64,000 nt of DNA from Deltaproteobacteria bacterium (GTDB lineage: Bacteria; Desulfobacterota; Binatia; UBA9968). Of this stretch, positions 1 through 64,000 are shown piece by piece. Under the pieces are notes generated by a model. It did not search any database. It was given only the letters and a program-made list of their open reading frames with translations, and had not been told where the DNA came from. Position 1 is the stretch's first letter; each line of letters opens with the position of its first letter. Both the position numbers and the translations under genes were made by a program. Where the stretch lies: the NCBI GenBank assembly GCA_016210115.1, contig JACQUW010000207.1, positions 1-64,000 on the forward strand, read 5' to 3'.

Positions 1-155
1 GCGCACTACCGAACAGCGATCTACTTCCACTGCGGCGGGCTCGATCTGTACCCTCGATAGGAGACATCATCTCCATGAGCACAACAATCCACAAGATGTT
101 GGGGTACCCACTCCAAACCCGGAAGCGGCAAATGATGATATCTGGAGGTGAAAAG

Positions 156-1232
156 ATGACGCACAATAAATCTAAATCGGCTCTCTTGCAGGGGACCTGT
201 TTTGCTGCCTTATTAATCGAGCTTTTCATTGCTGACTACGCGCTTCCGCAAACTCCGTATGAAGATAAAACCATCACCGTCATCGTCGGTAGCGGAGCTG
301 GAGGATCGCTTGACCAGTGGAATAGGGCCGCTGTTTCTGTTTTCAGGAGACATGTCCCGGGAAATCCGGCCGTTGTTATGGAGTACATGCCCGGCGCTGG
401 CGGCCGAAGGGCCGCCAACCACATTTACAAGGCAGCCCGTCCAGATGGGCTGACCATCGGTGCTTTGAGCGGGCCCTTCATAACGGATGCAATCTTTGGC
501 GAGGTTGGAGTTGTCTACGACATCCATAAATTCATCTACTTGGGGGCCATAATGAGCGGCTCGCCGCGTTCCTTTTTTACCCGTAAGGCCGCAGGGCTGG
601 ATAGCCTGGAGAAGCTTCGGGACGCTTCCGGTGTGCGGATCGGCGCCCGGGCCGTGGGCCACGCTCTTTACCTCGACGGGCGAATCTTCGCGTACCTGAT
701 CGGCATGAGGGAGCCAAAATTCGTTGTAGGATACGGCGGCGAAGAAATCTTGGTTGGTCTGATGCGCGGCGAAGTGGACGCCTATACACAAGACATAACC
801 GCCACTCTGCAGCGACACTCCGACTGGGTCGAGAAGGGCCTTATGGATTTCCATGCCACCATTGAGCTCCCCAAAGGGCGAAAACACCCGCATCCCCTCT
901 TTGCCCGGCTCCCGGACCTTGAGAACTTTGCCAAGTCGGACAGAGAGCGGAAATTCCTTACGCTGGCGCGGACTTTACGGTGGATCGGGCAACCATGGGT
1001 TCTTCCTCCCGGAACGCCCGAAGACAGGGTGCAAATCCTGCGAGAGGCTATGGCGAAAGCTTTTAAAGACCCCGAGTATAACACGGAGTTTAAAAAGCTT
1101 GCAGTAGAAGAACCAAAACCATTGGCGCCGGAGGAACTCGAAGACACCGTTAGGCGCTTGCCGCGTGACCCCGACATTCTGGACCTATTCAAAAAACTCA
1201 ACGGCCCGGACCCGCTCCCGCCCCGGCGATAA
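156..1232 (+). CDS. Tripartite tricarboxylate transporter (TctC/Bug-like) substrate-binding protein
   Basis: ORF 75..1232; hydrophobic signal-like N-terminus and 'TVIVGSGAGGSLDQWNRAAVSVFRRHVPGNPAVVMEYMPGAGGRRAANHIYKAARPDGLTIG' typical of TctC. Start moved to ATG 156, preceded by ggaggtg. Confidence 0.8.
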   Translation: MTHNKSKSALLQGTCFAALLIELFIADYALPQTPYEDKTITVIVGSGAGGSLDQWNRAAVSVFRRHVPGNPAVVMEYMPGAGGRRAANHIYKAARPDGLTIGALSGPFITDAIFGEVGVVYDIHKFIYLGAIMSGSPRSFFTRKAAGLDSLEKLRDASGVRIGARAVGHALYLDGRIFAYLIGMREPKFVVGYGGEEILVGLMRGEVDAYTQDITATLQRHSDWVEKGLMDFHATIELPKGRKHPHPLFARLPDLENFAKSDRERKFLTLARTLRWIGQPWVLPPGTPEDRVQILREAMAKAFKDPEYNTEFKKLAVEEPKPLAPEELEDTVRRLPRDPDILDLFKKLNGPDPLPPRR

Positions 1233-1326
1233 CGGGATCTCAAAGCACTTTTCGAGAAGTCCGGTCAAAGAGAAGGGGCGCCCATGGGAATATCTCTAGG
1301 GGGGTCTTTTCTTTTTCTGCTATTTG

Positions 1327-1466
1327 GCTGGCTCATATCTCGTCCCCTTCGCATTAAGTACCCGGGAGCTGTTTATCACGTCATGAACCGGGGAAGCGCC
1401 CGGCTGGCAGGGTGCTCGACTCATCCGCAGAAAAAGCAATCCAACTGTCGGGTTTCGCTTCCCTAA
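1327..1466 (+). pseudogene. Truncated REP-associated tyrosine transposase (RAYT / Y1_Tnp) N-terminal fragment
   Basis: ORF 1284..1466 contains 'SRPLRIKYPGAVYHVMNRGSAR', the characteristic RAYT N-terminus, then diverges and stops. Confidence 0.7.
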
Positions 1467-1508
1467 GAAGCTAGATTCCTCCCAATTGGAATTTCGTCTG
1501 CAAGTAGC

Positions 1509-1694
1509 TCACAAGATGTGAGTTGGATCCGCCCATTTCTTCATCACCTTCTCGACCTCGTCATCTAGAGAGCCAAGGGGATCTTCAATAAATCCAACGT
1601 TGAGCGTCCCCACCGCAAGTCCATTAACCTTGATGCCGATCGACCTTCGATACATCACAGCCGCGGTCACGCTGAGTTTCTTGGCGTCCGCCAT
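1509..1694 (-). pseudogene. Possible C-terminal fragment of a GAF-like domain protein
   Basis: Minus-strand reading 'MADAKKLSVTAAVMYRRSIGIKVNGLAVGTLNVGFIEDPLGSLDDEVEKVMKKWADPTHIL' resembles the end of a GAF domain (IGIKVNG..VGTLNV). Weak. Confidence 0.3.
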
Positions 1695-1744
1695 CCACAA
1701 ACCTTTGACGCTGTCGTGCAGATCGGTTCTCCAATCTCTCTTTT

Positions 1745-3013
1745 TTATGACGCCGGGTTCACGGTGTCCGTGCCGCTGCGAACCGCAAAGGCAAGTAAGG
1801 CGATTGCAACCGCCAGCAAAGCCGTTGCGCTGAGCGCCAGGGAGAAGTGAACGCCGATCAGTCCGCCGAGTAGTCCTACAGTGACGCCGCTGAAGGTGCG
1901 CAGACCCAGATTCGACGTGGCGAAGACGCCGATCAGACGACCTCGCACGTCCGGAGGCGCCAGGAGCTGAACCAGAGTTTGCGCCATCGTGACGGAAGCC
2001 AGATTGAAAACCCCTGCCAGGAACAGAAGTGCCAGGGCCAGGGGATAGTTTGTGGCCAGAGCGAAAGAGCCGATGGACAGGCAAAACAAGATGGCGAAGA
2101 TCACCGCCGTGCGCGCCTGAAGCTTTAAGAGACCGCGCGCTTCAAGCAGAAGGCCTCCGACGACGGCGCCCGCCGCATTCGCCGCGAGCAGAGAGCTGTA
2201 TGCGAGACTTTCATCGTCCGTCCCGAAATGATGAGCGTACTCAGGCATGTGCGCCTGGAAGGCGTTGCCGACGAAGAACGCAGAGGCTCCAGCCAACAAC
2301 ACCATGGATAAAATCGTGCGGTTGCCGGCCACCTCACGTAGAACTTCGATCGTGTTGGCCAGGCCGAACCGCTTGCTTAGGCCCGCGCGTCTGGCCTCCG
2401 GGTCGTGGCCGGTATAGGCAACCGTGAGAAGCCACACAATCAAAGGCAGATAGATCAGGCCGTTGACGAGAAGACCGGGAGCCGGACCGACTAGAAGCAA
2501 GAGGCCGCCTCCGATGACCGGCCCTAAAACGATCCCCAGATAACGGCTCGTCGCGTTGAGCCTGATCGCGCTCTGGAGGTGCTCGGAGCCGACTATATCG
2601 TGGATGATCAACAGGGCGGCGGGTTCCCAGAGAACGCCGGCGAAGCCGTGAACGGTGAGCAAGATGACGGCGTGCCAGACCTGAATCGCTTGGGTTAGAA
2701 AAAGTATCCCCCAGACGAGCGAGACGAGGATGAACATTGCCATCCCGGCCTGGATCAATCTCCGGCAATCAAAGCGGTCGGCGAGAGCGCCCGAATAGAA
2801 AGAAAACAGAAGAAAGGGCATCCAATGGCTGATAACCGCGAAGCCCCCGAGAACGGGCGAGTGAAAAATCCGGAAGATGACCCAATAGCTGATGACATGC
2901 TCGATATTGTCGGCCATCATCGCAAGCATACTCGCGATGAAATACCATCGGAACTCGCGATGGCGGAGGGCCACAAAGGCGATTTTCTCTCGTTGCTGGC
3001 CCGGATTATTCAT
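1745..3013 (-). CDS. MFS transporter (EntS-like / MFS_3)
   Basis: ORF 1745..3190 trimmed to MNNPGQQREKIAFVALRHREFRWYF at 3013; about 12 hydrophobic segments and MFS motifs ('GALADRFDCRRLI'). Confidence 0.85.
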   Translation of the reverse strand: MNNPGQQREKIAFVALRHREFRWYFIASMLAMMADNIEHVISYWVIFRIFHSPVLGGFAVISHWMPFLLFSFYSGALADRFDCRRLIQAGMAMFILVSLVWGILFLTQAIQVWHAVILLTVHGFAGVLWEPAALLIIHDIVGSEHLQSAIRLNATSRYLGIVLGPVIGGGLLLLVGPAPGLLVNGLIYLPLIVWLLTVAYTGHDPEARRAGLSKRFGLANTIEVLREVAGNRTILSMVLLAGASAFFVGNAFQAHMPEYAHHFGTDDESLAYSSLLAANAAGAVVGGLLLEARGLLKLQARTAVIFAILFCLSIGSFALATNYPLALALLFLAGVFNLASVTMAQTLVQLLAPPDVRGRLIGVFATSNLGLRTFSGVTVGLLGGLIGVHFSLALSATALLAVAIALLAFAVRSGTDTVNPAS

Positions 3014-3080
3014 GCCTGAGGGGTAAGCCTTTCCGGTCGAGACAATAAGGGCTGGGTGACAGCTCGCGCACGGTCCGAGT

Positions 3081-3977
3081 TTACGTTTGTCCCTCCCATC
3101 GATTTGCGATTTCCCTCCAGCGAGCGCGGATACTGTCGAAGCGCTCCGTGGGCAAAGGCCCGGCGGCCACCGCCGCGCTGTTTTCGGCAAATCGTCCCAG
3201 TTTGGTTGTGCCGGCGATGGCCGTATGCACGCCGGGAACGCTCAACGTAAAGCGCAGCGCCGTCGCCACGGTTTCTTTGAGCTCGCCTTCCAGAAAATCA
3301 TACTGCAGCTTTCTAAGCCGTTCCCAGTAAGACCGGCCGTAGGAGTCGCTGGGCGGCCGGTTCCCGTTGCGCCACGCGACGTTGGCGATGGGACGCTTGG
3401 CGATGATTCCGATGTTACGCTCCAATGCCAACGGCAGAATACGATCGATCGCCTCTTGATCGGCGATGCTTACGGAAACCTGCAGCGTATCGAACGCCCC
3501 GCATTCGACGGCATAAAGCGCCGCCTGGCTGTCCCCGCTATAGCCAACGTAGCGCGTATAGCCTCGCTCGCGGGCGCGCGTTAGCGCTTCTATCACGGCA
3601 CCTTTGCGCAGCTCTTCTTCGGAACAGCTGTGGAGTTGAATCAGATCGACGTAATCGGTTTTGAGGCGCTTGAGACTGCGCGCGATGCTTCTAAGCAGCG
3701 ACTTCGGCCGCCAGTTCGGATAGCTCCAGCCCCGCTCATGGCCACATTTGGTGAAGAGGTAGTATTCTTTACGGCGCGCGCTCGCGGCTTCGCCGATCAG
3801 CTCTTCGCTGGTAACGTAGCACTCGGCGGTGTCGATGACGTTGAGACCGGCGTCGAACGCGGCATTCAGCAATTTCTTTGCCGTAGCTTCGGAGACGCGC
3901 TCATAGCCGATCTCCGACCCCCCAAAGCCGAGAACGCTGACAACCATATCCGTCTTTCCTAATCTGCGATTTTCCAT
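3081..3977 (-). CDS. Aldo/keto reductase
   Basis: 298 aa; 'MENRRLGKTDMVVSVLGFGGSEIG', 'NVIDTAECYVTSEELIGEA', 'YVDLIQLHS', 'GIIAKRPIAN'. Confidence 0.9.
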   Translation of the reverse strand: MENRRLGKTDMVVSVLGFGGSEIGYERVSEATAKKLLNAAFDAGLNVIDTAECYVTSEELIGEAASARRKEYYLFTKCGHERGWSYPNWRPKSLLRSIARSLKRLKTDYVDLIQLHSCSEEELRKGAVIEALTRARERGYTRYVGYSGDSQAALYAVECGAFDTLQVSVSIADQEAIDRILPLALERNIGIIAKRPIANVAWRNGNRPPSDSYGRSYWERLRKLQYDFLEGELKETVATALRFTLSVPGVHTAIAGTTKLGRFAENSAAVAAGPLPTERFDSIRARWREIANRWEGQT

Positions 3978-4155
3978 GATCTCTCACTGAAAGGATTTTT
4001 TTGACGGGAGGGAAGCTGTGAAAAAATTATGAGACCGACAGCGAAGTGCGAGAGATCTCCCTCTTTTTCAAAGAGGGGAACTCGGAGTTGAAATAATAGC
4101 TGATTCGGCTCCATGCTCCCTGCCCCATGCTCTTAGCCGTCCATGAAGAACCGGG

Positions 4156-5910
4156 CTAAACCTGGGTCTCGGCCCCTTTCGAAGCGTAGAGTTGAACCGG
4201 AAGCACGAGGAGAAGCAAACCCGCCACCATCAGCATCAGCAAAGCGGCAGCGCGTGGAACGTCTCCGAAGGTCCAGAGCAACCACAGCGTCGAGCTGAGG
4301 ACCACATTATCGGGCGACATAAGAGTTAACGCCAGCGTCAGGTCTCTCATGCTGTGCGCCACGATCCACAACCAGCCGTTGAGAAAATGAGGCCAGATCA
4401 GCGGCAGGAGGATCTTCCGCATCATCGTGGCCCAAGGCGCCCCGCAGGCGATCGCCGCGTTCTCAAGTTCCGGATGAATCTGCATGAGAGCTCCGTTGAT
4501 GGTCCGCGTTCCAAAGGCGAGATAGGCCGTCACCTGCGCGAGGACAATAATCCAGATGGTCCCGTAGAGGGGCGTCCGTATGTATAATAAAAGAATGGCT
4601 ATGGCCATTACGATGCGTGGAATAGCCAGAGGCGAAAAAGCCAGCGTGTCAAGCAACTGAGCAAGCCTTCCTTTGCCTCTGACGGCGAACCAGCTAATCA
4701 GCCCCGAAAGAAGCATCGCCACGGTCGCGGTCGAGAAAACCAGTATGAACGTGTTGGTGATCGCCTGTTGGATTTTCGAGCTGCTGACAATGGCCTGGTA
4801 ATTCTCGAGCGAGAGGCTCTTCAATGCCGAGAGCGAAGGCAGCTGATAGAATGGCAGAAAGCTGGTCCACAACAAACTCACGAGCGGAGCCAGCAAAAGG
4901 AGGAAGTAGCCCGCCGTCAGAGCAATCGCCGGGTATCGCCACCGACCCAGGTCAATCCGCCTGGGTCGGAATCCTTTCCCCGTGACGACGCGAAATCTCT
5001 CCCCGGCGCGAGTCGCCAGATAGTAGGCGGCCATCAAGAGGATGGCCAGGAGTAGAAGACTTATACCAAAGGCCGCGGCGAGGCCATAGCGCGGCGTGCC
5101 CCCTTCCGGGCTGCTCAAGAGGTAGATGTAAACACTCAGCACCGGCACTCCCGCCGTCAGGCCGAGAGCCAATGGAACTTCAAAGGCCTGCACCATGATC
5201 ATGAGCATGTAAATGGCGACCGAGAGAATCCCCGGAGTCAACAGCGGCAACGTAATGCGCCGGAGGGTTTGAAAGTAGTTGGCTCCGCAAGCGGCCCCGG
5301 CAGTTTCCAGTTGAGGGTCCATATTCCGGAAAAGCCCGCTCAACATCACGAACATCGTGGGAACCAGCTCCGTGGCTGAAACAAAAATCATCATCCATAA
5401 GCTGTACACGTCGAAGGGATGATGTTCCAAATGGAACAGGTTTTTGAGCAAAATGTTGAGCGCCCCGTTATTCGGATTCAAGAGCATGATCCAGCCAAAG
5501 GCAAAAGCCAGGGGCGGGACCGTCATCTTGGCGAACATGGTCACCCTGACCCAGGTGCGACCGGGCATATTGGTCCGTTCTACGAGCCACGTGAGCAGGC
5601 ATGCCACGATCAATCCCAGGCCGACGCTTCCTCCCGCATAGATCACCGTGTTGAGAAACAAACGCAAAGTTGCCGGCTCGCCATAGGCCGCAACAAAGTT
5701 GGCGAGCGTAAGACGGAGGGTGTCGAAAGGGAGAAAACCAGCGGGCAATAAGCTGCTGCGGAGCAAAATCAGAAGCGGCGCCACGACCAGCGCGACCGTG
5801 ATCACCGTGATGAATGGCAAAGCGAGCTGCTGTTGGGTGATCGACCGCCTTCGCGGCCGATCCACGCCCGGCCAGGCGTCAATCGTCGACAGATCTTTCG
5901 ATGCCTTCAC
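4156..5910 (-). CDS. ABC transporter permease, fused two-domain (FbpB / iron(III)-thiamine type)
   Basis: 584 aa, two BPD_transp_1-type halves with EAA-like loops ('METAGAACGANYFQTLRRITLPLLTPGI' and 'LENAAIACGAPWATMMRKILLPLIWP'). Confidence 0.9.
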   Translation of the reverse strand: MKASKDLSTIDAWPGVDRPRRRSITQQQLALPFITVITVALVVAPLLILLRSSLLPAGFLPFDTLRLTLANFVAAYGEPATLRLFLNTVIYAGGSVGLGLIVACLLTWLVERTNMPGRTWVRVTMFAKMTVPPLAFAFGWIMLLNPNNGALNILLKNLFHLEHHPFDVYSLWMMIFVSATELVPTMFVMLSGLFRNMDPQLETAGAACGANYFQTLRRITLPLLTPGILSVAIYMLMIMVQAFEVPLALGLTAGVPVLSVYIYLLSSPEGGTPRYGLAAAFGISLLLLAILLMAAYYLATRAGERFRVVTGKGFRPRRIDLGRWRYPAIALTAGYFLLLLAPLVSLLWTSFLPFYQLPSLSALKSLSLENYQAIVSSSKIQQAITNTFILVFSTATVAMLLSGLISWFAVRGKGRLAQLLDTLAFSPLAIPRIVMAIAILLLYIRTPLYGTIWIIVLAQVTAYLAFGTRTINGALMQIHPELENAAIACGAPWATMMRKILLPLIWPHFLNGWLWIVAHSMRDLTLALTLMSPDNVVLSSTLWLLWTFGDVPRAAALLMLMVAGLLLLVLPVQLYASKGAETQV

Positions 5911-5932
5911 AACCTATGCTTTCCGGACCTCT

Positions 5933-7033
5933 TTATAACTTCGCCACCGTTGCCAGTCGATCGCCCGGGATGCTGAGGGCAATCGTTTGCCCGACCCTGA
6001 ATTCCCGGTAAGGATCCAGGATGATCCGCAGGCGCACGGAGCCGACCTGAACCTGGCATTCCAGAAAATCCCCGACGAAGCTGATGGACTCCAGTTGGCC
6101 TCTGAAGGTATTGCGATCTCCGGCCGCGCCATTCGGCCCCACCTGGATACCCGCGGGGCGCACCGCGAGCAGAACTCGGTCTCCCGGCTTTGCATCGAAG
6201 GTCACGGTGCACTGCAGAGGGCCAAACTCCGTCTCTGCAGTGCCCAGCTTCGAACCGGGAGTGTATTCACTAATCCGCGCCTCCAGGAAATTGCTCTTGC
6301 CGAGGAAGTCGGCGACGAACTTGTCCTTTGGAGTGAGGTAAATCTCACGCGGCGTGCTTTCCTGGACGATGTTTCCGTCTCTCATGACCGCGATCCGGTC
6401 AGACATGGAAAGGGCCTCGATTTGATCGTGAGTCACATAAAGCGTGGTGATGTTCAGGCGAGTGACCAGATCTCTCAGCTCAACGCGCATCTCTTCGCGC
6501 AGTTTCGCATCAAGGTTGCTCAGCGGCTCATCGAGCAGGAGGACCTTAGGCTCATCGACGATGGCTCGGGCCAGAGCGACTCGTTGTTGCTGGCCACCGC
6601 TCAGAAAGGGAGCCGGTCGGTTCCCATATTCCCCGAGTTGAACCATGTTCAGGGCTTTCCTGACACGTTCATCGATCCTTTGTTTGGGCAAACGACGGCG
6701 GCCGTATTGGAGTGGGAAAGCGACATTTTGAAAGACGTTCATGTGAGGCCAGATGGCATAGGATTGAAACACCATTCCGATATTGCGCCGGTGCGCGGGC
6801 ACGAGGAGTCTCTTCGGGCGCGAATAGACGAGATCGCCCGCCAACGCGATCTCGCCATCGTCAGGCGTCTCCAGGCCGGCAATGCACTGCAGCGTGGTGG
6901 TTTTTCCGCAACCGCTTGGTCCCAAAAGCGTGTAGAATTCCCCCCGCTGGATCTCAAAGCTAACGCCATCGACCGCCTGAACCAGCCCCTTGTCGGTGGC
7001 GAAGGCTTTTCTAAGGTTACGAACGGTTAACAT
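5933..7033 (-). CDS. ABC transporter ATP-binding protein (FbpC/PotA-like, TOBE C-terminus)
   Basis: 366 aa with Walker A 'GPSGCGKTT', signature 'LSGGQQQRVALARAI', Walker B 'VLLLDEPLSNLDAKLREEMR'. Confidence 0.95.
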   Translation of the reverse strand: MLTVRNLRKAFATDKGLVQAVDGVSFEIQRGEFYTLLGPSGCGKTTTLQCIAGLETPDDGEIALAGDLVYSRPKRLLVPAHRRNIGMVFQSYAIWPHMNVFQNVAFPLQYGRRRLPKQRIDERVRKALNMVQLGEYGNRPAPFLSGGQQQRVALARAIVDEPKVLLLDEPLSNLDAKLREEMRVELRDLVTRLNITTLYVTHDQIEALSMSDRIAVMRDGNIVQESTPREIYLTPKDKFVADFLGKSNFLEARISEYTPGSKLGTAETEFGPLQCTVTFDAKPGDRVLLAVRPAGIQVGPNGAAGDRNTFRGQLESISFVGDFLECQVQVGSVRLRIILDPYREFRVGQTIALSIPGDRLATVAKL

Positions 7034-7049
7034 GAGTTATGCCCGGGCA

Positions 7050-8027
7050 TCAGACGTACGGAAGGACTTCCTCGATACAACGCTTGAGCTGTCCCCTCTG
7101 GTCCCAACCGGTCAAGCGCAACGTAATCATCTGGATCCCCACATCGGCGTACTGGCGCAATCTCGCAATGCATTGCTCGGGGGAGCCGTAGGCGAGCCAG
7201 CTTTCGACGACTTCCGGCTTGAAGTTGGTCATATAATAGGCGTTCAGGAAGCGCGTGGATTCCTCGAAGGCCGCCTGCCGGTCCTCGTTCACGTTGATAT
7301 TATAGTAGAGAGCGGTGCTCAACGTCGCCGGATCGCGGCCGTACTCTTTCATATGACCGGAAATTGCATTGAGGGTCGAGCGATATTCCTCCGGATGTCC
7401 CTGGGCGGCCATATAGCCGTCCGCAAGACGAGCCGTGCGCCTGCGCGCTCGCTCGATGAGCTTTGGCCTGCCCTTATGGGAATGCGCGATCCAGATGGGC
7501 GGCCGGGGCTTTTGCGCGGGTTTTGGCTCAACGGTCACATCTTCGAAGCTGTAAAAGTTGCCACTGAAACTCACATGCTCTTCGGTCCACAGACGCTTGA
7601 AAATTTCGATCTCCTCTTCCATTCGCGGCGCCCGATCTTTGCGCTCCATTTTGAAGGTGCCCGCTTCCTTACCCTTGGCATCCGCCGATCCAAGACCGGT
7701 GCACGCTACAAAAACCGTTCGCCCGCCTGAAATGAGGTCCAAACTCGCCCACTGGCACGCCAGAATGATGGGATCTCGAAGGGCCATGCTGGCCATGCAG
7801 GCCGGACCCATTCGAAGACGCTTTGTCCTGGCGGCGAGCGCGGAGAGCAAAGCGACGGCTTCGAGACGGGGCTTGGCAAGAATGCTATCTCCCACCCAAA
7901 CCCAATCGTAGACGCCCGAGCTCTCCGCGATCTCGGTCATCTGCAACATCTCCTCCACGGTCGTTACGCCAAAAAGGACCCCCCGATTTGCCAGCGTAAG
8001 GCCGAACTCAACTTTTTTATCAGCCAT
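7050..8027 (-). CDS. LLM class (F420/FMN-dependent) oxidoreductase
   Basis: Luciferase-like pattern ('VYDWVWVGDSILAKPRLEAVALLSALAARTKRLRMGPAC'). Start set at MADKKVEFG. Confidence 0.85.
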   Translation of the reverse strand: MADKKVEFGLTLANRGVLFGVTTVEEMLQMTEIAESSGVYDWVWVGDSILAKPRLEAVALLSALAARTKRLRMGPACMASMALRDPIILACQWASLDLISGGRTVFVACTGLGSADAKGKEAGTFKMERKDRAPRMEEEIEIFKRLWTEEHVSFSGNFYSFEDVTVEPKPAQKPRPPIWIAHSHKGRPKLIERARRRTARLADGYMAAQGHPEEYRSTLNAISGHMKEYGRDPATLSTALYYNINVNEDRQAAFEESTRFLNAYYMTNFKPEVVESWLAYGSPEQCIARLRQYADVGIQMITLRLTGWDQRGQLKRCIEEVLPYV

Positions 8028-8086
8028 GGTCGTGTTTACCTCCATTCGGTTCGTTTGTAAGGGGAGGGTAATTCTTGCACCCTCTG

Positions 8087-9733
8087 CTACTTCTTTTCGG
8101 TTCCCTCATGCCGGAATTTCCGTCGGACCTCTTCGATGCGGCTGCCCGGCGGCGTGGGCTCCCCCCGGGCCGCCAATTTCTTCCCCGTCTCGAAGTACCG
8201 GCCCTGTAAAGCGAGCTCTGCTTCTTCCCGGCTTTCTGAGCTCCAAAGCCCAAGCGAATAGCCGTACCAGGGCGCTTTCAGTTCCAGCGCCGGTAATTCG
8301 AGCTCCTTCCAGATCTCAAGCGCGCGCTCCATATGTTGCCGCGCGGGGAGAGAGATGGGCGGCAATGCAGCCTTGGCGGTCGCGTTGATCAGGAGGGCCG
8401 AATCGGATGTATCGTAGCGATTTCCATCCGCCACGAAACGCAATGGGCCATGAGGAAGTGGTCTGGGATGAACAATCCGCATGTCACGATGAGGCTGGCA
8501 ACGGTTCACAATCGCCCAGTTCACCGCCATCGGGTCCTCAGGGTCGATATCTTCATCCACGGCGACGATGATTTTGGGTCTTGCCCGAGTTGCGAGCAGG
8601 GCGTAGATCGCGTCCCAGGGCTCCATCTCACTGACCCTGCGCATGCTGATCACGGCGTACTGGCGATTCAGCAACGGCTCGAACAGAACGACCCTTTGGA
8701 CCCCTTTGAGACTGTGATGATCGCGCAGCAGTCGCAGCGCCGAGGTCTCATGCGCGCGCTGTTTGGTCTTGCTGCTTTCGCTGGGTGTGAGCTGGCTGAT
8801 GATCGACACCCAGATAGGATCTCTGCGATGAGTAATCGCCGTGATCTCGAAAAACGGCGACAGAGTGCGTGGGTCCGAATAGCCATGAGACTCTCCAAAG
8901 GAGCCTTCCGGCTCCAAAAGCTCGGTATGAATAAGGCCCTCAACAACAATTTCGGCGTCGGCCGGCACCTCCAAATCCACTGTCTCTGCTTTAACCAGGG
9001 GAATCGGCGCGTCAACGAGAGCGCCGGCTATGGCGATCTCGTCCACACCATAAGGAACGGTCTGGATCGCGGCATATGCCACCGATACCGGACCGCCAAT
9101 CACAGCGGCTGCTTCCAAAGGCTTGCCGCGCGAATTGGCTTTACCCCAGTTCATCGCTGTGTTGTTGTTGTCGCCGATATACAAGCCGGTTCTCAAAGGA
9201 CCCTTTATTTGGGCACGGTACATTCCCATGTTTCGGGTGCCCGTTTCCGGATCTTTGGTAATCCAGCATGCCGCGGTGAAGTAGGGAGCGTTGTCGAATC
9301 CGGGAGTCGAGATCGGTACCGGGAATTCCTCCAGACCCCCGTGTTCGAGCAGCCCTTTTCCTCGATGGATCACCTCTTTGACTTTTCCAGTTTCGACCAG
9401 AACGGGCTCGAGCGGCTTGGATAGAGCCCGATGCCACCGCTCGACGATCTCGGCCGGCGCGCATTGCAGGCCGATACCGTAAATTTCCTCCGAGGCCGCC
9501 AATCCCCCGACAAGGACCGGGATCTGGTATTTTCGCCCTGTAACATCAGTTACATTGTCAAATAAAAAAGCCCGTCGCTTAACCTCCGGCAGGCCCCGGA
9601 ACTGAAGCCGCACGAGGGGATGGAGCTCCGTATCTTTATTAATCGGCCTGCTGATCTGGACCAGAAGATCTCTCTCTCTCAACGCCTCGATGTGACCTCG
9701 AAGATCACGGTAAAAACCTTTAGCTTCAGGCAC
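8087..9733 (-). CDS. UbiD family decarboxylase
   Basis: 548 aa; 'DLRGHIEALRERDLLVQISRPINKDTELHPLVRLQFRG', 'PEGSFGESHGYSDP', 'VDEDIDPEDPMAVNWAIVNRCQP'. Confidence 0.9.
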   Translation of the reverse strand: MPEAKGFYRDLRGHIEALRERDLLVQISRPINKDTELHPLVRLQFRGLPEVKRRAFLFDNVTDVTGRKYQIPVLVGGLAASEEIYGIGLQCAPAEIVERWHRALSKPLEPVLVETGKVKEVIHRGKGLLEHGGLEEFPVPISTPGFDNAPYFTAACWITKDPETGTRNMGMYRAQIKGPLRTGLYIGDNNNTAMNWGKANSRGKPLEAAAVIGGPVSVAYAAIQTVPYGVDEIAIAGALVDAPIPLVKAETVDLEVPADAEIVVEGLIHTELLEPEGSFGESHGYSDPRTLSPFFEITAITHRRDPIWVSIISQLTPSESSKTKQRAHETSALRLLRDHHSLKGVQRVVLFEPLLNRQYAVISMRRVSEMEPWDAIYALLATRARPKIIVAVDEDIDPEDPMAVNWAIVNRCQPHRDMRIVHPRPLPHGPLRFVADGNRYDTSDSALLINATAKAALPPISLPARQHMERALEIWKELELPALELKAPWYGYSLGLWSSESREEAELALQGRYFETGKKLAARGEPTPPGSRIEEVRRKFRHEGTEKK

Positions 9734-9763
9734 GAATTCCTCCTACAGTGAGAGCCATAAATC

Positions 9764-9889
9764 AGGCTGTTGAGAAACGGTTGCGTGCTTCGACGAGGCT
9801 CAGCATGAACGGACATCAGTTGTTACTTGAGACTAACTCCGTTCGCCCTGAGGCGCTCGAAGGGTGAACGTGGAGTTTTTCAACAGCCT
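9764..9889. repeat. REPIN/MITE-like nested palindromic element
   Basis: Outer inverted repeat aggctgttgagaaac (9764-9778) / gtttttcaacagcct (9875-9889), one mismatch. Inner imperfect inverted repeat ttcgacgaggctcagcatgaacgg (9789-9812) / ccgttcgccctgaggcgctcgaa (9839-9861). Confidence 0.75.
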
Positions 9890-9966
9890 TTAAATATCTT
9901 GACATATTACCCTCCCCGTAATCCCTTCCATCAGAGACTCTCTGTGTCGCATTTAGCCGATCGCCC

Positions 9967-10046
9967 GTCGACAAGTCTCAGGACGAACGGCTAAATAGTT
10001 GAATCTTCGTGTATGCCAGCCCCCGTTCGTGGTGAGCTTATCGAAC
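9967..10046. repeat. Second REP-pair-like palindromic element
   Basis: gtcgacaagtctcaggacgaacgg (9967-9990) and ccgttcgtggtgagcttatcgaac (10023-10046) form an imperfect inverted pair related to the 9764-9889 element. Confidence 0.6.
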
Positions 10047-10099
10047 GACGGACGGGATGACAACACAGTCTCTCAAGCGAGACGAGACTTCTTTGGCTT

Positions 10100-10158
10100 C
10101 CTTCTCCCCTTGCGGGAGAAAGCCTGCCCTGAGCATGTCTCAGGGGCAAGGTGAGGGG
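10100..10158 (+). repeat. Dispersed palindromic intergenic repeat, copy 1
   Basis: ccttctccccttgcgggagaaagcctgccctgagcatgtctcaggggcaaggtgagggg; aligns with the reverse complement of 55681-55740. Confidence 0.65.
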
Positions 10159-10171
10159 TATGAAAACTAAT

Positions 10172-10203
10172 TGTGACCGTCACGATGCTCCGATGCGGTC
10201 ACA
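10172..10203. terminator. Inverted repeat downstream of the M20 peptidase gene, possible terminator or operator
   Basis: Perfect 8-bp arms TGTGACCG (10172-10179) and CGGTCACA (10196-10203). Confidence 0.35.
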
Positions 10204-10284
10204 GCTTTTATATCTTCTATATATAAGAGGTGAAAGGCGCGCCTGATCCAACGAACTGAACGGTGTTCGGCCATGCCGTGGTAT

Positions 10285-11649
10285 TCAGGACTGGGCGTAC
10301 TTTGACCAGACGTTCGCGGCATACTTGATGCCGTCTATGAAATGGCCGGTGGTGATGAATTCATTCGGGGCATGGCCACGCCACTTTGGCGGGCCAACGC
10401 CTGAGGCCGCGCCCTCGATTCCAAGGCGGCTGGCCAGCCATGGTCCCTGTCTCCCCGAAGCCTCTCCGGTCGGCTTGATCACCGGCTCAGTCCGGTAATT
10501 TTCCCTGGCGGCGGAGATCAGTGCTTGCGCGATCCGGGAACGAAAAGGCGTCCTCGAAGGCTCGATGTAGCCCAGACAGTGGACTTCAAGATCCGAAAAA
10601 CCGTGCTTTGCAAGATGGCGCTTCACCTTTTCCAATATGTCCAGCGGATTCTGTCTATGAACCAGCCGGAAGTCGACTTTCACAAGGGCCTCCGCGGGAA
10701 CTATGGTTTTCATTCCCTCCCCGAGATGTCCGGCTTTAAAACCAGAGATGTTGCAGGTCGGCTGAAAGAGAAGTCGTTCTGAAGCCGCGATTCCGGTGAG
10801 TCCCAAAAGGAATCGATCGACGCCATATTCTTCCAGGTGAGCCCGGTCGTCCCATCCCGAATCCTCCAACAACTTCAACTCCTCCTCGGTGGGAGGCAGG
10901 ATATCATCGTAAAAGTGATCGATCAAAATCCTTTCGTCCCGGCCCTTCATGGACTGAAGCGCCCATACAAGCTTCCAGGCCGGATTTTCTACAAGGCGGG
11001 CTCGGGCGGAATGCAAGTCTCGCTTGGGACCGCGGGCTCTAATCTCGATATAGAGCAGGCCGCTGGAGCCTAGCTGAATTCTGGGTTGGCCCGAAGCATC
11101 AAACCCACCGTCAAAAGAGAGAGAGCCATCCGCAGCGAGCGAGTCTCGGTGCTTTTCAACAAAATCGGGAAGGCTCGGGCTGCCAATCTCCTCTTCGCCA
11201 TCGAAGAGAAACTTGAGGTTAACAGGAACTTCCTGATCTGTTTTGAGAAAGGCCTCCACAGCTTTCAGGTGACACAGCAAGTTTCCTTTGCTGTCCGTCG
11301 AGCCTCGTCCGACGATTCGCTCCCCTACCATTGTGGCCTCAAAAGGCGGATGCTCCCACGCGTCTAAAGGTTCAACGGGCTGCACATCGTAATGGTTGTA
11401 GATCAGCAGCGTCTTTACCGCCTTTGGGGATGCAAGCCGGCCGAAAACAACCGGCTGGCCGTTGGTCGGCAATACCGAGGCCTCGATGCCGACCTCTTCC
11501 ATCATTTTGCGAATAAGCTCACCGCATTCCTTCACGCCGTAATTCTGGCTGGAAATGCTCGGTTGGCGGACCAGAGTTCTCAGTTCCTCGACGAACCGGT
11601 CACGATGGGCGTCAATATATGCATTGATTCGAGCCAGATCAGGAGGCAT
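10285..11649 (-). CDS. M20 family metallopeptidase (dipeptidase)
   Basis: 454 aa; 'LLIYNHYDVQPVEPLDAWEHPPFEATMVGERIVGRGSTDSKGNL', 'FLFDGEEEIGSPSL'. Confidence 0.9.
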   Translation of the reverse strand: MPPDLARINAYIDAHRDRFVEELRTLVRQPSISSQNYGVKECGELIRKMMEEVGIEASVLPTNGQPVVFGRLASPKAVKTLLIYNHYDVQPVEPLDAWEHPPFEATMVGERIVGRGSTDSKGNLLCHLKAVEAFLKTDQEVPVNLKFLFDGEEEIGSPSLPDFVEKHRDSLAADGSLSFDGGFDASGQPRIQLGSSGLLYIEIRARGPKRDLHSARARLVENPAWKLVWALQSMKGRDERILIDHFYDDILPPTEEELKLLEDSGWDDRAHLEEYGVDRFLLGLTGIAASERLLFQPTCNISGFKAGHLGEGMKTIVPAEALVKVDFRLVHRQNPLDILEKVKRHLAKHGFSDLEVHCLGYIEPSRTPFRSRIAQALISAARENYRTEPVIKPTGEASGRQGPWLASRLGIEGAASGVGPPKWRGHAPNEFITTGHFIDGIKYAANVWSKYAQS

Positions 11650-11970
11650 GTTGGTTCACCTTTTTATCGCTGGTTGATTCGCTCCACATTTTCCCGCCTT
11701 TGCCGAACCGGCATAGTTGGAAAACGGCTGCTACCGAAAAGTCTCTTATATTCTTCGCAGTCGTAAGGGTCAAGAAGGGGCGGATTTAGGTGTCCGGGTC
11801 TGAAGCTGGTCGACGGAAAGTCAAACAGAACGTTGAGAGGCGGCGACATTTGAGTAGAGGCAGACGAGCAGCAACCTGAAGGCGAGACGAAACTCCGCCT
11901 CATTAGCGCCCATGGCTCTTCGACGGGCGACGCTTGTTTGCGGAACTCTTTAGTCAGGCAACAACTTGCG

Positions 11971-12201
11971 CTAATAAAGGATCGAGCCGCGCTCTATTTG
12001 TCGTTTCCGGGTTGCATACTCTCTGCGGTCGATTTTGCCGCTTCTAAAATCGTCCCTGAGTTTGTGCATCTGCCGCGAAGCGGTGGCCTCGTAGCCGCCA
12101 CCCGTAGCAAGAGCGCCGGTTCCGGCTCCTCCCCAAAACTCACCACTGCATCCCCAGAGAATTAGAGATAGAAAGATCGACAAAAGGATGTAGTTTGCCA
12201 T
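11971..12201 (-). CDS. Small putative lipoprotein with SHOCT-like C-terminus
   Basis: 76 aa; hydrophobic N-terminus with lipobox-like 'LILWGC', C-terminal 'LRDDFRSGKIDRREYATRKRQIE'. Confidence 0.5.
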   Translation of the reverse strand: MANYILLSIFLSLILWGCSGEFWGGAGTGALATGGGYEATASRQMHKLRDDFRSGKIDRREYATRKRQIERGSILY

Positions 12202-12351
12202 TTTTGTTCCTCTCCCTCAAATCGATATAAGGCGCTACAATGTCGAAACAAAATTCATGCCATAAGACTATCCACATATCACACTGAGACAATTCGGACT
12301 GGTTTTTGCTTTGTCGCTATAGATGGTTTTTCCGACGGATGCTTTTGCAGT

Positions 12352-12510
12352 GAATTACCTACGCCGGAAACTGGGCGTGGCGAGAAACGGCTGTAGCTTC
12401 GGCATTTTACCTAGTGTAGGTAAATTCCTGCCTCTGGGGGCTTTTCAGGGGCGCCATGTCTGGGATTTACCTGACAAAGGTTTAAGGTCTTTACCCGATT
12501 GTCGTAAACT
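12352..12510. promoter_or_regulatory. Cluster of TTACCT-type motifs including a perfect palindrome upstream of the rsbR-like gene
   Basis: aattacct (12353-12360); TTTACCTA-gtg-TAGGTAAA (12406-12424, perfect 8-bp arms); tttacct (12466-12472); ttaccc just after 12490. Confidence 0.5.
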
Positions 12511-12582
12511 TTCCTTGTACTATATATTGCTGCGGTCTTGAAACTTTAGTCAAGGAGTTTACTTTATTCATGAGAATACCCG

Positions 12583-13533
12583 ATGCAACGGCGAGCCGAG
12601 AGGAGGTCAATCGTGGTTGAGGCCAGTACCCAGCGAATCGGTAGCACGCCCCAGGAATCTCCTACGGCGCTCATGCGCCAGGTGGTCTCACACTTTCGCG
12701 AAAACCGGACGCAGCTTCGCGAGGAGTGGGTGCGGCGCATTGTTGAGAGCAGGCTCCTGAGCTCGATGAGCAAGGACGAGATCTTCAGTGAAGCGAACCG
12801 GGTTTACGACCAATATTTGGAAGCGCTCGAAACAGGCACTTTGGAAGCGCTCCAGGCGTACGCGCAAAATCTCTCGGAGCGGATCATCCCCCGCGGGGTG
12901 GAAACTCACGAGGTGATCGGGATCGTCTTTCTTCTGCGCGACGTCCTTGCCCGTTCGTTGTTTATGAAATATCACGACGATCTGCCAAAGCTTAACCTTA
13001 TTAAGGATACCTACGAACCGGCCGCCAATCGGATTGCGAATACGGTCGCGGTCGGCTTCGTTCAAGAGCGTGAACGCGTGATCCTCCAGCAGCAGGAAGC
13101 CATCCTCAACCTCTCGACCCCCGTTCTCAAAGTCCGCGAGCGTCTTCTAATCCTCCCGATTATCGGGGTGATCGATCCTCAGCGCGCGCGTCAATTGACG
13201 GAGCAGGTGCTTCGCGGCATTCGCGCCCATCGCGCGAAAGTCGTGGTGATGGATATTACGGGCGTGGCCGCCATCGACGCCGCGGTCGCCAACCATCTGG
13301 TCCAGACGATAGAGGCATCGCGGCTTTTGGGGGCGCTCATCATTCTGACTGGCCTCTCGCCCGAGATCGCGCGGACGCTGGTGACGATCGGCGTTGACCT
13401 CAGCAAAATCAAGACGGTCGGAGACCTGCAAGGCGGCATCGAGGAAGCGGAGAGGCTGTTGGGTTATAAGGTCGTTCCGGTGGAGGAGCCCCCTTTGGTC
13501 AGAGTTCCTTACAGCGAAGACCAATCAAGCTAG
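12583..13533 (+). CDS. rsbR: RsbR-like protein (RsbRD-type N-terminal domain plus STAS)
   Basis: N-terminus 'LREEWVRRIVESRLLSSMSKDEIFSEANRVYDQYLEALETG' and C-terminal STAS 'VLKVRERLLILPIIGVIDPQRARQLTEQVLRGIRAHRAKVVVMDITGV'. Confidence 0.85.
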   Translation: MQRRAERRSIVVEASTQRIGSTPQESPTALMRQVVSHFRENRTQLREEWVRRIVESRLLSSMSKDEIFSEANRVYDQYLEALETGTLEALQAYAQNLSERIIPRGVETHEVIGIVFLLRDVLARSLFMKYHDDLPKLNLIKDTYEPAANRIANTVAVGFVQERERVILQQQEAILNLSTPVLKVRERLLILPIIGVIDPQRARQLTEQVLRGIRAHRAKVVVMDITGVAAIDAAVANHLVQTIEASRLLGALIILTGLSPEIARTLVTIGVDLSKIKTVGDLQGGIEEAERLLGYKVVPVEEPPLVRVPYSEDQSS

Positions 13534-13553
13534 CGGTAGACACAGGAGCCAAG

Positions 13554-13940
13554 ATGGAAGTCCCGATTCTCAAACTGGGTGAGGTTCTCATTGCGACCGT
13601 TCCATCAGCGCTGACCGATCACGCTCTCCTGCAATTGCGGGACTCTCTGGTAGATCAGGTGGGGACGCTTCGTGCCAAAGGAGTGATCGTCGATGTCACA
13701 TCCCTGGACGTTCTGGATTCTTTCGCCACTCGCACTCTGCGCGACATCGCGCAGATCATAAAGTTGAGAGGCGCGGAGACTGTCGTCGTGGGTATCCAGC
13801 CGGATGTCGCATTCGCCATGGTGCGATTGGGTTTGAAGTTTGAGGGAGTGGCGACGGCACTCGACCTGGAAGAAGGCTTTGCTTTTCTAAATCAAAGGAC
13901 CGCGGGAGGCGGCAGACATGCAACATCCCGTGGAGTTTGA
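13554..13940 (+). CDS. rsbS: RsbS-like STAS protein
   Basis: 128 aa; 'MEVPILKLGEVLIATVPSALTDHALLQLRDSL', 'GVIVDVTSLDVLDSFATRTLRDIAQIIKLRGAETVVVGIQPDVAFAMVRLGL'. Confidence 0.85.
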   Translation: MEVPILKLGEVLIATVPSALTDHALLQLRDSLVDQVGTLRAKGVIVDVTSLDVLDSFATRTLRDIAQIIKLRGAETVVVGIQPDVAFAMVRLGLKFEGVATALDLEEGFAFLNQRTAGGGRHATSRGV

Positions 13941-14331
13941 CACGTGCGTGATTATCGCCACGGATACGGACATTGTCGCCGCGCGTCAGAAAGGAAGGGA
14001 GCTGGCGCTGCAACTGGGTTTTTCATCCACCGATCTGGCTCTGATCGCAACGGCCATTTCCGAATTGGCGCGCAACATCATCACTTATGCGGGTCAGGGG
14101 GAAATCGGCCTCAGAATCATCCGTAAAAACGGAGAGCGGGGCATCGCCGTCATGGCTCGTGATCATGGCCCGGGTATTGAAGATATCGACAAGGCGATGG
14201 AAGACGGCTACAGCACCTCGCGCAGTCTGGGCCTCGGACTGCCGGGAGTCAAACGGCTGATGGATGAATTTGAAATCGTTTCGAAGCCGGGGAACGGAAC
14301 TACGGTGACGGTCAAAAAATGGAAGCGGTGA
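13918..14331 (+). CDS. rsbT: RsbT-like switch kinase (GHKL ATPase)
   Basis: 137 aa; 'LIATAISELARNIITYAGQGEIGLRII', 'DHGPGIEDIDKAMEDGYSTSRSLGLGLPGVKRLMDEFEI'. Confidence 0.9.
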   Translation: MQHPVEFDTCVIIATDTDIVAARQKGRELALQLGFSSTDLALIATAISELARNIITYAGQGEIGLRIIRKNGERGIAVMARDHGPGIEDIDKAMEDGYSTSRSLGLGLPGVKRLMDEFEIVSKPGNGTTVTVKKWKR

Positions 14332-14969
14332 ACGGTTCATGCATCGACTGGGGGGCTGCGTCCTCGGTATTTCCTGGGCAGACCGAGTGCGGCGACCGGC
14401 TCCTGGTGAAAGATCTGTCATATGGAGCGCTGGTCGCGGTGATCGACGGCCTGGGGCACGGCTCCGAAGCCGCCGCCGCCGCGAATACCGCCATCGCCAC
14501 GTTGGATGAGAGCTGCGAGCAAATCGCCGGCGGCAAGCATTCTCTCTTATCGTTGCTCATGTCGTGCAATGAGAGGCTTCAAAAAACGCGCGGCGCCGTG
14601 ATGAGCCTGGCCATATTCAATGCTTTGGATGGAACCATGACCTGGACCGGCGTGGGAAATGTGGAGGGCGTGCTCTTGCGCGCGGACCGGAGCGCCAATC
14701 CCCGGCAAGAATATCTGCTGTTGCGGGGCGGGGTCATCGGAACCCGGCTGCCGGCGCTGCAGGCCGCCATTATGCCGGTGATGCGAGGCGACACGCTGAT
14801 TTTTGCCACTGATGGCATCCGGAACGGCTTTGAGCAAAACCTGGTGCTGGATGACTCTCCGCAGCGGATCGCTGACCACATCCTTGCCAGACACATTTCC
14901 GGCGGGGACGATGCACTTGCGCTGGTCGCGAGATACGTGGGAGGCCGATTTGAAAGGAAAGAGGCCTGA
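14319..14969 (+). CDS. rsbX: RsbX-like SpoIIE-type phosphatase
   Basis: 216 aa; 'IDWGAASSVFPGQTECGDRLLVKDLSYGALVAVIDGLGHGSEAAAAANTAI', 'DTLIFATDGIRNGF'. Confidence 0.8.
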   Translation: MEAVNGSCIDWGAASSVFPGQTECGDRLLVKDLSYGALVAVIDGLGHGSEAAAAANTAIATLDESCEQIAGGKHSLLSLLMSCNERLQKTRGAVMSLAIFNALDGTMTWTGVGNVEGVLLRADRSANPRQEYLLLRGGVIGTRLPALQAAIMPVMRGDTLIFATDGIRNGFEQNLVLDDSPQRIADHILARHISGGDDALALVARYVGGRFERKEA

Positions 14970-15879
14970 CATAGCCGCAGAATATACCGCCGCATTGAAG
15001 GACTATCTGGCAAAAAGAGAGGAAGCGGCGTTGACGCGCGCCTATGAAATCGGGCGAGAAGCTCTGGGCGAGAGCGTGGGTGTTTTGGAAATAGCTACGG
15101 TTCATCATCAGGCGCTCCGGAGACTTCTGCCAAAACAAGCGACCGCGAGCGAGGCCGGGCAACTCCTGGCGGCGGCAGAGAATTTTTTTGTGGAAAGCCT
15201 GTCGCCTTTTGAGATGAGTCATCGCGGCGCGCGTGAGGCGAACACCGCGCTCAGGTCTATCAACGAGACGATGGAGGAGCAAGCCAAGCGGATCGCGCAT
15301 TCCCTGCACGATGAGGCCGGTCAACTCCTTGCCTCCGTTCACATAGAACTAGACCGATGGGCGCGCGAGACGCCGGATTTGGACCCGGAGCGGTTGTCAA
15401 AAATAAAGCAAATGCTGGACGAGACGGGGGAGCAACTGCGCCGGCTTTCCCACGAACTTTGCCCGCCTATTCTCGGCGACCGCGGACTGCGGGCTGCTTT
15501 GGAATTTTTGGCTGAGGGAGTGTCGGAGCGGTCAGGCATCGAGGTGACTGTGAAATGGGCAGTGGAGGGCCGGCTTCCTCTTATGGTCGAGACAGCGCTG
15601 TATCGAGTGGTGCAGCAGGGCCTGAACAACGTCATCAAGCATGGGCGAGCCACCTGGGCAACGGCTGAGCTTCAGATGAAGGGTTCTCTGCTGCGCTGCT
15701 CTGTTCGCGATGACGGCGTTGGCTTCGATGTGGCAACGGTCCTTTCGAAAAACGGCAAACGTGGTCTTGGCCTTGTCGGAATGGGAGAACGGGTTCGTTC
15801 CCTGGGCGGAACGTTTAAGGTTCTCTCGGCGCCCGGAAAGGGCACGGAGCTTCTGATCACTATACCTCTGGAGAAGTAG
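14950..15879 (+). CDS. Sensor histidine kinase (HisKA_3/NarX-like) with N-terminal RsbU_N-like domain
   Basis: ORF 14803..15879 probably starts at TTG 14950. N-terminus 'EYTAALKDYLAKREEAALTRAYEIGREALGESVGVLEIATVHHQALRRLL...AAENFFVESLSPFEMSHRGAREANTALRSINE' is RsbU_N-like; then 'RIAHSLHDEAGQLLASVHIELD' (HisKA_3) and 'DDGVGFDV...GLGLVGMGERVRSLGG' (HATPase). Confidence 0.8.
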   Translation: MKGKRPDIAAEYTAALKDYLAKREEAALTRAYEIGREALGESVGVLEIATVHHQALRRLLPKQATASEAGQLLAAAENFFVESLSPFEMSHRGAREANTALRSINETMEEQAKRIAHSLHDEAGQLLASVHIELDRWARETPDLDPERLSKIKQMLDETGEQLRRLSHELCPPILGDRGLRAALEFLAEGVSERSGIEVTVKWAVEGRLPLMVETALYRVVQQGLNNVIKHGRATWATAELQMKGSLLRCSVRDDGVGFDVATVLSKNGKRGLGLVGMGERVRSLGGTFKVLSAPGKGTELLITIPLEK

Positions 15880-15880
15880 T

Positions 15881-16513
15881 ATGGCGACTCGCGTTATTTT
15901 GGTGGACGATCACCTGATCGTTTCTCAGGGTCTCAAGTCCGTCTTACAGGCGGAGCAATTCGATGTTGTGGGGGAGGCCGCAAATGGATACGAAGCGGTC
16001 AAGCTGGCGCAAAAGGTCCTGCCAGATGTGGCGGTCCTGGATCTCTCGATGCCTATGCTTAACGGCATCGACGCGGCGCGAGAAATCGTTAAAGTCTCGC
16101 CCGAGACCAAGACGATGCTGCTGACCATGCATACGGAGGATCATTATATCCTGGAAGCGCTTCGAGCCGGCATCCGAGGGTATATCCTGAAAAGCCACGC
16201 GGTGACGGATCTGATCCAGGGGATCCGCGAGGTCTTTCGGGGAGGAATTTACTTGAGTCCCGGTATCTCACGGGCCGTTGTCGACGCCTACCTCTCCAGA
16301 ACCGAGCTTCCACCGGAGGTCCTCACGCCGCGCGAGCGGCAGGTACTCCAGCTGATTGCTGAAGGCAAGTCGACGAAGGAAGTCGCCGTGCTTCTCGGTG
16401 TCAGCACCAAAACCGCCGAGTCTCATCGAACCAGGATCATGTCAAAGCTCGACATTCACGAAACTGCGACGCTGGTTCGCTACGCCATTCGGCTCGGCCT
16501 GGTCCAGGCCTGA
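15881..16513 (+). CDS. NarL/LuxR-family response regulator
   Basis: 210 aa; receiver 'VILVDDHLIVSQGLKSVLQ', 'DVAVLDLSMPMLNG', and HTH 'LTPRERQVLQLIAEGKSTKEVAVLLGVSTKTAESHRTRIMSKL'. Confidence 0.95.
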   Translation: MATRVILVDDHLIVSQGLKSVLQAEQFDVVGEAANGYEAVKLAQKVLPDVAVLDLSMPMLNGIDAAREIVKVSPETKTMLLTMHTEDHYILEALRAGIRGYILKSHAVTDLIQGIREVFRGGIYLSPGISRAVVDAYLSRTELPPEVLTPRERQVLQLIAEGKSTKEVAVLLGVSTKTAESHRTRIMSKLDIHETATLVRYAIRLGLVQA

Positions 16514-16741
16514 ACTTTTCTCCGGCGCTGGCCTGGCCGCGGCTCAGGCATTTTTCCCACTCCCAGTCGAGCAATTGCCCGATTGTTCGCCCTCGTCTCG
16601 TAGTCTACATTCTAAACCAAGATTAAGGACCGGTCGAATGTTCACAAGGTTCAGGGTTTTTTCCGGTTTCGTTGGAGAGATTGCCCGATTGTTCGGTTTC
16701 TATCTATTGCATAGATTAGCGAAAAGGCCGAGAGGCTCATA

Positions 16742-17110
16742 ATGAGTAACACCAGTATCCTTCCCAGCCACGGTCCGCCTGTGGGCAATGTCACAAAGGC
16801 GGGAGCGATTACAATGGATCTGGAGCACCGGAGAGTTTGGGTTGAAAACAGATTCATCAGTCTTGCTCCAAAGGACTTTGAGTTGCTGAAGGTGCTCTTG
16901 GAGGCAAAAGGAGACACGGTCAGCCGCTACGCCATCTTCGAAAAGGTCTGGGGCTCCGAAAAAAGTTTCGAGAGCGCATCCCGCATCGTCGACGCCCATA
17001 TTCTCCGGTTGAGACAAAAGCTCGGTGCCGAGGGACGCCGCATCCTCACCGTCAAACACGTGGGGTATCGCTTCGACGTTGTTCGCGAGTGGATCAGATT
17101 TGGCCCTTAG
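16742..17110 (+). CDS. Stand-alone OmpR-type winged-helix DNA-binding protein (no receiver domain)
   Basis: 122 aa; 'LAPKDFELLKVLLEAKGDTVSRYAIFEKVWGSEKSFESASRIVDAHILRLRQKLGAEGRRILTVKHVGYRF'. Confidence 0.85.
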   Translation: MSNTSILPSHGPPVGNVTKAGAITMDLEHRRVWVENRFISLAPKDFELLKVLLEAKGDTVSRYAIFEKVWGSEKSFESASRIVDAHILRLRQKLGAEGRRILTVKHVGYRFDVVREWIRFGP

Positions 17111-17267
17111 CCGTTGCCCCTGTCGCTTCGTCCATCTTTGAATTTTCATTAATAGCGGCTTCGTTTTCCCAGCGCATTTATTCATTTATTTAGTGATTCG
17201 GCTCTCGTTATGTCCGTGCCGAGGATCTGACCATGCGCAGCATTCCGACTCCCAGGCTGAAAGCTCA

Positions 17268-17434
17268 GGTATTTTCCTCTACTGGATTCAGTTCTTTTTC
17301 ATTATTTTAACCAGATTTTACCTAATAGATCCATTTTATTCTGGGACTTAATATCAGCGTAGGTTTGGCGGTGGAGCGGGAAAGGCAGAGCGAATTTTCA
17401 GGCGCTTCTCTTGAGAAGCGAAGGGGGCGAAGCC
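17268..17434 (+). repeat. Duplicated leader element, copy A (putative structured RNA)
   Basis: From ggtatttt to gcgaagcc; aligns along its length with 17835-18008. Hairpin CGCTTCT-CTTG-AGAAGCG at 17403-17420 followed by AAGGGGGCGAAGCC. Confidence 0.7.
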
Positions 17435-17566
17435 CAACTGAATCAAGACCGCTTCCGTCGGTCGTCAAGCGAATCGAGTTGTACTTCATCACGGTTAGAA
17501 TCGGATCATTTCGCCACAAAGGCACGAAGGGACCAAGAGAGAGGAAACCTTTGTTGAGGAAGACGT

Positions 17567-17788
17567 ATGCTGAAACAAGTCGAGATCCATGGTCAGGCCT
17601 TTGAGCTTTATTCGCCTGATGGCGGACGCACCTGGTCGAGCAGTCCGCAGGCTCTGGTGGCTTTCAGACGCAGGCAGGAAAAGGCGCGCGCAACCTTGAG
17701 AAAAAGAATTGCAATGATCGAGGAGGAAATACCCGATCCCGATCCGGATTGCCTTTTTGAAATTGATCTTCCCAGGAGCGCAATCTGA
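17567..17788 (+). CDS. Small hypothetical protein (73 aa) between the two leader copies
   Basis: ATG preceded by gaggaag; 'MLKQVEIHGQAFELYSPDGGRTWSSSPQALVAFRRRQEKARATLRKRIAMIEEEIPDPDPDCLFEIDLPRSAI'. No family recognised. Confidence 0.5.
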   Translation: MLKQVEIHGQAFELYSPDGGRTWSSSPQALVAFRRRQEKARATLRKRIAMIEEEIPDPDPDCLFEIDLPRSAI

Positions 17789-17834
17789 CTGTGAAACACA
17801 CCGCATCGATTTTTTTTGCGCGCGAGCTTCATCG

Positions 17835-18008
17835 GGTATTTCCCGCTCTGAGATTCAGGGCTTTTTCTTTCTTTCAACACGGATTTTCCCTAATAGACCA
17901 TTTTTCTTCTGAGACTTATCATCGGCGTACGTTGGTGGTAGTGGCGGAGGCATGCAGGCGAAAGCAATCGGAAGCGCTTCTATCCAAAGAAGCGAAGGGG
18001 GCGAAGCC
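17835..18008 (+). repeat. Duplicated leader element, copy B (putative structured RNA)
   Basis: From ggtatttc to gcgaagcc; hairpin CGCTTCT-ATCCAA-AGAAGCG at 17975-17994, followed by the same AAGGGGGCGAAGCC as copy A. Confidence 0.7.
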
Positions 18009-18587
18009 TTGGCAGCAATAATCACAAGCGAAGCAGCAGATCTGGAATGGCAGAGCAGTCTCCAGGACCAACCACAGGAATCAGCGGATCGCCAGTGGTA
18101 CGCGCTTTGGACTCGCAGCCACTGCGAGAATCTTGTTTGTGATCAGCTGGCAGCGAAGGGTTTCCGTCCATTTCTCCCAATCATGAGTGTCTGGTCCAGG
18201 CGCGGCGGCCTGCGACAGTTGTCTCAGGTTCCGCTCTTCCCTGGTTATCTGTTCCTCCGGCACGCGATGGATAAGTCCAGCTATATCGAGGTGCGCAAGA
18301 GCCGGGGGCTCGTTGCGATACTCGGCGAGCGATGGGACCGGTTGGCCGTCATCCCGGACGAACAGATCGAAGCCATCCGCAAGGTGCTCCGCGCTCAACT
18401 CCCGGCCGTGTCTCACCCATATCTCCGCGAAGGTCAGCGGGTTCGCATCGCCCGCGGGCCCTTAAAGGATGTTGAGGGGATCCTGGTCCGGATCAAATCC
18501 GATAAAGGATTGCTGGTGGTCTCGATCGAATTGCTCAAGCGGAGTATCGCCGTGGAGGTGGATTGCACGCTGGTAGCGCCGGCCTGA
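18009..18587 (+). CDS. NusG/RfaH-like (UpxY-type) transcription antiterminator
   Basis: ORF 17952..18587; 'RQWYALWTRSHCENLVCDQLAAKGFRPFLPIM', 'VPLFPGYLFLRHAMD', KOW-like 'LREGQRVRIARGPLKDVEGILVR'. Start is ambiguous: ATG 17952 lies inside copy B; TTG 18009 is in frame after aaggggg. Confidence 0.85.
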   Translation: MAAIITSEAADLEWQSSLQDQPQESADRQWYALWTRSHCENLVCDQLAAKGFRPFLPIMSVWSRRGGLRQLSQVPLFPGYLFLRHAMDKSSYIEVRKSRGLVAILGERWDRLAVIPDEQIEAIRKVLRAQLPAVSHPYLREGQRVRIARGPLKDVEGILVRIKSDKGLLVVSIELLKRSIAVEVDCTLVAPA

Positions 18588-18674
18588 GTAGGGCCGGACC
18601 TATGTGTCCGCCCTCGATATCCAACGGCTTTTCGCTTGCCAAATGATCTTTCCCTGTGCTAAGAGCGTTCAGGT

Positions 18675-19955
18675 ATGCTTCCTCAGCGGCGGCGGTTGCT
18701 ATGGCTGGGACTCCTCTTCCTGGCTCCAGTGTTCTTTCCGGCTAAAGTTCAAGGGCAAGCGGGCATCTACGCGACCCCCTCGTTGACTATCACTGAGTTT
18801 TACAGCGACAATATCGAATTTACTCCTTCCAATCGCCTGAAGGACTGGGTCACGCGCATAGGCCCGGGGCTCCAGGTCGGTTACGAATCGGCTCCTCTCA
18901 CCCTTTTGGGGGGCTACAATTTCGACGCCGAGATATTCGCTCATCTGAGCGACTTCACCACTTCGATGGCGCGCCAAAAAGCTTTTCTTGATTTTCGCTA
19001 CCTGCCGGTGCGGCCACTGACGCTTTCCCTCAAGGGAGAATACATCGAGACCCAAACCCCGGGGGAGTTAAACGTGCTCAGCGGAGTTCCGACCGGAAGG
19101 TCACAGGCGCAGCGGTTTCTCTTCGAGCCTTCGGTGGCCTATCGCTTCGATCGGCTTACGACCGGGACCTTAGGTTATACCTTTACTAAGGATGAGGCCG
19201 GGGATCTCACCACCGACACTCATGTCGGCAAGCTCGCCATCGACCGGCAGATCACCCGGCTGGACCACCTGGGGCTGGAATATATCTTCACGCAGTTTTT
19301 GTTTCGTGGCGAGGAGCTGTTCATCCTTTCAAAAGGGGATACAAAACTCCCAAGCCCTCTGCCGGTTTGCACCGGCGCCGGCGCGATTCCTTGCAGCATA
19401 AGCGTATTTCGTGGGAGAGATACCGTGCTCGTTCACTCCATTGGCCCGAGGTGGACGCGCGAGTTGACCCCGCTCACCACCGTTAGCCTCCGGGTCGGGC
19501 CGCGTTTTTCTGAGGGCTCCGTGGACGCGGAGGTGGATGCCACGATTCGCCATCGTTTTAAGAGCGGGGAAGTTTCGTTCACTTACGCCCGCACGCAAGC
19601 GTCGGTGGTGGGGGAAAGCGGAACTGTCGATACGGACGGCGTTACGCTGGAGGCCAAGTACAGAATCCTGCCACCCCTCGAGATCAGCGCGGCGCCAAGC
19701 TTCCACACCAACAAGCAGGGCACGGCGCAGTCGGATGTCTATCGCATCAAGCTGGAAGCCAACTACCGCCTTTACTCCTGGCTCTCTCTTGTGGGATCGT
19801 ACGAATGGGTCCATCAGAATGGAATCCTGCTTCCGCCAGCGGTCCTGGCCTTCCCGGCCGAGCTCGCTGCGGCGGACTTCGGACGCCATGTCAATACTAC
19901 GCAAAATGTGTTCGCTCTAAGCCTGGTAGGGAAGTTCCGCACCCGGCTCTACTGA
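18675..19955 (+). CDS. Outer-membrane beta-barrel protein of EPS system
   Basis: 426 aa, signal-like N-terminus, alternating amphipathic strands ('SLRVGPRFSEGSVDAEVDATIRHRFKSGEVSFTYARTQ'), aromatic C-terminus 'GKFRTRLY'. Confidence 0.7.
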   Translation: MLPQRRRLLWLGLLFLAPVFFPAKVQGQAGIYATPSLTITEFYSDNIEFTPSNRLKDWVTRIGPGLQVGYESAPLTLLGGYNFDAEIFAHLSDFTTSMARQKAFLDFRYLPVRPLTLSLKGEYIETQTPGELNVLSGVPTGRSQAQRFLFEPSVAYRFDRLTTGTLGYTFTKDEAGDLTTDTHVGKLAIDRQITRLDHLGLEYIFTQFLFRGEELFILSKGDTKLPSPLPVCTGAGAIPCSISVFRGRDTVLVHSIGPRWTRELTPLTTVSLRVGPRFSEGSVDAEVDATIRHRFKSGEVSFTYARTQASVVGESGTVDTDGVTLEAKYRILPPLEISAAPSFHTNKQGTAQSDVYRIKLEANYRLYSWLSLVGSYEWVHQNGILLPPAVLAFPAELAAADFGRHVNTTQNVFALSLVGKFRTRLY

Positions 19956-20217
19956 TTTTCCCTCGAAAGCATCTCCTGAGCAGCTTGGTCGAAGGTCGTT
20001 CCCTCAAGGGCCTGCCCCTTCGGTCACCTCGCGACCTCGTCGTCGTTGTCAAGGGTGATCTCTAAGAATAGTGAATATTGCTCTGATCACGCAAATTTCC
20101 GGCTAACCACCGCTCACCCGGAGCGGTTCTCATCGCCGCCTCTCGGCTGGCGCTGACTCGCAGTCATTTCTTTGCCGTTTCGATCCCGCGAAATATAAAA
20201 ACAAGGAGGGTGATGCC

Positions 20218-20838
20218 ATGTCGTATCAATGGCTCAACGGTTTAGCAGCAATTATCCTGGCCAGCGCGATGACCGCCTGCGTTCCGCCGCAGTTTGGCAA
20301 TGCCTCGCGAAATTTTGTGAACCCCTCGTCGGACGGAGGCTCAGCGGCGCGAGCCGCGGACTACAGGATCGGGCCCGAAGATGAGCTCCATGTAACTGTA
20401 TGGAAAAACGAAACCCTGACCCGGACCGTCCCCGTAAGACCCGACGGCATGATATCGCTGCCGCTGGTGAACGATGTCAACGCCGCAGGTCTGACGCCGA
20501 TGGAGCTCCGGGACGTTCTGCGAAAAAAACTGACCGCCTATATGACCAATCCAGAGGTGTCGGTGATCGTTCAGAAGGTGGCGAGCTTTAAAGTCTCGGT
20601 GATGGGAGAAGTCATGAAGCCGGGCACTTACGAAATCAACGGGCACAGCACGGTCATCGACGCCCTCGCCCGGGCCGAAGGACTCACAGAGTTTGCCGCT
20701 CGCTCGCGGATCGTGGTCCTCCGCAAAGAGGGCGGGGCAACACAGCGCATCCCTTTTAACTACAATAGGGCGGTGTCGGGGGCTGGCGATCAGGATAATT
20801 TCTTCCTCCGGCCCGGTGACATTGTCGTGGTTCCGTAA
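20218..20838 (+). CDS. Polysaccharide export lipoprotein (Wza/EpsA-like)
   Basis: 206 aa; lipoprotein signal 'LAAIILASAMTAC', 'DYRIGPEDELHVTVWKNETLTRTVPVRPDGMISLPLVNDVNAAGLTPMELRDVLRKKL', SLBB-like 'VSVMGEVMKPGTYEI'. Confidence 0.93.
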   Translation: MSYQWLNGLAAIILASAMTACVPPQFGNASRNFVNPSSDGGSAARAADYRIGPEDELHVTVWKNETLTRTVPVRPDGMISLPLVNDVNAAGLTPMELRDVLRKKLTAYMTNPEVSVIVQKVASFKVSVMGEVMKPGTYEINGHSTVIDALARAEGLTEFAARSRIVVLRKEGGATQRIPFNYNRAVSGAGDQDNFFLRPGDIVVVP

Positions 20839-20868
20839 GCAAACAGGCCAAGGCCCAGGAGAGAACCC

Positions 20869-22455
20869 ATGGCGGACGAGATGGTTAAAAACGGTTCCGG
20901 ATTCGAGATGGCTCGGGCGGTTTGGAAGCGCCGCAAGTGGCTGGGAATTCTCGTTTTCACAGCGTCGTTTGCGGGCGCGATCGGGTTTATTCTGTCGCTG
21001 CCCCGGATCTACCAATCTACGGCGACCGTGATCGTGGAGCCTGAGCAAGTTCCCCAGGATTTCGTCAAATCGACGGTGACCGGAGAGGTCCAGACGCGGC
21101 TTCAAACTATTAACGAGCAGGTGATCAGCCGCGCGCGGCTAAAACAGATTATCGAGCTGTACAGCCTCTATCGGGACCCGCGGCGGCAGGCGCCGCTTGA
21201 CGAGCTCGTTGAGAAGATGCGGCGCGACATTAATCTCGAACTCAAGACCGTTGAGGAGAATACCGGTCGTCGCGCGACATTTGCGTTCGCGCTGAGCTAC
21301 CGGGGCAGAGATCCCCAGAAGGTGGCCCAGGTCACCAATACGCTGGCATCTTTTTTCATCGAGGAGAACTGGAAAACCCGAGGGCGCCAGGCGACCGAAA
21401 CAGCCGATTTCTTCAGAGTCCAGCTCGATCAGGTGAGAAGACGGCTGGATGAACAGGAGCGGCAGGTCAGCCAGGTTAAGAGCCGTGTCGGGGAGGGTTC
21501 CCAGCAGGCCCAGGCGAATATGATGGCTATGGAGCGCCTGAATAATCAGCTCCGGCTTAACATGGAAAGATTGGACCGGGTGATGGAGCGAAAGGAAAAA
21601 ATCTCCGCGCAATTGGCCGAAGCCCGGCAGCACGAACCGGGACCGCGGGGTGAGCCCCCTGTCAAAAGAAGCGAGCGGCTGGAGCGGCTCAGCAAATTAA
21701 GACAGGAGCTGGCCGAGCTGCGCACGAATTACACCGAGAGTTATCCGGATGTGATCCGGGTTAAGAGCGAGATAGCGGCTCTCGAGCGGGGGGCTCCCGA
21801 GGTGAAATCGCCGCGGGCGCCGGCAAAAGAACCCGAGGATCCCGTCGGTAAGCAACTGAAACAGGCTATGGGCAATGTCGAGACAGAGATCAATAGCCTG
21901 AAGAGCGAGGAGAGGCGTCTTCAGCAGGCCATAGCGGCTTACCAGACGAAGATGGAGAGCGTTCCGGCGCGGGAGCCGCAGTTTCCAGAGCTGCTTCGCG
22001 AGTATGAGACCACCAAAGAACTCTATGCCTCGCTTTTAAAACGTTACGCCGACGCCCAGCAGGCGGAGAATTTGGAGCGGCGGCAAAAAGGAGAAAAATT
22101 TCGCACCCTCGATCCAGCGATCCCCGCGAGGTCTCCAGTCGCGCCGAAACCGTTCCCTCTGGCCATTATGAGCCTGGCGCTTTCCCTTGGGCTGGCCGTT
22201 GTGGCGGTGGTCCTCGCCGAACAGGCCGATTCCACCTTTCACAGCATTCATGATCTCCGCGCGTTTACCAAAGTGCCGGTTGTGGCGACGATTCCACCGA
22301 TTATAACCAAGAAGGATATGCGCCAACGGCAGCGGCGGCTCGGGTTTATGCTTGCGGGAGCGATGGCAGGCCTGATTCTCATCGCCGGCGCTTCCTATTA
22401 CATGGGCCATGAAAACGAACAGGTCGTCCGCATTCTGATGCGGAGCCGTCAGTGA
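20869..22455 (+). CDS. Polysaccharide chain-length determinant (Wzz-like, XrtA-associated type)
   Basis: 528 aa, two TM segments flanking a long coiled coil; 'WKRRKWLGILVFTASFAGAIGFILSLPRIYQSTATVIVEPEQVP', 'LDPAIPARSPVAPKPFPLAIMSLALSLGLAVVAVVLAEQAD'. Confidence 0.88.
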   Translation: MADEMVKNGSGFEMARAVWKRRKWLGILVFTASFAGAIGFILSLPRIYQSTATVIVEPEQVPQDFVKSTVTGEVQTRLQTINEQVISRARLKQIIELYSLYRDPRRQAPLDELVEKMRRDINLELKTVEENTGRRATFAFALSYRGRDPQKVAQVTNTLASFFIEENWKTRGRQATETADFFRVQLDQVRRRLDEQERQVSQVKSRVGEGSQQAQANMMAMERLNNQLRLNMERLDRVMERKEKISAQLAEARQHEPGPRGEPPVKRSERLERLSKLRQELAELRTNYTESYPDVIRVKSEIAALERGAPEVKSPRAPAKEPEDPVGKQLKQAMGNVETEINSLKSEERRLQQAIAAYQTKMESVPAREPQFPELLREYETTKELYASLLKRYADAQQAENLERRQKGEKFRTLDPAIPARSPVAPKPFPLAIMSLALSLGLAVVAVVLAEQADSTFHSIHDLRAFTKVPVVATIPPIITKKDMRQRQRRLGFMLAGAMAGLILIAGASYYMGHENEQVVRILMRSRQ

Positions 22456-22460
22456 CAGCC

Positions 22461-23720
22461 ATGGAACCATTATATCTAAGAGATTTTAAACTCACGCGGG
22501 ATCCTTTTAACGTTACACCGGACCCCAGCTTCCTGTATTGGAGCACAAGCCACAAAGAGGCCATCGCCCAGCTCCGGTATGGTATTGAGGCGCGTCGCGG
22601 TTTTGTCCTGCTTACAGGAGAGATCGGCACGGGAAAAACGACCTTGATTCGCGCGCTCCTGCAGCAGCTTAAGAGCACGACCCACAGCGCGTTTGTCTTC
22701 AACACGATTGTGAATCCCAGGGACCTTTTGCGCTATGTCTGCGAAGACTTTGGCATATTGAATTATGACCAAGCCGGCAAGGAGATATACGATTACCTGA
22801 ACTTGCTGAATCGCTTTCTACTGGAAGTATATCGCAAAGGAGAGAACGCCGTCCTGATTATTGATGAAGCCCAGAATCTATCTTCAGACGTGCTGGAAAG
22901 CGTCCGGCTTCTTTCCAATTTTGAGACCACGGAAGATAAGCTCATCCAGATTATCCTTGTCGGCCAGCCGGAACTCAAGACGAAACTCGATCTTCCGGTC
23001 CACCGCCAGCTCAAGCAGCGGATCGCGCTGCGACATCACCTGGGCGCGCTGAGCTTTGCGGACTCCAGGGAATACATGGCCAATCGGCTTCAAGTCGCGG
23101 GCGGCAGCATTTCGATCTTCACCTCTCAGGCCCTGGAGGCCCTCTATGCGTGCTCAAGAGGCGTACCGCGGCTGATTAACCTGCTCTGCGAACATGCGTT
23201 GCTGAATGCCTATGCGGCGGGCAAAAAACAGATCGACGCGGCGATGGTCGTTGAAGCCGCCCGTGACTTAGATGTCAAGGTCCCGCAGGAGTATAAGAAT
23301 CCTGATCCGGAGCCATTGCGCGCGGAGAAGTGGCAGACCAAAGGCGCCAACGGACCGGCCAAGAGCGACAATCCGAATCGGCCGGATCGAGGATCGGGCT
23401 TGGAAGTCGCGCCGGTGATTCCCGCGGCCGGCGGACTTTTGCGCGGGGCTGTCCCGCAGCCGTTCTTTGAGCAGATGATTGGCGCTCTCACGGAAGCGAT
23501 GGGTCCCATGGCACCGCTGGTTGTTGAAGATCGGATCAGCGCGCTGGGCGAATCGTTGGAAATCTTTCCGAAAGCTCGCCTTGAAGAGCTTATCGAATCG
23601 ACCAGCCAGGAGATTCTGCACGAGCCACTCAAGCTCCATTTCCAGCGCGTGATGAGCGATGAGATGCGCAAGCTCGAGAGGTTTGACCAATGGCAGTTTG
23701 GCGAGGAGAAAAACCCATGA
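22461..23720 (+). CDS. ExeA/GspA-like AAA ATPase (XrtA-associated type)
   Basis: ORF 22452..23720; 'LTRDPFNVTPDPSFLYWSTSHKEAIAQLRYGIEARRGFVLLTGEIGTGKTTLIRALL', 'AVLIIDEAQNLSSDVLE'. Confidence 0.92.
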   Translation: MEPLYLRDFKLTRDPFNVTPDPSFLYWSTSHKEAIAQLRYGIEARRGFVLLTGEIGTGKTTLIRALLQQLKSTTHSAFVFNTIVNPRDLLRYVCEDFGILNYDQAGKEIYDYLNLLNRFLLEVYRKGENAVLIIDEAQNLSSDVLESVRLLSNFETTEDKLIQIILVGQPELKTKLDLPVHRQLKQRIALRHHLGALSFADSREYMANRLQVAGGSISIFTSQALEALYACSRGVPRLINLLCEHALLNAYAAGKKQIDAAMVVEAARDLDVKVPQEYKNPDPEPLRAEKWQTKGANGPAKSDNPNRPDRGSGLEVAPVIPAAGGLLRGAVPQPFFEQMIGALTEAMGPMAPLVVEDRISALGESLEIFPKARLEELIESTSQEILHEPLKLHFQRVMSDEMRKLERFDQWQFGEEKNP

Positions 23721-25894
23721 GCCAGTACAAAATGCCGCCCGAAGCCCGACAACCGGCGAAAACGCGCCGCAAAGGCGTCAGTCTAAAGTGGAAGATTACA
23801 GGAGCCTGGGTCGGTTTGATTCTTCTCTTCGGTCTTCTTGTTGCGGCCGCCGGCGGGCAGATTATGACCTGGGCGCTGCGCAGGCAGGTGGAGCAAAGAG
23901 CCTCGACTATCGCCACCAATTTCAGCGATGCGGCCACGGGGCTCGTGATCGGCAGGAAGCCTTTGGAGCTCAATGCTCTAATCTCCAAGTACGCCCTACT
24001 CGACGGCGTGGCGTATATCTCCGTTCGCGATGGAAAAGACAAGGTGCTGGCACAAAGCCCGGCATCTTCATCCGTCGAGTTTGAGGAGATGCCCGCCGGC
24101 GATCAGCCCGGAAGCATCCAGCAGAGACGGGCGAAGTTTAGCGAAAAAAACGTCTATGACACGCGAGTGCCGCTCCTTGGAGGTCAGGCAGGGAGCGTGC
24201 ATGTGGGATTGTGGGAGGAGGCTGTCCATGGAGAGCTAGAACAGGCCCTTCTCCTTTTGATCGGAGCGATCGCTGTCGCTATGTTCCTGGCTATGGTTCT
24301 CTCCATTTTGCTCGCGCGAAAGCTTACCCGCCCTATTCTCCACTTGACGCAGGCGGCCGATCTAATGAGCAAGGGCGACCTCGACACGCCCATTAGCATG
24401 AATCGCAGGGACGAGATGGGAGATCTCGCGCGCGCTCTTGAACGAATGCGATCGAGCTTGAAGGCGGCGATGGTGCGGCTCGCGCGGGACCGTAGCGCAA
24501 AACCGGAAACGAGCGAACAGCGGGAAAAAGATGGCCAGACCCAGGCGAGAGAGATTCGGGTTTCACGCATCGGGGCCGCCATCCTCTGCCTCCTCGGAAC
24601 TTTATCGTCAGCCTCCGCCGCGCCGGCGGGTGCGGCCCCGGAGCAGCGTCAGCAGAAGATCGTCGTGGCCTACAGCGGGCTCTCAGGGAGCCAGCTGCCG
24701 GCATGGGTGGCGTATGAGAAGGGGTTCTTCAGAAAAGGGGGACTGGACGCGACTCTTTTGTTTGTCGAAGGAGGCGCCAAGGCTGTCCAGACTCTGATCT
24801 CCGGCGAGGTGGCCTTCGCTCAAATCGGCGGGTTCTCCGTTCTCGAAAGCAGACTGCAGGGTTCGGATGTCGTCATCATCGCGGGTTTCCTGAATACGAT
24901 GGATTATCAGTTGATCGTTTCCCGCAACATCACTGAACCCGAACAACTCAAGGGAAAATCAGTGGCCGTGAGCCGATTCGGTTCGTCGTCGGATTTTGCC
25001 ATGCGCTATGCTCTGGAAAAATACGGGCTGAAGCCGAACAGCGACGTCACGTTGGTGCAGATCGGAAGCCAGCCCGCCCGCCTGGCGGCGCTTCAGGCCG
25101 GGAAGATTCAGGGCGCCATGATGGCGGTCCCGCACACGCTTCAGGCGAAAAAGTCCGGCCTTAATGTCCTGGCGGACCTGCAGATGCTCGGTCTGGAGTA
25201 TCAGCATACCGGGCTTGCCGCCACGGGAACTTTGATCAAAACACAGCCCGATCTCGCGCGCGATGTCGTAAAGGCTTTGGTCGAAGCTATTCACTACTTG
25301 AAAACACATCGCAAGGACTCGCTGGAGATCCTGGCAAAATATTTAAAGACCAACGACGTCGAATCCCTCGAAGAGACCTACGAGGCCGTTGGCCTGAACC
25401 TGATTGCTGAGAGGCCCTACCCCACCTTGCGCGGAATCCGGGTTATGCTCAGGGAAATGGCCCCAAAATACGCCAAAGCCCTGGCAGCTCGCCCGGATCA
25501 ATTCGTCAATCTCAGTTTTGTGCAGGAACTGGATCGATCGCTTTTTATAGACCGCCTGTACCAATCCAGAGCCATTGTCCCGGCCGGCGAGAGACCAAAC
25601 CCGCCAACCGCGCTCGCCATCAGCCAGAGAAAAGCCGCGGGCCGGACCTCAGGAGACCCTTCGCGGGCGAGCGCCGGCGACCCGGGACGCGCGCAGGATT
25701 ACACCGTCAAAACCGGGGATAGTCTGGCCCGGCTGGCGGAGAAGTTTTATGGCTCGGCCCATCATTGGAGAAAGATCTATTTGGCGAACGCCGGCACGAT
25801 GAAAAATCCCAATCAAATCCACGTGGGCCAAAAGGTTCTCATTCCCGCGGCTGAAACCACCGAACGGGGACGCAGCGCTCTAAACATGAAGTAG
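23717..25894 (+). CDS. Fusion: TM + periplasmic sensor-like + HAMP + NMT1/SsuA-like substrate-binding domain + C-terminal LysM
   Basis: 'LARKLTRPILHLTQAADLMSKGDLDTPISMNRRDEMGDLARALERMRSSL' (HAMP); 'KIVVAYSGLSGSQLPAWVAYEKGFFRKGGLDATLLFVEGGAKAVQTLISGEVAFAQIGG' (SBP); 'DYTVKTGDSLARLAEKFYGSAHHWRKIYLANAGTMKNPNQIHVGQKVLIPA' (LysM), all in one frame. Confidence 0.85.
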   Translation: MSQYKMPPEARQPAKTRRKGVSLKWKITGAWVGLILLFGLLVAAAGGQIMTWALRRQVEQRASTIATNFSDAATGLVIGRKPLELNALISKYALLDGVAYISVRDGKDKVLAQSPASSSVEFEEMPAGDQPGSIQQRRAKFSEKNVYDTRVPLLGGQAGSVHVGLWEEAVHGELEQALLLLIGAIAVAMFLAMVLSILLARKLTRPILHLTQAADLMSKGDLDTPISMNRRDEMGDLARALERMRSSLKAAMVRLARDRSAKPETSEQREKDGQTQAREIRVSRIGAAILCLLGTLSSASAAPAGAAPEQRQQKIVVAYSGLSGSQLPAWVAYEKGFFRKGGLDATLLFVEGGAKAVQTLISGEVAFAQIGGFSVLESRLQGSDVVIIAGFLNTMDYQLIVSRNITEPEQLKGKSVAVSRFGSSSDFAMRYALEKYGLKPNSDVTLVQIGSQPARLAALQAGKIQGAMMAVPHTLQAKKSGLNVLADLQMLGLEYQHTGLAATGTLIKTQPDLARDVVKALVEAIHYLKTHRKDSLEILAKYLKTNDVESLEETYEAVGLNLIAERPYPTLRGIRVMLREMAPKYAKALAARPDQFVNLSFVQELDRSLFIDRLYQSRAIVPAGERPNPPTALAISQRKAAGRTSGDPSRASAGDPGRAQDYTVKTGDSLARLAEKFYGSAHHWRKIYLANAGTMKNPNQIHVGQKVLIPAAETTERGRSALNMK

Positions 25895-25912
25895 ACTTCA
25901 ATCGTCCGCGTC

Positions 25913-25929
25913 CGAGAACTTTGTTCTCG
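25913..25929. promoter_or_regulatory. Perfect palindrome CGAGAAC-TTT-GTTCTCG between the fusion gene and the tyrosine-kinase gene
   Basis: Read directly: cgagaactttgttctcg, 7-bp arms. Confidence 0.4.
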
Positions 25930-25974
25930 ATAAGACCCCAAAGGCAGATCTAAGATTCTTCTAAGGATGGTTCT

Positions 25975-26901
25975 ATGAGCAAATATTTTAAGGCGCTCGA
26001 GCGCGCCCGGCAGGAGCGTTTGGTCGAAGAAAAAGACTGGAATCTATGGTCAACGGAAAATCTCTCCGAGAGGCCATCTTCCCCCCAGGATGAACCGGAG
26101 TCTGACTGGAAGTTGGATTCCGCGGCCTCGAACGGTGACGAAGCCCGGCCGGAGGAGCAAGCAAGCGCCGAGCGGACTCAGGAGTTCCCGGATGGCCCGG
26201 TGGAGGAGCATCTCGTCAGTCTCATCACGCCCGCCTCATTCGAAGCGGACCAGTACCGTTCGCTTCGTTACGTCGTGGAACGGCTGCGCAAAGACCGCGG
26301 CTTCTCGCTCATCGCTATCGCCAGCCCCGGCATGGGGGATGGCAAGACCACGACCGCCATCAACCTGGCGGGTGCTCTTGCCCAGGATTCACGCTGCCGT
26401 GTTCTTCTGGTCGATGCCGACTTGCGAGGATCCTCGCTGGAGAGCTACCTCGGGGTGAGCGAGTCCGACGGCCCCGGGGTGGTTGACGCCATTGTGAACC
26501 CAGCCCTGTCCGCGAAAGACATCGAAAGGCGTCTTTCTTCGTTTAATCTTTCGATTTTGCCGAGAGGCCATCGGATGGTCAATCCTTACGACGCGCTCAA
26601 ATCGCCTCGCTTGGGACAACTCCTCCAGGAAGCGCGCCGCCGGTACGACTTCGTGGTGGTCGACACTCCTCCTTTGATTCCACTTCCGGATTGCCGGGTG
26701 ATTGGACCATTGATGGACGGTTTTCTCATCGTCGTAGCGGCCCACAAGACGCCGCGCAGGTTGTTGGAAGAAGCTCTCAATGTCATGGATCCGGCCAAAG
26801 TCATCGGTATTGTTTTTAACCGCGATGACCGGCCCCTGCCGAGATATTTTCACTATTACACCGACGGGCATCGCGCCAACGGAAACTCGCGCCTGGCGTA
26901 A
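25975..26901 (+). CDS. Polysaccharide biosynthesis tyrosine autokinase (CpsD/CapB-like)
   Basis: 308 aa; 'LVSLITPASFEADQYRSLRYVVERLR', P-loop-like 'ASPGMGDGKTTTAINLAGALAQ', 'VLLVDADLRG', 'YDFVVVDTPPLIPLPD'. Confidence 0.92.
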   Translation: MSKYFKALERARQERLVEEKDWNLWSTENLSERPSSPQDEPESDWKLDSAASNGDEARPEEQASAERTQEFPDGPVEEHLVSLITPASFEADQYRSLRYVVERLRKDRGFSLIAIASPGMGDGKTTTAINLAGALAQDSRCRVLLVDADLRGSSLESYLGVSESDGPGVVDAIVNPALSAKDIERRLSSFNLSILPRGHRMVNPYDALKSPRLGQLLQEARRRYDFVVVDTPPLIPLPDCRVIGPLMDGFLIVVAAHKTPRRLLEEALNVMDPAKVIGIVFNRDDRPLPRYFHYYTDGHRANGNSRLA

Positions 26902-26970
26902 GATCGCCGGAATTGTTTTGCTCTCTCGCTTCCATTTGTCACGCGAAGCGTTCAAAAGATCGTACGAACG

Positions 26971-28314
26971 ATGACAACGGTCCTGGCGGCGGTTGAAGTG
27001 AGTTCAATATTCCTGGCGGTCGGGGGAACGATGACGCTCTATGGATCGCCCTCGAGCCCGTCGGAAATCGCGGCCGTCCTGGCCAGGTTTGCCTCACGGT
27101 TGATTCCCGCGCTCCTGGTCGCGAGCGTTTTGCTGGCGGTCCTATACACGGTCTTTTTTCCGGATACCGGCGTAAACTCCGCTCCGTTTCTTCTGAGCGT
27201 GCTGATCACCGTGGGATTTCTCGTTCCCATTCGTTTTTGCTTTTATCGAGTCATGACGAGCCGCTCTTTTGTCAAGCGCGTGCTCGTTTTAGGGACGAGT
27301 CCTCTCGCTCACAGCATCATCGAGGAGCTCAGGGCTCAGCCTCACTTCGGCTACGCGCTGGTGGGCGTGGTCGACGACGAGCTGGCTTCGCTGGAGGCAT
27401 CCTCTTATAAGTCGTCTCCGGCTCTGCTCGGTGCTCTCGACAAGATCATCGATGAAGTCCGGCCCGACGGCATTATTGTTGCGCTCAGAGAGCTGAAGCA
27501 GCTTCCGGCCCGTAAGCTCCTGGAACTGCGGCTGCGCGATATTTTTATTGAAGACGGCGTCGACATTTATGAGCGGTTTACCGGTAAGCTCGCGATCGAG
27601 TGGTATACGCCGAGCCGGATCGTTTTTTCCAAAGATTTTCGTAAATCTTTTCTCGACCTCGCCGTCGGCCGGTGTGTCAGCCTGATCGCCGCGATCGCCG
27701 GCCTGCTGATTTTCGCTCCGATTCTCGGGCTTATCGCGCTCGCCATCAAGTTGGATTCAAAGGGTCCCGTCTTCTTTGTGCAGGACCGGGTCGGCTTGAA
27801 GTGCCGGCCCTTCAAACTTGTCAAATTTCGCACGATGCACTGCGTCAACGGTAAAACCTCCGAGTGGGCGCGGGACAACGGCCATCGGATTACCCGGGTT
27901 GGGACGTGGCTGCGCAGCTTCAGGCTGGATGAGCTTCCGCAATTCATCAATATTCTTCGAGGAGACATGAATCTTGTCGGTCCCCGACCGCATCCGGTGA
28001 CGAACTTCGAGCTGTTTGTCCTCGTGTTGCGCAATGCTCCCGAGTCTGGAGATGAGATTCCCTACTATTCCCTGCGCTGCGCCGTCAGGCCGGGAATTAC
28101 CGGTTGGGCGCAGAATCGCTTCGGTTACGCGAACGGCCTCGAGGAAGAGATCGAAAAGATGAAGTACGACCTCTACTACATCAAGCATAACTCACTCTGG
28201 TTCGATCTCCACATTCTCTTGGACACGATCAAAACGGTGCTCTCCGGACGAGAGTCGAAAGGCGCCCCTTCGCATCCGGGAAAAGAAGTAGAAACCCTTC
28301 ATAAAGCGGCCTGA
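26971..28314 (+). CDS. Exopolysaccharide undecaprenyl-phosphate sugar phosphotransferase
   Basis: 447 aa; 'GPVFFVQDRVGLKCRPFKLVKFRTMH', 'RVGTWLRSFRLDELPQFINILRGDMNLVGPRPHPV', 'VRPGITGWAQ'. Confidence 0.95.
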   Translation: MTTVLAAVEVSSIFLAVGGTMTLYGSPSSPSEIAAVLARFASRLIPALLVASVLLAVLYTVFFPDTGVNSAPFLLSVLITVGFLVPIRFCFYRVMTSRSFVKRVLVLGTSPLAHSIIEELRAQPHFGYALVGVVDDELASLEASSYKSSPALLGALDKIIDEVRPDGIIVALRELKQLPARKLLELRLRDIFIEDGVDIYERFTGKLAIEWYTPSRIVFSKDFRKSFLDLAVGRCVSLIAAIAGLLIFAPILGLIALAIKLDSKGPVFFVQDRVGLKCRPFKLVKFRTMHCVNGKTSEWARDNGHRITRVGTWLRSFRLDELPQFINILRGDMNLVGPRPHPVTNFELFVLVLRNAPESGDEIPYYSLRCAVRPGITGWAQNRFGYANGLEEEIEKMKYDLYYIKHNSLWFDLHILLDTIKTVLSGRESKGAPSHPGKEVETLHKAA

Positions 28315-28327
28315 CGGGGAGGAAAAT

Positions 28328-29389
28328 ATGAAATCATCCGCCATGAGATTTTTGGTTTGCCCGGCCTGTAAATCCGACCTGGAAGTGGACGTTTGTTCGC
28401 GCCGTGGACAGGAGATCATCGAGGGGAGCCTCACGTGCGCGGCGTGCAGCGTGAAGTACCCGATCCTCGGTGGTGTTCCGAGATTCGTCAGCGCCGGTTC
28501 CTATGCCTCAAGCTTTGGATTCGAATGGAACCGGTTTAGAACCGTTCAACTCGACTCGTTTAATGGAACGAAAGAGTCTGAAAGGATGCTCGAGGAAACA
28601 ACCGGTTGGAAAGAAGAAGATTTCAAGGGGAGGCTCGTGCTCGACGCCGGGGTGGGGGCGGGCAGGTTTGCCGAAGTGGTCGCGGGCAAAGGAGGAGAGG
28701 TGGTCGGCATCGACCTCACGGATGCAATCGACGCCGCATACGCAAACATTGGCGACCGCGACAACGTCCATCTGATTCAGGCCGATATTTTCGCCATGCC
28801 CTTTCGCAAACACGCCTTCGATCTGGCCTACTCGATCGGGGTCCTCCACCATACCCCCGATACCCGGGCCGCCTTCGATCGGGTCGCCGACACGGTCAAG
28901 AAAGACGGCGCCTTCGCCGTCTACCTCTACCACCGTTACGGACCTGACGCGCACAGCACCGATATCATACGCACGTTAACAACTCACCTTCCGCTGCGGA
29001 TCGTTTTCGCGCTTTCAGTGCTCGCGGTCCCGCTCTACTACTTGTACAAGATTCCGTTCCTCGGGCCGGTTTTGGAAATGCTCCTCCCGATTTCACTTCA
29101 CCCGAACTGGCGTTGGCGCTGGCTGGACACCTTTGACTGGTATACGCCGAAGTACCAATGGAAGTTCTTATACCCCGAAGTCTTCCGCTGGTTTCGAGAA
29201 AACGGCTTCGTCGATGTCGAGGTTTTCGACGAGCCGATCCGGATGCGAGGATCCAGACGATTCAACCACCTAGCGGACCGATATGGAGAACGCGATAGAG
29301 ACGTTGTGCAGGAAGACATCGCCCCCGAGGCCGCGGATACTGGCCTTGGGGGGTGGAACGGGTCTCCCCTTACTCCTGCACGGGCTTAA
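28328..29389 (+). CDS. SAM-dependent methyltransferase with Trm112-like zinc-binding N-terminus
   Basis: 353 aa; 'MRFLVCPACKSDLEVD...LTCAACSVKYPILGGVPRF', 'LVLDAGVGAGRFAEVVAGKGGEVVGIDL', 'YSIGVLHHTPD'. The last ~35 aa overlap the yvcK-like remnant in another frame. Confidence 0.88.
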   Translation: MKSSAMRFLVCPACKSDLEVDVCSRRGQEIIEGSLTCAACSVKYPILGGVPRFVSAGSYASSFGFEWNRFRTVQLDSFNGTKESERMLEETTGWKEEDFKGRLVLDAGVGAGRFAEVVAGKGGEVVGIDLTDAIDAAYANIGDRDNVHLIQADIFAMPFRKHAFDLAYSIGVLHHTPDTRAAFDRVADTVKKDGAFAVYLYHRYGPDAHSTDIIRTLTTHLPLRIVFALSVLAVPLYYLYKIPFLGPVLEMLLPISLHPNWRWRWLDTFDWYTPKYQWKFLYPEVFRWFRENGFVDVEVFDEPIRMRGSRRFNHLADRYGERDRDVVQEDIAPEAADTGLGGWNGSPLTPARA

Positions 29390-29597
29390 GACGAGGCTGT
29401 TTCCAGCCGGATGGGAGTGGATCCCGGCAAGGGATCGCAACCGGGACGTCGAGTTTCTAAAGGCCCTGGGCTGCCGCCCGGTCGAATGCGATCTTCTCGG
29501 AGTCGATCGCGACGTTCGCCACGATCCGCTCAAATTGGCTAACGCCGTGCTGAAAATATGGGAAGAAGCAAAAACCAACGGCCACGGGATCGGCTAA
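29283..29597 (+). pseudogene. Internally deleted YvcK/CofD-like (gluconeogenesis factor) remnant
   Basis: 'PRPRILALGGGTGLPLLLHGLKTRLF' resembles the YvcK N-terminus (GGGTGLP.LL.GLK). 'DVEFLKALGCRPVECDLLGVDRDVRHDPLKLANAVLKIWEE' resembles the YvcK C-terminus (DLL...RHDP.KLA.ALL). The large middle is missing. Confidence 0.65.
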
Positions 29598-29676
29598 CTC
29601 GGCGCGCTCGCATTTCTCGAACGGACAAGGAAATGGAACGTAAGATCAACCACCACCGAAAGATATCTTTGTAGCC

Positions 29677-30999
29677 ATGGGTTCCAGTTATCGCACAGAA
29701 TGGTGGCGGCCGGATCTTCCCGGCGCGGAAACTGATCGCTCGGAAGCGCTCGCGCCGGCGATTTCTGGCAGCGCTCCTGGTTCCGTGCCCTTCTGGGGAC
29801 TCATGGCTTTTACCTTTATCTTGCTCATTGCTCCTCAGAACCAGTTTCCCGCCCTGGAGCCCCTGCGCCTCGGTCTGGTGACCGCGGCGCTGGCGATAGC
29901 GAGCTATCTCCTGGATCGATTCCTCCACTGGCGACCGCTGAGTCTGTGGAGCCGCGAAATCGGGTTGGCTTTCGGCATAGCGGGATGGGCGATCCTGACG
30001 ATGCCTTTCTCTTCCTGGGTCGGAGGGAGCGTCTCTTTCTTTCTCGACGTGTATGTCAAGACCCTGGCCGTTTTCTGGCTACTCGCCAATGTCGTGGATA
30101 ACGCCTCGAGGATCCGAAAAATAGCCTGGGGGCTCAGCGTGATGGCCGTACCGCTGACCGTGACGGCCCTGAATAATTTTTTTACGGGTTATTTCTATGA
30201 CAAGAAGACGCTGCGCATCGCCGGCTACGATGCGGGGCTCAGCGAAAACCCGAACGACCTGGCCCCGCTGTTGAATTTGATAGTTCCGTTAACGGTGGCG
30301 CTGCTTCTGTCAAGACGAACGCCGATGGCGCGTCTCAGCCTGATTGCTGTCCTCGGTCTCGAGGTTATCACGATCCTGGCGACGTTCTCCCGCGGGGGTT
30401 TTATCGTCCTGGCAACGATACTTCTCGTTTATCTCTGGCAATTTCGCCGGCGACGAGAAAGGAAGTGGGTTTGGGCGATCCTGCTGGTGATGACTTTATC
30501 CGTGCCGCTTTTCGGGCCGGCGTATGTGTCCCGCCTGGCGACAATCACCGATATCGAATCGGACCAGACCGGCTCAGCGCAGTCGCGGTGGAATGACACC
30601 GTGACTGCGGCGGGTCTTGTGCTGAAGAGCCCGATTTTTGGCGCGGGGATCGGCAACAATATCCTCGCTCTCAATGAGGCGAGGGGAGATGATTGGAGCC
30701 TCGTCCATAACGTCTATCTCGAGCACGCGGTGGATCTGGGTGTCCCCGCGCTGGTTCTTTTTCTGATGCTCTTGAAGGGCTGCATCAGATCGGCGTCAAA
30801 TGTCCAAAAGCGGTCCGACGGAATTCCGGCGCTAAGGGAGGTTTTCTATTTTGCCGAAGCGATCAAAGTTAGCCTTATCGCCTTTTCCGTAGCCGGCCTG
30901 TTCTATCCGGTCGCCTACCACTTTTACTTCTACTACTTCGCGGGACTGGCGGTCGCTCTGGAGGCGGTTTACCGCGCGGAAGTGAGCGTCCGTCCATAA
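29677..30999 (+). CDS. O-antigen ligase / O-glycosylation ligase-like polytopic protein
   Basis: 440 aa, about 10 TM segments, Wzy_C-like 'SQSRWNDTVTAAGLVLKSPIFGAGIGNNI...SLVHNVYLEHAVDLGVPALVLFLMLL'. Confidence 0.88.
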   Translation: MGSSYRTEWWRPDLPGAETDRSEALAPAISGSAPGSVPFWGLMAFTFILLIAPQNQFPALEPLRLGLVTAALAIASYLLDRFLHWRPLSLWSREIGLAFGIAGWAILTMPFSSWVGGSVSFFLDVYVKTLAVFWLLANVVDNASRIRKIAWGLSVMAVPLTVTALNNFFTGYFYDKKTLRIAGYDAGLSENPNDLAPLLNLIVPLTVALLLSRRTPMARLSLIAVLGLEVITILATFSRGGFIVLATILLVYLWQFRRRRERKWVWAILLVMTLSVPLFGPAYVSRLATITDIESDQTGSAQSRWNDTVTAAGLVLKSPIFGAGIGNNILALNEARGDDWSLVHNVYLEHAVDLGVPALVLFLMLLKGCIRSASNVQKRSDGIPALREVFYFAEAIKVSLIAFSVAGLFYPVAYHFYFYYFAGLAVALEAVYRAEVSVRP

Positions 31000-31029
31000 A
31001 CCGTCCGCGTTTCTTTTGAGCCCGACGCT

Positions 31030-32220
31030 GTGCACGCAAGCGAAAAAATCAAGCTGCTTGAGTTCGTCACCCTATTTCACATAGGGGGCACGGAGAGACA
31101 CGTGGTCAATCTCGTGAAGCGAATCGATGACGGAAAATTTGACCTTCAGGTCGCCTGTCTCTGCCGGTCCGGCGAATTTCTCCCCGAAATCGAATCGGTT
31201 CCGCTCACCGAGTTTTATATTGAGAGCCTGTACGGCAGGGCCGCTTTCGGCCAGCAGGTCAAGTTTGGCCGCCATCTTAAGCAGAACCGGATCCAAATCG
31301 TTCACACCTACGGCTTTTATCCCAACCTGTTTGCGATACCCGCCGCGTGGTTCTCTCGTGTGCCGGTGATTGTGGCGTCGATCAGAGACACCGGGGCTTA
31401 CCTTACGCCGGGAAAGAAACGCGCCCAAAAAATGGTTTGCCGGCTGGCCGATAGAATCGTAGTCAACGCGGAGGCGGTCAGGAACTGGCTGATCGAAGAA
31501 GGCTTCAATCCGAAAAAGATCACCGTGATCCACAACGGCATCGACGTTTCCAGATTCCAAAAAAAGCGCTCCGGAAGCAGGCTGCGACAGGATTTCGGGC
31601 TTTCCCCGCACTCGCCTATTATCGCGGTGATCTCCCGGCTGAATCCGCTGAAGGGAATCCATTATTTTCTCGACGCGGCCGCACAGATTTCACGGCGCTT
31701 TCCAGAGGCGCGGTTCCTGATTATTGGCGATAGTGACGAATACCGAAAAGAGTTGGAGGACTGTGCGGGGCGTCTCGGTATCCGGGAGAGAGTTATTTTT
31801 ACCGGTTTTAGACTCGACATCGCTGAGCTGCTTTCAGAGATCTCGATTTCGGTTCTGCCTTCACTCACCGAAGGTCTCTCCAACACTCTGCTGGAATCGA
31901 TGGCGGCGGGGGTGCCCGTCGTCGCGACGGAAGTCGGAGGCAATCCTGAACTGGTGCAGGATGGGATAACCGGCCTGCTCGTTCCACCCCGGGACCCCGG
32001 CGCTCTGGCCCGCGCCATTTCCCTGCTGCTTGAGAAACGGGAAATGGCCCTTCAATTCGGGCACGCGGGACGAGAGCGAGCCGCGAAGCTTTTTTCCCTC
32101 GAAAAAATGGTGGCGCACACAGAGCGCCTCTACCTCGAACTCCTGGAACGAGCGGAATGCACTCAGGTCGTGAGAGCAAAAAAAGAAGAAGGAGGTCTAA
32201 CCGCGCCATGGCATCGTTAG
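31030..32220 (+). CDS. Glycosyltransferase family 4
   Basis: 396 aa, GTG start; 'LLEFVTLFHIGGTERHVVNLVKRID', 'VIHNGIDVSRFQ', 'SLTEGLSNTLLESMAAGVPVVATEVGGNPELVQDGITGLLVPP'. Confidence 0.93.
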   Translation: MHASEKIKLLEFVTLFHIGGTERHVVNLVKRIDDGKFDLQVACLCRSGEFLPEIESVPLTEFYIESLYGRAAFGQQVKFGRHLKQNRIQIVHTYGFYPNLFAIPAAWFSRVPVIVASIRDTGAYLTPGKKRAQKMVCRLADRIVVNAEAVRNWLIEEGFNPKKITVIHNGIDVSRFQKKRSGSRLRQDFGLSPHSPIIAVISRLNPLKGIHYFLDAAAQISRRFPEARFLIIGDSDEYRKELEDCAGRLGIRERVIFTGFRLDIAELLSEISISVLPSLTEGLSNTLLESMAAGVPVVATEVGGNPELVQDGITGLLVPPRDPGALARAISLLLEKREMALQFGHAGRERAAKLFSLEKMVAHTERLYLELLERAECTQVVRAKKEEGGLTAPWHR

Positions 32221-33701
32221 ACCATGCCTTTTCAGAGTCTTGGCGAAAAACCGTTCGGGCCTTTCATGAAGGCGGGCTAGGCCACCTGATCGCGCGGGCG
32301 TTCCAAAAGCTGAGCGCGCCTATCGTGGAGTTCGGGAGCATCGTGTTTTTTGGGCGCAACCTCGATCAAGAACTGCCGAAATCGCCCTCCTCCGATGAAC
32401 TCACGCTGCGTCAAGCTTCACGAGCGGACATGAATCTATTGCTTCAGGATGACGATCGCCCGCACGCGGCGGAAAAGTTGCGCCGCCGCTTTGACCGTGG
32501 AGATTTTTGCTTCATCGCCTTGGACGCCGAGGGAAAGCTCGCTCACTCGCGTTGGGCGACCACGGGGTCGGCAGAGATCCCTGAATTGGGCATGGAGATC
32601 GTTCTCAATCGGGAAGAGGCTTATTTTTATGACGGCTACACGCGGCCCGATTTACGGGGCCGCGGCATCGACGGCTATATCCGCCTTTTTATCTTCAACA
32701 GCACGCGCGCGCTCGGGGCGAGGTGGATCTATTCCTATGTGCGGGGCGATAACCCCGTTGCCTTTAGAGCGGCCCAACGATGGCAGCAACGACTAGGGAG
32801 GGTCTGGTATATGCGGGTACGCGGTTTGAAGCCGATCGTGATCGGCTATTCACGACTGGATCTGAATCTCCGTTCACGAGCGGCGACAGGAGAGGATGAG
32901 CAGGAGAAATCCCGCCGGGTGCAGATCTGGCGCGAATGGTTTGAAAGCTGGCTTGAAAAGCCGATGACGCAACGCTCGACGGGTTTTTATGACATGCCTG
33001 AAGAATACTTCGTTGCGACCGCGAAATACATCTCGGAAACTCTGCAGTTGAATCCGCTCTCCGACGCCGTTCTCGACGTCGGCTGCGATAGCGCTATGAT
33101 CAGCCGTCTCGTTGCCCCCCGCTCGCGCCGTTTTGTTGGCGTCGATTTTATTCCCGGGCTGCTCGCGCAAATACCCAAAAACGCGATCCGGGGCGCCGCA
33201 GGGCGGCCGGCGTCGCTCGTGGCCGCCGACGGCCGCCACTTGCCCTTCCGGGAAGGTGTGTTTGACAAGGCATACTGTTCTGCGGTCCTGCAGACACTCC
33301 CGAGTCACGAGGACGGCTTTAAGATCATCGAGGCTTTGACCCGCGCCTGCCGGCCAGGCGGAAAAATTCTGGTGAGCAGCGTGCCGGACACCGCCAAACG
33401 TCTGGTTGGATATCTGGAAATGTGGAGGCGGGGGGGAATGAAAGATAGATTGATGCTTTTGGGCTCCCTGTTGACGCCACGACCACTCAAAGACCTCTTA
33501 TCTCGGCTGCTCGGCCTAAAGCCCCGATACCGTCTGGTTTGCCTCGAATACGACCTTAAGAAGATCAAGAGCATGTTGGATGCGCGGGGCTTCCACTGCC
33601 AAATCCTACACTTTCCCGAGCAGTACCCGAGTCGCGATTTCCGCAAGACCCGATCCAACCTTTTGATCCAAAAACCAATGGAAAACAAAGCGGGAGTGTA
33701 G
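32208..33701 (+). CDS. Two-domain protein: N-terminal GNAT-like acyltransferase + C-terminal SAM methyltransferase
   Basis: ORF 32157..33701; GNAT-like 'EAYFYDGYTRPDLRGRGIDGYIRLFIFNSTRALGARWIYSYVRGDNPVAFRAAQRW', then 'DAVLDVGCDSAMISRLVAPRSRRFVGVDFIPGLLAQ...LPFREGVFDKAYCSAVLQTLPSHEDG'. Confidence 0.8.
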   Translation: MASLDHAFSESWRKTVRAFHEGGLGHLIARAFQKLSAPIVEFGSIVFFGRNLDQELPKSPSSDELTLRQASRADMNLLLQDDDRPHAAEKLRRRFDRGDFCFIALDAEGKLAHSRWATTGSAEIPELGMEIVLNREEAYFYDGYTRPDLRGRGIDGYIRLFIFNSTRALGARWIYSYVRGDNPVAFRAAQRWQQRLGRVWYMRVRGLKPIVIGYSRLDLNLRSRAATGEDEQEKSRRVQIWREWFESWLEKPMTQRSTGFYDMPEEYFVATAKYISETLQLNPLSDAVLDVGCDSAMISRLVAPRSRRFVGVDFIPGLLAQIPKNAIRGAAGRPASLVAADGRHLPFREGVFDKAYCSAVLQTLPSHEDGFKIIEALTRACRPGGKILVSSVPDTAKRLVGYLEMWRRGGMKDRLMLLGSLLTPRPLKDLLSRLLGLKPRYRLVCLEYDLKKIKSMLDARGFHCQILHFPEQYPSRDFRKTRSNLLIQKPMENKAGV

Positions 33702-33703
33702 CC

Positions 33704-34798
33704 ATGAACCGAGCGAATCTAAGAACAGTGCCGTCCTCGTCGTTTCCCGATTGCTCAGCGCCGCAAGATGTCCCATCCCGCAGCCTGTCTTTGCAGCCGA
33801 TCGAGATTTTCTCTACCTGCCCGGCTTCGGACGGCATTCCCCGGGAGGATTATGCCCGGAAGCTCGTCGATGTCGCGCGCTGGAGTGAGGAGGCGGGTTG
33901 CCATGGAATCCTGATCTACTCCGACAACAGTCTGCTGGATCCGTGGCTGATCGCGCATCTCATTATTCAGAATACATCGAGTTTATGCCCATTGGTGGCG
34001 GTTCAGCCCGTCTATATGCATCCTTATACCGTCGCAAAGATGATCGCCTCTCTGGGGCATCTTTACCGGCGGCGTCTCTATCTCAATATGGTCGCGGGCG
34101 GTTTTAAAAACGACCTGATCGCGCTCAACGATCCGACCCCCCACGACGAACGGTACGACCGGTTGAAGGAGTACACGATCATCATCGAGGAGCTTCTGAA
34201 GAACCCATCCGGCGTCACTTATCGAGGGAGATTTTACCAGGTGGAACATCTCAAATTGACGCCTCTCTTGCCCCTCAATCTGTTTCCCGGGATTTTCGTA
34301 TCGGGTTCTTCCGAAGCGGGCGTGGAATCCGCGAAGGCGATTCGGGCCACTGCGATCAAGTATCCGAAGCCGCCAAACCAAGAGGGCGAAATATTGGATT
34401 CGGGTATCGATTACGGTATCCGGGTTGGGATTATCGCTCGAGCGACCGAGGAGGAGGCATGGAAAGTCGCCTGCACGCGCTTTCCACCGGACCGAAAAGG
34501 CCAAATCACGCACCAGCTCGCCATGAAAACGTCGGATTCGGTCTGGCATAGACAACTTTCCGAGTTTGGAATCCAGGCGAACAACCCCTACTGGCTGCTG
34601 CCCTTTCAGAACTACAAGACTTTCTGTCCTTATCTGGTGGGAAGCTATGAACGAGTTGCGGAGGAGTTGGGCCGCTATATCGGGCTGGGATATCGGACCT
34701 TCATTCTGGACATTCCACCGGACAAGGAAGAGCTGGAACATACGCAGATCGGGTTTCGGAAGGCGGTGATAAAGGCATATGGCAGAACTGCTGCATAA
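33704..34798 (+). CDS. LLM class flavin-dependent (alkanesulfonate-monooxygenase-like) monooxygenase
   Basis: 364 aa; 'DYARKLVDVARWSEEAGCHGILIYSDNSLLDPWLIAHLIIQNTSSLCPLVAVQPVYMHPYTVAKMIASLGHLYRRRLYLNMVAGGF'. Confidence 0.85.
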   Translation: MNRANLRTVPSSSFPDCSAPQDVPSRSLSLQPIEIFSTCPASDGIPREDYARKLVDVARWSEEAGCHGILIYSDNSLLDPWLIAHLIIQNTSSLCPLVAVQPVYMHPYTVAKMIASLGHLYRRRLYLNMVAGGFKNDLIALNDPTPHDERYDRLKEYTIIIEELLKNPSGVTYRGRFYQVEHLKLTPLLPLNLFPGIFVSGSSEAGVESAKAIRATAIKYPKPPNQEGEILDSGIDYGIRVGIIARATEEEAWKVACTRFPPDRKGQITHQLAMKTSDSVWHRQLSEFGIQANNPYWLLPFQNYKTFCPYLVGSYERVAEELGRYIGLGYRTFILDIPPDKEELEHTQIGFRKAVIKAYGRTAA

Positions 34799-36386
34799 TT
34801 GGATCACAGAACGAGCCGAACGGCGCCCGGACTCTGTCGCCCTGGTTCTTGACCAGAACAAGATCACCTATGGCGAGCTTGACGCGCTCTCGAACCGGCT
34901 CGCGGGGATGCTCAAGGAGACCGGCTGTGAGCGCGGCGACCGGGTGGCTTTTTTGATACCCAAGTCGCCGGCGGCGATCGTTGCGATCTTGGGGATTTTA
35001 AAGGCGGATTGCATTTATGTGCCGCTCGATCCCTCGGGTCCGGCATCGCGCCTGAAAAAAATTCTTCAATCCTGCGAAACCGGCCGGATCCTGGCCGCCG
35101 GACCGGTCGTTTCTTTGCTCGACGAGCTGCTGAGCGATAACGAGCTTCGCTCCTCGATCGAGATTGGCTGGATGGATCACGAAGCGGTTCAGGGAGAAAA
35201 CTTTAAACCCACTTTTTCCCTGGCTGATCTCAGCGCGTTTTCGCGCCGGCCGCTCGCCTACAGCAACACCCGTTTCGACCCAGCCCACATCCTTTTCACT
35301 TCGGGCTCAACCGGCGCGCCCAAAGGGGTTGTGATCAACCACTCGAGCGTGATCGAGTTCGTCGAGTGGGCGACCCGCTACTTTCAAATGAGCTGCTCTG
35401 ACCGGATTTCCGGCCAGACGCCGCTCCACTTCGATCTCTCTACCTTCGATATCTTCGGTACCTTCGCGGCCGGCGCGGAGCTCCACCTGGTTCCGCAGGA
35501 GCTGAATTTGCTGCCCAACAAACTGGCCGGCTTTATCCGCCAATCGCAACTCACTCAGTGGTTTTCGGTGCCTTCGATTCTGAACTACATGGCAAAATTC
35601 GACGTGGTCGGGTTTGGCGACTTTCCGTCATTGAAGCGCCTCCTGTGGTGCGGGGAGGTTTTCCCTACCCCATCGCTGATCTACTGGATGAAGCGGCTGC
35701 CGCATGTTCGATTCACGAACCTGTACGGCCCCACGGAGACCACGATTGCCAGCAGCTACTACACGGTGCCTGCATGCCCGGAGGATGAAAGAGCGGCCAT
35801 CCCGATCGGGACTGCGTGCCACGGAGAAGAGCTGCTCGTCCTGGATGAGAAACTCCGGCCGGTGCCTCGGGGTCAGGTGGGAGATCTCTACATTCGGGGA
35901 GTCGGTTTAAGCCCCGGATATTGGAAAGATCCGGAGAAAACCCGGGCCGCCTTTCTGCCCAACCCGCGCAGCTTGGACCCGGCGGAGCGGATCTATAAGA
36001 CCGGCGACCTGGCGAAGATTGAAAGCGACGGCTTGGTCTATTTTGTGGGGCGGGCCGATTCGCAAATCAAGAGCCGCGGCTACCGCATCGAGCTCGGCGA
36101 GATCGAGGCGGCCCTCGGTTCCATGAACCTTCTGCAGGAATGCGCGGTGGTCGCTCTTGCGATCAATGGCTTTGAAGGAAACAAAATTTGTTGCGGCTAT
36201 GTTCCCTTGCCGGGAAGCGAAGTCGCTCCGACAACTCTGCGAAAGGAGCTGAGCAAGTTATTGCCGGCGTACATGCTGCCCTCCGGCTGGCTGGCGCTCG
36301 AACGGCTGCCCCGAAACGGCAACGGGAAGGTCGACCGAAGCAAGCTTGGGGAGGAGTTCAAAAACAATGGAACTGCTTCCCCTTGA
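34779..36386 (+). CDS. Stand-alone amino-acid adenylation (NRPS A-domain-like) enzyme
   Basis: 535 aa; 'LDALSNRLAGMLKETGCERGDRVAFLIPKSPAAIVAILGILKADCIYVPLDPSGPASRL', 'HILFTSGSTGAPKGVVINHSSV', 'NLYGPTETTIASSYY', 'IYKTGDLAKIESDGLVYFVGRADSQIKSRGYRIELGEIEAAL', 'LPRNGNGKVDR'. Confidence 0.95.
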   Translation: MAELLHNWITERAERRPDSVALVLDQNKITYGELDALSNRLAGMLKETGCERGDRVAFLIPKSPAAIVAILGILKADCIYVPLDPSGPASRLKKILQSCETGRILAAGPVVSLLDELLSDNELRSSIEIGWMDHEAVQGENFKPTFSLADLSAFSRRPLAYSNTRFDPAHILFTSGSTGAPKGVVINHSSVIEFVEWATRYFQMSCSDRISGQTPLHFDLSTFDIFGTFAAGAELHLVPQELNLLPNKLAGFIRQSQLTQWFSVPSILNYMAKFDVVGFGDFPSLKRLLWCGEVFPTPSLIYWMKRLPHVRFTNLYGPTETTIASSYYTVPACPEDERAAIPIGTACHGEELLVLDEKLRPVPRGQVGDLYIRGVGLSPGYWKDPEKTRAAFLPNPRSLDPAERIYKTGDLAKIESDGLVYFVGRADSQIKSRGYRIELGEIEAALGSMNLLQECAVVALAINGFEGNKICCGYVPLPGSEVAPTTLRKELSKLLPAYMLPSGWLALERLPRNGNGKVDRSKLGEEFKNNGTASP

Positions 36387-36428
36387 ATCCGCCGAATCTT
36401 TTGGCTTCGGAACATAAGGAAATCTCCC

Positions 36429-36683
36429 ATGACAGAACTGAGATCGCTGCATGAGCGAATCGCCAGGATTTTTTCCGAGCAGATCCGTGTCGAGGTCCCT
36501 TCCGTCGACACCGACCTGTTCGAGACGAGTATTCTGGATTCGTTGGGGTTAGTCGACCTGGTCGTTTGGCTGGAGCAGGAATTTGATGTTCGGGTTACCG
36601 TCGAGGACCTGGAGATCGACAATTTCCGGTCCATCGCCAGCATCGCTGAATTCACGGCTAAGAAGATAAAATTGGCTGCGTAG
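36429..36683 (+). CDS. Acyl/peptidyl carrier protein
   Basis: 84 aa; 'DTDLFETSILDSLGLVDLVVWLEQEFDVRV', with the conserved DS-L phosphopantetheine site. Confidence 0.9.
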   Translation: MTELRSLHERIARIFSEQIRVEVPSVDTDLFETSILDSLGLVDLVVWLEQEFDVRVTVEDLEIDNFRSIASIAEFTAKKIKLAA

Positions 36684-36701
36684 GTTTTATGCTGTTTGTC
36701 A

Positions 36702-36720
36702 TCGGCCCCTGAAGGGCCGA
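36702..36720. promoter_or_regulatory. Perfect 7-bp-stem hairpin between ACP and acyltransferase genes
   Basis: TCGGCCC-CTGAA-GGGCCGA read directly. Confidence 0.4.
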
Positions 36721-36734
36721 AGCCAGGGTGGCCC

Positions 36735-37832
36735 ATGGACAGAATTCGAGCCTTTGTCGCGGACGACATTCCACAGGTCGCAGACCTCCACAGGCGGGTC
36801 TTTAAGACCGACGATCGCCTTTCGAAAACTCTGGAAGAGTCTTACCGCTCGTACTTTGAAAACATTTTCTTAAGTCATCCCTGGTATGACGGCGCTTTGC
36901 CTTCTCTCGTTTACGAGGACGGCGGCGGGAAAATCCTTGGTTTTATGGGCGTGACGCCGCGCCGAATGTCGCTCCGGGGTCAATCCATTCAGGCTGTTAT
37001 CAGCTCTCAGTTCATCGTGGAGCCCGGCGGCCGGTCCGCAGTGGCCGCTGTGAAACTGGTAAAAACTCTTATGTCCGGACCGCAGGACCTGTGCATCGCC
37101 GATGAGGCGAACGACGCCTCTCGCAAGCTCTGGGAAGCGGCCGGGGGCTCTACGGCGCTCCTCTACAGTATGTACTGGCTGCGTCCTCTAAGGTTAAGTG
37201 AATGGTTAGTGCGCTCATGGGGCAGGGCAGGCTTGCCGGCTATCATGGCTTCCGGATCGGCTCCTTTTTGCCGGCTCCTGGACGCCGTGATAGCCGATAG
37301 CCCACGCATTCCTTTTCGGCTGGCCTCTCCTTCGTTATCGGGGGAGGAGCTGGAGCCGGAGGCGCTTCTTCACTGCATGACCGAATTTTCCGCCTGCTGG
37401 TCTCTTAGGCCGCAGTACGACAAGGGTTGGGTCAAGTGGCTTCTGGAACTTTTAGCTGAAAAAAACGGCCACGGGAGTTGCCAAAAAGTCGCGCTTCGAA
37501 GCCCTGCGGGAGAAATCGTCGGCTGGTACGTTGCGCTGCTGAATCGTGGCGGCATCGGGGAAGTCTTACAGATCGGCGCCAGAAATGGCTGGATGGGCCA
37601 CGTCCTCGATCACCTATTCTACCACGCCTGGCAAAAGGGCGCCGTGGCGCTTTCCGGACGCCTTGAACCCAAACTACTCGATCATTTCCACGACCGGCAA
37701 TGCCTGTTTCAACATCGTCGCGGTTACTGGACGCTGATTCACTCCAGCAAGCCGGAATTGCTTGAAGCCTTCTATCGCGGAGACGCTTTTGTATCTCGGC
37801 TGGACGGCGAGTGGAGCCTGCGCTTCAAATAA
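36735..37832 (+). CDS. GNAT-family N-acyltransferase-like protein
   Basis: ORF 36696..37832, likely start MDRIRAFVADDIPQVADLHRRVFKTD; 'ILGFMGVTPRRMSLRGQSIQAVISSQFIVEPGGRSAVAAVKLVKTLMSGPQDLCIADEANDASRKLWEAAGG'. Confidence 0.7.
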   Translation: MDRIRAFVADDIPQVADLHRRVFKTDDRLSKTLEESYRSYFENIFLSHPWYDGALPSLVYEDGGGKILGFMGVTPRRMSLRGQSIQAVISSQFIVEPGGRSAVAAVKLVKTLMSGPQDLCIADEANDASRKLWEAAGGSTALLYSMYWLRPLRLSEWLVRSWGRAGLPAIMASGSAPFCRLLDAVIADSPRIPFRLASPSLSGEELEPEALLHCMTEFSACWSLRPQYDKGWVKWLLELLAEKNGHGSCQKVALRSPAGEIVGWYVALLNRGGIGEVLQIGARNGWMGHVLDHLFYHAWQKGAVALSGRLEPKLLDHFHDRQCLFQHRRGYWTLIHSSKPELLEAFYRGDAFVSRLDGEWSLRFK

Positions 37833-37891
37833 GCTAAGGCCGGTCAACCTGCCGGGAAAGACGGGCTGCTTCAGAAAAGAGGATCGCGCAA

Positions 37892-39463
37892 ATGGATCAA
37901 ACGGCGATAGCTGAAGTTTACGTGGCCAAAAAAAACAATCGCCTCTATACCGTCAGCGATCTTCTGCTGCAGCAGGCGCAAAGTGGACACGCAAAAAAAA
38001 CCGCGATTGTAGACGGGCAGCGGCGCATCGACTATTCCGACCTGCTTCGTCTCGCCCTCGGATACGCTGCCGTTCTTAAGAAAGCGGGCCTGCAAAAAGG
38101 CGATCGGGTGGGGATCTTTCTTCGTCGTTCGATTGAAGCGGTCGTCGCCCTGTTTGCGACCCATTCTGCCGGCGGTGTCGCCGTCATTATTGCCGACGTG
38201 CTTCACTCCAAACAGGTGGAGCACATCTTAGCCCACAGCGAGGCTTTGCTCATGCTCACCGACTCGAGACAACTGTTGCAAGTCCCCGCGCTCGGCTTTG
38301 ATCGACAAAGGATCATCAATATGGACGAGATCGTGCCCGGGCGAGCGGCATTTTCACCTGTGAGCGCGATCGGGAATGATCTGGCCCTCCTCATTTACAC
38401 TTCGGGCTCGACCGGCTTGCCGAAAGGCGTGATGGTGAGCCACAGCAATCTCCTTTCCGGAGCCATGATCGTTTCTGATTACTTGCGGGTTACGGAGGAG
38501 GATACCCTGATCAGTCTTCTCCCCTTCAGCTTCGATTACGGCCTGAACCAGCTCCTGATGACGCTCTTTACCGGCGGAACGCTGGTAATCCAGCGCTCGC
38601 TCTTTCCGGCGGAGGTTTGCCGGACGGCGCAAAAGGATAAGATTACCGGTATTGCCGGGGTGCCGACTCTCTGGCTGCAACTGACCGGGGCCTATTCTCC
38701 TTTCCTGAACACCTCGTTTCCGCACCTGAGATACATCACCAACTCGGGCGGTTCTCTGCCCGAAAGCGTGATCCGGCAGATCAGAAAGTCTCATCCGCAG
38801 GTGGAGATATTTCTAATGTATGGCCTCACGGAGGCATTCCGCTCCACGTTTCTTCCCCCCGATCAAGTCGACATCAGGCCCTCTTCAATCGGCAAAGCGA
38901 TTCCGAACGTGGAGATCCTGGTGCTTCACGAGGGGGGAAGGCTGTGCCGGCCGGGTGAGGTCGGCGAACTCATCCATCGCGGCGCAACGGTGACGCTGGG
39001 CTACTGGCGAGATCCGGAAGCGACCGCGAGGGTTTTCCGGCCGCATCCACTCACTGACTACGGCAATGGCCGGGCGGAAATCGTCGCGTTTTCGGGCGAC
39101 CTCGTGAAGACGGATTCTGACGGCTATCTCTATTTCGTCGGCCGCAGGGACCAATTGATCAAAACGAGAGGCTATCGGCTAAGTCCGGAGGAAATCGAGC
39201 GCTGGGCGTTTGGCTCAGGACTGCTGGCGAATGCGGTCGCATTTGCTGTTCCAAAAGACCCCGTCGACAGCCATATCGTACTGGCCGTTACACCGAAAGA
39301 GACAGATGACTTCGGCCGGCAAGCTTTTGATCGTTACTGCAGGAATGAAATGCCCGAATATATGCGGCCCCATGATGTCTGGGTTTTGAACGAGTTCCCC
39401 CTCACATCGGCCGGCAAGCCGGACCGCGTGAGGATCAAGCAAACATATGTTGAAACTCGCTGA
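37892..39463 (+). CDS. AMP-dependent acyl-CoA/ACP ligase (exosortase-A-associated type)
   Basis: 523 aa; 'LALLIYTSGSTGLPKGVMVSHSNL', 'FLMYGLTEAFRSTFLPP', 'SGDLVKTDSDGYLYFVGRRDQLIKTRGYRLSPEEIE'. Confidence 0.93.
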   Translation: MDQTAIAEVYVAKKNNRLYTVSDLLLQQAQSGHAKKTAIVDGQRRIDYSDLLRLALGYAAVLKKAGLQKGDRVGIFLRRSIEAVVALFATHSAGGVAVIIADVLHSKQVEHILAHSEALLMLTDSRQLLQVPALGFDRQRIINMDEIVPGRAAFSPVSAIGNDLALLIYTSGSTGLPKGVMVSHSNLLSGAMIVSDYLRVTEEDTLISLLPFSFDYGLNQLLMTLFTGGTLVIQRSLFPAEVCRTAQKDKITGIAGVPTLWLQLTGAYSPFLNTSFPHLRYITNSGGSLPESVIRQIRKSHPQVEIFLMYGLTEAFRSTFLPPDQVDIRPSSIGKAIPNVEILVLHEGGRLCRPGEVGELIHRGATVTLGYWRDPEATARVFRPHPLTDYGNGRAEIVAFSGDLVKTDSDGYLYFVGRRDQLIKTRGYRLSPEEIERWAFGSGLLANAVAFAVPKDPVDSHIVLAVTPKETDDFGRQAFDRYCRNEMPEYMRPHDVWVLNEFPLTSAGKPDRVRIKQTYVETR

Positions 39464-40652
39464 CGATTTGAATCGACGCCTCGAGCCGCAGGAACGCTTC
39501 GAACAGATCCTTTCCTCGGCTTTCCGGCGTTTCGGCAAAGCCGTCGTGGATCTCTCCTACGCTAACTTTTACGAGGGGCCGGGAAAGCCGGTTCTCGAGG
39601 CGCTGGAAAGGGCGATCGCCGATGACAGAATCTTAGCTCTCCAGTACACGCCCTACGGCGGAAGAACCGTTACGCGGCGGCTGATTGCAACCAGCCTGAC
39701 TGAAGAATACGGGCTGCCCTTTAACTACCAGCACGTGATCCTGACGCCGGGCGCGACTGCGGCGCTGAACATGGTTTTTCGAACTCTTTTCGGACCGGGG
39801 GAGGAGGTGCTTCTGCCCACCCCCTGCTGGCATGACTATGCTGTGTACCTGAGCAATCTCGGGATTTCTATCCGCACGGTTCCCCTGGCGCAGAACAAAC
39901 ACCTGGACCTGGAAGCGATTGCGCTGGCCACGGGTCCCAACACCAGAGGAATCGTGTTGAGTCAACCCTGCTGCCCCACGGGGGTCGTCTACTCCAAGAA
40001 TGAACTGGCAGAGCTGGCAAAGCTCCTGACAGAGGCAGAGCAGAGATTCCAGACCGCGATTTATCTGGTCAGCGACGAAGTGCACCGCCATATCGTCTGG
40101 AGCGGCGCGGAGGTTTACAGCCCGCTGCTGAGCTACCCGCGGAGTCTGACTATCTATTCGTTCGGCAAAGCTCTCTTTATCCAGGGACAAAGGATCGGTT
40201 ACGTGGCCGTTTCTCCTCAAATGCCCGAGGACAGGCGGCTCGCGAAACAACTCGAGCAATGCGAGCGAATAATGGGATATGGGGCTCCGACCAGTCTCAT
40301 GCAGCGCGCGATTTGTGACCTGATTGAATATCGCCCGCCGCTCGATCTGCTTGCGCGCCGGCAACGGGAGGCCAGACGGAAGCTCAAAGATTCTGGTTTC
40401 GAGCTTTGCGATGGCGAGGCCACCTGTTTCGTGTATGTCAAAAGCCCGATGGCTGATGACTTCGCGTTCGTCGAGCGGCTTGCGGCTCGCGGGGTCCTTG
40501 TCCTTCCTTCAAGCGTTTTCCTCGAGGCGGGCCATTTACGAGTCTCCCTGACGGCCCGAGGGGAAGCGATCACCCGGGGCGTCGAAGCCATGGGAGAAGT
40601 GCTGCAGGATGCTCGAACCAGTCCCTCGAATCGAGAAGCTTGCGAACGATAA
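39447..40652 (+). CDS. PLP-dependent class I/II aminotransferase
   Basis: 401 aa; 'HVILTPGATAALNMVFRTLFGPGEEVLLPTPCWHDYAVYLSNLG', 'YLVSDEVHRHIVWSGAE', 'TIYSFGKALFIQGQRIGYVAV'. Confidence 0.9.
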   Translation: MLKLADDLNRRLEPQERFEQILSSAFRRFGKAVVDLSYANFYEGPGKPVLEALERAIADDRILALQYTPYGGRTVTRRLIATSLTEEYGLPFNYQHVILTPGATAALNMVFRTLFGPGEEVLLPTPCWHDYAVYLSNLGISIRTVPLAQNKHLDLEAIALATGPNTRGIVLSQPCCPTGVVYSKNELAELAKLLTEAEQRFQTAIYLVSDEVHRHIVWSGAEVYSPLLSYPRSLTIYSFGKALFIQGQRIGYVAVSPQMPEDRRLAKQLEQCERIMGYGAPTSLMQRAICDLIEYRPPLDLLARRQREARRKLKDSGFELCDGEATCFVYVKSPMADDFAFVERLAARGVLVLPSSVFLEAGHLRVSLTARGEAITRGVEAMGEVLQDARTSPSNREACER

Positions 40653-40692
40653 TCACGCCGCAGACCAAATTCAAAGGAGGGAAAGACAGGCC

Positions 40693-42480
40693 ATGGCTGT
40701 TTCGCAGCGTGAGATAGCTGAGATATTGGAAAGATTCATACGGTCTCGCTTCCGAGTGCCCGTGAAGGATCCCCTCTTTTCACAGACTGTGGACCTGTTC
40801 GACTCGGGATACGTCGACTCCGTTGGCGTGGTCGAGCTGATCTCTTTTTTGGAAAGTACTTTCAAAATCAAAATCCCGGAAGAGTCTCTTTTTAGTACCG
40901 AGTTCACCACAATCAGCGGGATCAGCGGAATTGTTTTGGGCCGTGCGGCTGCGATCGCCTCTGCGTGTGGCGGCGCCTCGACCTTAAGGCAGCCTGACCC
41001 ACGAACCTCGCGCTGCCTCCGATTTATCATGCGAAACGCGACTCCCAATGCGAAGAACTTCTCTTCGCCGGAGAGGATGAACAAGCCACACCCGATTTAT
41101 CGAGACGCGGCGCCGCCGGTTATTATTCTCAATCTGAGCTATTCCGGTCTCGGCATCGCCAGGGATCTGGCAGGGAGAGGAGTGCGGCTGATCGGGCTGT
41201 CGTCGGACCGCAAGATCTACGGCAATTTTTCCCGCTTCTGCGAGGTCCGTTTTGCTCCCAGCTCGCAAGACGAGCCGGAGCGACTGGCTGAATTCTTGCT
41301 GCAGTCGGCCGGCGAGTTAAACGGCGCCGTGATTTTTCCGACGAGCGATTTCGACGTTCTCTTCCTCGATCACTTTCGCGTGAGTCTGGAGCCGCACTAC
41401 AGACTCAGCGTCCCGCCGCGGCGCTGCCTGTTCCAGGTGATGGATAAATATGCCCTCTTCTGCGAAGCGATTCGGGCAGGGGTGCCGGTTCCGCGCACGG
41501 TTGTGGTTCACTCTCACCGGGAGCTCGCCCAAATTCCTGAGGCGATCGGCTTTCCGTGCGTTGTTAAACCGGTTTGGTCCTTTCATTGGCGAAACGGAAA
41601 CTTTCCTGAGACCTTAAAAGATACCAAAGCCCTTCGGCTCGATAGTCTAAAAGAACTCGAAACGCGATACGCGGAGGTCGCCGCGGCCTCTGCGCGGGTA
41701 CTGGTCCAGGAATGGATTCCCGGTGACGCTGATCGGATTGTGGTTCTCGGGGGATACTTTAATGAGAGTTCGGAGCCCCTTTCCTACTTCACCGCCCGGA
41801 AAATTGTACAGTCGCCGGACGATTTCGGCACGGGTTGCGTTGTGGAAAGCGTTGAGTTGCCTGAGATCCTGACGCCCACCGTGAAACTCCTGCGGGATCT
41901 AGGCTATCAGGGAATGGCAGAAGTCGAATACCGGCAGGACCCAAGGACCGGAGAGTATAAGCTCATCGAGATCAATACTCGCCATTGGGACTGGCACCGG
42001 CTGGGCAGCGCAAGCGGCGTCAATGTCAGTTGGACCGCATACTGTCATTTGACCGGTAAGCCGGTAAACCCGACCCGCGTGCCGATTTTGCAGGCCACCT
42101 GGATCGCGGAAGACGCGTTGTTTTACTATCTCTTGAAAGCCATTTTCGCTCGGCGGCTGAACGCGCGCAAGTTGTGGCGCCGAGTTAAAGGCCCCAGGAT
42201 TTACGGAATCTTCGACCGGAAGGATCCTCTTCCTTTTTTTCGTTACTGGGTTCAAACCGTCATCCCCAGAGTCGCCAAAAAACTCTTCGACGAGCTCCGC
42301 AGAAAACCCGGCGGCGCGGCGCGGCGAAAGCGCTCACGGCCGAAGAGTTCTCATGATTTCCGAGGAGAAAGCCGGCGGACCGGGGCATTGGTTCTGCCGC
42401 TGGCGCAAAGCTTCATCTATGAGGTGGTTTTATATGACTTGCTTGACGGAGTTAATTTAATTTCACCGTTCCTTGGCTGA
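40693..42480 (+). CDS. Carrier protein (ACP) - ATP-grasp fusion
   Basis: ACP: 'VDLFDSGYVDSVGVVELISFLESTFKIKIPEESL'. ATP-grasp: 'RCLFQVMDKYALFCEAIRAGVPVPRTVVVHSHRELAQIPEAIGFPCVVKPVWS...LVQEWIPGDADRIVVLGGYF...YKLIEINTRHWDWHRLG'. One uninterrupted frame. Confidence 0.85.
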   Translation: MAVSQREIAEILERFIRSRFRVPVKDPLFSQTVDLFDSGYVDSVGVVELISFLESTFKIKIPEESLFSTEFTTISGISGIVLGRAAAIASACGGASTLRQPDPRTSRCLRFIMRNATPNAKNFSSPERMNKPHPIYRDAAPPVIILNLSYSGLGIARDLAGRGVRLIGLSSDRKIYGNFSRFCEVRFAPSSQDEPERLAEFLLQSAGELNGAVIFPTSDFDVLFLDHFRVSLEPHYRLSVPPRRCLFQVMDKYALFCEAIRAGVPVPRTVVVHSHRELAQIPEAIGFPCVVKPVWSFHWRNGNFPETLKDTKALRLDSLKELETRYAEVAAASARVLVQEWIPGDADRIVVLGGYFNESSEPLSYFTARKIVQSPDDFGTGCVVESVELPEILTPTVKLLRDLGYQGMAEVEYRQDPRTGEYKLIEINTRHWDWHRLGSASGVNVSWTAYCHLTGKPVNPTRVPILQATWIAEDALFYYLLKAIFARRLNARKLWRRVKGPRIYGIFDRKDPLPFFRYWVQTVIPRVAKKLFDELRRKPGGAARRKRSRPKSSHDFRGESRRTGALVLPLAQSFIYEVVLYDLLDGVNLISPFLG

Positions 42481-42492
42481 GCACAATTCCAG

Positions 42493-43656
42493 ATGCTGAA
42501 AATCGATCTCATACAGGATCATGCCGGCTTCGAGCGACTTAAGCCGGAGTGGGACGCGTTGCTCGCGGCCAGCGAATCGGATTGCTTTTTCTTGACCTGG
42601 GAGTGGCTTTTTACGTGGTGGAAGCATTTATCGGGCCGAAGAATGCTGGTCCTGTTGACCGTGCGCGACGCGGGGAAGCTCATTGCGATTGCGCCGCTGG
42701 CGGCGCGCTCCCGCAGCTTCGTTCGCCTGGCGCCTTTTGGTTCAGTTGAATTCCTGGGAACGGGAAGCGTCGGCTCCGACTACCTCGATGTCATCGCCCG
42801 GCGCGGAAGCGAAATGCAGGCATGGGAGGCCCTGGCGGATTACCTCCTTGGACGCAAAATCGTCATGAAGCTTTCTCAACTCAAGGAGGGGAGCCTGGCA
42901 GCGAGGCTCGCCGCCGCTCTGCAACGCGAGGGGAACTGGAAAATTGTTCAGTCGAAGATTGAGATCTGCCCGTTCATCAATTTGACCGGACATACCTGGG
43001 AAACCTATCTCGCGACGCTCGGCCCGGCACACAGACAGAATTATCAAAGAAGGCTCCGGAACCTGACCAAGGGATTCGACATGCGCTTGGAGCCGGTGTG
43101 CGTGGAAGCCGAACGCGGAGGCGTCCTGCGAAAGGTTTTTGAGCTTCATCATAGGAGATGGAACGAGCGGGGAGGGTCGAGCGCGTTTCACAGCGCTGGA
43201 CTGCTCTCTTTTCATGATGAGCTGAGTTGTCTGGCATTGGCGCGCGGCTGGCTGAGGCTTTTTGTTCTCTGGCTGAACGAAAAGCCGGTCGCCTGTATTT
43301 ACGGCTTCCGCTATCGTGACGTCTTCTACTTTTATCAGTCCGGTTTTGATCCCGCTTACAGCAAACAGAGCGTCGGCATGGTTCTGATGGGACTGGTGAT
43401 CAGGAGCGCCATCGAGGAGGGGGCTCTGGAATACGATCTCCTTCATGGAAGCGAGCCGTACAAGTTTCTCTGGTCGCGCGAGACCCGCGATTTGGCTCGG
43501 CTTGAGATCTATCCACCGAACGTCTACGGAGTGCTCCACAAGGAGACAGTGGCCTGGGTCCGGAGCGTTAAAAGAATGCTGCGGCAGGTGCTCCCCAAAA
43601 CGATGATCGACCGGATAGCGCGGGCGAGAGCGTTCGGGGTCGGGGAGGGAACTTAA
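42493..43656 (+). CDS. FemAB/BioF2-like GNAT acetyltransferase
   Basis: 387 aa; 'FFLTWEWLFTWWKHLSGRRMLVLLTVRDAGKLIAIAPL', 'RQNYQRRLRNLTKGFDMRLEPV', 'KFLWSRETRDLARLEIY'. Confidence 0.85.
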   Translation: MLKIDLIQDHAGFERLKPEWDALLAASESDCFFLTWEWLFTWWKHLSGRRMLVLLTVRDAGKLIAIAPLAARSRSFVRLAPFGSVEFLGTGSVGSDYLDVIARRGSEMQAWEALADYLLGRKIVMKLSQLKEGSLAARLAAALQREGNWKIVQSKIEICPFINLTGHTWETYLATLGPAHRQNYQRRLRNLTKGFDMRLEPVCVEAERGGVLRKVFELHHRRWNERGGSSAFHSAGLLSFHDELSCLALARGWLRLFVLWLNEKPVACIYGFRYRDVFYFYQSGFDPAYSKQSVGMVLMGLVIRSAIEEGALEYDLLHGSEPYKFLWSRETRDLARLEIYPPNVYGVLHKETVAWVRSVKRMLRQVLPKTMIDRIARARAFGVGEGT

Positions 43657-44786
43657 TGGTCCGGCGTCTGTTCAAGACAGCCATGGCCTGGGCGTTGCAC
43701 AGATCAGGAGCCGATCAATTCATAGGCAGGATGGATGGGTTTCGATCGATGCCGCTTGTGCTCTGTTATCACCGGGTGGTGGAAGATTTTGCTGCGAGCG
43801 CAAGAAAGACGATGCCGGCGATGCTGATCAGCACGCGAACTCTCGAACGGCAGCTGGACTGGATAGGCCGGCGGTTTTGTTTCGTGTCTCTGGAGGAGTT
43901 GGGATCATGGCTGGAGGGAGAAAAAAACATTTCCCGTCCTGTGGCGGCCGTGATCTTTGACGACGGCTACCGCGACGTTCACACGCATGCTTTCCCGCTC
44001 CTCAAAAGAAAAGGCATACCGGCGGCGGTATCGGTCGTCACCGATTTCATCGGCACATCCGAGATGCAGATCTATGACCGCCTATACGGTTTGTTGCTCC
44101 GTCGTTTCGTGGGGCGCCCTTCTGGAGCGGAGGATTTGGGCCGTCTCCTCGCCGCCGTCGGCATTCGCCGTCCGGCCGACGCGGCGCTACTCTCTCTAAC
44201 GAAAGAGCCGCACAAAACGTTATCCGCGCTGGTCCGCGAGTTGCCTCAAGCCGAGATTTTGCGCCTGATTAAAGTTTTGGAAGCCGGGGTCGACATTCCC
44301 GAGAACGACAGGCTCGAATTTCGCTCTCTCGATTGGGCAATGCTCGCTGAAATGCATCGAGCCGGAATCTCGATTGCGTCCCATACGAAGAGCCATGCTC
44401 TGCTGACCAACGAAAGCCGCCAAACAGTTCTCGAAGAAGTTCAAGGTTCGCGCCGTGAACTGGAGCGTAGGATGGGCATCGAGGTGAAACACATCGCCTA
44501 TCCCGACGGCCATTTTAACAGCGCGGTCATCGACGCCGTGGCGGCGTCGGGTTATCGCTTCGGCTACACGACCTGTTCGCATCGAGACTCCCGTTATCCA
44601 CTGCTCACAGTCCCGCGGACGATTTTGTGGGAAAATGCGTGCATGGATTTCACGGGGAGTTTTTCGCCGGCCATTTTGAGCTGCCAAATTCATCGCGTCT
44701 TCGACTTCGCCTCCGGTTGCAGGCAGCCTCACGCCTCAAATCGTGCGGATTACCGCAGACCCCGTTTTGTTGAGATTCAATCTTAG
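43656..44786 (+). CDS. Polysaccharide deacetylase
   Basis: 376 aa; 'LVLCYHRVVEDF', 'VAAVIFDDGYRDVHTHAFPLLKRKGIPAAVSVVTDFIG', 'GISIASHTKSHALLTN'. Overlaps the upstream stop (TAATG). Confidence 0.9.
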   Translation: MVRRLFKTAMAWALHRSGADQFIGRMDGFRSMPLVLCYHRVVEDFAASARKTMPAMLISTRTLERQLDWIGRRFCFVSLEELGSWLEGEKNISRPVAAVIFDDGYRDVHTHAFPLLKRKGIPAAVSVVTDFIGTSEMQIYDRLYGLLLRRFVGRPSGAEDLGRLLAAVGIRRPADAALLSLTKEPHKTLSALVRELPQAEILRLIKVLEAGVDIPENDRLEFRSLDWAMLAEMHRAGISIASHTKSHALLTNESRQTVLEEVQGSRRELERRMGIEVKHIAYPDGHFNSAVIDAVAASGYRFGYTTCSHRDSRYPLLTVPRTILWENACMDFTGSFSPAILSCQIHRVFDFASGCRQPHASNRADYRRPRFVEIQS

Positions 44787-44804
44787 ATAACGGGAGGTTT
44801 TGTA

Positions 44805-46214
44805 ATGGATCCCATCCCGCTTATTTTGCTTGAGTTCAATGAGCTGTCGCCGGTTCTAATGCAGCGGTTCATTCGCCAGGGCGAGTTGCCGAACTTCAAG
44901 ATCATGTATGATGAATCGCAGGTTTTCCTGACCGACGCGGAAGAAAAACCGCCCTATCTTGAGCCGTGGATTCAGTGGGTAAGCGTCCACTCCGGGATGC
45001 GTTATAAAGAGCATGGGGTGTTCCATCTGGGCGACGGCTTTGCGCTGAAGGAAAGACGCATTTGGGATCTTATGTCCGAGCGCGGCCTTCGCGTCTGGAT
45101 TTGCGGAAGCATGAACGTCCGCTATGACCTGCCGTTAAACGGCTACGTTCTGCCCGATCCGTGGACGCAGAATCCTCCACCTCATCCCACGGGACTGATG
45201 CCCTATTTCAGATTCGTCCAGCGAAACGTGCAAGAGCACACCCGCGACCGGGCGCCGCTCGGGGCACTGGATTATATCGAGTTTCTCGGCTTCATGGCAC
45301 GCCATGGGCTCTCGCCGAGCACGATTTTCGCTATTCTCCGGCAGATCGCGGCGGAACGGGGGCGCGCAAATCGATGGAAGCGGGCTTTTATTATGGACAG
45401 ATTACAGTTTGACCTTTTTCGTTCCGTTTATAGAAGATTGAAACCTCATTTTTCGACTTTCTTTCTAAACAGCACGGCGCACATGCAGCATATGTACTGG
45501 CGCAATCTCGAGCCGGAGCTTTTCAAGCGACAACCCGCGGCCGCGGAACAGGAGGAGTTCCGGCACGCCGTCCTCTTGGGTTATCGGGAAATGGACCGGC
45601 TGATCGGCCGCTTCCGGCGGCTCTTTGGCGCCGGGTCGATCATCATTTTTTGCACCGCCCTCAGCCAACAGCCCTGTCTTATCTATGAGGAAGGTCTGGG
45701 GGGAAAGGTGGTCTACCGGCCGCGGGATTTTGAAGCCCTGCTCGCCTTCGCGGGAATCAACGGGCGGCATAGAGTCGAGCCGGTGATGGCGGGGGAATTC
45801 CACGTCTATTTCGAAAACGAAAGAGAGGCGACCGAGGCCCGGCAGCGGCTGCTCGATCTGCGGGTAGGCGAACAGCGCGTCCAGCACGTCGAGCAGAAGG
45901 GGACCGATGTTTTCGGCGGCTGTATTGTGTTTGAGGAATTGCCTGCCGATGCGACGCTCCGGCTTGCCGGCACGGACCGGGCAGCTCCGTTTTTCGAGAT
46001 CTTTTATCGGATCGAAGGAAGGAAGAGCGGAATCCACCATCCGGACGGGATGCTTTGGATCCGCCTTCCGGACAACAGCCATCGTGTCCATGAGGGCAAG
46101 GTTTCCTTGACTTCGATCGCGCCGACCATCCTGCGGATGTTTGGCGTTCCCCGCCCCTCGACAATGCGCGGCGACCCACTGGAATTCGGCGGGCGGCCCG
46201 CCGCTGCAGCTTGA
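44805..46214 (+). CDS. Alkaline-phosphatase-superfamily (phosphodiesterase/sulfatase-like) protein
   Basis: 469 aa; 'IPLILLEFNELSPVLMQRFIRQGELPNFKIMYDE', 'WIQWVSVHSGMRYKEHGVFHLGDGF', 'STFFLNSTAHMQHMYWRN', 'KVSLTSIAPTILRMFGV'. Confidence 0.7.
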   Translation: MDPIPLILLEFNELSPVLMQRFIRQGELPNFKIMYDESQVFLTDAEEKPPYLEPWIQWVSVHSGMRYKEHGVFHLGDGFALKERRIWDLMSERGLRVWICGSMNVRYDLPLNGYVLPDPWTQNPPPHPTGLMPYFRFVQRNVQEHTRDRAPLGALDYIEFLGFMARHGLSPSTIFAILRQIAAERGRANRWKRAFIMDRLQFDLFRSVYRRLKPHFSTFFLNSTAHMQHMYWRNLEPELFKRQPAAAEQEEFRHAVLLGYREMDRLIGRFRRLFGAGSIIIFCTALSQQPCLIYEEGLGGKVVYRPRDFEALLAFAGINGRHRVEPVMAGEFHVYFENEREATEARQRLLDLRVGEQRVQHVEQKGTDVFGGCIVFEELPADATLRLAGTDRAAPFFEIFYRIEGRKSGIHHPDGMLWIRLPDNSHRVHEGKVSLTSIAPTILRMFGVPRPSTMRGDPLEFGGRPAAAA

Positions 46215-46216
46215 AA

Positions 46217-47707
46217 ATGGAGTCAATCTTTAAACCGGCTCTGTTGTTAATGTCGGGACGTTTCCTGGCATTTGCCGGAACCTTTTTGGTTCCCCTGGTG
46301 CTCGTCAGGGTCTTTGATCAGGCGGAATTCGGCACTTACAAGCAGCTTCTTTTGATCTACTCGACTCTATTCGGAATCGCCCAGTTCGGGATGGCAGAAA
46401 GCCTTTTTTATTTTCTTCCATCGTTTCAGGAACAGGCAGGGAAATACGTCGCCAATGCCCTGTTCATTTTGGCGGGCGTCGGGGCGGCGAGCCTGGGCAT
46501 ACTCGGTCTGGCGCGAGAGCAAGTATCCGCGTGGCTCGGCAATATGGCGCTTGCGGCGGATCTCCTCACCGTAGGTCTCTACCTGCTTTTCATGATCACC
46601 TCGGCTGTCCTGGAGATCGTGATGATCTCACGGAAGCGCTACTTCTGGGCCTCTGCTTCCTACGGAATCTCGGATCTCGTCCGGGCGGCCTTTCTCGTGG
46701 TTCCGGCCCTCCTGTTCGGTGAACTGAAATGGGTCATTCTTGGGGGCGCCGCTTTCGGTTTCGTCCGGCTTTGTGCGACGGCCTGGTATCTGATCTGGGA
46801 GTTCGACGGGGGACTGGAGCCTGACCGGGGGCTGATGAAACGCCAGCTTGCCTATGCCCTGCCGTTCCAAATGGCCGTGGTTGTGGAAATTCTGCAGGCG
46901 AATTTACATCAATATGCGGTTTCCTATCATTTTGATGCAGCGACCTTCGCGATTTACGCCGTGGGTTGCCTCCAGGTCCCGCTGGTTGAGCTGGTATTCA
47001 CCTCAACGGGTAACGTGATGATGGTGAGAATGAGCGAGGAGATCAGAAGCGGCCGGGGCGAAGCGGTGCTGGCGATCTGGAACGATATAGCCAGGAAACT
47101 CGCCCTGATCTTTGTCCCGCTTGTCGCGCTGCTTCTTGTCACAGCCCGCGAGCTGATCGTCTCGCTCTTCACGGAAACGTATCGTGCGAGCGTCCCCGTC
47201 TTCATGATCTGGTCGCTATCGATTCTGGGATTAGTGCTGCAGACCGACGGCACGCTGCGGGTTTATGCGGAGACGCGTTACTTGTTTTTGCTGAACCTCA
47301 TTCGCCTGTTGCTGGTCGCAGTCTCCGTCAATTTCTTTCTGGGCTTGTTCCATCTTCCGGGGGCGGCTCTCGCGGCGATTTCTGCGGATTTCATCTACCG
47401 GGGCCTTGGCTTGATCCGACTGAAAGGGCTCATGAGAGCCGCTATCTCGCAGCTTTTGCCGTGGCGCTCGTTTGTGCTTGTTCTTATGGCTTCAGCCGCC
47501 GCCGCTTTGCCGGCGTGGCTGGTAAAAATAGAACTCCAGCTTCCACCGCTCGGGCTGCTGATTACAACCTCTGTGGTTTATGCCGTGTCATATCTTGCGA
47601 TCCTCTATCGGTTCCTTCTAACCGACGATGAGAAGCTCAGCCTGATCAACTACGTGCAGAGGTTTGCGCTGGGACTGTTCGGAGCCAGCGATTTGAAACG
47701 GGGGTAA
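46217..47707 (+). CDS. Oligosaccharide flippase (Wzx-like, polysaccharide biosynthesis protein)
   Basis: 498 aa, 12-14 TM segments; 'MSGRFLAFAGTFLVPLVLVRVFDQAEFGTYKQLLLIYSTLFGIAQFGMAESLFYFLP'. Confidence 0.9.
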   Translation: MESIFKPALLLMSGRFLAFAGTFLVPLVLVRVFDQAEFGTYKQLLLIYSTLFGIAQFGMAESLFYFLPSFQEQAGKYVANALFILAGVGAASLGILGLAREQVSAWLGNMALAADLLTVGLYLLFMITSAVLEIVMISRKRYFWASASYGISDLVRAAFLVVPALLFGELKWVILGGAAFGFVRLCATAWYLIWEFDGGLEPDRGLMKRQLAYALPFQMAVVVEILQANLHQYAVSYHFDAATFAIYAVGCLQVPLVELVFTSTGNVMMVRMSEEIRSGRGEAVLAIWNDIARKLALIFVPLVALLLVTARELIVSLFTETYRASVPVFMIWSLSILGLVLQTDGTLRVYAETRYLFLLNLIRLLLVAVSVNFFLGLFHLPGAALAAISADFIYRGLGLIRLKGLMRAAISQLLPWRSFVLVLMASAAAALPAWLVKIELQLPPLGLLITTSVVYAVSYLAILYRFLLTDDEKLSLINYVQRFALGLFGASDLKRG

Positions 47708-47711
47708 GGTC

Positions 47712-49643
47712 ATGTGCGGCATCGCGGGCATTTTAACTCTGGACGGCCGGCCGGTCGATCGCGATCAGGTGCAGCGAATGTGCGACTCGATCGTTCACCG
47801 CGGCCCCGACGATGAGGGGTTATACTTCGGCGCAGGCGTGGGCCTGGGGATGCGCCGCCTGAGCATCATCGATCTCAAAACAGGCCATCAACCGATCAGC
47901 AACGAGGATGGCTCGATTTGGGTGGTTTTCAACGGAGAAATTTACAATTTCAAGGAGCTGCGCGCCGATCTGAAGCGCCGCGGCCATCTCTTTGCGACAG
48001 GGACCGACACCGAAACCATCGTCCATCTTTATGAGGAATATGGGAAGGATTGCGTCCAAAGGATGCGCGGGATGTTTACCTTCGCCGTTTGGGACAGCCG
48101 GCAAAGAACTTTGCTCCTGGCGCGCGACAGGCTGGGCATCAAGCCCCTGTACTTCGCGCAAGCCGGCAAAAAGCTGGTCTTTGCTTCCGAGCTAAAAGCC
48201 ATACTTCAACTGCCCGATGTCGAACGGCGGCTCGACTGGGGCAGCGTGAATTATCTTTTCAGCTTCCTATCGACGCCGGCTTCCAAAAGCATCCTTGAGG
48301 GGGTCCATAAGCTCGAGCCCGGGCATCTCCTCATCGCATCGCCCGGCCAGAGCTGGCGCATCGAAAGCTACTGGGACGTTCAGTTTGAGCCCGATTACCG
48401 CCATAGCGAGGAGTATTTCGTGGAGCGCCTCCGCGAGCTCATCGAGGAATCGGTCCGTCTCCGCCTTGTCAGCGAGGTGCCATTGGGCGCTTTCCTTAGC
48501 GGCGGCATCGATTCGAGCTCCATCGTGAGGACAATGGCGGGGCTATCAAGCGCGCCTGTCAAAACGTTTTCGATCGGATTTAACGAAGGCGGCTACAACG
48601 AACTGGAGTATGCGCGGCTCGTCGCAAAAAGGCTGGGCACGGAGCACCATGAGCTGGTTCTCGAGCCCGACGTTCTGGGAATCATCGATGACCTGCCCTG
48701 GTACCTCGACGAGCCCTTCGGCGACCCCTCGGCGATTCCCACTTACATGGTTTCGAAGCTCGCCTCCGAGCACGTCACGGTCGTGCTTTCGGGGGACGGC
48801 GGCGATGAGCTTTTCGCCGGCTATGATCGCTACGCGGTGGAAGAAAGGGAGAGGGCTTATCGGATACCCTCCCTGGTTCGGAACGGCCTCCGGCTCATGG
48901 CCGAAATGATGCCGGAGGGCATGAAAGGACGCAATTTCCTGCGCCATTTCTCTTATACCGGCGCGGAGCGTTACATGGACAGTTTGACGCTTTTTAGCCA
49001 TGAAGAGAAACAGAAGTTGTTTCAGCCCGAGGCATTTCGCCTGCTGAGAGAACAGGACTCATTGCCTTCAGAGATCGAATCGTTGTCGAAGATGAACGGC
49101 AACTGGCTTTCGGGCCTGCAATACCTGGATCTAAAGAGCTATCTCCCGCTGGATATACTCACGAAGGTGGACCGGATGAGCATGGCGCACTCCATAGAGG
49201 TACGCGTTCCGCTTCTGGATCACAAGCTCGTCGAGTTCGCGGCGACCATTCCGCCGGAACTGAAGCTGCGAAGGGGAATCACGAAGGACATTTTCAAGCG
49301 CGCCATGAGGGGGTTATTGCCGGATGAGATTATCGATCGGCCCAAAAAAGGCTTTGCGATTCCGCTCGGCAGTTGGTTCCGCGGGAAACTCGACCGCTTC
49401 GTCCGCGAGCTGTTGCTCTCTGAGACCACCCGGCGGCGGGGAATTTTGAGCCCGCCGTACATCGAAAAGATTCTCCAGCTCCACGAGAGAGGCCGGAATC
49501 TCGATTTTCAGATCTGGACGCTCATCTCGTTTGAGCTATGGTGTCGAAGATTTCTCGACCAAAGCCCGATATGTACGGTGCGCGGCGCGCCTCAGGATAG
49601 CCCGCCTGTCGTCGAATCGAGGGCTCAAGATTGCCCCGCTTAA
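47712..49643 (+). CDS. asnB: Glutamine-hydrolysing asparagine synthase-like amidotransferase (copy 1)
   Basis: 643 aa; 'MCGIAGILTLDGRPVDRDQVQRMCDSIVHRGPDDEG', 'PLGAFLSGGIDSSSIVRTMA', 'DKVDRMSMAHSIEVRVPLLDHKLVEF'-type motifs. Confidence 0.95.
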   Translation: MCGIAGILTLDGRPVDRDQVQRMCDSIVHRGPDDEGLYFGAGVGLGMRRLSIIDLKTGHQPISNEDGSIWVVFNGEIYNFKELRADLKRRGHLFATGTDTETIVHLYEEYGKDCVQRMRGMFTFAVWDSRQRTLLLARDRLGIKPLYFAQAGKKLVFASELKAILQLPDVERRLDWGSVNYLFSFLSTPASKSILEGVHKLEPGHLLIASPGQSWRIESYWDVQFEPDYRHSEEYFVERLRELIEESVRLRLVSEVPLGAFLSGGIDSSSIVRTMAGLSSAPVKTFSIGFNEGGYNELEYARLVAKRLGTEHHELVLEPDVLGIIDDLPWYLDEPFGDPSAIPTYMVSKLASEHVTVVLSGDGGDELFAGYDRYAVEERERAYRIPSLVRNGLRLMAEMMPEGMKGRNFLRHFSYTGAERYMDSLTLFSHEEKQKLFQPEAFRLLREQDSLPSEIESLSKMNGNWLSGLQYLDLKSYLPLDILTKVDRMSMAHSIEVRVPLLDHKLVEFAATIPPELKLRRGITKDIFKRAMRGLLPDEIIDRPKKGFAIPLGSWFRGKLDRFVRELLLSETTRRRGILSPPYIEKILQLHERGRNLDFQIWTLISFELWCRRFLDQSPICTVRGAPQDSPPVVESRAQDCPA

Positions 49644-49723
49644 GTCTGTTCCAGCCTGGAACCGCTCGAAAAAGATAATCGGGCGCCACGCGCCGGATTC
49701 TGGCAACCGCTTCTGGAGAGATT

Positions 49724-51448
49724 ATGCGCGATGAGTTCAAGACCAGCCGTCTCAGAGTGATCGTGTTCACGTCCGGACCCCTGAGTGCCGTCAACCGCGT
49801 TTTCTTTGAGCGCCTTGCCGGGGATCCGCTGGTCGAGTTATGCGCCATCATCGTGGACGCCTATGAGAGAGCGAAAAAACCGCTGCCGTCTCGCGTCCTC
49901 AAGGGATTGCGCGAAGAGGGCTGGGGGTGGCTGGCGTTTAAGCTCAGGTCAGCCGTGGCGGCGTTGGTCGGGAAGATGGTTCGGCGTTTTTTTGAATGGC
50001 TCCATCCGCCGGTGGGCGCAGACGAATCTTATGAGACGCTGCAGCAGAAAACGGGGATCCCCGTCTATTGCGTTCCCGACATTCACGACGAACAAAGCCT
50101 GGCTCTGATCAAATCCTTGCGGCCCAAACTCGGGGTCATCGTGGGAAGCCGAATCCTTCGCGATGCGGTCATTACGATTCCCGATCACGGCACGCTCAAC
50201 ATCCACAAGAGAAAAGTTCCGGACTACCGTGGAGGAGGGCCGGTGGGTTATTGGGAGGTGCTCGCGGGGGAGGCCTCTATCGGCGTGACAATTCACTACG
50301 CGCTCTCCAAAGTGGATTCAGGGGCTGTGCTGGCGGAATCGAGCATTCCCATCGAAGAGTGTGACACCCTGGAAAGTCTCCAGATCAAAGCGGACATTCT
50401 TGGCGCGAATCTCTATCACGAGACAATCAGAAAATGCGCTCTGGGGTCTTGGGAAGGAGTGCCGCAGGATACGTCGCGCGGCAAGACCTACCGGGCGCCA
50501 AGCGAATTTCGCGTTTGGCAACTTCAGAAACGCCTGAGCCAGAACGCGGCGAAGCGAATGCCGGGTATGGAAGGCTGCCTCTCCTGGCCCGCGAGAATGC
50601 GCATTATGCTGCAGTACGGCATTTTGCTCCCCTGGCTCATGCGCCTCAGGAAGAGGCTCAAGGAAGACCGGCGGGCCCCGATCTGCATCTTTTTCTACCA
50701 TCTCGTCACCAACCGGCCGGTCAATCACCTTTGCCTTTCCCTGGAAGACTTTGTTCGGCAGATGGAATTTCTCCGCCGCTATTACAAAGTGCTTTCGCTG
50801 CAGGACGCGGTCAGACGACTCGAATCCGGGGAGACCGACGAAATTGCCGTCGCGTTGACATTCGACGACGGCTACAAAGACAACACCTGGGCGATCGAGT
50901 ACTTACGTTACTTTGGAGTGCCGGCGGCGTTTTTCGTCTCCATCGGTCACATCCTCGACGGCAGTGGTTTTGAGCATGACACCTCCAAGGGATTTAAAGA
51001 AGCGCTTCCGATGGGTGAGGCGGATGTCGGGAGGCTCGCTGCAGAAGGTTTTGTCATAGGATCGCATGGCGTGTATCACGAGGATTTTGGCCAACTCGAT
51101 CCGGCAAAGGCAGACGAGGTGCTTCGGGAAAGCCGTGAATTGATCAATCGAGTGACCGGACGGCTGCCCGAGCACTTCTCGTTTCCGAAGGGGCAAAGGG
51201 GGAGCAATATTACCGGGGAAGGCTTTGCGCTCGCGAACCGGCACTACCGGTACGTTTACTCGGCTTATGGTGGATACAACTTTCCCTCACGAGAGCGCCG
51301 GCACTTCCTCAGGATAGCCAACCCCAGCGACGTGCTTTCACTGGCCATGATCATGGACGGCTACACAGGCTTCCGCCGGTGTCTGTCCGGAGATGCTGTG
51401 GGCCTGAAAACCGAATCGCTTCCGCCGTATTGCGAGAATGAAATTTAG
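49724..51448 (+). CDS. Formyltransferase - polysaccharide deacetylase fusion
   Basis: 574 aa; N-terminal 'IPDHGTLNIHKRKVPDYRGGGPVGYWEVLAGEASIGVTIHYALSKVDSGAVLAE' (Formyl_trans_N); C-terminal 'ICIFFYHLV...AVALTFDDGYKDNTWAIEYLRYFGVPAAFFVSIGHI...IGSHGVYHEDF' (NodB). Confidence 0.88.
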   Translation: MRDEFKTSRLRVIVFTSGPLSAVNRVFFERLAGDPLVELCAIIVDAYERAKKPLPSRVLKGLREEGWGWLAFKLRSAVAALVGKMVRRFFEWLHPPVGADESYETLQQKTGIPVYCVPDIHDEQSLALIKSLRPKLGVIVGSRILRDAVITIPDHGTLNIHKRKVPDYRGGGPVGYWEVLAGEASIGVTIHYALSKVDSGAVLAESSIPIEECDTLESLQIKADILGANLYHETIRKCALGSWEGVPQDTSRGKTYRAPSEFRVWQLQKRLSQNAAKRMPGMEGCLSWPARMRIMLQYGILLPWLMRLRKRLKEDRRAPICIFFYHLVTNRPVNHLCLSLEDFVRQMEFLRRYYKVLSLQDAVRRLESGETDEIAVALTFDDGYKDNTWAIEYLRYFGVPAAFFVSIGHILDGSGFEHDTSKGFKEALPMGEADVGRLAAEGFVIGSHGVYHEDFGQLDPAKADEVLRESRELINRVTGRLPEHFSFPKGQRGSNITGEGFALANRHYRYVYSAYGGYNFPSRERRHFLRIANPSDVLSLAMIMDGYTGFRRCLSGDAVGLKTESLPPYCENEI

Positions 51449-51490
51449 TGGCTCTGATGGGCGCTTCGCGCGCCCTGCTGGAGGGTTGCG

Positions 51491-52588
51491 TTGACACAAG
51501 TGCGGAATTTTGACCGCCGGGACGCGCTTCCCAGGATTGCCTTGGTTGCAGCCAGCCTGGACATCCTTGGCGGGCAGGGAGTTCAGGCGCGCATTTTGGT
51601 AGAGAGGCTTCGCAGCGATGGGTATGAAGTCGCGTTTGTTCCGATAAACCCAACCTTTCCGCCCGGGCTCCGCTGGCTCAGGCAGTTTCCCTATGTGCGG
51701 ACTCTCTTTAATCAGGCGTTTTACATTCCGAGTCTCGCGCGGCTTCGATTTGCTGATGTGGTCCATGTTTTTTCTGCTTCCTATTGGTCTTTTCTGCTTG
51801 CCACGTTGCCGGCGATGCTTGCAGGTCGCCTTTTGAAAAAGCGGGTCGTGCTTAACTACCACAGCGGTGAGGCCGAAGATCATCTGGCGCGGTGGGGAAT
51901 GTTGGTCCATCCCTGGCTGCGCCTGGCTGATGAGATTGTGGTTCCTTCGGAGTACCTCCAAAAAGTATTTGCGCGCTATCAGCACAAAGCGCGCGTGGTC
52001 CGGAACATCGTGGAGACCTCTCAGTATCGTTATCGGGAGCGAATGCCGCTCCGGCCCAAGCTGCTGTCGACCCGCAATCTCGATCCGTACTATCGGGTGG
52101 ACAATACTCTCAGAGCCTTCGCCTTCCTGAAAGAACGCTATCCGGATGCCTCGCTTCTCGTGGCAGGATGCGGGAGCGAAGAAGGACGGCTGAGAGAACT
52201 CGCGTCATCCTTTCTTAATGACGGGATACGCTTTGTGGGGCGGGTGGAGCCTCCTCGCGTACCTGAGCTTTATGATCGCGCCGATATCTTCGTAAACTCT
52301 TCCGTGGTTGACAATCAGCCATTATCCGTCCTGGAGGCGTTCGCCTCCGGCCTACCTGTCGTCACAACGCCAACCGGCGATATCGGCGCCATGGTGCGCG
52401 ACGGAGAAACGGGCGTCATCGTTCCTCAAGGCGATCCGGCCGCCATGGCCAACGCGATAGCGGGCTTGCTCGAGAAACCGGATCAGGCTTTCCAGATGGC
52501 GCGGCGCGCGCGCGAGGAAGTTCAAAACTATACCTGGTCAAAGGTTCGCAAGGAGTGGGCGGAAGTCTATTCAGGAGGAGCGCTTTGA
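51491..52588 (+). CDS. Glycosyltransferase family 4
   Basis: 365 aa, TTG start; 'ASLDILGGQGVQARILVERLRSDGYEV', 'DIFVNSSVVDNQPLSVLEAFASGLPVVTTPTGDIGAMVRDGETGVIVPQGDPAAMA'. Confidence 0.9.
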   Translation: MTQVRNFDRRDALPRIALVAASLDILGGQGVQARILVERLRSDGYEVAFVPINPTFPPGLRWLRQFPYVRTLFNQAFYIPSLARLRFADVVHVFSASYWSFLLATLPAMLAGRLLKKRVVLNYHSGEAEDHLARWGMLVHPWLRLADEIVVPSEYLQKVFARYQHKARVVRNIVETSQYRYRERMPLRPKLLSTRNLDPYYRVDNTLRAFAFLKERYPDASLLVAGCGSEEGRLRELASSFLNDGIRFVGRVEPPRVPELYDRADIFVNSSVVDNQPLSVLEAFASGLPVVTTPTGDIGAMVRDGETGVIVPQGDPAAMANAIAGLLEKPDQAFQMARRAREEVQNYTWSKVRKEWAEVYSGGAL

Positions 52589-54798
52589 CCTTCCAACGGT
52601 TATTGAAGATGGGAATGACGGAACTGGCTTACCGCGGGCGGCAGGAGGTCTCGAAACGCCTCGATCGTGTGCTTACAAAGAGAATCCAGGCTCGGTTATC
52701 CACTCTCTTTTCGGAGACGGCCCGTGATTCATCCCCGTTCGGAATTCAGCCGACCGCAAGGCCGGTAGATTTTAATGGGACGGGCCGCCGCGCGCTCTTC
52801 GACCGGCTCCACCGGACGGGCTCCGAGCGCTTCTTCGAGGGGGCCGTGACCGAGCACATGGGGTCGCTTTTTGCGGAGCAGTTTTCCAAAAACCGCAACG
52901 AGCTTCTGGCCGCTGCCAACTCGGTCTGCCGGAAAAGATTTGATTTACTCGGTTACCGCAACCTCTTCTTCGGCGATCCTGTGGACTGGCACCTGGATCC
53001 GGTGGCCGGCCGGCGCGCGCCGTTGGTTCACTGGAGTGAGATCGATCCCCTCGATTGGGAGACTGTCGGAGATAGCAAGATCATATGGGAGCTCAATCGC
53101 CACCAGTGGATCCTTCCTCTCGGACAGGCGTACCGCTTGACCGGCGACGAGCGTTATGCCGAGGCGTTCGCCGGCTCGTTCCACGAATGGCTCGAGGCGA
53201 ACCCGCCCGGCATTGGAATTAACTGGACGAGCAGCCTGGAACTGGCCCTACGACTCATCTCCTGGTCCTGGGCCCTCTTCCTGTTCCGGGATTCCAAAAC
53301 GATCTCTCCCGAGCTTTTTAGCCTGGTGATCGAACAAATGTCGCTCCACGCCGCGCACGTACAGAAATATCTTTCCTATTATTTCGCGCCGAATACCCAC
53401 CTGACCGGAGAAGCTCTCGGCCTTTTCTATGCGGGTCTCCTTTTCTCCGGGATGCGGCAGGGCCGCCGTTGGCGTGATCTTGGCGTGCGGATTTTGTTGG
53501 AACAGAGCGAGCGCCACATCTTGCCCGACGGCGTCTATTTTGAGCAGTCCACGTGCTACCAGCGGTATACGGTGGAGATTTATCTCCACTTTCTGATCCT
53601 GGCGGCGCGAAATGGAATCGCAATTCCCGAAGCGCTCGGGAAGCGAGTGCAAGCGCTGCTCGATTTTCTTCTCGCGATTCGAAATCCCGATGGCTCGATC
53701 CCGCAAATCGGCGATGCGGACGGGGGCTGGTTGCTGCCGCTTGCGCCGCGCGCTCACGACGATTTTGGCGCAATCTTTTCCACTGCCGCGGTATGGTTCC
53801 GCCGGCCCGATTACGCGTGGGCAGCCGGTGGCCTCGGGCCGGAGACCCTCTGGTTGCTCGGGCCATCCGCAATGAAAGCCTTTGAGGAGCTAAACTCCGC
53901 ACCACCGAAGGCTTCGCCTTCGCGGACTTTCAGCGAAGGCGGCTACGTGGTTATGCAAAACGGGTGGGAAGAGAACGGCCATCGGTTGATCTTCGATGTG
54001 GGGCCTCTCGGCTGCCCGTTCAATGCCGGGCACGGGCATGCTGATCTCCTCAGCCTCCAGTGCTCCGTTTTTGGTGAACCGATCCTCATCGATCCCGGGA
54101 CCTATTGTTACACTTCGGAGCCCGAATGGAGAGACTACTTCCGCAGCACCGCCGCCCACAACGCAGTTGTGGTGGATGACGCCAGCCAGGCCGAGCCCGC
54201 CGGCCCGTTTAAATGGAAAGCGCGACCAGGAGCGCGGTTGCGCAACTGGGTCTCCTGCGACGCCTATGACTTTGCCGATGCCGAGCACGACGCTTATCAT
54301 TATCTCCCCGATCCGGTGACTCATCGCAGGCGGGTGGCGTTCATTAAGCCCCGTTATTGGATCGTGCTCGATGATCTGGAGGGGAAAGCGGAACACCGAG
54401 TCGAGCTGCGCTTCCAGTTCGCACCCGTGGAAGTGATATTGAATTCTGAGAATTGGGCGCGTGCTTCAGGCAGCCGCGGGCGGGGAGTCTGGATCAAGTC
54501 TTTTGCCACTGTTCCCGTCCAAGCCCGCCTCTGCAAAGGCGACCGGGCGCCGATCAGCGGCTGGATTTCACCGGCTTACGGCCAGCGCGAGGCCGCTCCG
54601 GCTCTCAGCTACTCGGCCGTGGCGGCCCTGCCGCTCCGGATTTTAACGCTGCTGCTGCCCGTCGAGGAACTTTCGGGCGTCGTTCCGCACGTCTCGCTGT
54701 TGGTCGATAATGCCTCTGTCCCTGTGGGACTAAGTTTCGGGACGAAAGAACGCGTTATCTTCGATGACGATGGAGTACGGCTTGCGACAAGCAGCTAA
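52585..54798 (+). CDS. Heparinase II/III family protein
   Basis: ORF 52555..54798; 'IIWELNRHQWILPLGQAYRLTGDERYAEAF', 'NTHLTGEALGLFYAGLLF', 'GHGHADLLSLQCSVFGEPILIDPGTYCY...YFRSTAAHNAVVVDDASQ'. Confidence 0.93.
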   Translation: MTFQRLLKMGMTELAYRGRQEVSKRLDRVLTKRIQARLSTLFSETARDSSPFGIQPTARPVDFNGTGRRALFDRLHRTGSERFFEGAVTEHMGSLFAEQFSKNRNELLAAANSVCRKRFDLLGYRNLFFGDPVDWHLDPVAGRRAPLVHWSEIDPLDWETVGDSKIIWELNRHQWILPLGQAYRLTGDERYAEAFAGSFHEWLEANPPGIGINWTSSLELALRLISWSWALFLFRDSKTISPELFSLVIEQMSLHAAHVQKYLSYYFAPNTHLTGEALGLFYAGLLFSGMRQGRRWRDLGVRILLEQSERHILPDGVYFEQSTCYQRYTVEIYLHFLILAARNGIAIPEALGKRVQALLDFLLAIRNPDGSIPQIGDADGGWLLPLAPRAHDDFGAIFSTAAVWFRRPDYAWAAGGLGPETLWLLGPSAMKAFEELNSAPPKASPSRTFSEGGYVVMQNGWEENGHRLIFDVGPLGCPFNAGHGHADLLSLQCSVFGEPILIDPGTYCYTSEPEWRDYFRSTAAHNAVVVDDASQAEPAGPFKWKARPGARLRNWVSCDAYDFADAEHDAYHYLPDPVTHRRRVAFIKPRYWIVLDDLEGKAEHRVELRFQFAPVEVILNSENWARASGSRGRGVWIKSFATVPVQARLCKGDRAPISGWISPAYGQREAAPALSYSAVAALPLRILTLLLPVEELSGVVPHVSLLVDNASVPVGLSFGTKERVIFDDDGVRLATSS

Positions 54799-54827
54799 AC
54801 AAGGAAGGAACAGGGAAGGAAGATCGG

Positions 54828-55661
54828 ATGACCGAAATCACCGGTGAAATCGCTTTTGTCGATTCCGAATCCATCCTGGTCCAATGGAAGTTCACCGGGA
54901 TCTGGCTCTCATTCGGGATCAGGCGCACGATCTCGCTTGCGAGCAGGGCGATAAGGAAGATCAGATCCGATGGCCTGATCGAAAGTTTGAAATACACGAG
55001 AGAATGGATTTCGGAGAACTATCATGAGTGGCGGCTCGGGATTGAATCGGCCGAGTACGTCCAAGCGAGGGATCTTGGAATCGACGGAGTCGACTACGCG
55101 CCTGCAGATTATAGAAGTCTTACTACGGCCCTGAGGGGGCTCGACATCTCACCCGCCAGGGACGTTTTTCTGGACTATGGATCCGGCAAAGGGAGGGTGG
55201 TCGTTATGGCAGCGACCTATCCGTTTCGCAGAGTCATCGGTGTGGAGCTTTCGGAACAGCTCAATGCCATCGCCCGCAAGAACATACAACGAGCGGCCCG
55301 GAAATTGAGATGCAACGAGATCGAGATCATAACCGCCGACGCCTCGACCTATCGGGTCCCCGACGACGTGACCGTCGTATTTCTTAATATCGGGGGTCGA
55401 ATTCTGGCTGCGGTCCTCGAGAGACTGAACGAGTCGATGGCAAAATCTCCCAGGAAGATCACCATTCTTTTCAAGTATCCGCGCTGGGTTGATAATCTCC
55501 TCGGCCAATGCGATTGGCTCACCGTGCGCAGGGAGATCCCGTGTTACTCGGAATTCGGCGAGAGATTTTTGGTCTACGAAACCACCGCCACCCGATTCAA
55601 GTCGCTGCCGCGGATAGTCGGCTCAAAACCCATCCCTTCGAGCTCTTCGCTTCGAGAATAA
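54828..55661 (+). CDS. Class I SAM-dependent methyltransferase
   Basis: 277 aa; 'DVFLDYGSGKGRVVVMAATYPFRRVIGVELSEQLNAIARKNIQRA'. Confidence 0.85.
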   Translation: MTEITGEIAFVDSESILVQWKFTGIWLSFGIRRTISLASRAIRKIRSDGLIESLKYTREWISENYHEWRLGIESAEYVQARDLGIDGVDYAPADYRSLTTALRGLDISPARDVFLDYGSGKGRVVVMAATYPFRRVIGVELSEQLNAIARKNIQRAARKLRCNEIEIITADASTYRVPDDVTVVFLNIGGRILAAVLERLNESMAKSPRKITILFKYPRWVDNLLGQCDWLTVRREIPCYSEFGERFLVYETTATRFKSLPRIVGSKPIPSSSSLRE

Positions 55662-55680
55662 TAGCCAAATTATTTTAATA

Positions 55681-55740
55681 CTCCCCACTCTGACCCCTTC
55701 GACAGGCTCAGGGCAAGCCCTTTCCGCAAAGGGAGAGGGA
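55681..55740 (-). repeat. Dispersed palindromic intergenic repeat, copy 2
   Basis: ctccccactctgaccccttcgacaggctcagggcaagccctttccgcaaagggagaggga; reverse complement aligns with 10100-10158. Confidence 0.65.
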
Positions 55741-55805
55741 ATCTAAGAAATCTCCCCTCTCTTGACGGGAGGGGATTGAGGGGAGGGTGAATTGGAAATA
55801 CGTCC

Positions 55806-57755
55806 ATGTGTGGAATTGCCGGCATTTTAAAACTGGATCCGCGACGGTTCGCAGACGAAGATCGGCTCAAACGGATGCGCGATACGCTGCGCCATCGCGG
55901 CCCCGATGGCGCCGGTCTCTGGATGGAAGGTCCTGTGGGACTGGGGCACCGCCGCCTGGCGATTATAGATCCGGCCGGCGGTCACCAGCCAATGGCCAAT
56001 GAAGACGAGACCGTTTGGATCGTCTGCAACGGAGAGATTTACAACCACCCGGAACTCAGGCAGCAGCTCGAGGGACGCGGCCACCGTTACCGAACCCGCA
56101 GCGACACCGAGACGATCGTTCATCTCTATGAAGAGGAGGGCGAGAATTGCGTGGAAAAGCTCCGGGGCATGTTCGCGTTCGCTCTATGGGATAAAACCCG
56201 AAAGCGGCTTCTCCTCGCCCGCGACCGGCTCGGCATCAAGCCCCTCTATTACGCGCTAACGGATGAGGAACTGCTCTTTGCCTCCGAGATCAAAGCCATT
56301 CTGGCCGGCGGCTCCATTCGTCCGGCGTTTAACGAGTCGGTCCTGCCTGAGTTCCTGGCCACCCGTTTTGTTTCCGACGAGGAGACGTTTTACCAGGGGA
56401 TCAACAAGCTCTTGCCCGGCCGGACAATTTCCTGGTCCACAGAAGAAGGTTTTCGTGAAAGACGCTACTGGCAAATACCGCAGCGTGACGTCGACTCCGG
56501 GAGAGATCTCAACGACCATGTCGCCGAGGTCCGGGCCCGCCTCGAGGCGGCTGTCCGGAGTCATCTGATGAGCGACGTTCCGCTCGGACTTTTCCTCTCC
56601 GGCGGTCTTGACTCGAGTGGCCTGGCCGCGCTTATGGCCCCAATGGTCCAGGGCCCGATTCTGACTTTTTCGGTGGGCTTTGATGATCCCGGAACGAACG
56701 AGCTCCCTTACGCTCGCCTTATGGCCCGCTCGATCGCGGCCGAGCACCGAGAGGTGGTTGTATCGCCAAGAAAGTTTTTCCGTGCCCTGCCTCGTCTTAT
56801 CTGGCATGAGGATGAGCCCATCGCCTTTCCTTCAAGCATCGCGCTTTACTATGTCTCAAAGCTGGCGCGGGACCATGTCAAGGTCGTGCTCACCGGGGAA
56901 GGATCAGATGAGCTTTTTCTTGGTTATCCCTGGTATCGGGTGACGGCGTGGAATGAGCGTCTGGGACGACTTTATTACGCGCTGGCTCGGAAGCCCGTTC
57001 GCGGCCAGGTAAGCCGCGCCGTCAGGCGCCTGCCGGCGCCCGTTCGACGCTATGCCGAGCGGACATTTCTGGCGCTGGAACCGGGCCCGCGCGGTCTTTT
57101 CTACGAGAACTTTGCGCCTTTTCCCGAAAGACTGCAGCAAGAACTCATAGCGGACGGCGCGCTTTTAGCCGCGAGGGATCCCTACGCCAAGGAGCTTCGC
57201 TGCTTTGGAGAAGCAAGCGGCGGCACGATGGAGCGGATGAGTCACGCCGATCTACAAACCTACCTGCACGAACTGCTGATGAAACAGGATCAGATGAGCA
57301 TGGCTGCGTCCATCGAGAGCCGGGTCCCTTTTCTGGACCATGAATTTGTCGAGCATGCGGTTTCTATCCCGAGCCGGTTCAAAGTCGATGGCTGGAAAAC
57401 CAAGGTGATACTGCGGGAGGCGCTGCGAGGTCTCGTGCCGGAGCAAATCCTTAAGCGGCGCAAAATGGGTTTCCCAGTTCCCGTCGGCCGATGGCTTCGC
57501 GGCCCTTTCTGGCCGCTCGTGGAGGAGTTTGTGCTCGGCCCCCGCTCCCTCGAGCGCAAGCTATTTACTCCCTCCGTGCTGCGCCGGATTGCAGGCGAAC
57601 ACCGCGACGGAAGGCGGGAACACGGGGACCGCCTCTGGCTTCTGGTGAACCTTGAAATCTGGCAACGGATTTTTGTGGACAGAGATGAAACGGCGGGAAT
57701 GGCCTCCTCGACAGGTTACGGCGCGGCCGATGTCGAGGCTGAATGGGCCACATAA
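55806..57755 (+). CDS. asnB: Glutamine-hydrolysing asparagine synthase-like amidotransferase (copy 2)
   Basis: 649 aa; 'MCGIAGILKLDPRRFADEDRLKRMRDTLRHRGPDGAG', 'PLGLFLSGGLDSSGLAALMA', 'MKQDQMSMAASIESRVPFLDHEFVEH'. Confidence 0.95.
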   Translation: MCGIAGILKLDPRRFADEDRLKRMRDTLRHRGPDGAGLWMEGPVGLGHRRLAIIDPAGGHQPMANEDETVWIVCNGEIYNHPELRQQLEGRGHRYRTRSDTETIVHLYEEEGENCVEKLRGMFAFALWDKTRKRLLLARDRLGIKPLYYALTDEELLFASEIKAILAGGSIRPAFNESVLPEFLATRFVSDEETFYQGINKLLPGRTISWSTEEGFRERRYWQIPQRDVDSGRDLNDHVAEVRARLEAAVRSHLMSDVPLGLFLSGGLDSSGLAALMAPMVQGPILTFSVGFDDPGTNELPYARLMARSIAAEHREVVVSPRKFFRALPRLIWHEDEPIAFPSSIALYYVSKLARDHVKVVLTGEGSDELFLGYPWYRVTAWNERLGRLYYALARKPVRGQVSRAVRRLPAPVRRYAERTFLALEPGPRGLFYENFAPFPERLQQELIADGALLAARDPYAKELRCFGEASGGTMERMSHADLQTYLHELLMKQDQMSMAASIESRVPFLDHEFVEHAVSIPSRFKVDGWKTKVILREALRGLVPEQILKRRKMGFPVPVGRWLRGPFWPLVEEFVLGPRSLERKLFTPSVLRRIAGEHRDGRREHGDRLWLLVNLEIWQRIFVDRDETAGMASSTGYGAADVEAEWAT

Positions 57756-57778
57756 GGCTGCTTGTCCGGGATCGAACC

Positions 57779-58990
57779 ATGCGCATTCTCTGGGTGAACG
57801 TAGGCGGCCTCTGGCCACTTAATACGGGCGGGAGGCAACGGAGTTTTCATATCATCTCTGAATTGGCCCGCCGTCACCAGTTGATCCTGGCAACGACTCA
57901 CGGCCCGGGAGATGATCCGAAAAGCCTCGCCGCTCAGTTGCCGCAATGCGAGAAGCTCCTGTCGGTTCCTTTCGGGGTCCCGAAGCGAGAAAGCGCTCAC
58001 TTTGCTTTTGCCCTTTTGCGCTCGTGGTTTTCACCCCTTCCCGTAAATCTCTGGAGGTGGCGCATCCCGGCACTTCGGAGTGAGGTGTCACGTCTCCTTT
58101 CCACCGTCAAAGTGGACCTTTGCGTGGCGGATTTTCTCTACGCCACGCCCAACGTTTCCCTGAACGGCCCTGTGCCGTCGGTTCTCTTTAATCATAACGT
58201 CGAGCACATGATCTGGAAGCGCTTGAGCCAGATCGAATCCCGATGGCTGCGCCGGGCTCTCCTGGAGGTTGAGTGGAGAAAGATGCGGCGCGCTGAATCC
58301 AGGGCCTGTAATCAGGCCAGCATGACCTTAGCGGTCTCCGAACTTGATCGCGGTCTGTTAGCGTCCAATGCTCCGGGGGCGCAAGTGTGGGCCATCCCGA
58401 CCGGTGTCGACACCGCGTATTTTATGCCGAACGGGACACGAGAGTCGGCGACGAACCTCGTCTTTACAGGCTCTATGGATTGGTACCCGAACGAGGACGC
58501 CATACTGCACTTCATGGACGCGGTCTTACCTCGCATTCGAAGAGAGATCCCTGACGCCTCACTCACGGTGGTCGGACGCAATCCTACATCTCGCCTGCTC
58601 TCGGCTGCGGCGAAAAGCGCCGTCCATGTCACCGGAACCGTCGATGACATACGTCCCTATGTCGCTGCCGGGGCTGTTTACGTGGTGCCGCTAAGGGTCG
58701 GGGGCGGAACGCGGCTCAAAATCTTTGAAGCGCTCGCAATGCGCAAGGCGGTCGTTTCGACCGGAGTCGGCGCTGAGGGTCTGCCACTCGTTCCCGGCGA
58801 GCATTTTATTCAAGCGGATGATCCCGGCGGTTTTGCTCTGGCGGTGATCTCTCTCCTCCGCGATCCTGATCGGCGCAGGGCGCTCGGTACGGCCGGGCGA
58901 CGTCTGGTTGAAGAGCGGTATTCCTGGTCGCAGGTCGCACGCGAATTCGAACTCAAATGTCAGGAGGTCGTCATTCATCATGCAGGTTAG
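57779..58990 (+). CDS. Glycosyltransferase family 4
   Basis: ORF 57743..58990, likely start MRILWVNVGGLWPLNTGGRQRS; 'VFTGSMDWYPNEDAILHFMDAVLPRIRREIPDASLTVVGRNP', 'VVPLRVGGGTRLKIFEALAMRKAVVSTGVGAEGL'. Confidence 0.93.
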   Translation: MRILWVNVGGLWPLNTGGRQRSFHIISELARRHQLILATTHGPGDDPKSLAAQLPQCEKLLSVPFGVPKRESAHFAFALLRSWFSPLPVNLWRWRIPALRSEVSRLLSTVKVDLCVADFLYATPNVSLNGPVPSVLFNHNVEHMIWKRLSQIESRWLRRALLEVEWRKMRRAESRACNQASMTLAVSELDRGLLASNAPGAQVWAIPTGVDTAYFMPNGTRESATNLVFTGSMDWYPNEDAILHFMDAVLPRIRREIPDASLTVVGRNPTSRLLSAAAKSAVHVTGTVDDIRPYVAAGAVYVVPLRVGGGTRLKIFEALAMRKAVVSTGVGAEGLPLVPGEHFIQADDPGGFALAVISLLRDPDRRRALGTAGRRLVEERYSWSQVAREFELKCQEVVIHHAG

Positions 58991-60281
58991 TGTTTTTGGG
59001 CTTGGTTACGTAGGGTGCATCACGGCTGCCTGTCTGGCCAAGGCAGGACACGAAGTGATCGGCGTCGATGTGAATCCAGAAAAGGTGGCGATGGTCAATG
59101 ACGCGGTTGCGCCGATTGTTGAGCCCGGCCTAAGGGAGCTTCTCGCCGAAGTCGTTGGAGCGAGGCGGCTCAGGGCAACCCTCCACGCCGAGGAAGCGGT
59201 CAGCAACACTGAAATGTCCCTTATCTGCGTCGGGACTCCGGGCCGGCCTAACGGGCAGTTGGATGTGACCGCCGTCGATCGAGCAGGCCGGGAGATCGGG
59301 TACGCCCTGCGGGGTCGGACGGAGCCTCATACCGTTGTGCTTCGCAGCACGGTTTTGCCCGGAACGACTCATGGAGTGCTGGTTCCGGCGCTGCAGGCGG
59401 GAGCAGGGCCGGAGCTGGGAACGCCGCGCGTCGCAGTAAACCCTGAATTCCTGCGCGAGGGCTGTTCGGTGCGAGACTTTACGCACCCGCCCATTACCCT
59501 GGTCGGGTGCGATGATCCCGCCACGGCTTCGGTTATGCGGTCTCTTTATGAGGGCGTAGAGGCCCCGTTCATTCACACTCCGATGCGGATCGCGGAAATG
59601 GTCAAGTATGTAGCCAATGCCTTTCACGCGCTCAAGGTCTGCTTTGCCAACGAAATCGCCGACATCTGCGCATCATCAGGCATTGATCCTCAGGACGTCA
59701 TGCGCATTTTCTTTATGGATAGAAAACTCAACATTTCCGAAGCGTACCTTCGTCCCGGCTTTGCTTTTGGAGGATCATGCCTGCCGAAGGATCTGCGAGC
59801 TCTGATCGCTGCGGCGCGCGCCGCGGATGTTTCGGTCCCGCTTCTCTCATCCATATGGCCTTCCAACGAGGGGCAGATTCGGCGGCAGATTATGGCGGTG
59901 CTTGAGACGCGAAAGCGCCGGGTGGGTGTGGTGGGTCTTTCTTTTAAGCCTGGAACGGATGACTTGCGGGAGAGCCCGCTTGTGACTCTGGTCGAGGGCC
60001 TGATCGGAAAAGGATTAAAGGTCCGAATCTACGATCGGAACGTCTCCATTGCTCGATTGATCGGAGCGAATCGCCGTTACATACAGGAAGAGATTCCCCA
60101 TATCGCCTCGCTGATGTGCGATGACCTGGAAATGCTCCTGGCTCACGCCGAGGTCTTGGTGATCGGCAACTCCAGCCCCGAGGCGGCGCTTGCGCTGGCA
60201 GCGGCCGGGTCTCGCCACACCGTGATCGATCTCACGCGCGGTTCTGTGCTGCGAGTGTCGAAAACAGAGGCGGAGGGCTAG
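58980..60281 (+). CDS. UDP-glucose/GDP-mannose dehydrogenase family protein
   Basis: Start set at MQVSVFGLGYVGCITAACLAKAGHEVIGVDVNPEKV; 'TVVLRSTVLPGTT', 'NPEFLREG', 'GFAFGGSCLPKDLRAL', 'GLSFKPGTDDLRESP'. Confidence 0.95.
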   Translation: MQVSVFGLGYVGCITAACLAKAGHEVIGVDVNPEKVAMVNDAVAPIVEPGLRELLAEVVGARRLRATLHAEEAVSNTEMSLICVGTPGRPNGQLDVTAVDRAGREIGYALRGRTEPHTVVLRSTVLPGTTHGVLVPALQAGAGPELGTPRVAVNPEFLREGCSVRDFTHPPITLVGCDDPATASVMRSLYEGVEAPFIHTPMRIAEMVKYVANAFHALKVCFANEIADICASSGIDPQDVMRIFFMDRKLNISEAYLRPGFAFGGSCLPKDLRALIAAARAADVSVPLLSSIWPSNEGQIRRQIMAVLETRKRRVGVVGLSFKPGTDDLRESPLVTLVEGLIGKGLKVRIYDRNVSIARLIGANRRYIQEEIPHIASLMCDDLEMLLAHAEVLVIGNSSPEAALALAAAGSRHTVIDLTRGSVLRVSKTEAEG

Positions 60282-60284
60282 TCG

Positions 60285-61532
60285 ATGTTGGAGGAGGTCA
60301 AGCCAAGGTTTAGTCCAGCCCCGCTCCCGCCGGAACATGCGCGGGGCACGAGAGATTGCGGGAACGAGATCCCACCCGTCTCCGATCTCCCGGGCAGTCT
60401 TGCGGTCCGCCGTCATGAAGGACAGGAAGCCTTGCGCGCTCTTGTCGGCCCCCTCAGATCCGCGGGTTTTCTCCCGGCGTCTATCGCGGCAATGCAGCCT
60501 GATTACCTGGCGGAAGGCTTTGAAGGGAATCAGCCCGGGGCGGTCGTCGCTTATTCGAAGGGCCGGCCCGTTGCTTATGTGACGTACGCGGTGCGCCGCA
60601 CCAGATTCTTGCTGGAGTTCGGACCCAGGGCTTGCAGAGGACTTCCATGCCGGCAGCTTAGATTATTCGGCTATGCCACACAGACCGATCATCACGGGCT
60701 GATTCTCGATCAATTCTTTCAGTCACTCCTCGAAGATAAGACCTGGCATGTCGCGCAGATTCTTGATTTGCCGGACCATAGTCCGCTTGCTGAGTACCTC
60801 CGGCAACTACCGATTCAGCCTGGCCGCAACTGGTCTCTGGCGTGCAAAACGTTCGAGACCTTTCAGGTGAAAATTGAAGAAGATTTTGAAAGCTACCTCA
60901 GGAATAATTTTAACAAGAAAACCCGTTACAATCTCAAACGAGAAGTCCGGCTCCTCGAGGCGGCGGCGCCGGGGCAGGTCGCTACCAGGATCTACAGTTC
61001 GCCTGATCAGGTGGCGGAGTTTCTGCGCGATGCGCGGCGCATCGCGCAGCGGACCTATCAGTGGAAATTTGGCTTCAATACCCTGCGCGCCGTCCCGCTC
61101 GCGAAAGTGTTGTACTTTGCCCAACATGGTCGAATGCGCAGCTATATCCTTTTCATCCGAGACGTACCGGTTGCATACTGCGCCGCAAGAATCCGCCGCG
61201 GCGCCTTATCGTACGACGACGTCGGCTATGATCCGCAATTCGCACAGCTGAATCCCGGAAAAGTCCTTCTGTACAAGATTTTGGAAGATCTGCACAAAAA
61301 CCGTGCCGTCCGTGAGTTAGAGTTCGGCAGGGGGTCAGCGCAGTACAAGCGCCTGTTTGCGAATTCCAGCCGCCGCGCGCTTGATCTGACCCTTTATCGT
61401 CATGAGCCGTACTCTCAGCTTTTACGCCTGCTCGCCAGTACGGCCGATGCCGGTTACCAATGCCTCCGGCCGCTCATTCGACCGTGGGTTCCTCATATAA
61501 AACGGAGGTTCCGTGACCAGGCCTCGGCCTGA
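60285..61532 (+). CDS. FemAB/BioF2-like GNAT protein
   Basis: 415 aa; 'EEDFESYLRNNFNKKTRYNLKREVRLLEAAAPGQVATRIYSSPDQVAEFLRDARRIAQRTYQWKFGF', 'VRELEFGRGSAQYKRLFAN'. Confidence 0.75.
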   Translation: MLEEVKPRFSPAPLPPEHARGTRDCGNEIPPVSDLPGSLAVRRHEGQEALRALVGPLRSAGFLPASIAAMQPDYLAEGFEGNQPGAVVAYSKGRPVAYVTYAVRRTRFLLEFGPRACRGLPCRQLRLFGYATQTDHHGLILDQFFQSLLEDKTWHVAQILDLPDHSPLAEYLRQLPIQPGRNWSLACKTFETFQVKIEEDFESYLRNNFNKKTRYNLKREVRLLEAAAPGQVATRIYSSPDQVAEFLRDARRIAQRTYQWKFGFNTLRAVPLAKVLYFAQHGRMRSYILFIRDVPVAYCAARIRRGALSYDDVGYDPQFAQLNPGKVLLYKILEDLHKNRAVRELEFGRGSAQYKRLFANSSRRALDLTLYRHEPYSQLLRLLASTADAGYQCLRPLIRPWVPHIKRRFRDQASA

Positions 61533-61622
61533 GACGGCAGAAGCGTCCGTGAATGAATAGCTCACCGGCAATGGGTTTCCGGCGTTAGCTCCGATCCGGC
61601 AAAAATTCTCAAGTCGTTCCCC

Positions 61623-63314
61623 ATGATCACAAAGCCGATTTTCTTTTCGGGAGTCTTTATGAAATCACGCTATGAGATTTTAAGAATAACGCGGCGGGTA
61701 TGGATATCGTTGGTGCCAGAGGTCTTGGGCTTGACCCTTTTTTTGGGAGTCTTCAGCTTATCCTTTGCCGTCAACCTGCCTGAACTGCCACGCTCCTATC
61801 TTGATACCACCTACGTCCGGCCTTCAGGGCGAACTATCGCAGTTCAAGCGGGCGGAGATTTCCAAGCCGCCCTGAATAGAGCGCGTCCGGGGGACGAGAT
61901 TACGCTCGAGGCCGGCGTGACATTTGTTGGCCCTTTTACGCTGCCGAGCAAAGCCGGTTCCGGATGGATTACGATCCGGACCAGCGCGCCCGAGAGCAGC
62001 CTGCCTCCTCCGGGAACCCGCGTACATCCGTCTTTCGCAGATTCGATGCCGAAGCTCGCGGCGGCATCGGGCTCGGTGATCACCGCGGCTCCGGGAGCGC
62101 ATCATTACCGGTTCATTGGAATAGAGATCCGGCCGATGCCGGGCTTTTTTCTCAATAACCTGGTCACGCTGGGATTCGCGGATAGTTCAGAGGGCCGGCT
62201 TCCGTCCCACATCGTTTTCGACCGCTGCTATCTCCACGGCGATCCGATCAAAGGAAGCAGGCGCGGCATCGCCCTGAACGGGAAATCCCTGGCGGTCATA
62301 GACTCTTACCTTTCTGATTTTAAAGAGGTCGGGGCAGAGGCCCAGGCGATTCTGGGCTGGAATGGTCCCGGCCCATTCAAAATCGTCAACAATTACTTGG
62401 AAGCGGCGGGGGAAAACCTGAGGTTCGGCGGCGGCGCCGATCCCGCGATTGTCGTGCTGGTGCCGTCGGACATCGAAAGCCGGGGCAACCATTTGTACAA
62501 GCCGCTGTCTTGGAGAAAAGGCCATCCCAGTTTTGCGGGGACGCCGTGGACCGTCAAGAATATCTTCGAGCTCAAGAATGCCCGCCGGGTGCTGGTTGAA
62601 GGCAACGTCTTAGAACACAACTGGGAGCATGAACAGAATGGCTTTGCGATTTTGTTTACCGTCCGTAATCAGAACGGAGGAGCTCCGTGGGCGGTCGTGG
62701 AGGATGTGACGTTCCGCAGAAACATCGTGCGCCACAGCGGGTCCGGGGTGAACATCCTCGGCAGGGACGATAACTTTCCGAGCCAACAGACCAAGCGCAT
62801 CCTGATTCAGGACAATCTGTTTGAAGACATCAGCAGCGCGAAATGGGGTGGAAGCGGGATTCTGTTTCAGTTGCTGGAGGGGACATCGGACGTAATCATT
62901 GACCATAATACAGGGCTGCAGGATGGTCACGTGATCCTGGCCGATGGGAAGTCGCACACGGGATTTGTCTTTCGCAACAACATTGTCCCGCACGCTCAAT
63001 ACGGCATCACGGGCACCGGCACCGGCACCGGAATCCCCACGCTCAGTCGATACTTTCCCGGCGCCATCATCCAGAAAAATGTCTTTGCCGGAGGCGAACA
63101 CGCCCAATACCCCAAGGGCAACTTTTTCCCCGCCTCGCTTGAAAGAGTTAAGTTCGTGAATCGCGCGACGGGTGATTACCGCCTGGCGTACACCAGCCAG
63201 GCGAAAAAGGCCGGCACCGACGGAAAAGATTTAGGGGCTGATTTTGCCGGCCTTGCCGAGGCCATAAAAGCAAGATCTCAGAGGCTGACCCAACACAGCT
63301 CGTACCGGCCCTAG
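61623..63314 (+). CDS. Right-handed parallel beta-helix repeat protein, exported
   Basis: 563 aa; N-terminal hydrophobic segment, 'QAGGDFQAALNRARPGDEITLEAGVTFVGPFTLPSK', repeated short N-rich strands ('RNIVRHSGSGVNILGRDDNFPSQQTKRILIQDNLFEDIS'). Confidence 0.8.
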   Translation: MITKPIFFSGVFMKSRYEILRITRRVWISLVPEVLGLTLFLGVFSLSFAVNLPELPRSYLDTTYVRPSGRTIAVQAGGDFQAALNRARPGDEITLEAGVTFVGPFTLPSKAGSGWITIRTSAPESSLPPPGTRVHPSFADSMPKLAAASGSVITAAPGAHHYRFIGIEIRPMPGFFLNNLVTLGFADSSEGRLPSHIVFDRCYLHGDPIKGSRRGIALNGKSLAVIDSYLSDFKEVGAEAQAILGWNGPGPFKIVNNYLEAAGENLRFGGGADPAIVVLVPSDIESRGNHLYKPLSWRKGHPSFAGTPWTVKNIFELKNARRVLVEGNVLEHNWEHEQNGFAILFTVRNQNGGAPWAVVEDVTFRRNIVRHSGSGVNILGRDDNFPSQQTKRILIQDNLFEDISSAKWGGSGILFQLLEGTSDVIIDHNTGLQDGHVILADGKSHTGFVFRNNIVPHAQYGITGTGTGTGIPTLSRYFPGAIIQKNVFAGGEHAQYPKGNFFPASLERVKFVNRATGDYRLAYTSQAKKAGTDGKDLGADFAGLAEAIKARSQRLTQHSSYRP

Positions 63315-63378
63315 GCATGGCAGCAGGAGCCGGGAGCTTGGAGCAGGAGTTTACGCCGAAGACTCAGAGGAAAAAAAG

Positions 63379-64000
63379 ATGATCATCGGGGAAGAAGTTA
63401 TGGAACAGCTGGGCTCCGGCCAGGCCCGTCTCGCATCCGAATGGATGTCTCCCGGCGAGCGCCTGCTGGAAATTGGTTGCTCGAGCGGATATCTGAGCCG
63501 GCAGTACCGGGGGCGGACCCGGCACCTGTACGGATTCGATATTAACCCGGCCGCCCTTCGAGCCGCAAAGAACAGGCAACCCGCCACCCCGGTCCTGTGC
63601 GGTGATGTGGAGCATCTCCCCTTTGCATCCGACTCCTTTGACACGGTTGTGATGCTCGAGGTCATTGAACACACGGGCTCGGATTTTTCCGCCATTGCAG
63701 AGATCGCCCGCGTGCTCAAGCCGGGCGGAAAACTGATCTTATCGACACCCCACGCCGGCCTGTTCGCTTTTCTCGATCCCTACAACCTCAGGAGGGCCGT
63801 CCAGCGGCGACTGCCGAAGTTTTATGCCGCGGCGGCGCGTCTGGCGCGATTCGATAACAGTCAATTCACCGAGAACCTTGAGCGGCATCGCCACTACAGT
63901 CTCGAGGAATTGACTGCGCTGATGGGCCAGGATCTGGCCATACGCGAGGTATACCGCGGAGGCCTTCTGCTTTACCCCGTTACGGCCGCCTGCATCTCAG
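63379..64000 (+). CDS. Class I SAM-dependent methyltransferase, truncated by window end
   Basis: Open frame from ATG 63379 to the end: 'MIIGEEVMEQLGSGQARLASEWMSPGERLLEIGCSSGYLSRQYRGRTRHLYGFDINPAALRAAKNRQPATPVLCGDVEHLPFASDSFDTVVMLEVIEHT'. Absent from the ORF track because no stop is reached. Confidence 0.88.
   Translation, partial: MIIGEEVMEQLGSGQARLASEWMSPGERLLEIGCSSGYLSRQYRGRTRHLYGFDINPAALRAAKNRQPATPVLCGDVEHLPFASDSFDTVVMLEVIEHTGSDFSAIAEIARVLKPGGKLILSTPHAGLFAFLDPYNLRRAVQRRLPKFYAAAARLARFDNSQFTENLERHRHYSLEELTALMGQDLAIREVYRGGLLLYPVTAACIS

Follow-up and report, generated by a model that had tools for sequence, protein, structure and literature searches.

A recurrent monooxygenase-adenylation-carrier cassette in an EPS gene run of a Binatia bacterium and its proposed role in amino-acid decoration of surface polysaccharides

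Aminoacylation of glycans from a carrier protein, as performed by the Dlt and Alm systems, alters bacterial surface charge and resistance to antimicrobial peptides. In the lipid A-modifying AlmE-AlmF-AlmG system of Vibrio cholerae, a stand-alone glycine-type adenylation enzyme (A-domain), a free carrier and an acyltransferase serve a surface glycan, and the cassette described here is built likewise; it differs in adding a luciferase-like monooxygenase (LLM) oxidase and often a capping enzyme, in lying in EPS loci, and in its transferase, which is predicted to be an N-myristoyltransferase (NMT)-like double GNAT instead of an AlmG. DltABCD, responsible for the D-alanylation of teichoic acid, has similar pocket residues in DltA and a similar free carrier in DltC, but the Thr of DltA at position 322 is Leu here, and an LLM and a GNAT are found instead of DltB and DltD. 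In the butirosin pathway (BtrI, BtrJ, BtrK, BtrO, and BtrH), a carrier-bound amino acid is N-capped, alpha-hydroxylated by an LLM-type enzyme and moved to an amino sugar; the present cassette uses an A-domain where butirosin loads by ATP-grasp, and another acyltransferase. A monooxygenase is likewise paired with glycine activation in the MOx glycine A-domains of myxothiazol, melithiazol, and some corallorazine-type NRPSs, although MOx is a domain inside the A-domain and releases an amide, whereas the proteins considered here are separate and accompanied by no condensation domain. XrtA-type EPS loci are also related, since the core genes around the cassette match XrtA-type families and a neighboring AMP-forming ligase (LigPEP) is related to TIGR03098, but the scores lie below the cut-offs, the ligase is paired with an aminotransferase, and the stretch has no exosortase. 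No published description of this gene combination was found in the open-access literature, outside which most subscription papers lie. The cassette is viewed as a variant of AlmEFG/Dlt-type glycan aminoacylation, in which the predicted glycine specificity, a swappable enzyme slot, the spread over 11 phyla, and the putative NMT-like transferase are new.

The window, i.e., the whole analysed stretch of 64,000 nucleotides (GCA_016210115.1, contig JACQUW010000207.1, positions 1 to 64,000), contains one long EPS gene run on the + strand. Family scans covered genes 20218-63311, two proteins of which had no family match. The contamination of the source genome is 8.9%, and most of the loci compared below are on MAG contigs, in which binning errors are possible. 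A preliminary description had listed seven genes at 33704-42480 as one carrier-based sub-cluster. ORF positions and Pfam matches confirmed these genes: all seven are open, on the + strand and tightly packed or overlapping, and their domains were recovered in the Pfam/NCBIfam scan. The limits given for the sub-cluster did not hold, since the run continues upstream (2 bp between the GNAT-methyltransferase gene and the LLM gene) and downstream (12 bp between the ATP-grasp gene and GNAT2), so 33704 and 42480 are not natural borders. The relevant features are as follows.

32157..33701, +, GNAT-like N-terminus (assigned by eye) with a methyltransferase domain (PF08241 on residues 306-405)
33704..34798, +, LLM, luciferase-like (FMN-type) monooxygenase, core of module A (PF00296, E 1.3e-31)
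34779..36386, +, stand-alone A-domain, module A (PF00501/PF13193; TIGR01733 386.8 bits, above cut-off)
36429..36683, +, ACP1, free carrier protein, module A (PF00550, E 1.5e-11)
36735..37832 (ORF listed from 36696), +, GNAT1, tandem GNAT, predicted transferase (weak PF13527; AF2 model)
37892..39463, +, LigPEP, AMP-forming ligase, module B (PF00501/PF13193; TIGR03098 545.7 bits)
39447..40652, +, AT, class I/II aminotransferase, module B (PF00155, E 1.4e-39)
40693..40962, +, ACP2, carrier domain, module B, at the N-terminus of the last ORF (PF00550, E 2.8e-5)
41029..42480, +, ATP-grasp amide ligase (PF02786), in frame with ACP2, fusion doubtful
42493..43656, +, GNAT2, next gene of the EPS run (PF13480)
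49724..51448, +, formyltransferase-polysaccharide deacetylase fusion (PF00551 and PF01522; FORM HMM E 1.1e-13)

The LLM and A-domain genes overlap by 20 bp, and the ligase and aminotransferase genes by 17 bp. As an ORF, ACP2 reaches 44 bp back into the aminotransferase gene, but the start at 40693 falls after the aminotransferase stop; judged from the starts of homologs, 40693 for ACP2 and 36735 for GNAT1 are the most likely start positions. The phosphopantetheine motif D-S-[LV] is kept in both carriers (ILDSLG and YVDSVG). The GNAT-methyltransferase upstream of the LLM is possibly a local tailoring or capping enzyme.

The seven genes were originally read as a single pathway, but this reading has to be given up. 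They fall into two modules, A (LLM, A-domain, ACP1, and GNAT1) and B (LigPEP, AT, ACP2, and ATP-grasp), because the ligase-AT-ACP2 genes are missing from the corresponding locus of one related genome (G016), lie on another contig in a second (G019), and are absent from nearly all of 80 LLM loci. These loci were obtained from one genome per species in 84,980 GTDB species with the LLM alignment alone as the query, so that the neighboring genes are an independent test of linkage; genes in them were called by ORF and BLAST/HMM. The scan gave 126 relatives, and the top 80 of these, with 55-69% identity over their best segment, indicate that the cassette is scattered across at least 11 named bacterial phyla. 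Among these best 80, an A-domain is present in the same locus in 76, an ACP near the LLM in 70, and GNAT1 near it in 33, and co-conservation across genomes, on which the proposed functional unit depended, was thus found for the four genes of module A. Two of the four loci lacking an A-domain end at the LLM (L050 and L057), and the other two truly have none nearby (L048 and L049). As 76 of 80 loci in other genomes hold an A-domain, the association of the two enzymes is far from chance, and the distances of LLMs and class I A-domains are correlated (r = 0.80; none of 2000 permutations was as high). Where high-GC loci seemed to contain long fused LLM or A-domain ORFs, this was attributed to over-extension at the start codon and not to real fusions.

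Among relatives, the presence of the cassette is sporadic (5 of 117, own genome counted). Three further genomes from the family of the source genome also have it in EPS surroundings: in G019 (L041), the LLM, A-domain, ACP1, and GNAT1 follow the window order and are flanked by the same glycosyltransferase and by GNAT2; G016 (L043) has the same order plus a carbamoyltransferase ahead of GNAT2; in G011 (L039) the glycosyltransferase, LLM, and A-domain are visible before the contig ends. The order GT4a-LLM-A-ACP1-GNAT1 is common to G016 and G019, and GNAT2 comes after the cassette in these and in other genomes. In strict phylum-wide searches, the A-domain and aminotransferase queries recovered the own genome only, a soft negative because no more than 3-4 candidates were scored per genome.

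The suggested specificity prediction for the A-domain returned a glycine-type code. In GrsA numbering, the residues are D219, L220, F223, F262, L289, C291, L315, I323, A324, and K517 (DLFFLCLIAK); the columns were checked against PltF, for which they give the known DLLYLALVCK. Of 49 class I A-domains, 38 have exactly this code, and the 20 class II partners, although only ~34% identical to the window A-domain, all have DL[HSF]F[LF]C[LIV]IAK. Two equally distant NRPS A-domains in L088, a built-in negative control, read DAWFLGNVVK and DSALIAEVWK. Codes from PDB alignments, one of which used a window fragment carrying three substitutions elsewhere than in the code columns, were DLHLFCLIA for AlmE (Gly), DCFFLALIT for IdnL7 (small L-amino acids), DLMTLCTVA for DltA (D-Ala), DLLYLALVC for PltF (Pro), and DIANLCIIY for LgrA module 2 (Gly). 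The window code differs from AlmE at three of nine comparable positions, and class II codes with H239 at two of nine. The code resembles AlmE more than DltA; against the DltA equivalog TIGR01734 the enzyme scores 281.2 bits (cut-off 559.85). It was reported that L248 and C316 restrict the AlmE pocket to glycine and that a Leu-to-Thr change enlarges the pocket of DltA (PMC11253843). Both AlmE residues are kept in the window enzyme (Leu 236 and Cys 301), as is Leu 322, which is Thr in DltA and probably corresponds to the reported Leu/Thr position; together with A331 they form a glycine-type pocket in this stand-alone protein. Because Leu 236, Cys 301, and Leu 322 are as in AlmE, glycine is the most likely substrate and D-Ala or L-Ala the second choice, and the code separates Gly from D-Ala only by such reasoning from alignments. 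The loading of an amino acid onto ACP1, as previously suggested for the stand-alone enzyme and the free carrier, appears well supported by the sequences, as does the conservation of both proteins.

Among solved structures, SsuD and MsuD are closest to the LLM. In SsuD, His228 is catalytic and Trp196 counts among the substrate residues; in all 81 family members the former position is Gly (Gly242 in the window) and the latter Tyr, and the LLM scores 108.6 bits against the SsuD model (cut-off 518.2). An SsuA-like domain is encoded in 23690-25894. Sulfonate chemistry, which this domain and the likeness to SsuD might suggest, was considered and rejected as unlikely, because these catalytic residues are replaced throughout the family. 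The LLM did not match TIGR04020, a natural-product LLM family, in NCBIfam at E<=1e-3, nor was a flavin reductase identified within the locus. In butirosin biosynthesis, the LLM-type BtrO works on an N-capped aminoacyl-ACP before transfer to the amino sugar. LLM reactions on free aminoacyl-ACPs are little known, which counts against oxidation on the carrier. LLMs acting on carrier-bound acyl groups are known from PKS systems (PMC8739492), and the monooxygenase paired with glycine A-domains in myxothiazol/melithiazol-type NRPSs hydroxylates the alpha carbon of glycine (PMC11342130). The earlier proposal that the LLM oxidises the carrier-bound amino acid draws support from the co-conservation of LLM, A-domain, ACP, and GNAT1, and the type of oxidation is inferred.

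GNAT1 falls below the Pfam threshold for GNAT. Its AlphaFold2 model, a confident one (28 sequences; pLDDT 91.3, pTM 0.87), is matched best in Foldseek by N-myristoyltransferases and by the Enterococcus double-GNAT protein 2hv2, which we take to be Eis-like (E about 1e-13, TM about 0.5-0.58), and the modeled fold is thus that of an N-myristoyltransferase-like double GNAT. N-myristoyltransferase is an amide-forming acyl-thioester:amine transferase, and a fold of this kind would suit GNAT1 to acyl transfer from a thioester onto an amine. This model, together with the presence of GNAT1 near 33 of 80 LLMs, is consistent with the suggested transfer of the carrier-bound group by a GNAT. No AlmG-type or other acyltransferase family beyond GNAT was present among the scanned genes. 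In two loci (L101 and L121), an ATP-grasp gene follows ACP1 and GNAT1 was not seen.

Beside this core, 64 of the 80 loci hold at least one of three enzyme families: a RimJ-like GNAT (26 loci), a formyltransferase (15), or a NodU-like carbamoyltransferase (28). The RimJ-like GNAT, for which Pfam confirms acetyltransferase domains so that the suspicion of an artefact was dropped, usually lies between the A-domain and the ACP, where the formyltransferase is often found too; the carbamoyltransferase is often divergent or downstream, and was found in G016 and in the class II cassette of G075 (L045). Full flanks are available for 52 loci, of which 46 contain one or more of these slot enzymes and 41 exactly one; two occur in 5, against 12.4 expected if they were independent (none of 20,000 shuffles was as low, in a statistic that ignores shared ancestry), and the formyltransferase never occurs with another slot enzyme. 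On a quick LLM tree, the type of slot enzyme has switched at least 12 times. Since the families swap beside a fixed LLM-A-ACP core, the core is constant and the cap exchanged. No slot enzyme adjoins the window cassette; the sole match to a slot family is the formyltransferase-deacetylase fusion at 49724, and the GNAT-methyltransferase is unrelated to the RimJ-like family.

Module B is rarer than module A and separable from it. LigPEP has a 78% identical homolog in G019 and 62-64% identical homologs in two Rokubacteria (L078 and L079), where modules A and B are again together, and AT adjoins LigPEP in all three. In G019, the ligase, aminotransferase, and ACP2 lie on another contig than the LLM, and ACP2 there is a separate 139-aa protein; free-standing ACP2 homologs are 65% (G019) and 44% (L078) identical. 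An AsnB-like protein apparently takes the place of the ATP-grasp in G019 and L078 (read by eye); two AsnB-type amidotransferases are encoded in the window. The ACP2-ATP-grasp fusion, which had been put forward as a distinctive feature, is doubtful. Although the frame is open, second-position GC is about 0.6-0.77 in the linker (about residues 118-156) versus about 0.3-0.5 in the domains, and in relatives ACP2 and the ATP-grasp are free proteins, the fusion not being seen elsewhere. Because the linker is poorly coding and relatives lack the fusion, it should not count as evidence; loss of a stop codon, or an indel introduced during assembly, may have produced the frame.

A link to exosortase-A loci had also been drawn from the ligase and the ACP. 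TIGR03007, 03013, 03015, 03018, 03027, 03087, 03097, and 03108 are indeed the best or near-best matches of the EPS core, all below their curated cut-offs. The link as drawn is not supported: LigPEP also scores under the TIGR03098 cut-off (592.35), exosortase (PF09721) is absent from the window and in this genome occurs only on contigs C331 and C151, and another ligase-ACP pair, of a kind common to G003 and G016, lies on contig C219. Window-type EPS genes lie within about 10 kb in 38 of 80 loci, a rough figure since EPS context was recognized only through such genes; about half of the homologous loci thus have no recognized polysaccharide gene nearby, and the acceptor need not be a sugar.

Genes, co-conservation, a nearly invariant pocket code, a double-GNAT fold, and slot swapping were computed, and the substrate, the reaction type, the order of steps, and the acceptor are inferred. 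On balance, with moderate confidence, we favor the reading that module A is a conserved, horizontally mobile cassette that loads an amino acid, glycine in the first place, oxidises it, in many lineages caps it, and transfers it to an acceptor that is likely an EPS amino sugar. The A-domain would adenylate a small amino acid (glycine is the likeliest) and attach it to the phosphopantetheine of ACP1; the LLM, with reduced flavin from a reductase encoded elsewhere, would oxidise glycyl-ACP1 by hydroxylation at the alpha carbon or nitrogen; a formyl-, acetyl- or carbamoyltransferase would cap the product in many lineages; and GNAT1 would pass the ACP1-bound group on to an amine and form an amide, the acceptor in this locus most likely being an amino sugar within the EPS repeat. 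Module B might supply a second carrier-bound or amide-linked group, here and in a few other loci. Against this reading stand L048 and L049, with an LLM but no adjacent A-domain, and, in the window, the missing flavin reductase of the locus and the missing slot enzyme beside the cassette. A bolder version, which we consider improbable, holds that the LLM N-hydroxylates glycyl-ACP and that the slot enzymes acylate the N-OH, as happens in ornithine hydroxamate siderophores, giving hadacidin-like N-acyl-N-hydroxyglycyl groups on polysaccharides in many phyla. It is proposed because a slot that alternates between formyl-, acetyl-, and carbamoyltransferases recalls the way hydroxamates are formed; if true, it would mean that a carrier pathway not described before makes metal-chelating exopolymers.

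The cassette may instead make a diffusible small metabolite, such as a modified-glycine amide or a metallophore, with EPS loci being variable regions of gene acquisition. Bradyrhizobium has carbamoyltransferase, LLM, A-domain, ACP, and GNAT1-like genes beside an ABC transporter and no recognized EPS gene, loci of Methylocaldum and Methyloversatilis add P450, haem-oxygenase-like, and EgtD-like genes, and L088 lies within an NRPS cluster; this account is nevertheless rather unlikely in view of the conserved EPS order, from the same glycosyltransferase to GNAT2, in the window, G016, G019, L053, L080, L092, and others. Amidation would make glycine a nitrogen donor that is not retained: a MOx-like LLM would hydroxylate the alpha carbon of an N-acylated glycyl-ACP, and the product would break down to a primary amide and glyoxylyl-ACP. 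The glycine-type code and the common N-acylating slot enzymes would fit, as would the monooxygenase located in the glycine-recruiting A-domains of myxothiazol and melithiazol, with an amide outcome (PMC11342130); the absence of a condensation domain and of a TIGR04020 match, and the AsnB-type amidotransferases already available in the window, make it quite improbable. The genes could finally be unconnected neighbors in ordinary EPS tailoring, with a sulfonate-type LLM and an A-domain and ACP that merely D-alanylate the polymer as in Dlt. The SsuD/MsuD relationship and the shared DltA-type pocket residues (L236, C301, and A331) speak for it, but the LLM and A-domain are linked in 76 of 80 loci and diverge together, the SsuD His and Trp are replaced in all 81 members, and neither DltB (MBOAT) nor DltD is among the scanned genes 20218-63311, so that we give this explanation very little credence.

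If the load-oxidise-transfer reading is right, it would add new, oxidising chemistry to Dlt/Alm-type glycan aminoacylation, with a modular logic in which the LLM-A-ACP core is fixed and cap and transferase are exchangeable. The cassette is also a test set of four small soluble proteins, with members in culturable Bradyrhizobium, Methylocaldum, and Thioalkalivibrio. It would represent a general, portable route to the oxidised amino-acid decoration of surface polysaccharides, mostly in soil and groundwater bacteria.

Gene content around the cassette (LLM, stand-alone A-domain, ACP1 and GNAT1) differs among lineages. In the Rokubacterium locus L078 (13369-15604), ACP1 and LigPEP, the AMP-forming ligase of module B, are separated by genes for a KAS III and a 3-hydroxyacyl-CoA dehydrogenase, which suggests that the cassette product is chain-extended there; a similar KAS III is also present in the second Rokubacteria locus, L079. 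The same-family genome G019 carries two tandem copies of the A-domain gene (L041 3803-7325), the first of which is broken across two frames. The window's own genome encodes a further stand-alone DltA-like A-domain adjoining a carrier, located outside the window on another contig (C280:5144-6971).

The multidomain proteins of the window's EPS locus include:

23690-25894, single protein with an sCache-like region, HAMP, an SsuA/NMT1-type substrate-binding domain and LysM
49724-51448, polysaccharide deacetylase fused to a formyltransferase

The former, whose domain combination is atypical within an EPS locus, is encoded between the XrtA-type ATPase and tyrosine kinase genes. The latter could both deacetylate and N-formylate one amino sugar. 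No Pfam or NCBIfam matches were obtained for the proteins encoded at 44805-46214 and 46211-47707, the second of which is kept in the EPS loci of G019, G016 (also of the same family), L053 and L080.

The class II cassettes of Bradyrhizobium (L112, L114 and others) adjoin a gene of the isocitrate/isopropylmalate dehydrogenase family as well as a peptide-type ABC transporter, and the carbamoyltransferase in these loci is divergent from the cassette. In Methylocaldum (L103 3602-20424), the cassette occurs together with carbamoyltransferase, P450, haem-oxygenase-like, EgtD-like methyltransferase and MacB/FtsX-type genes; this gene set, which the Methyloversatilis locus L095 resembles, looks like a natural-product cluster.
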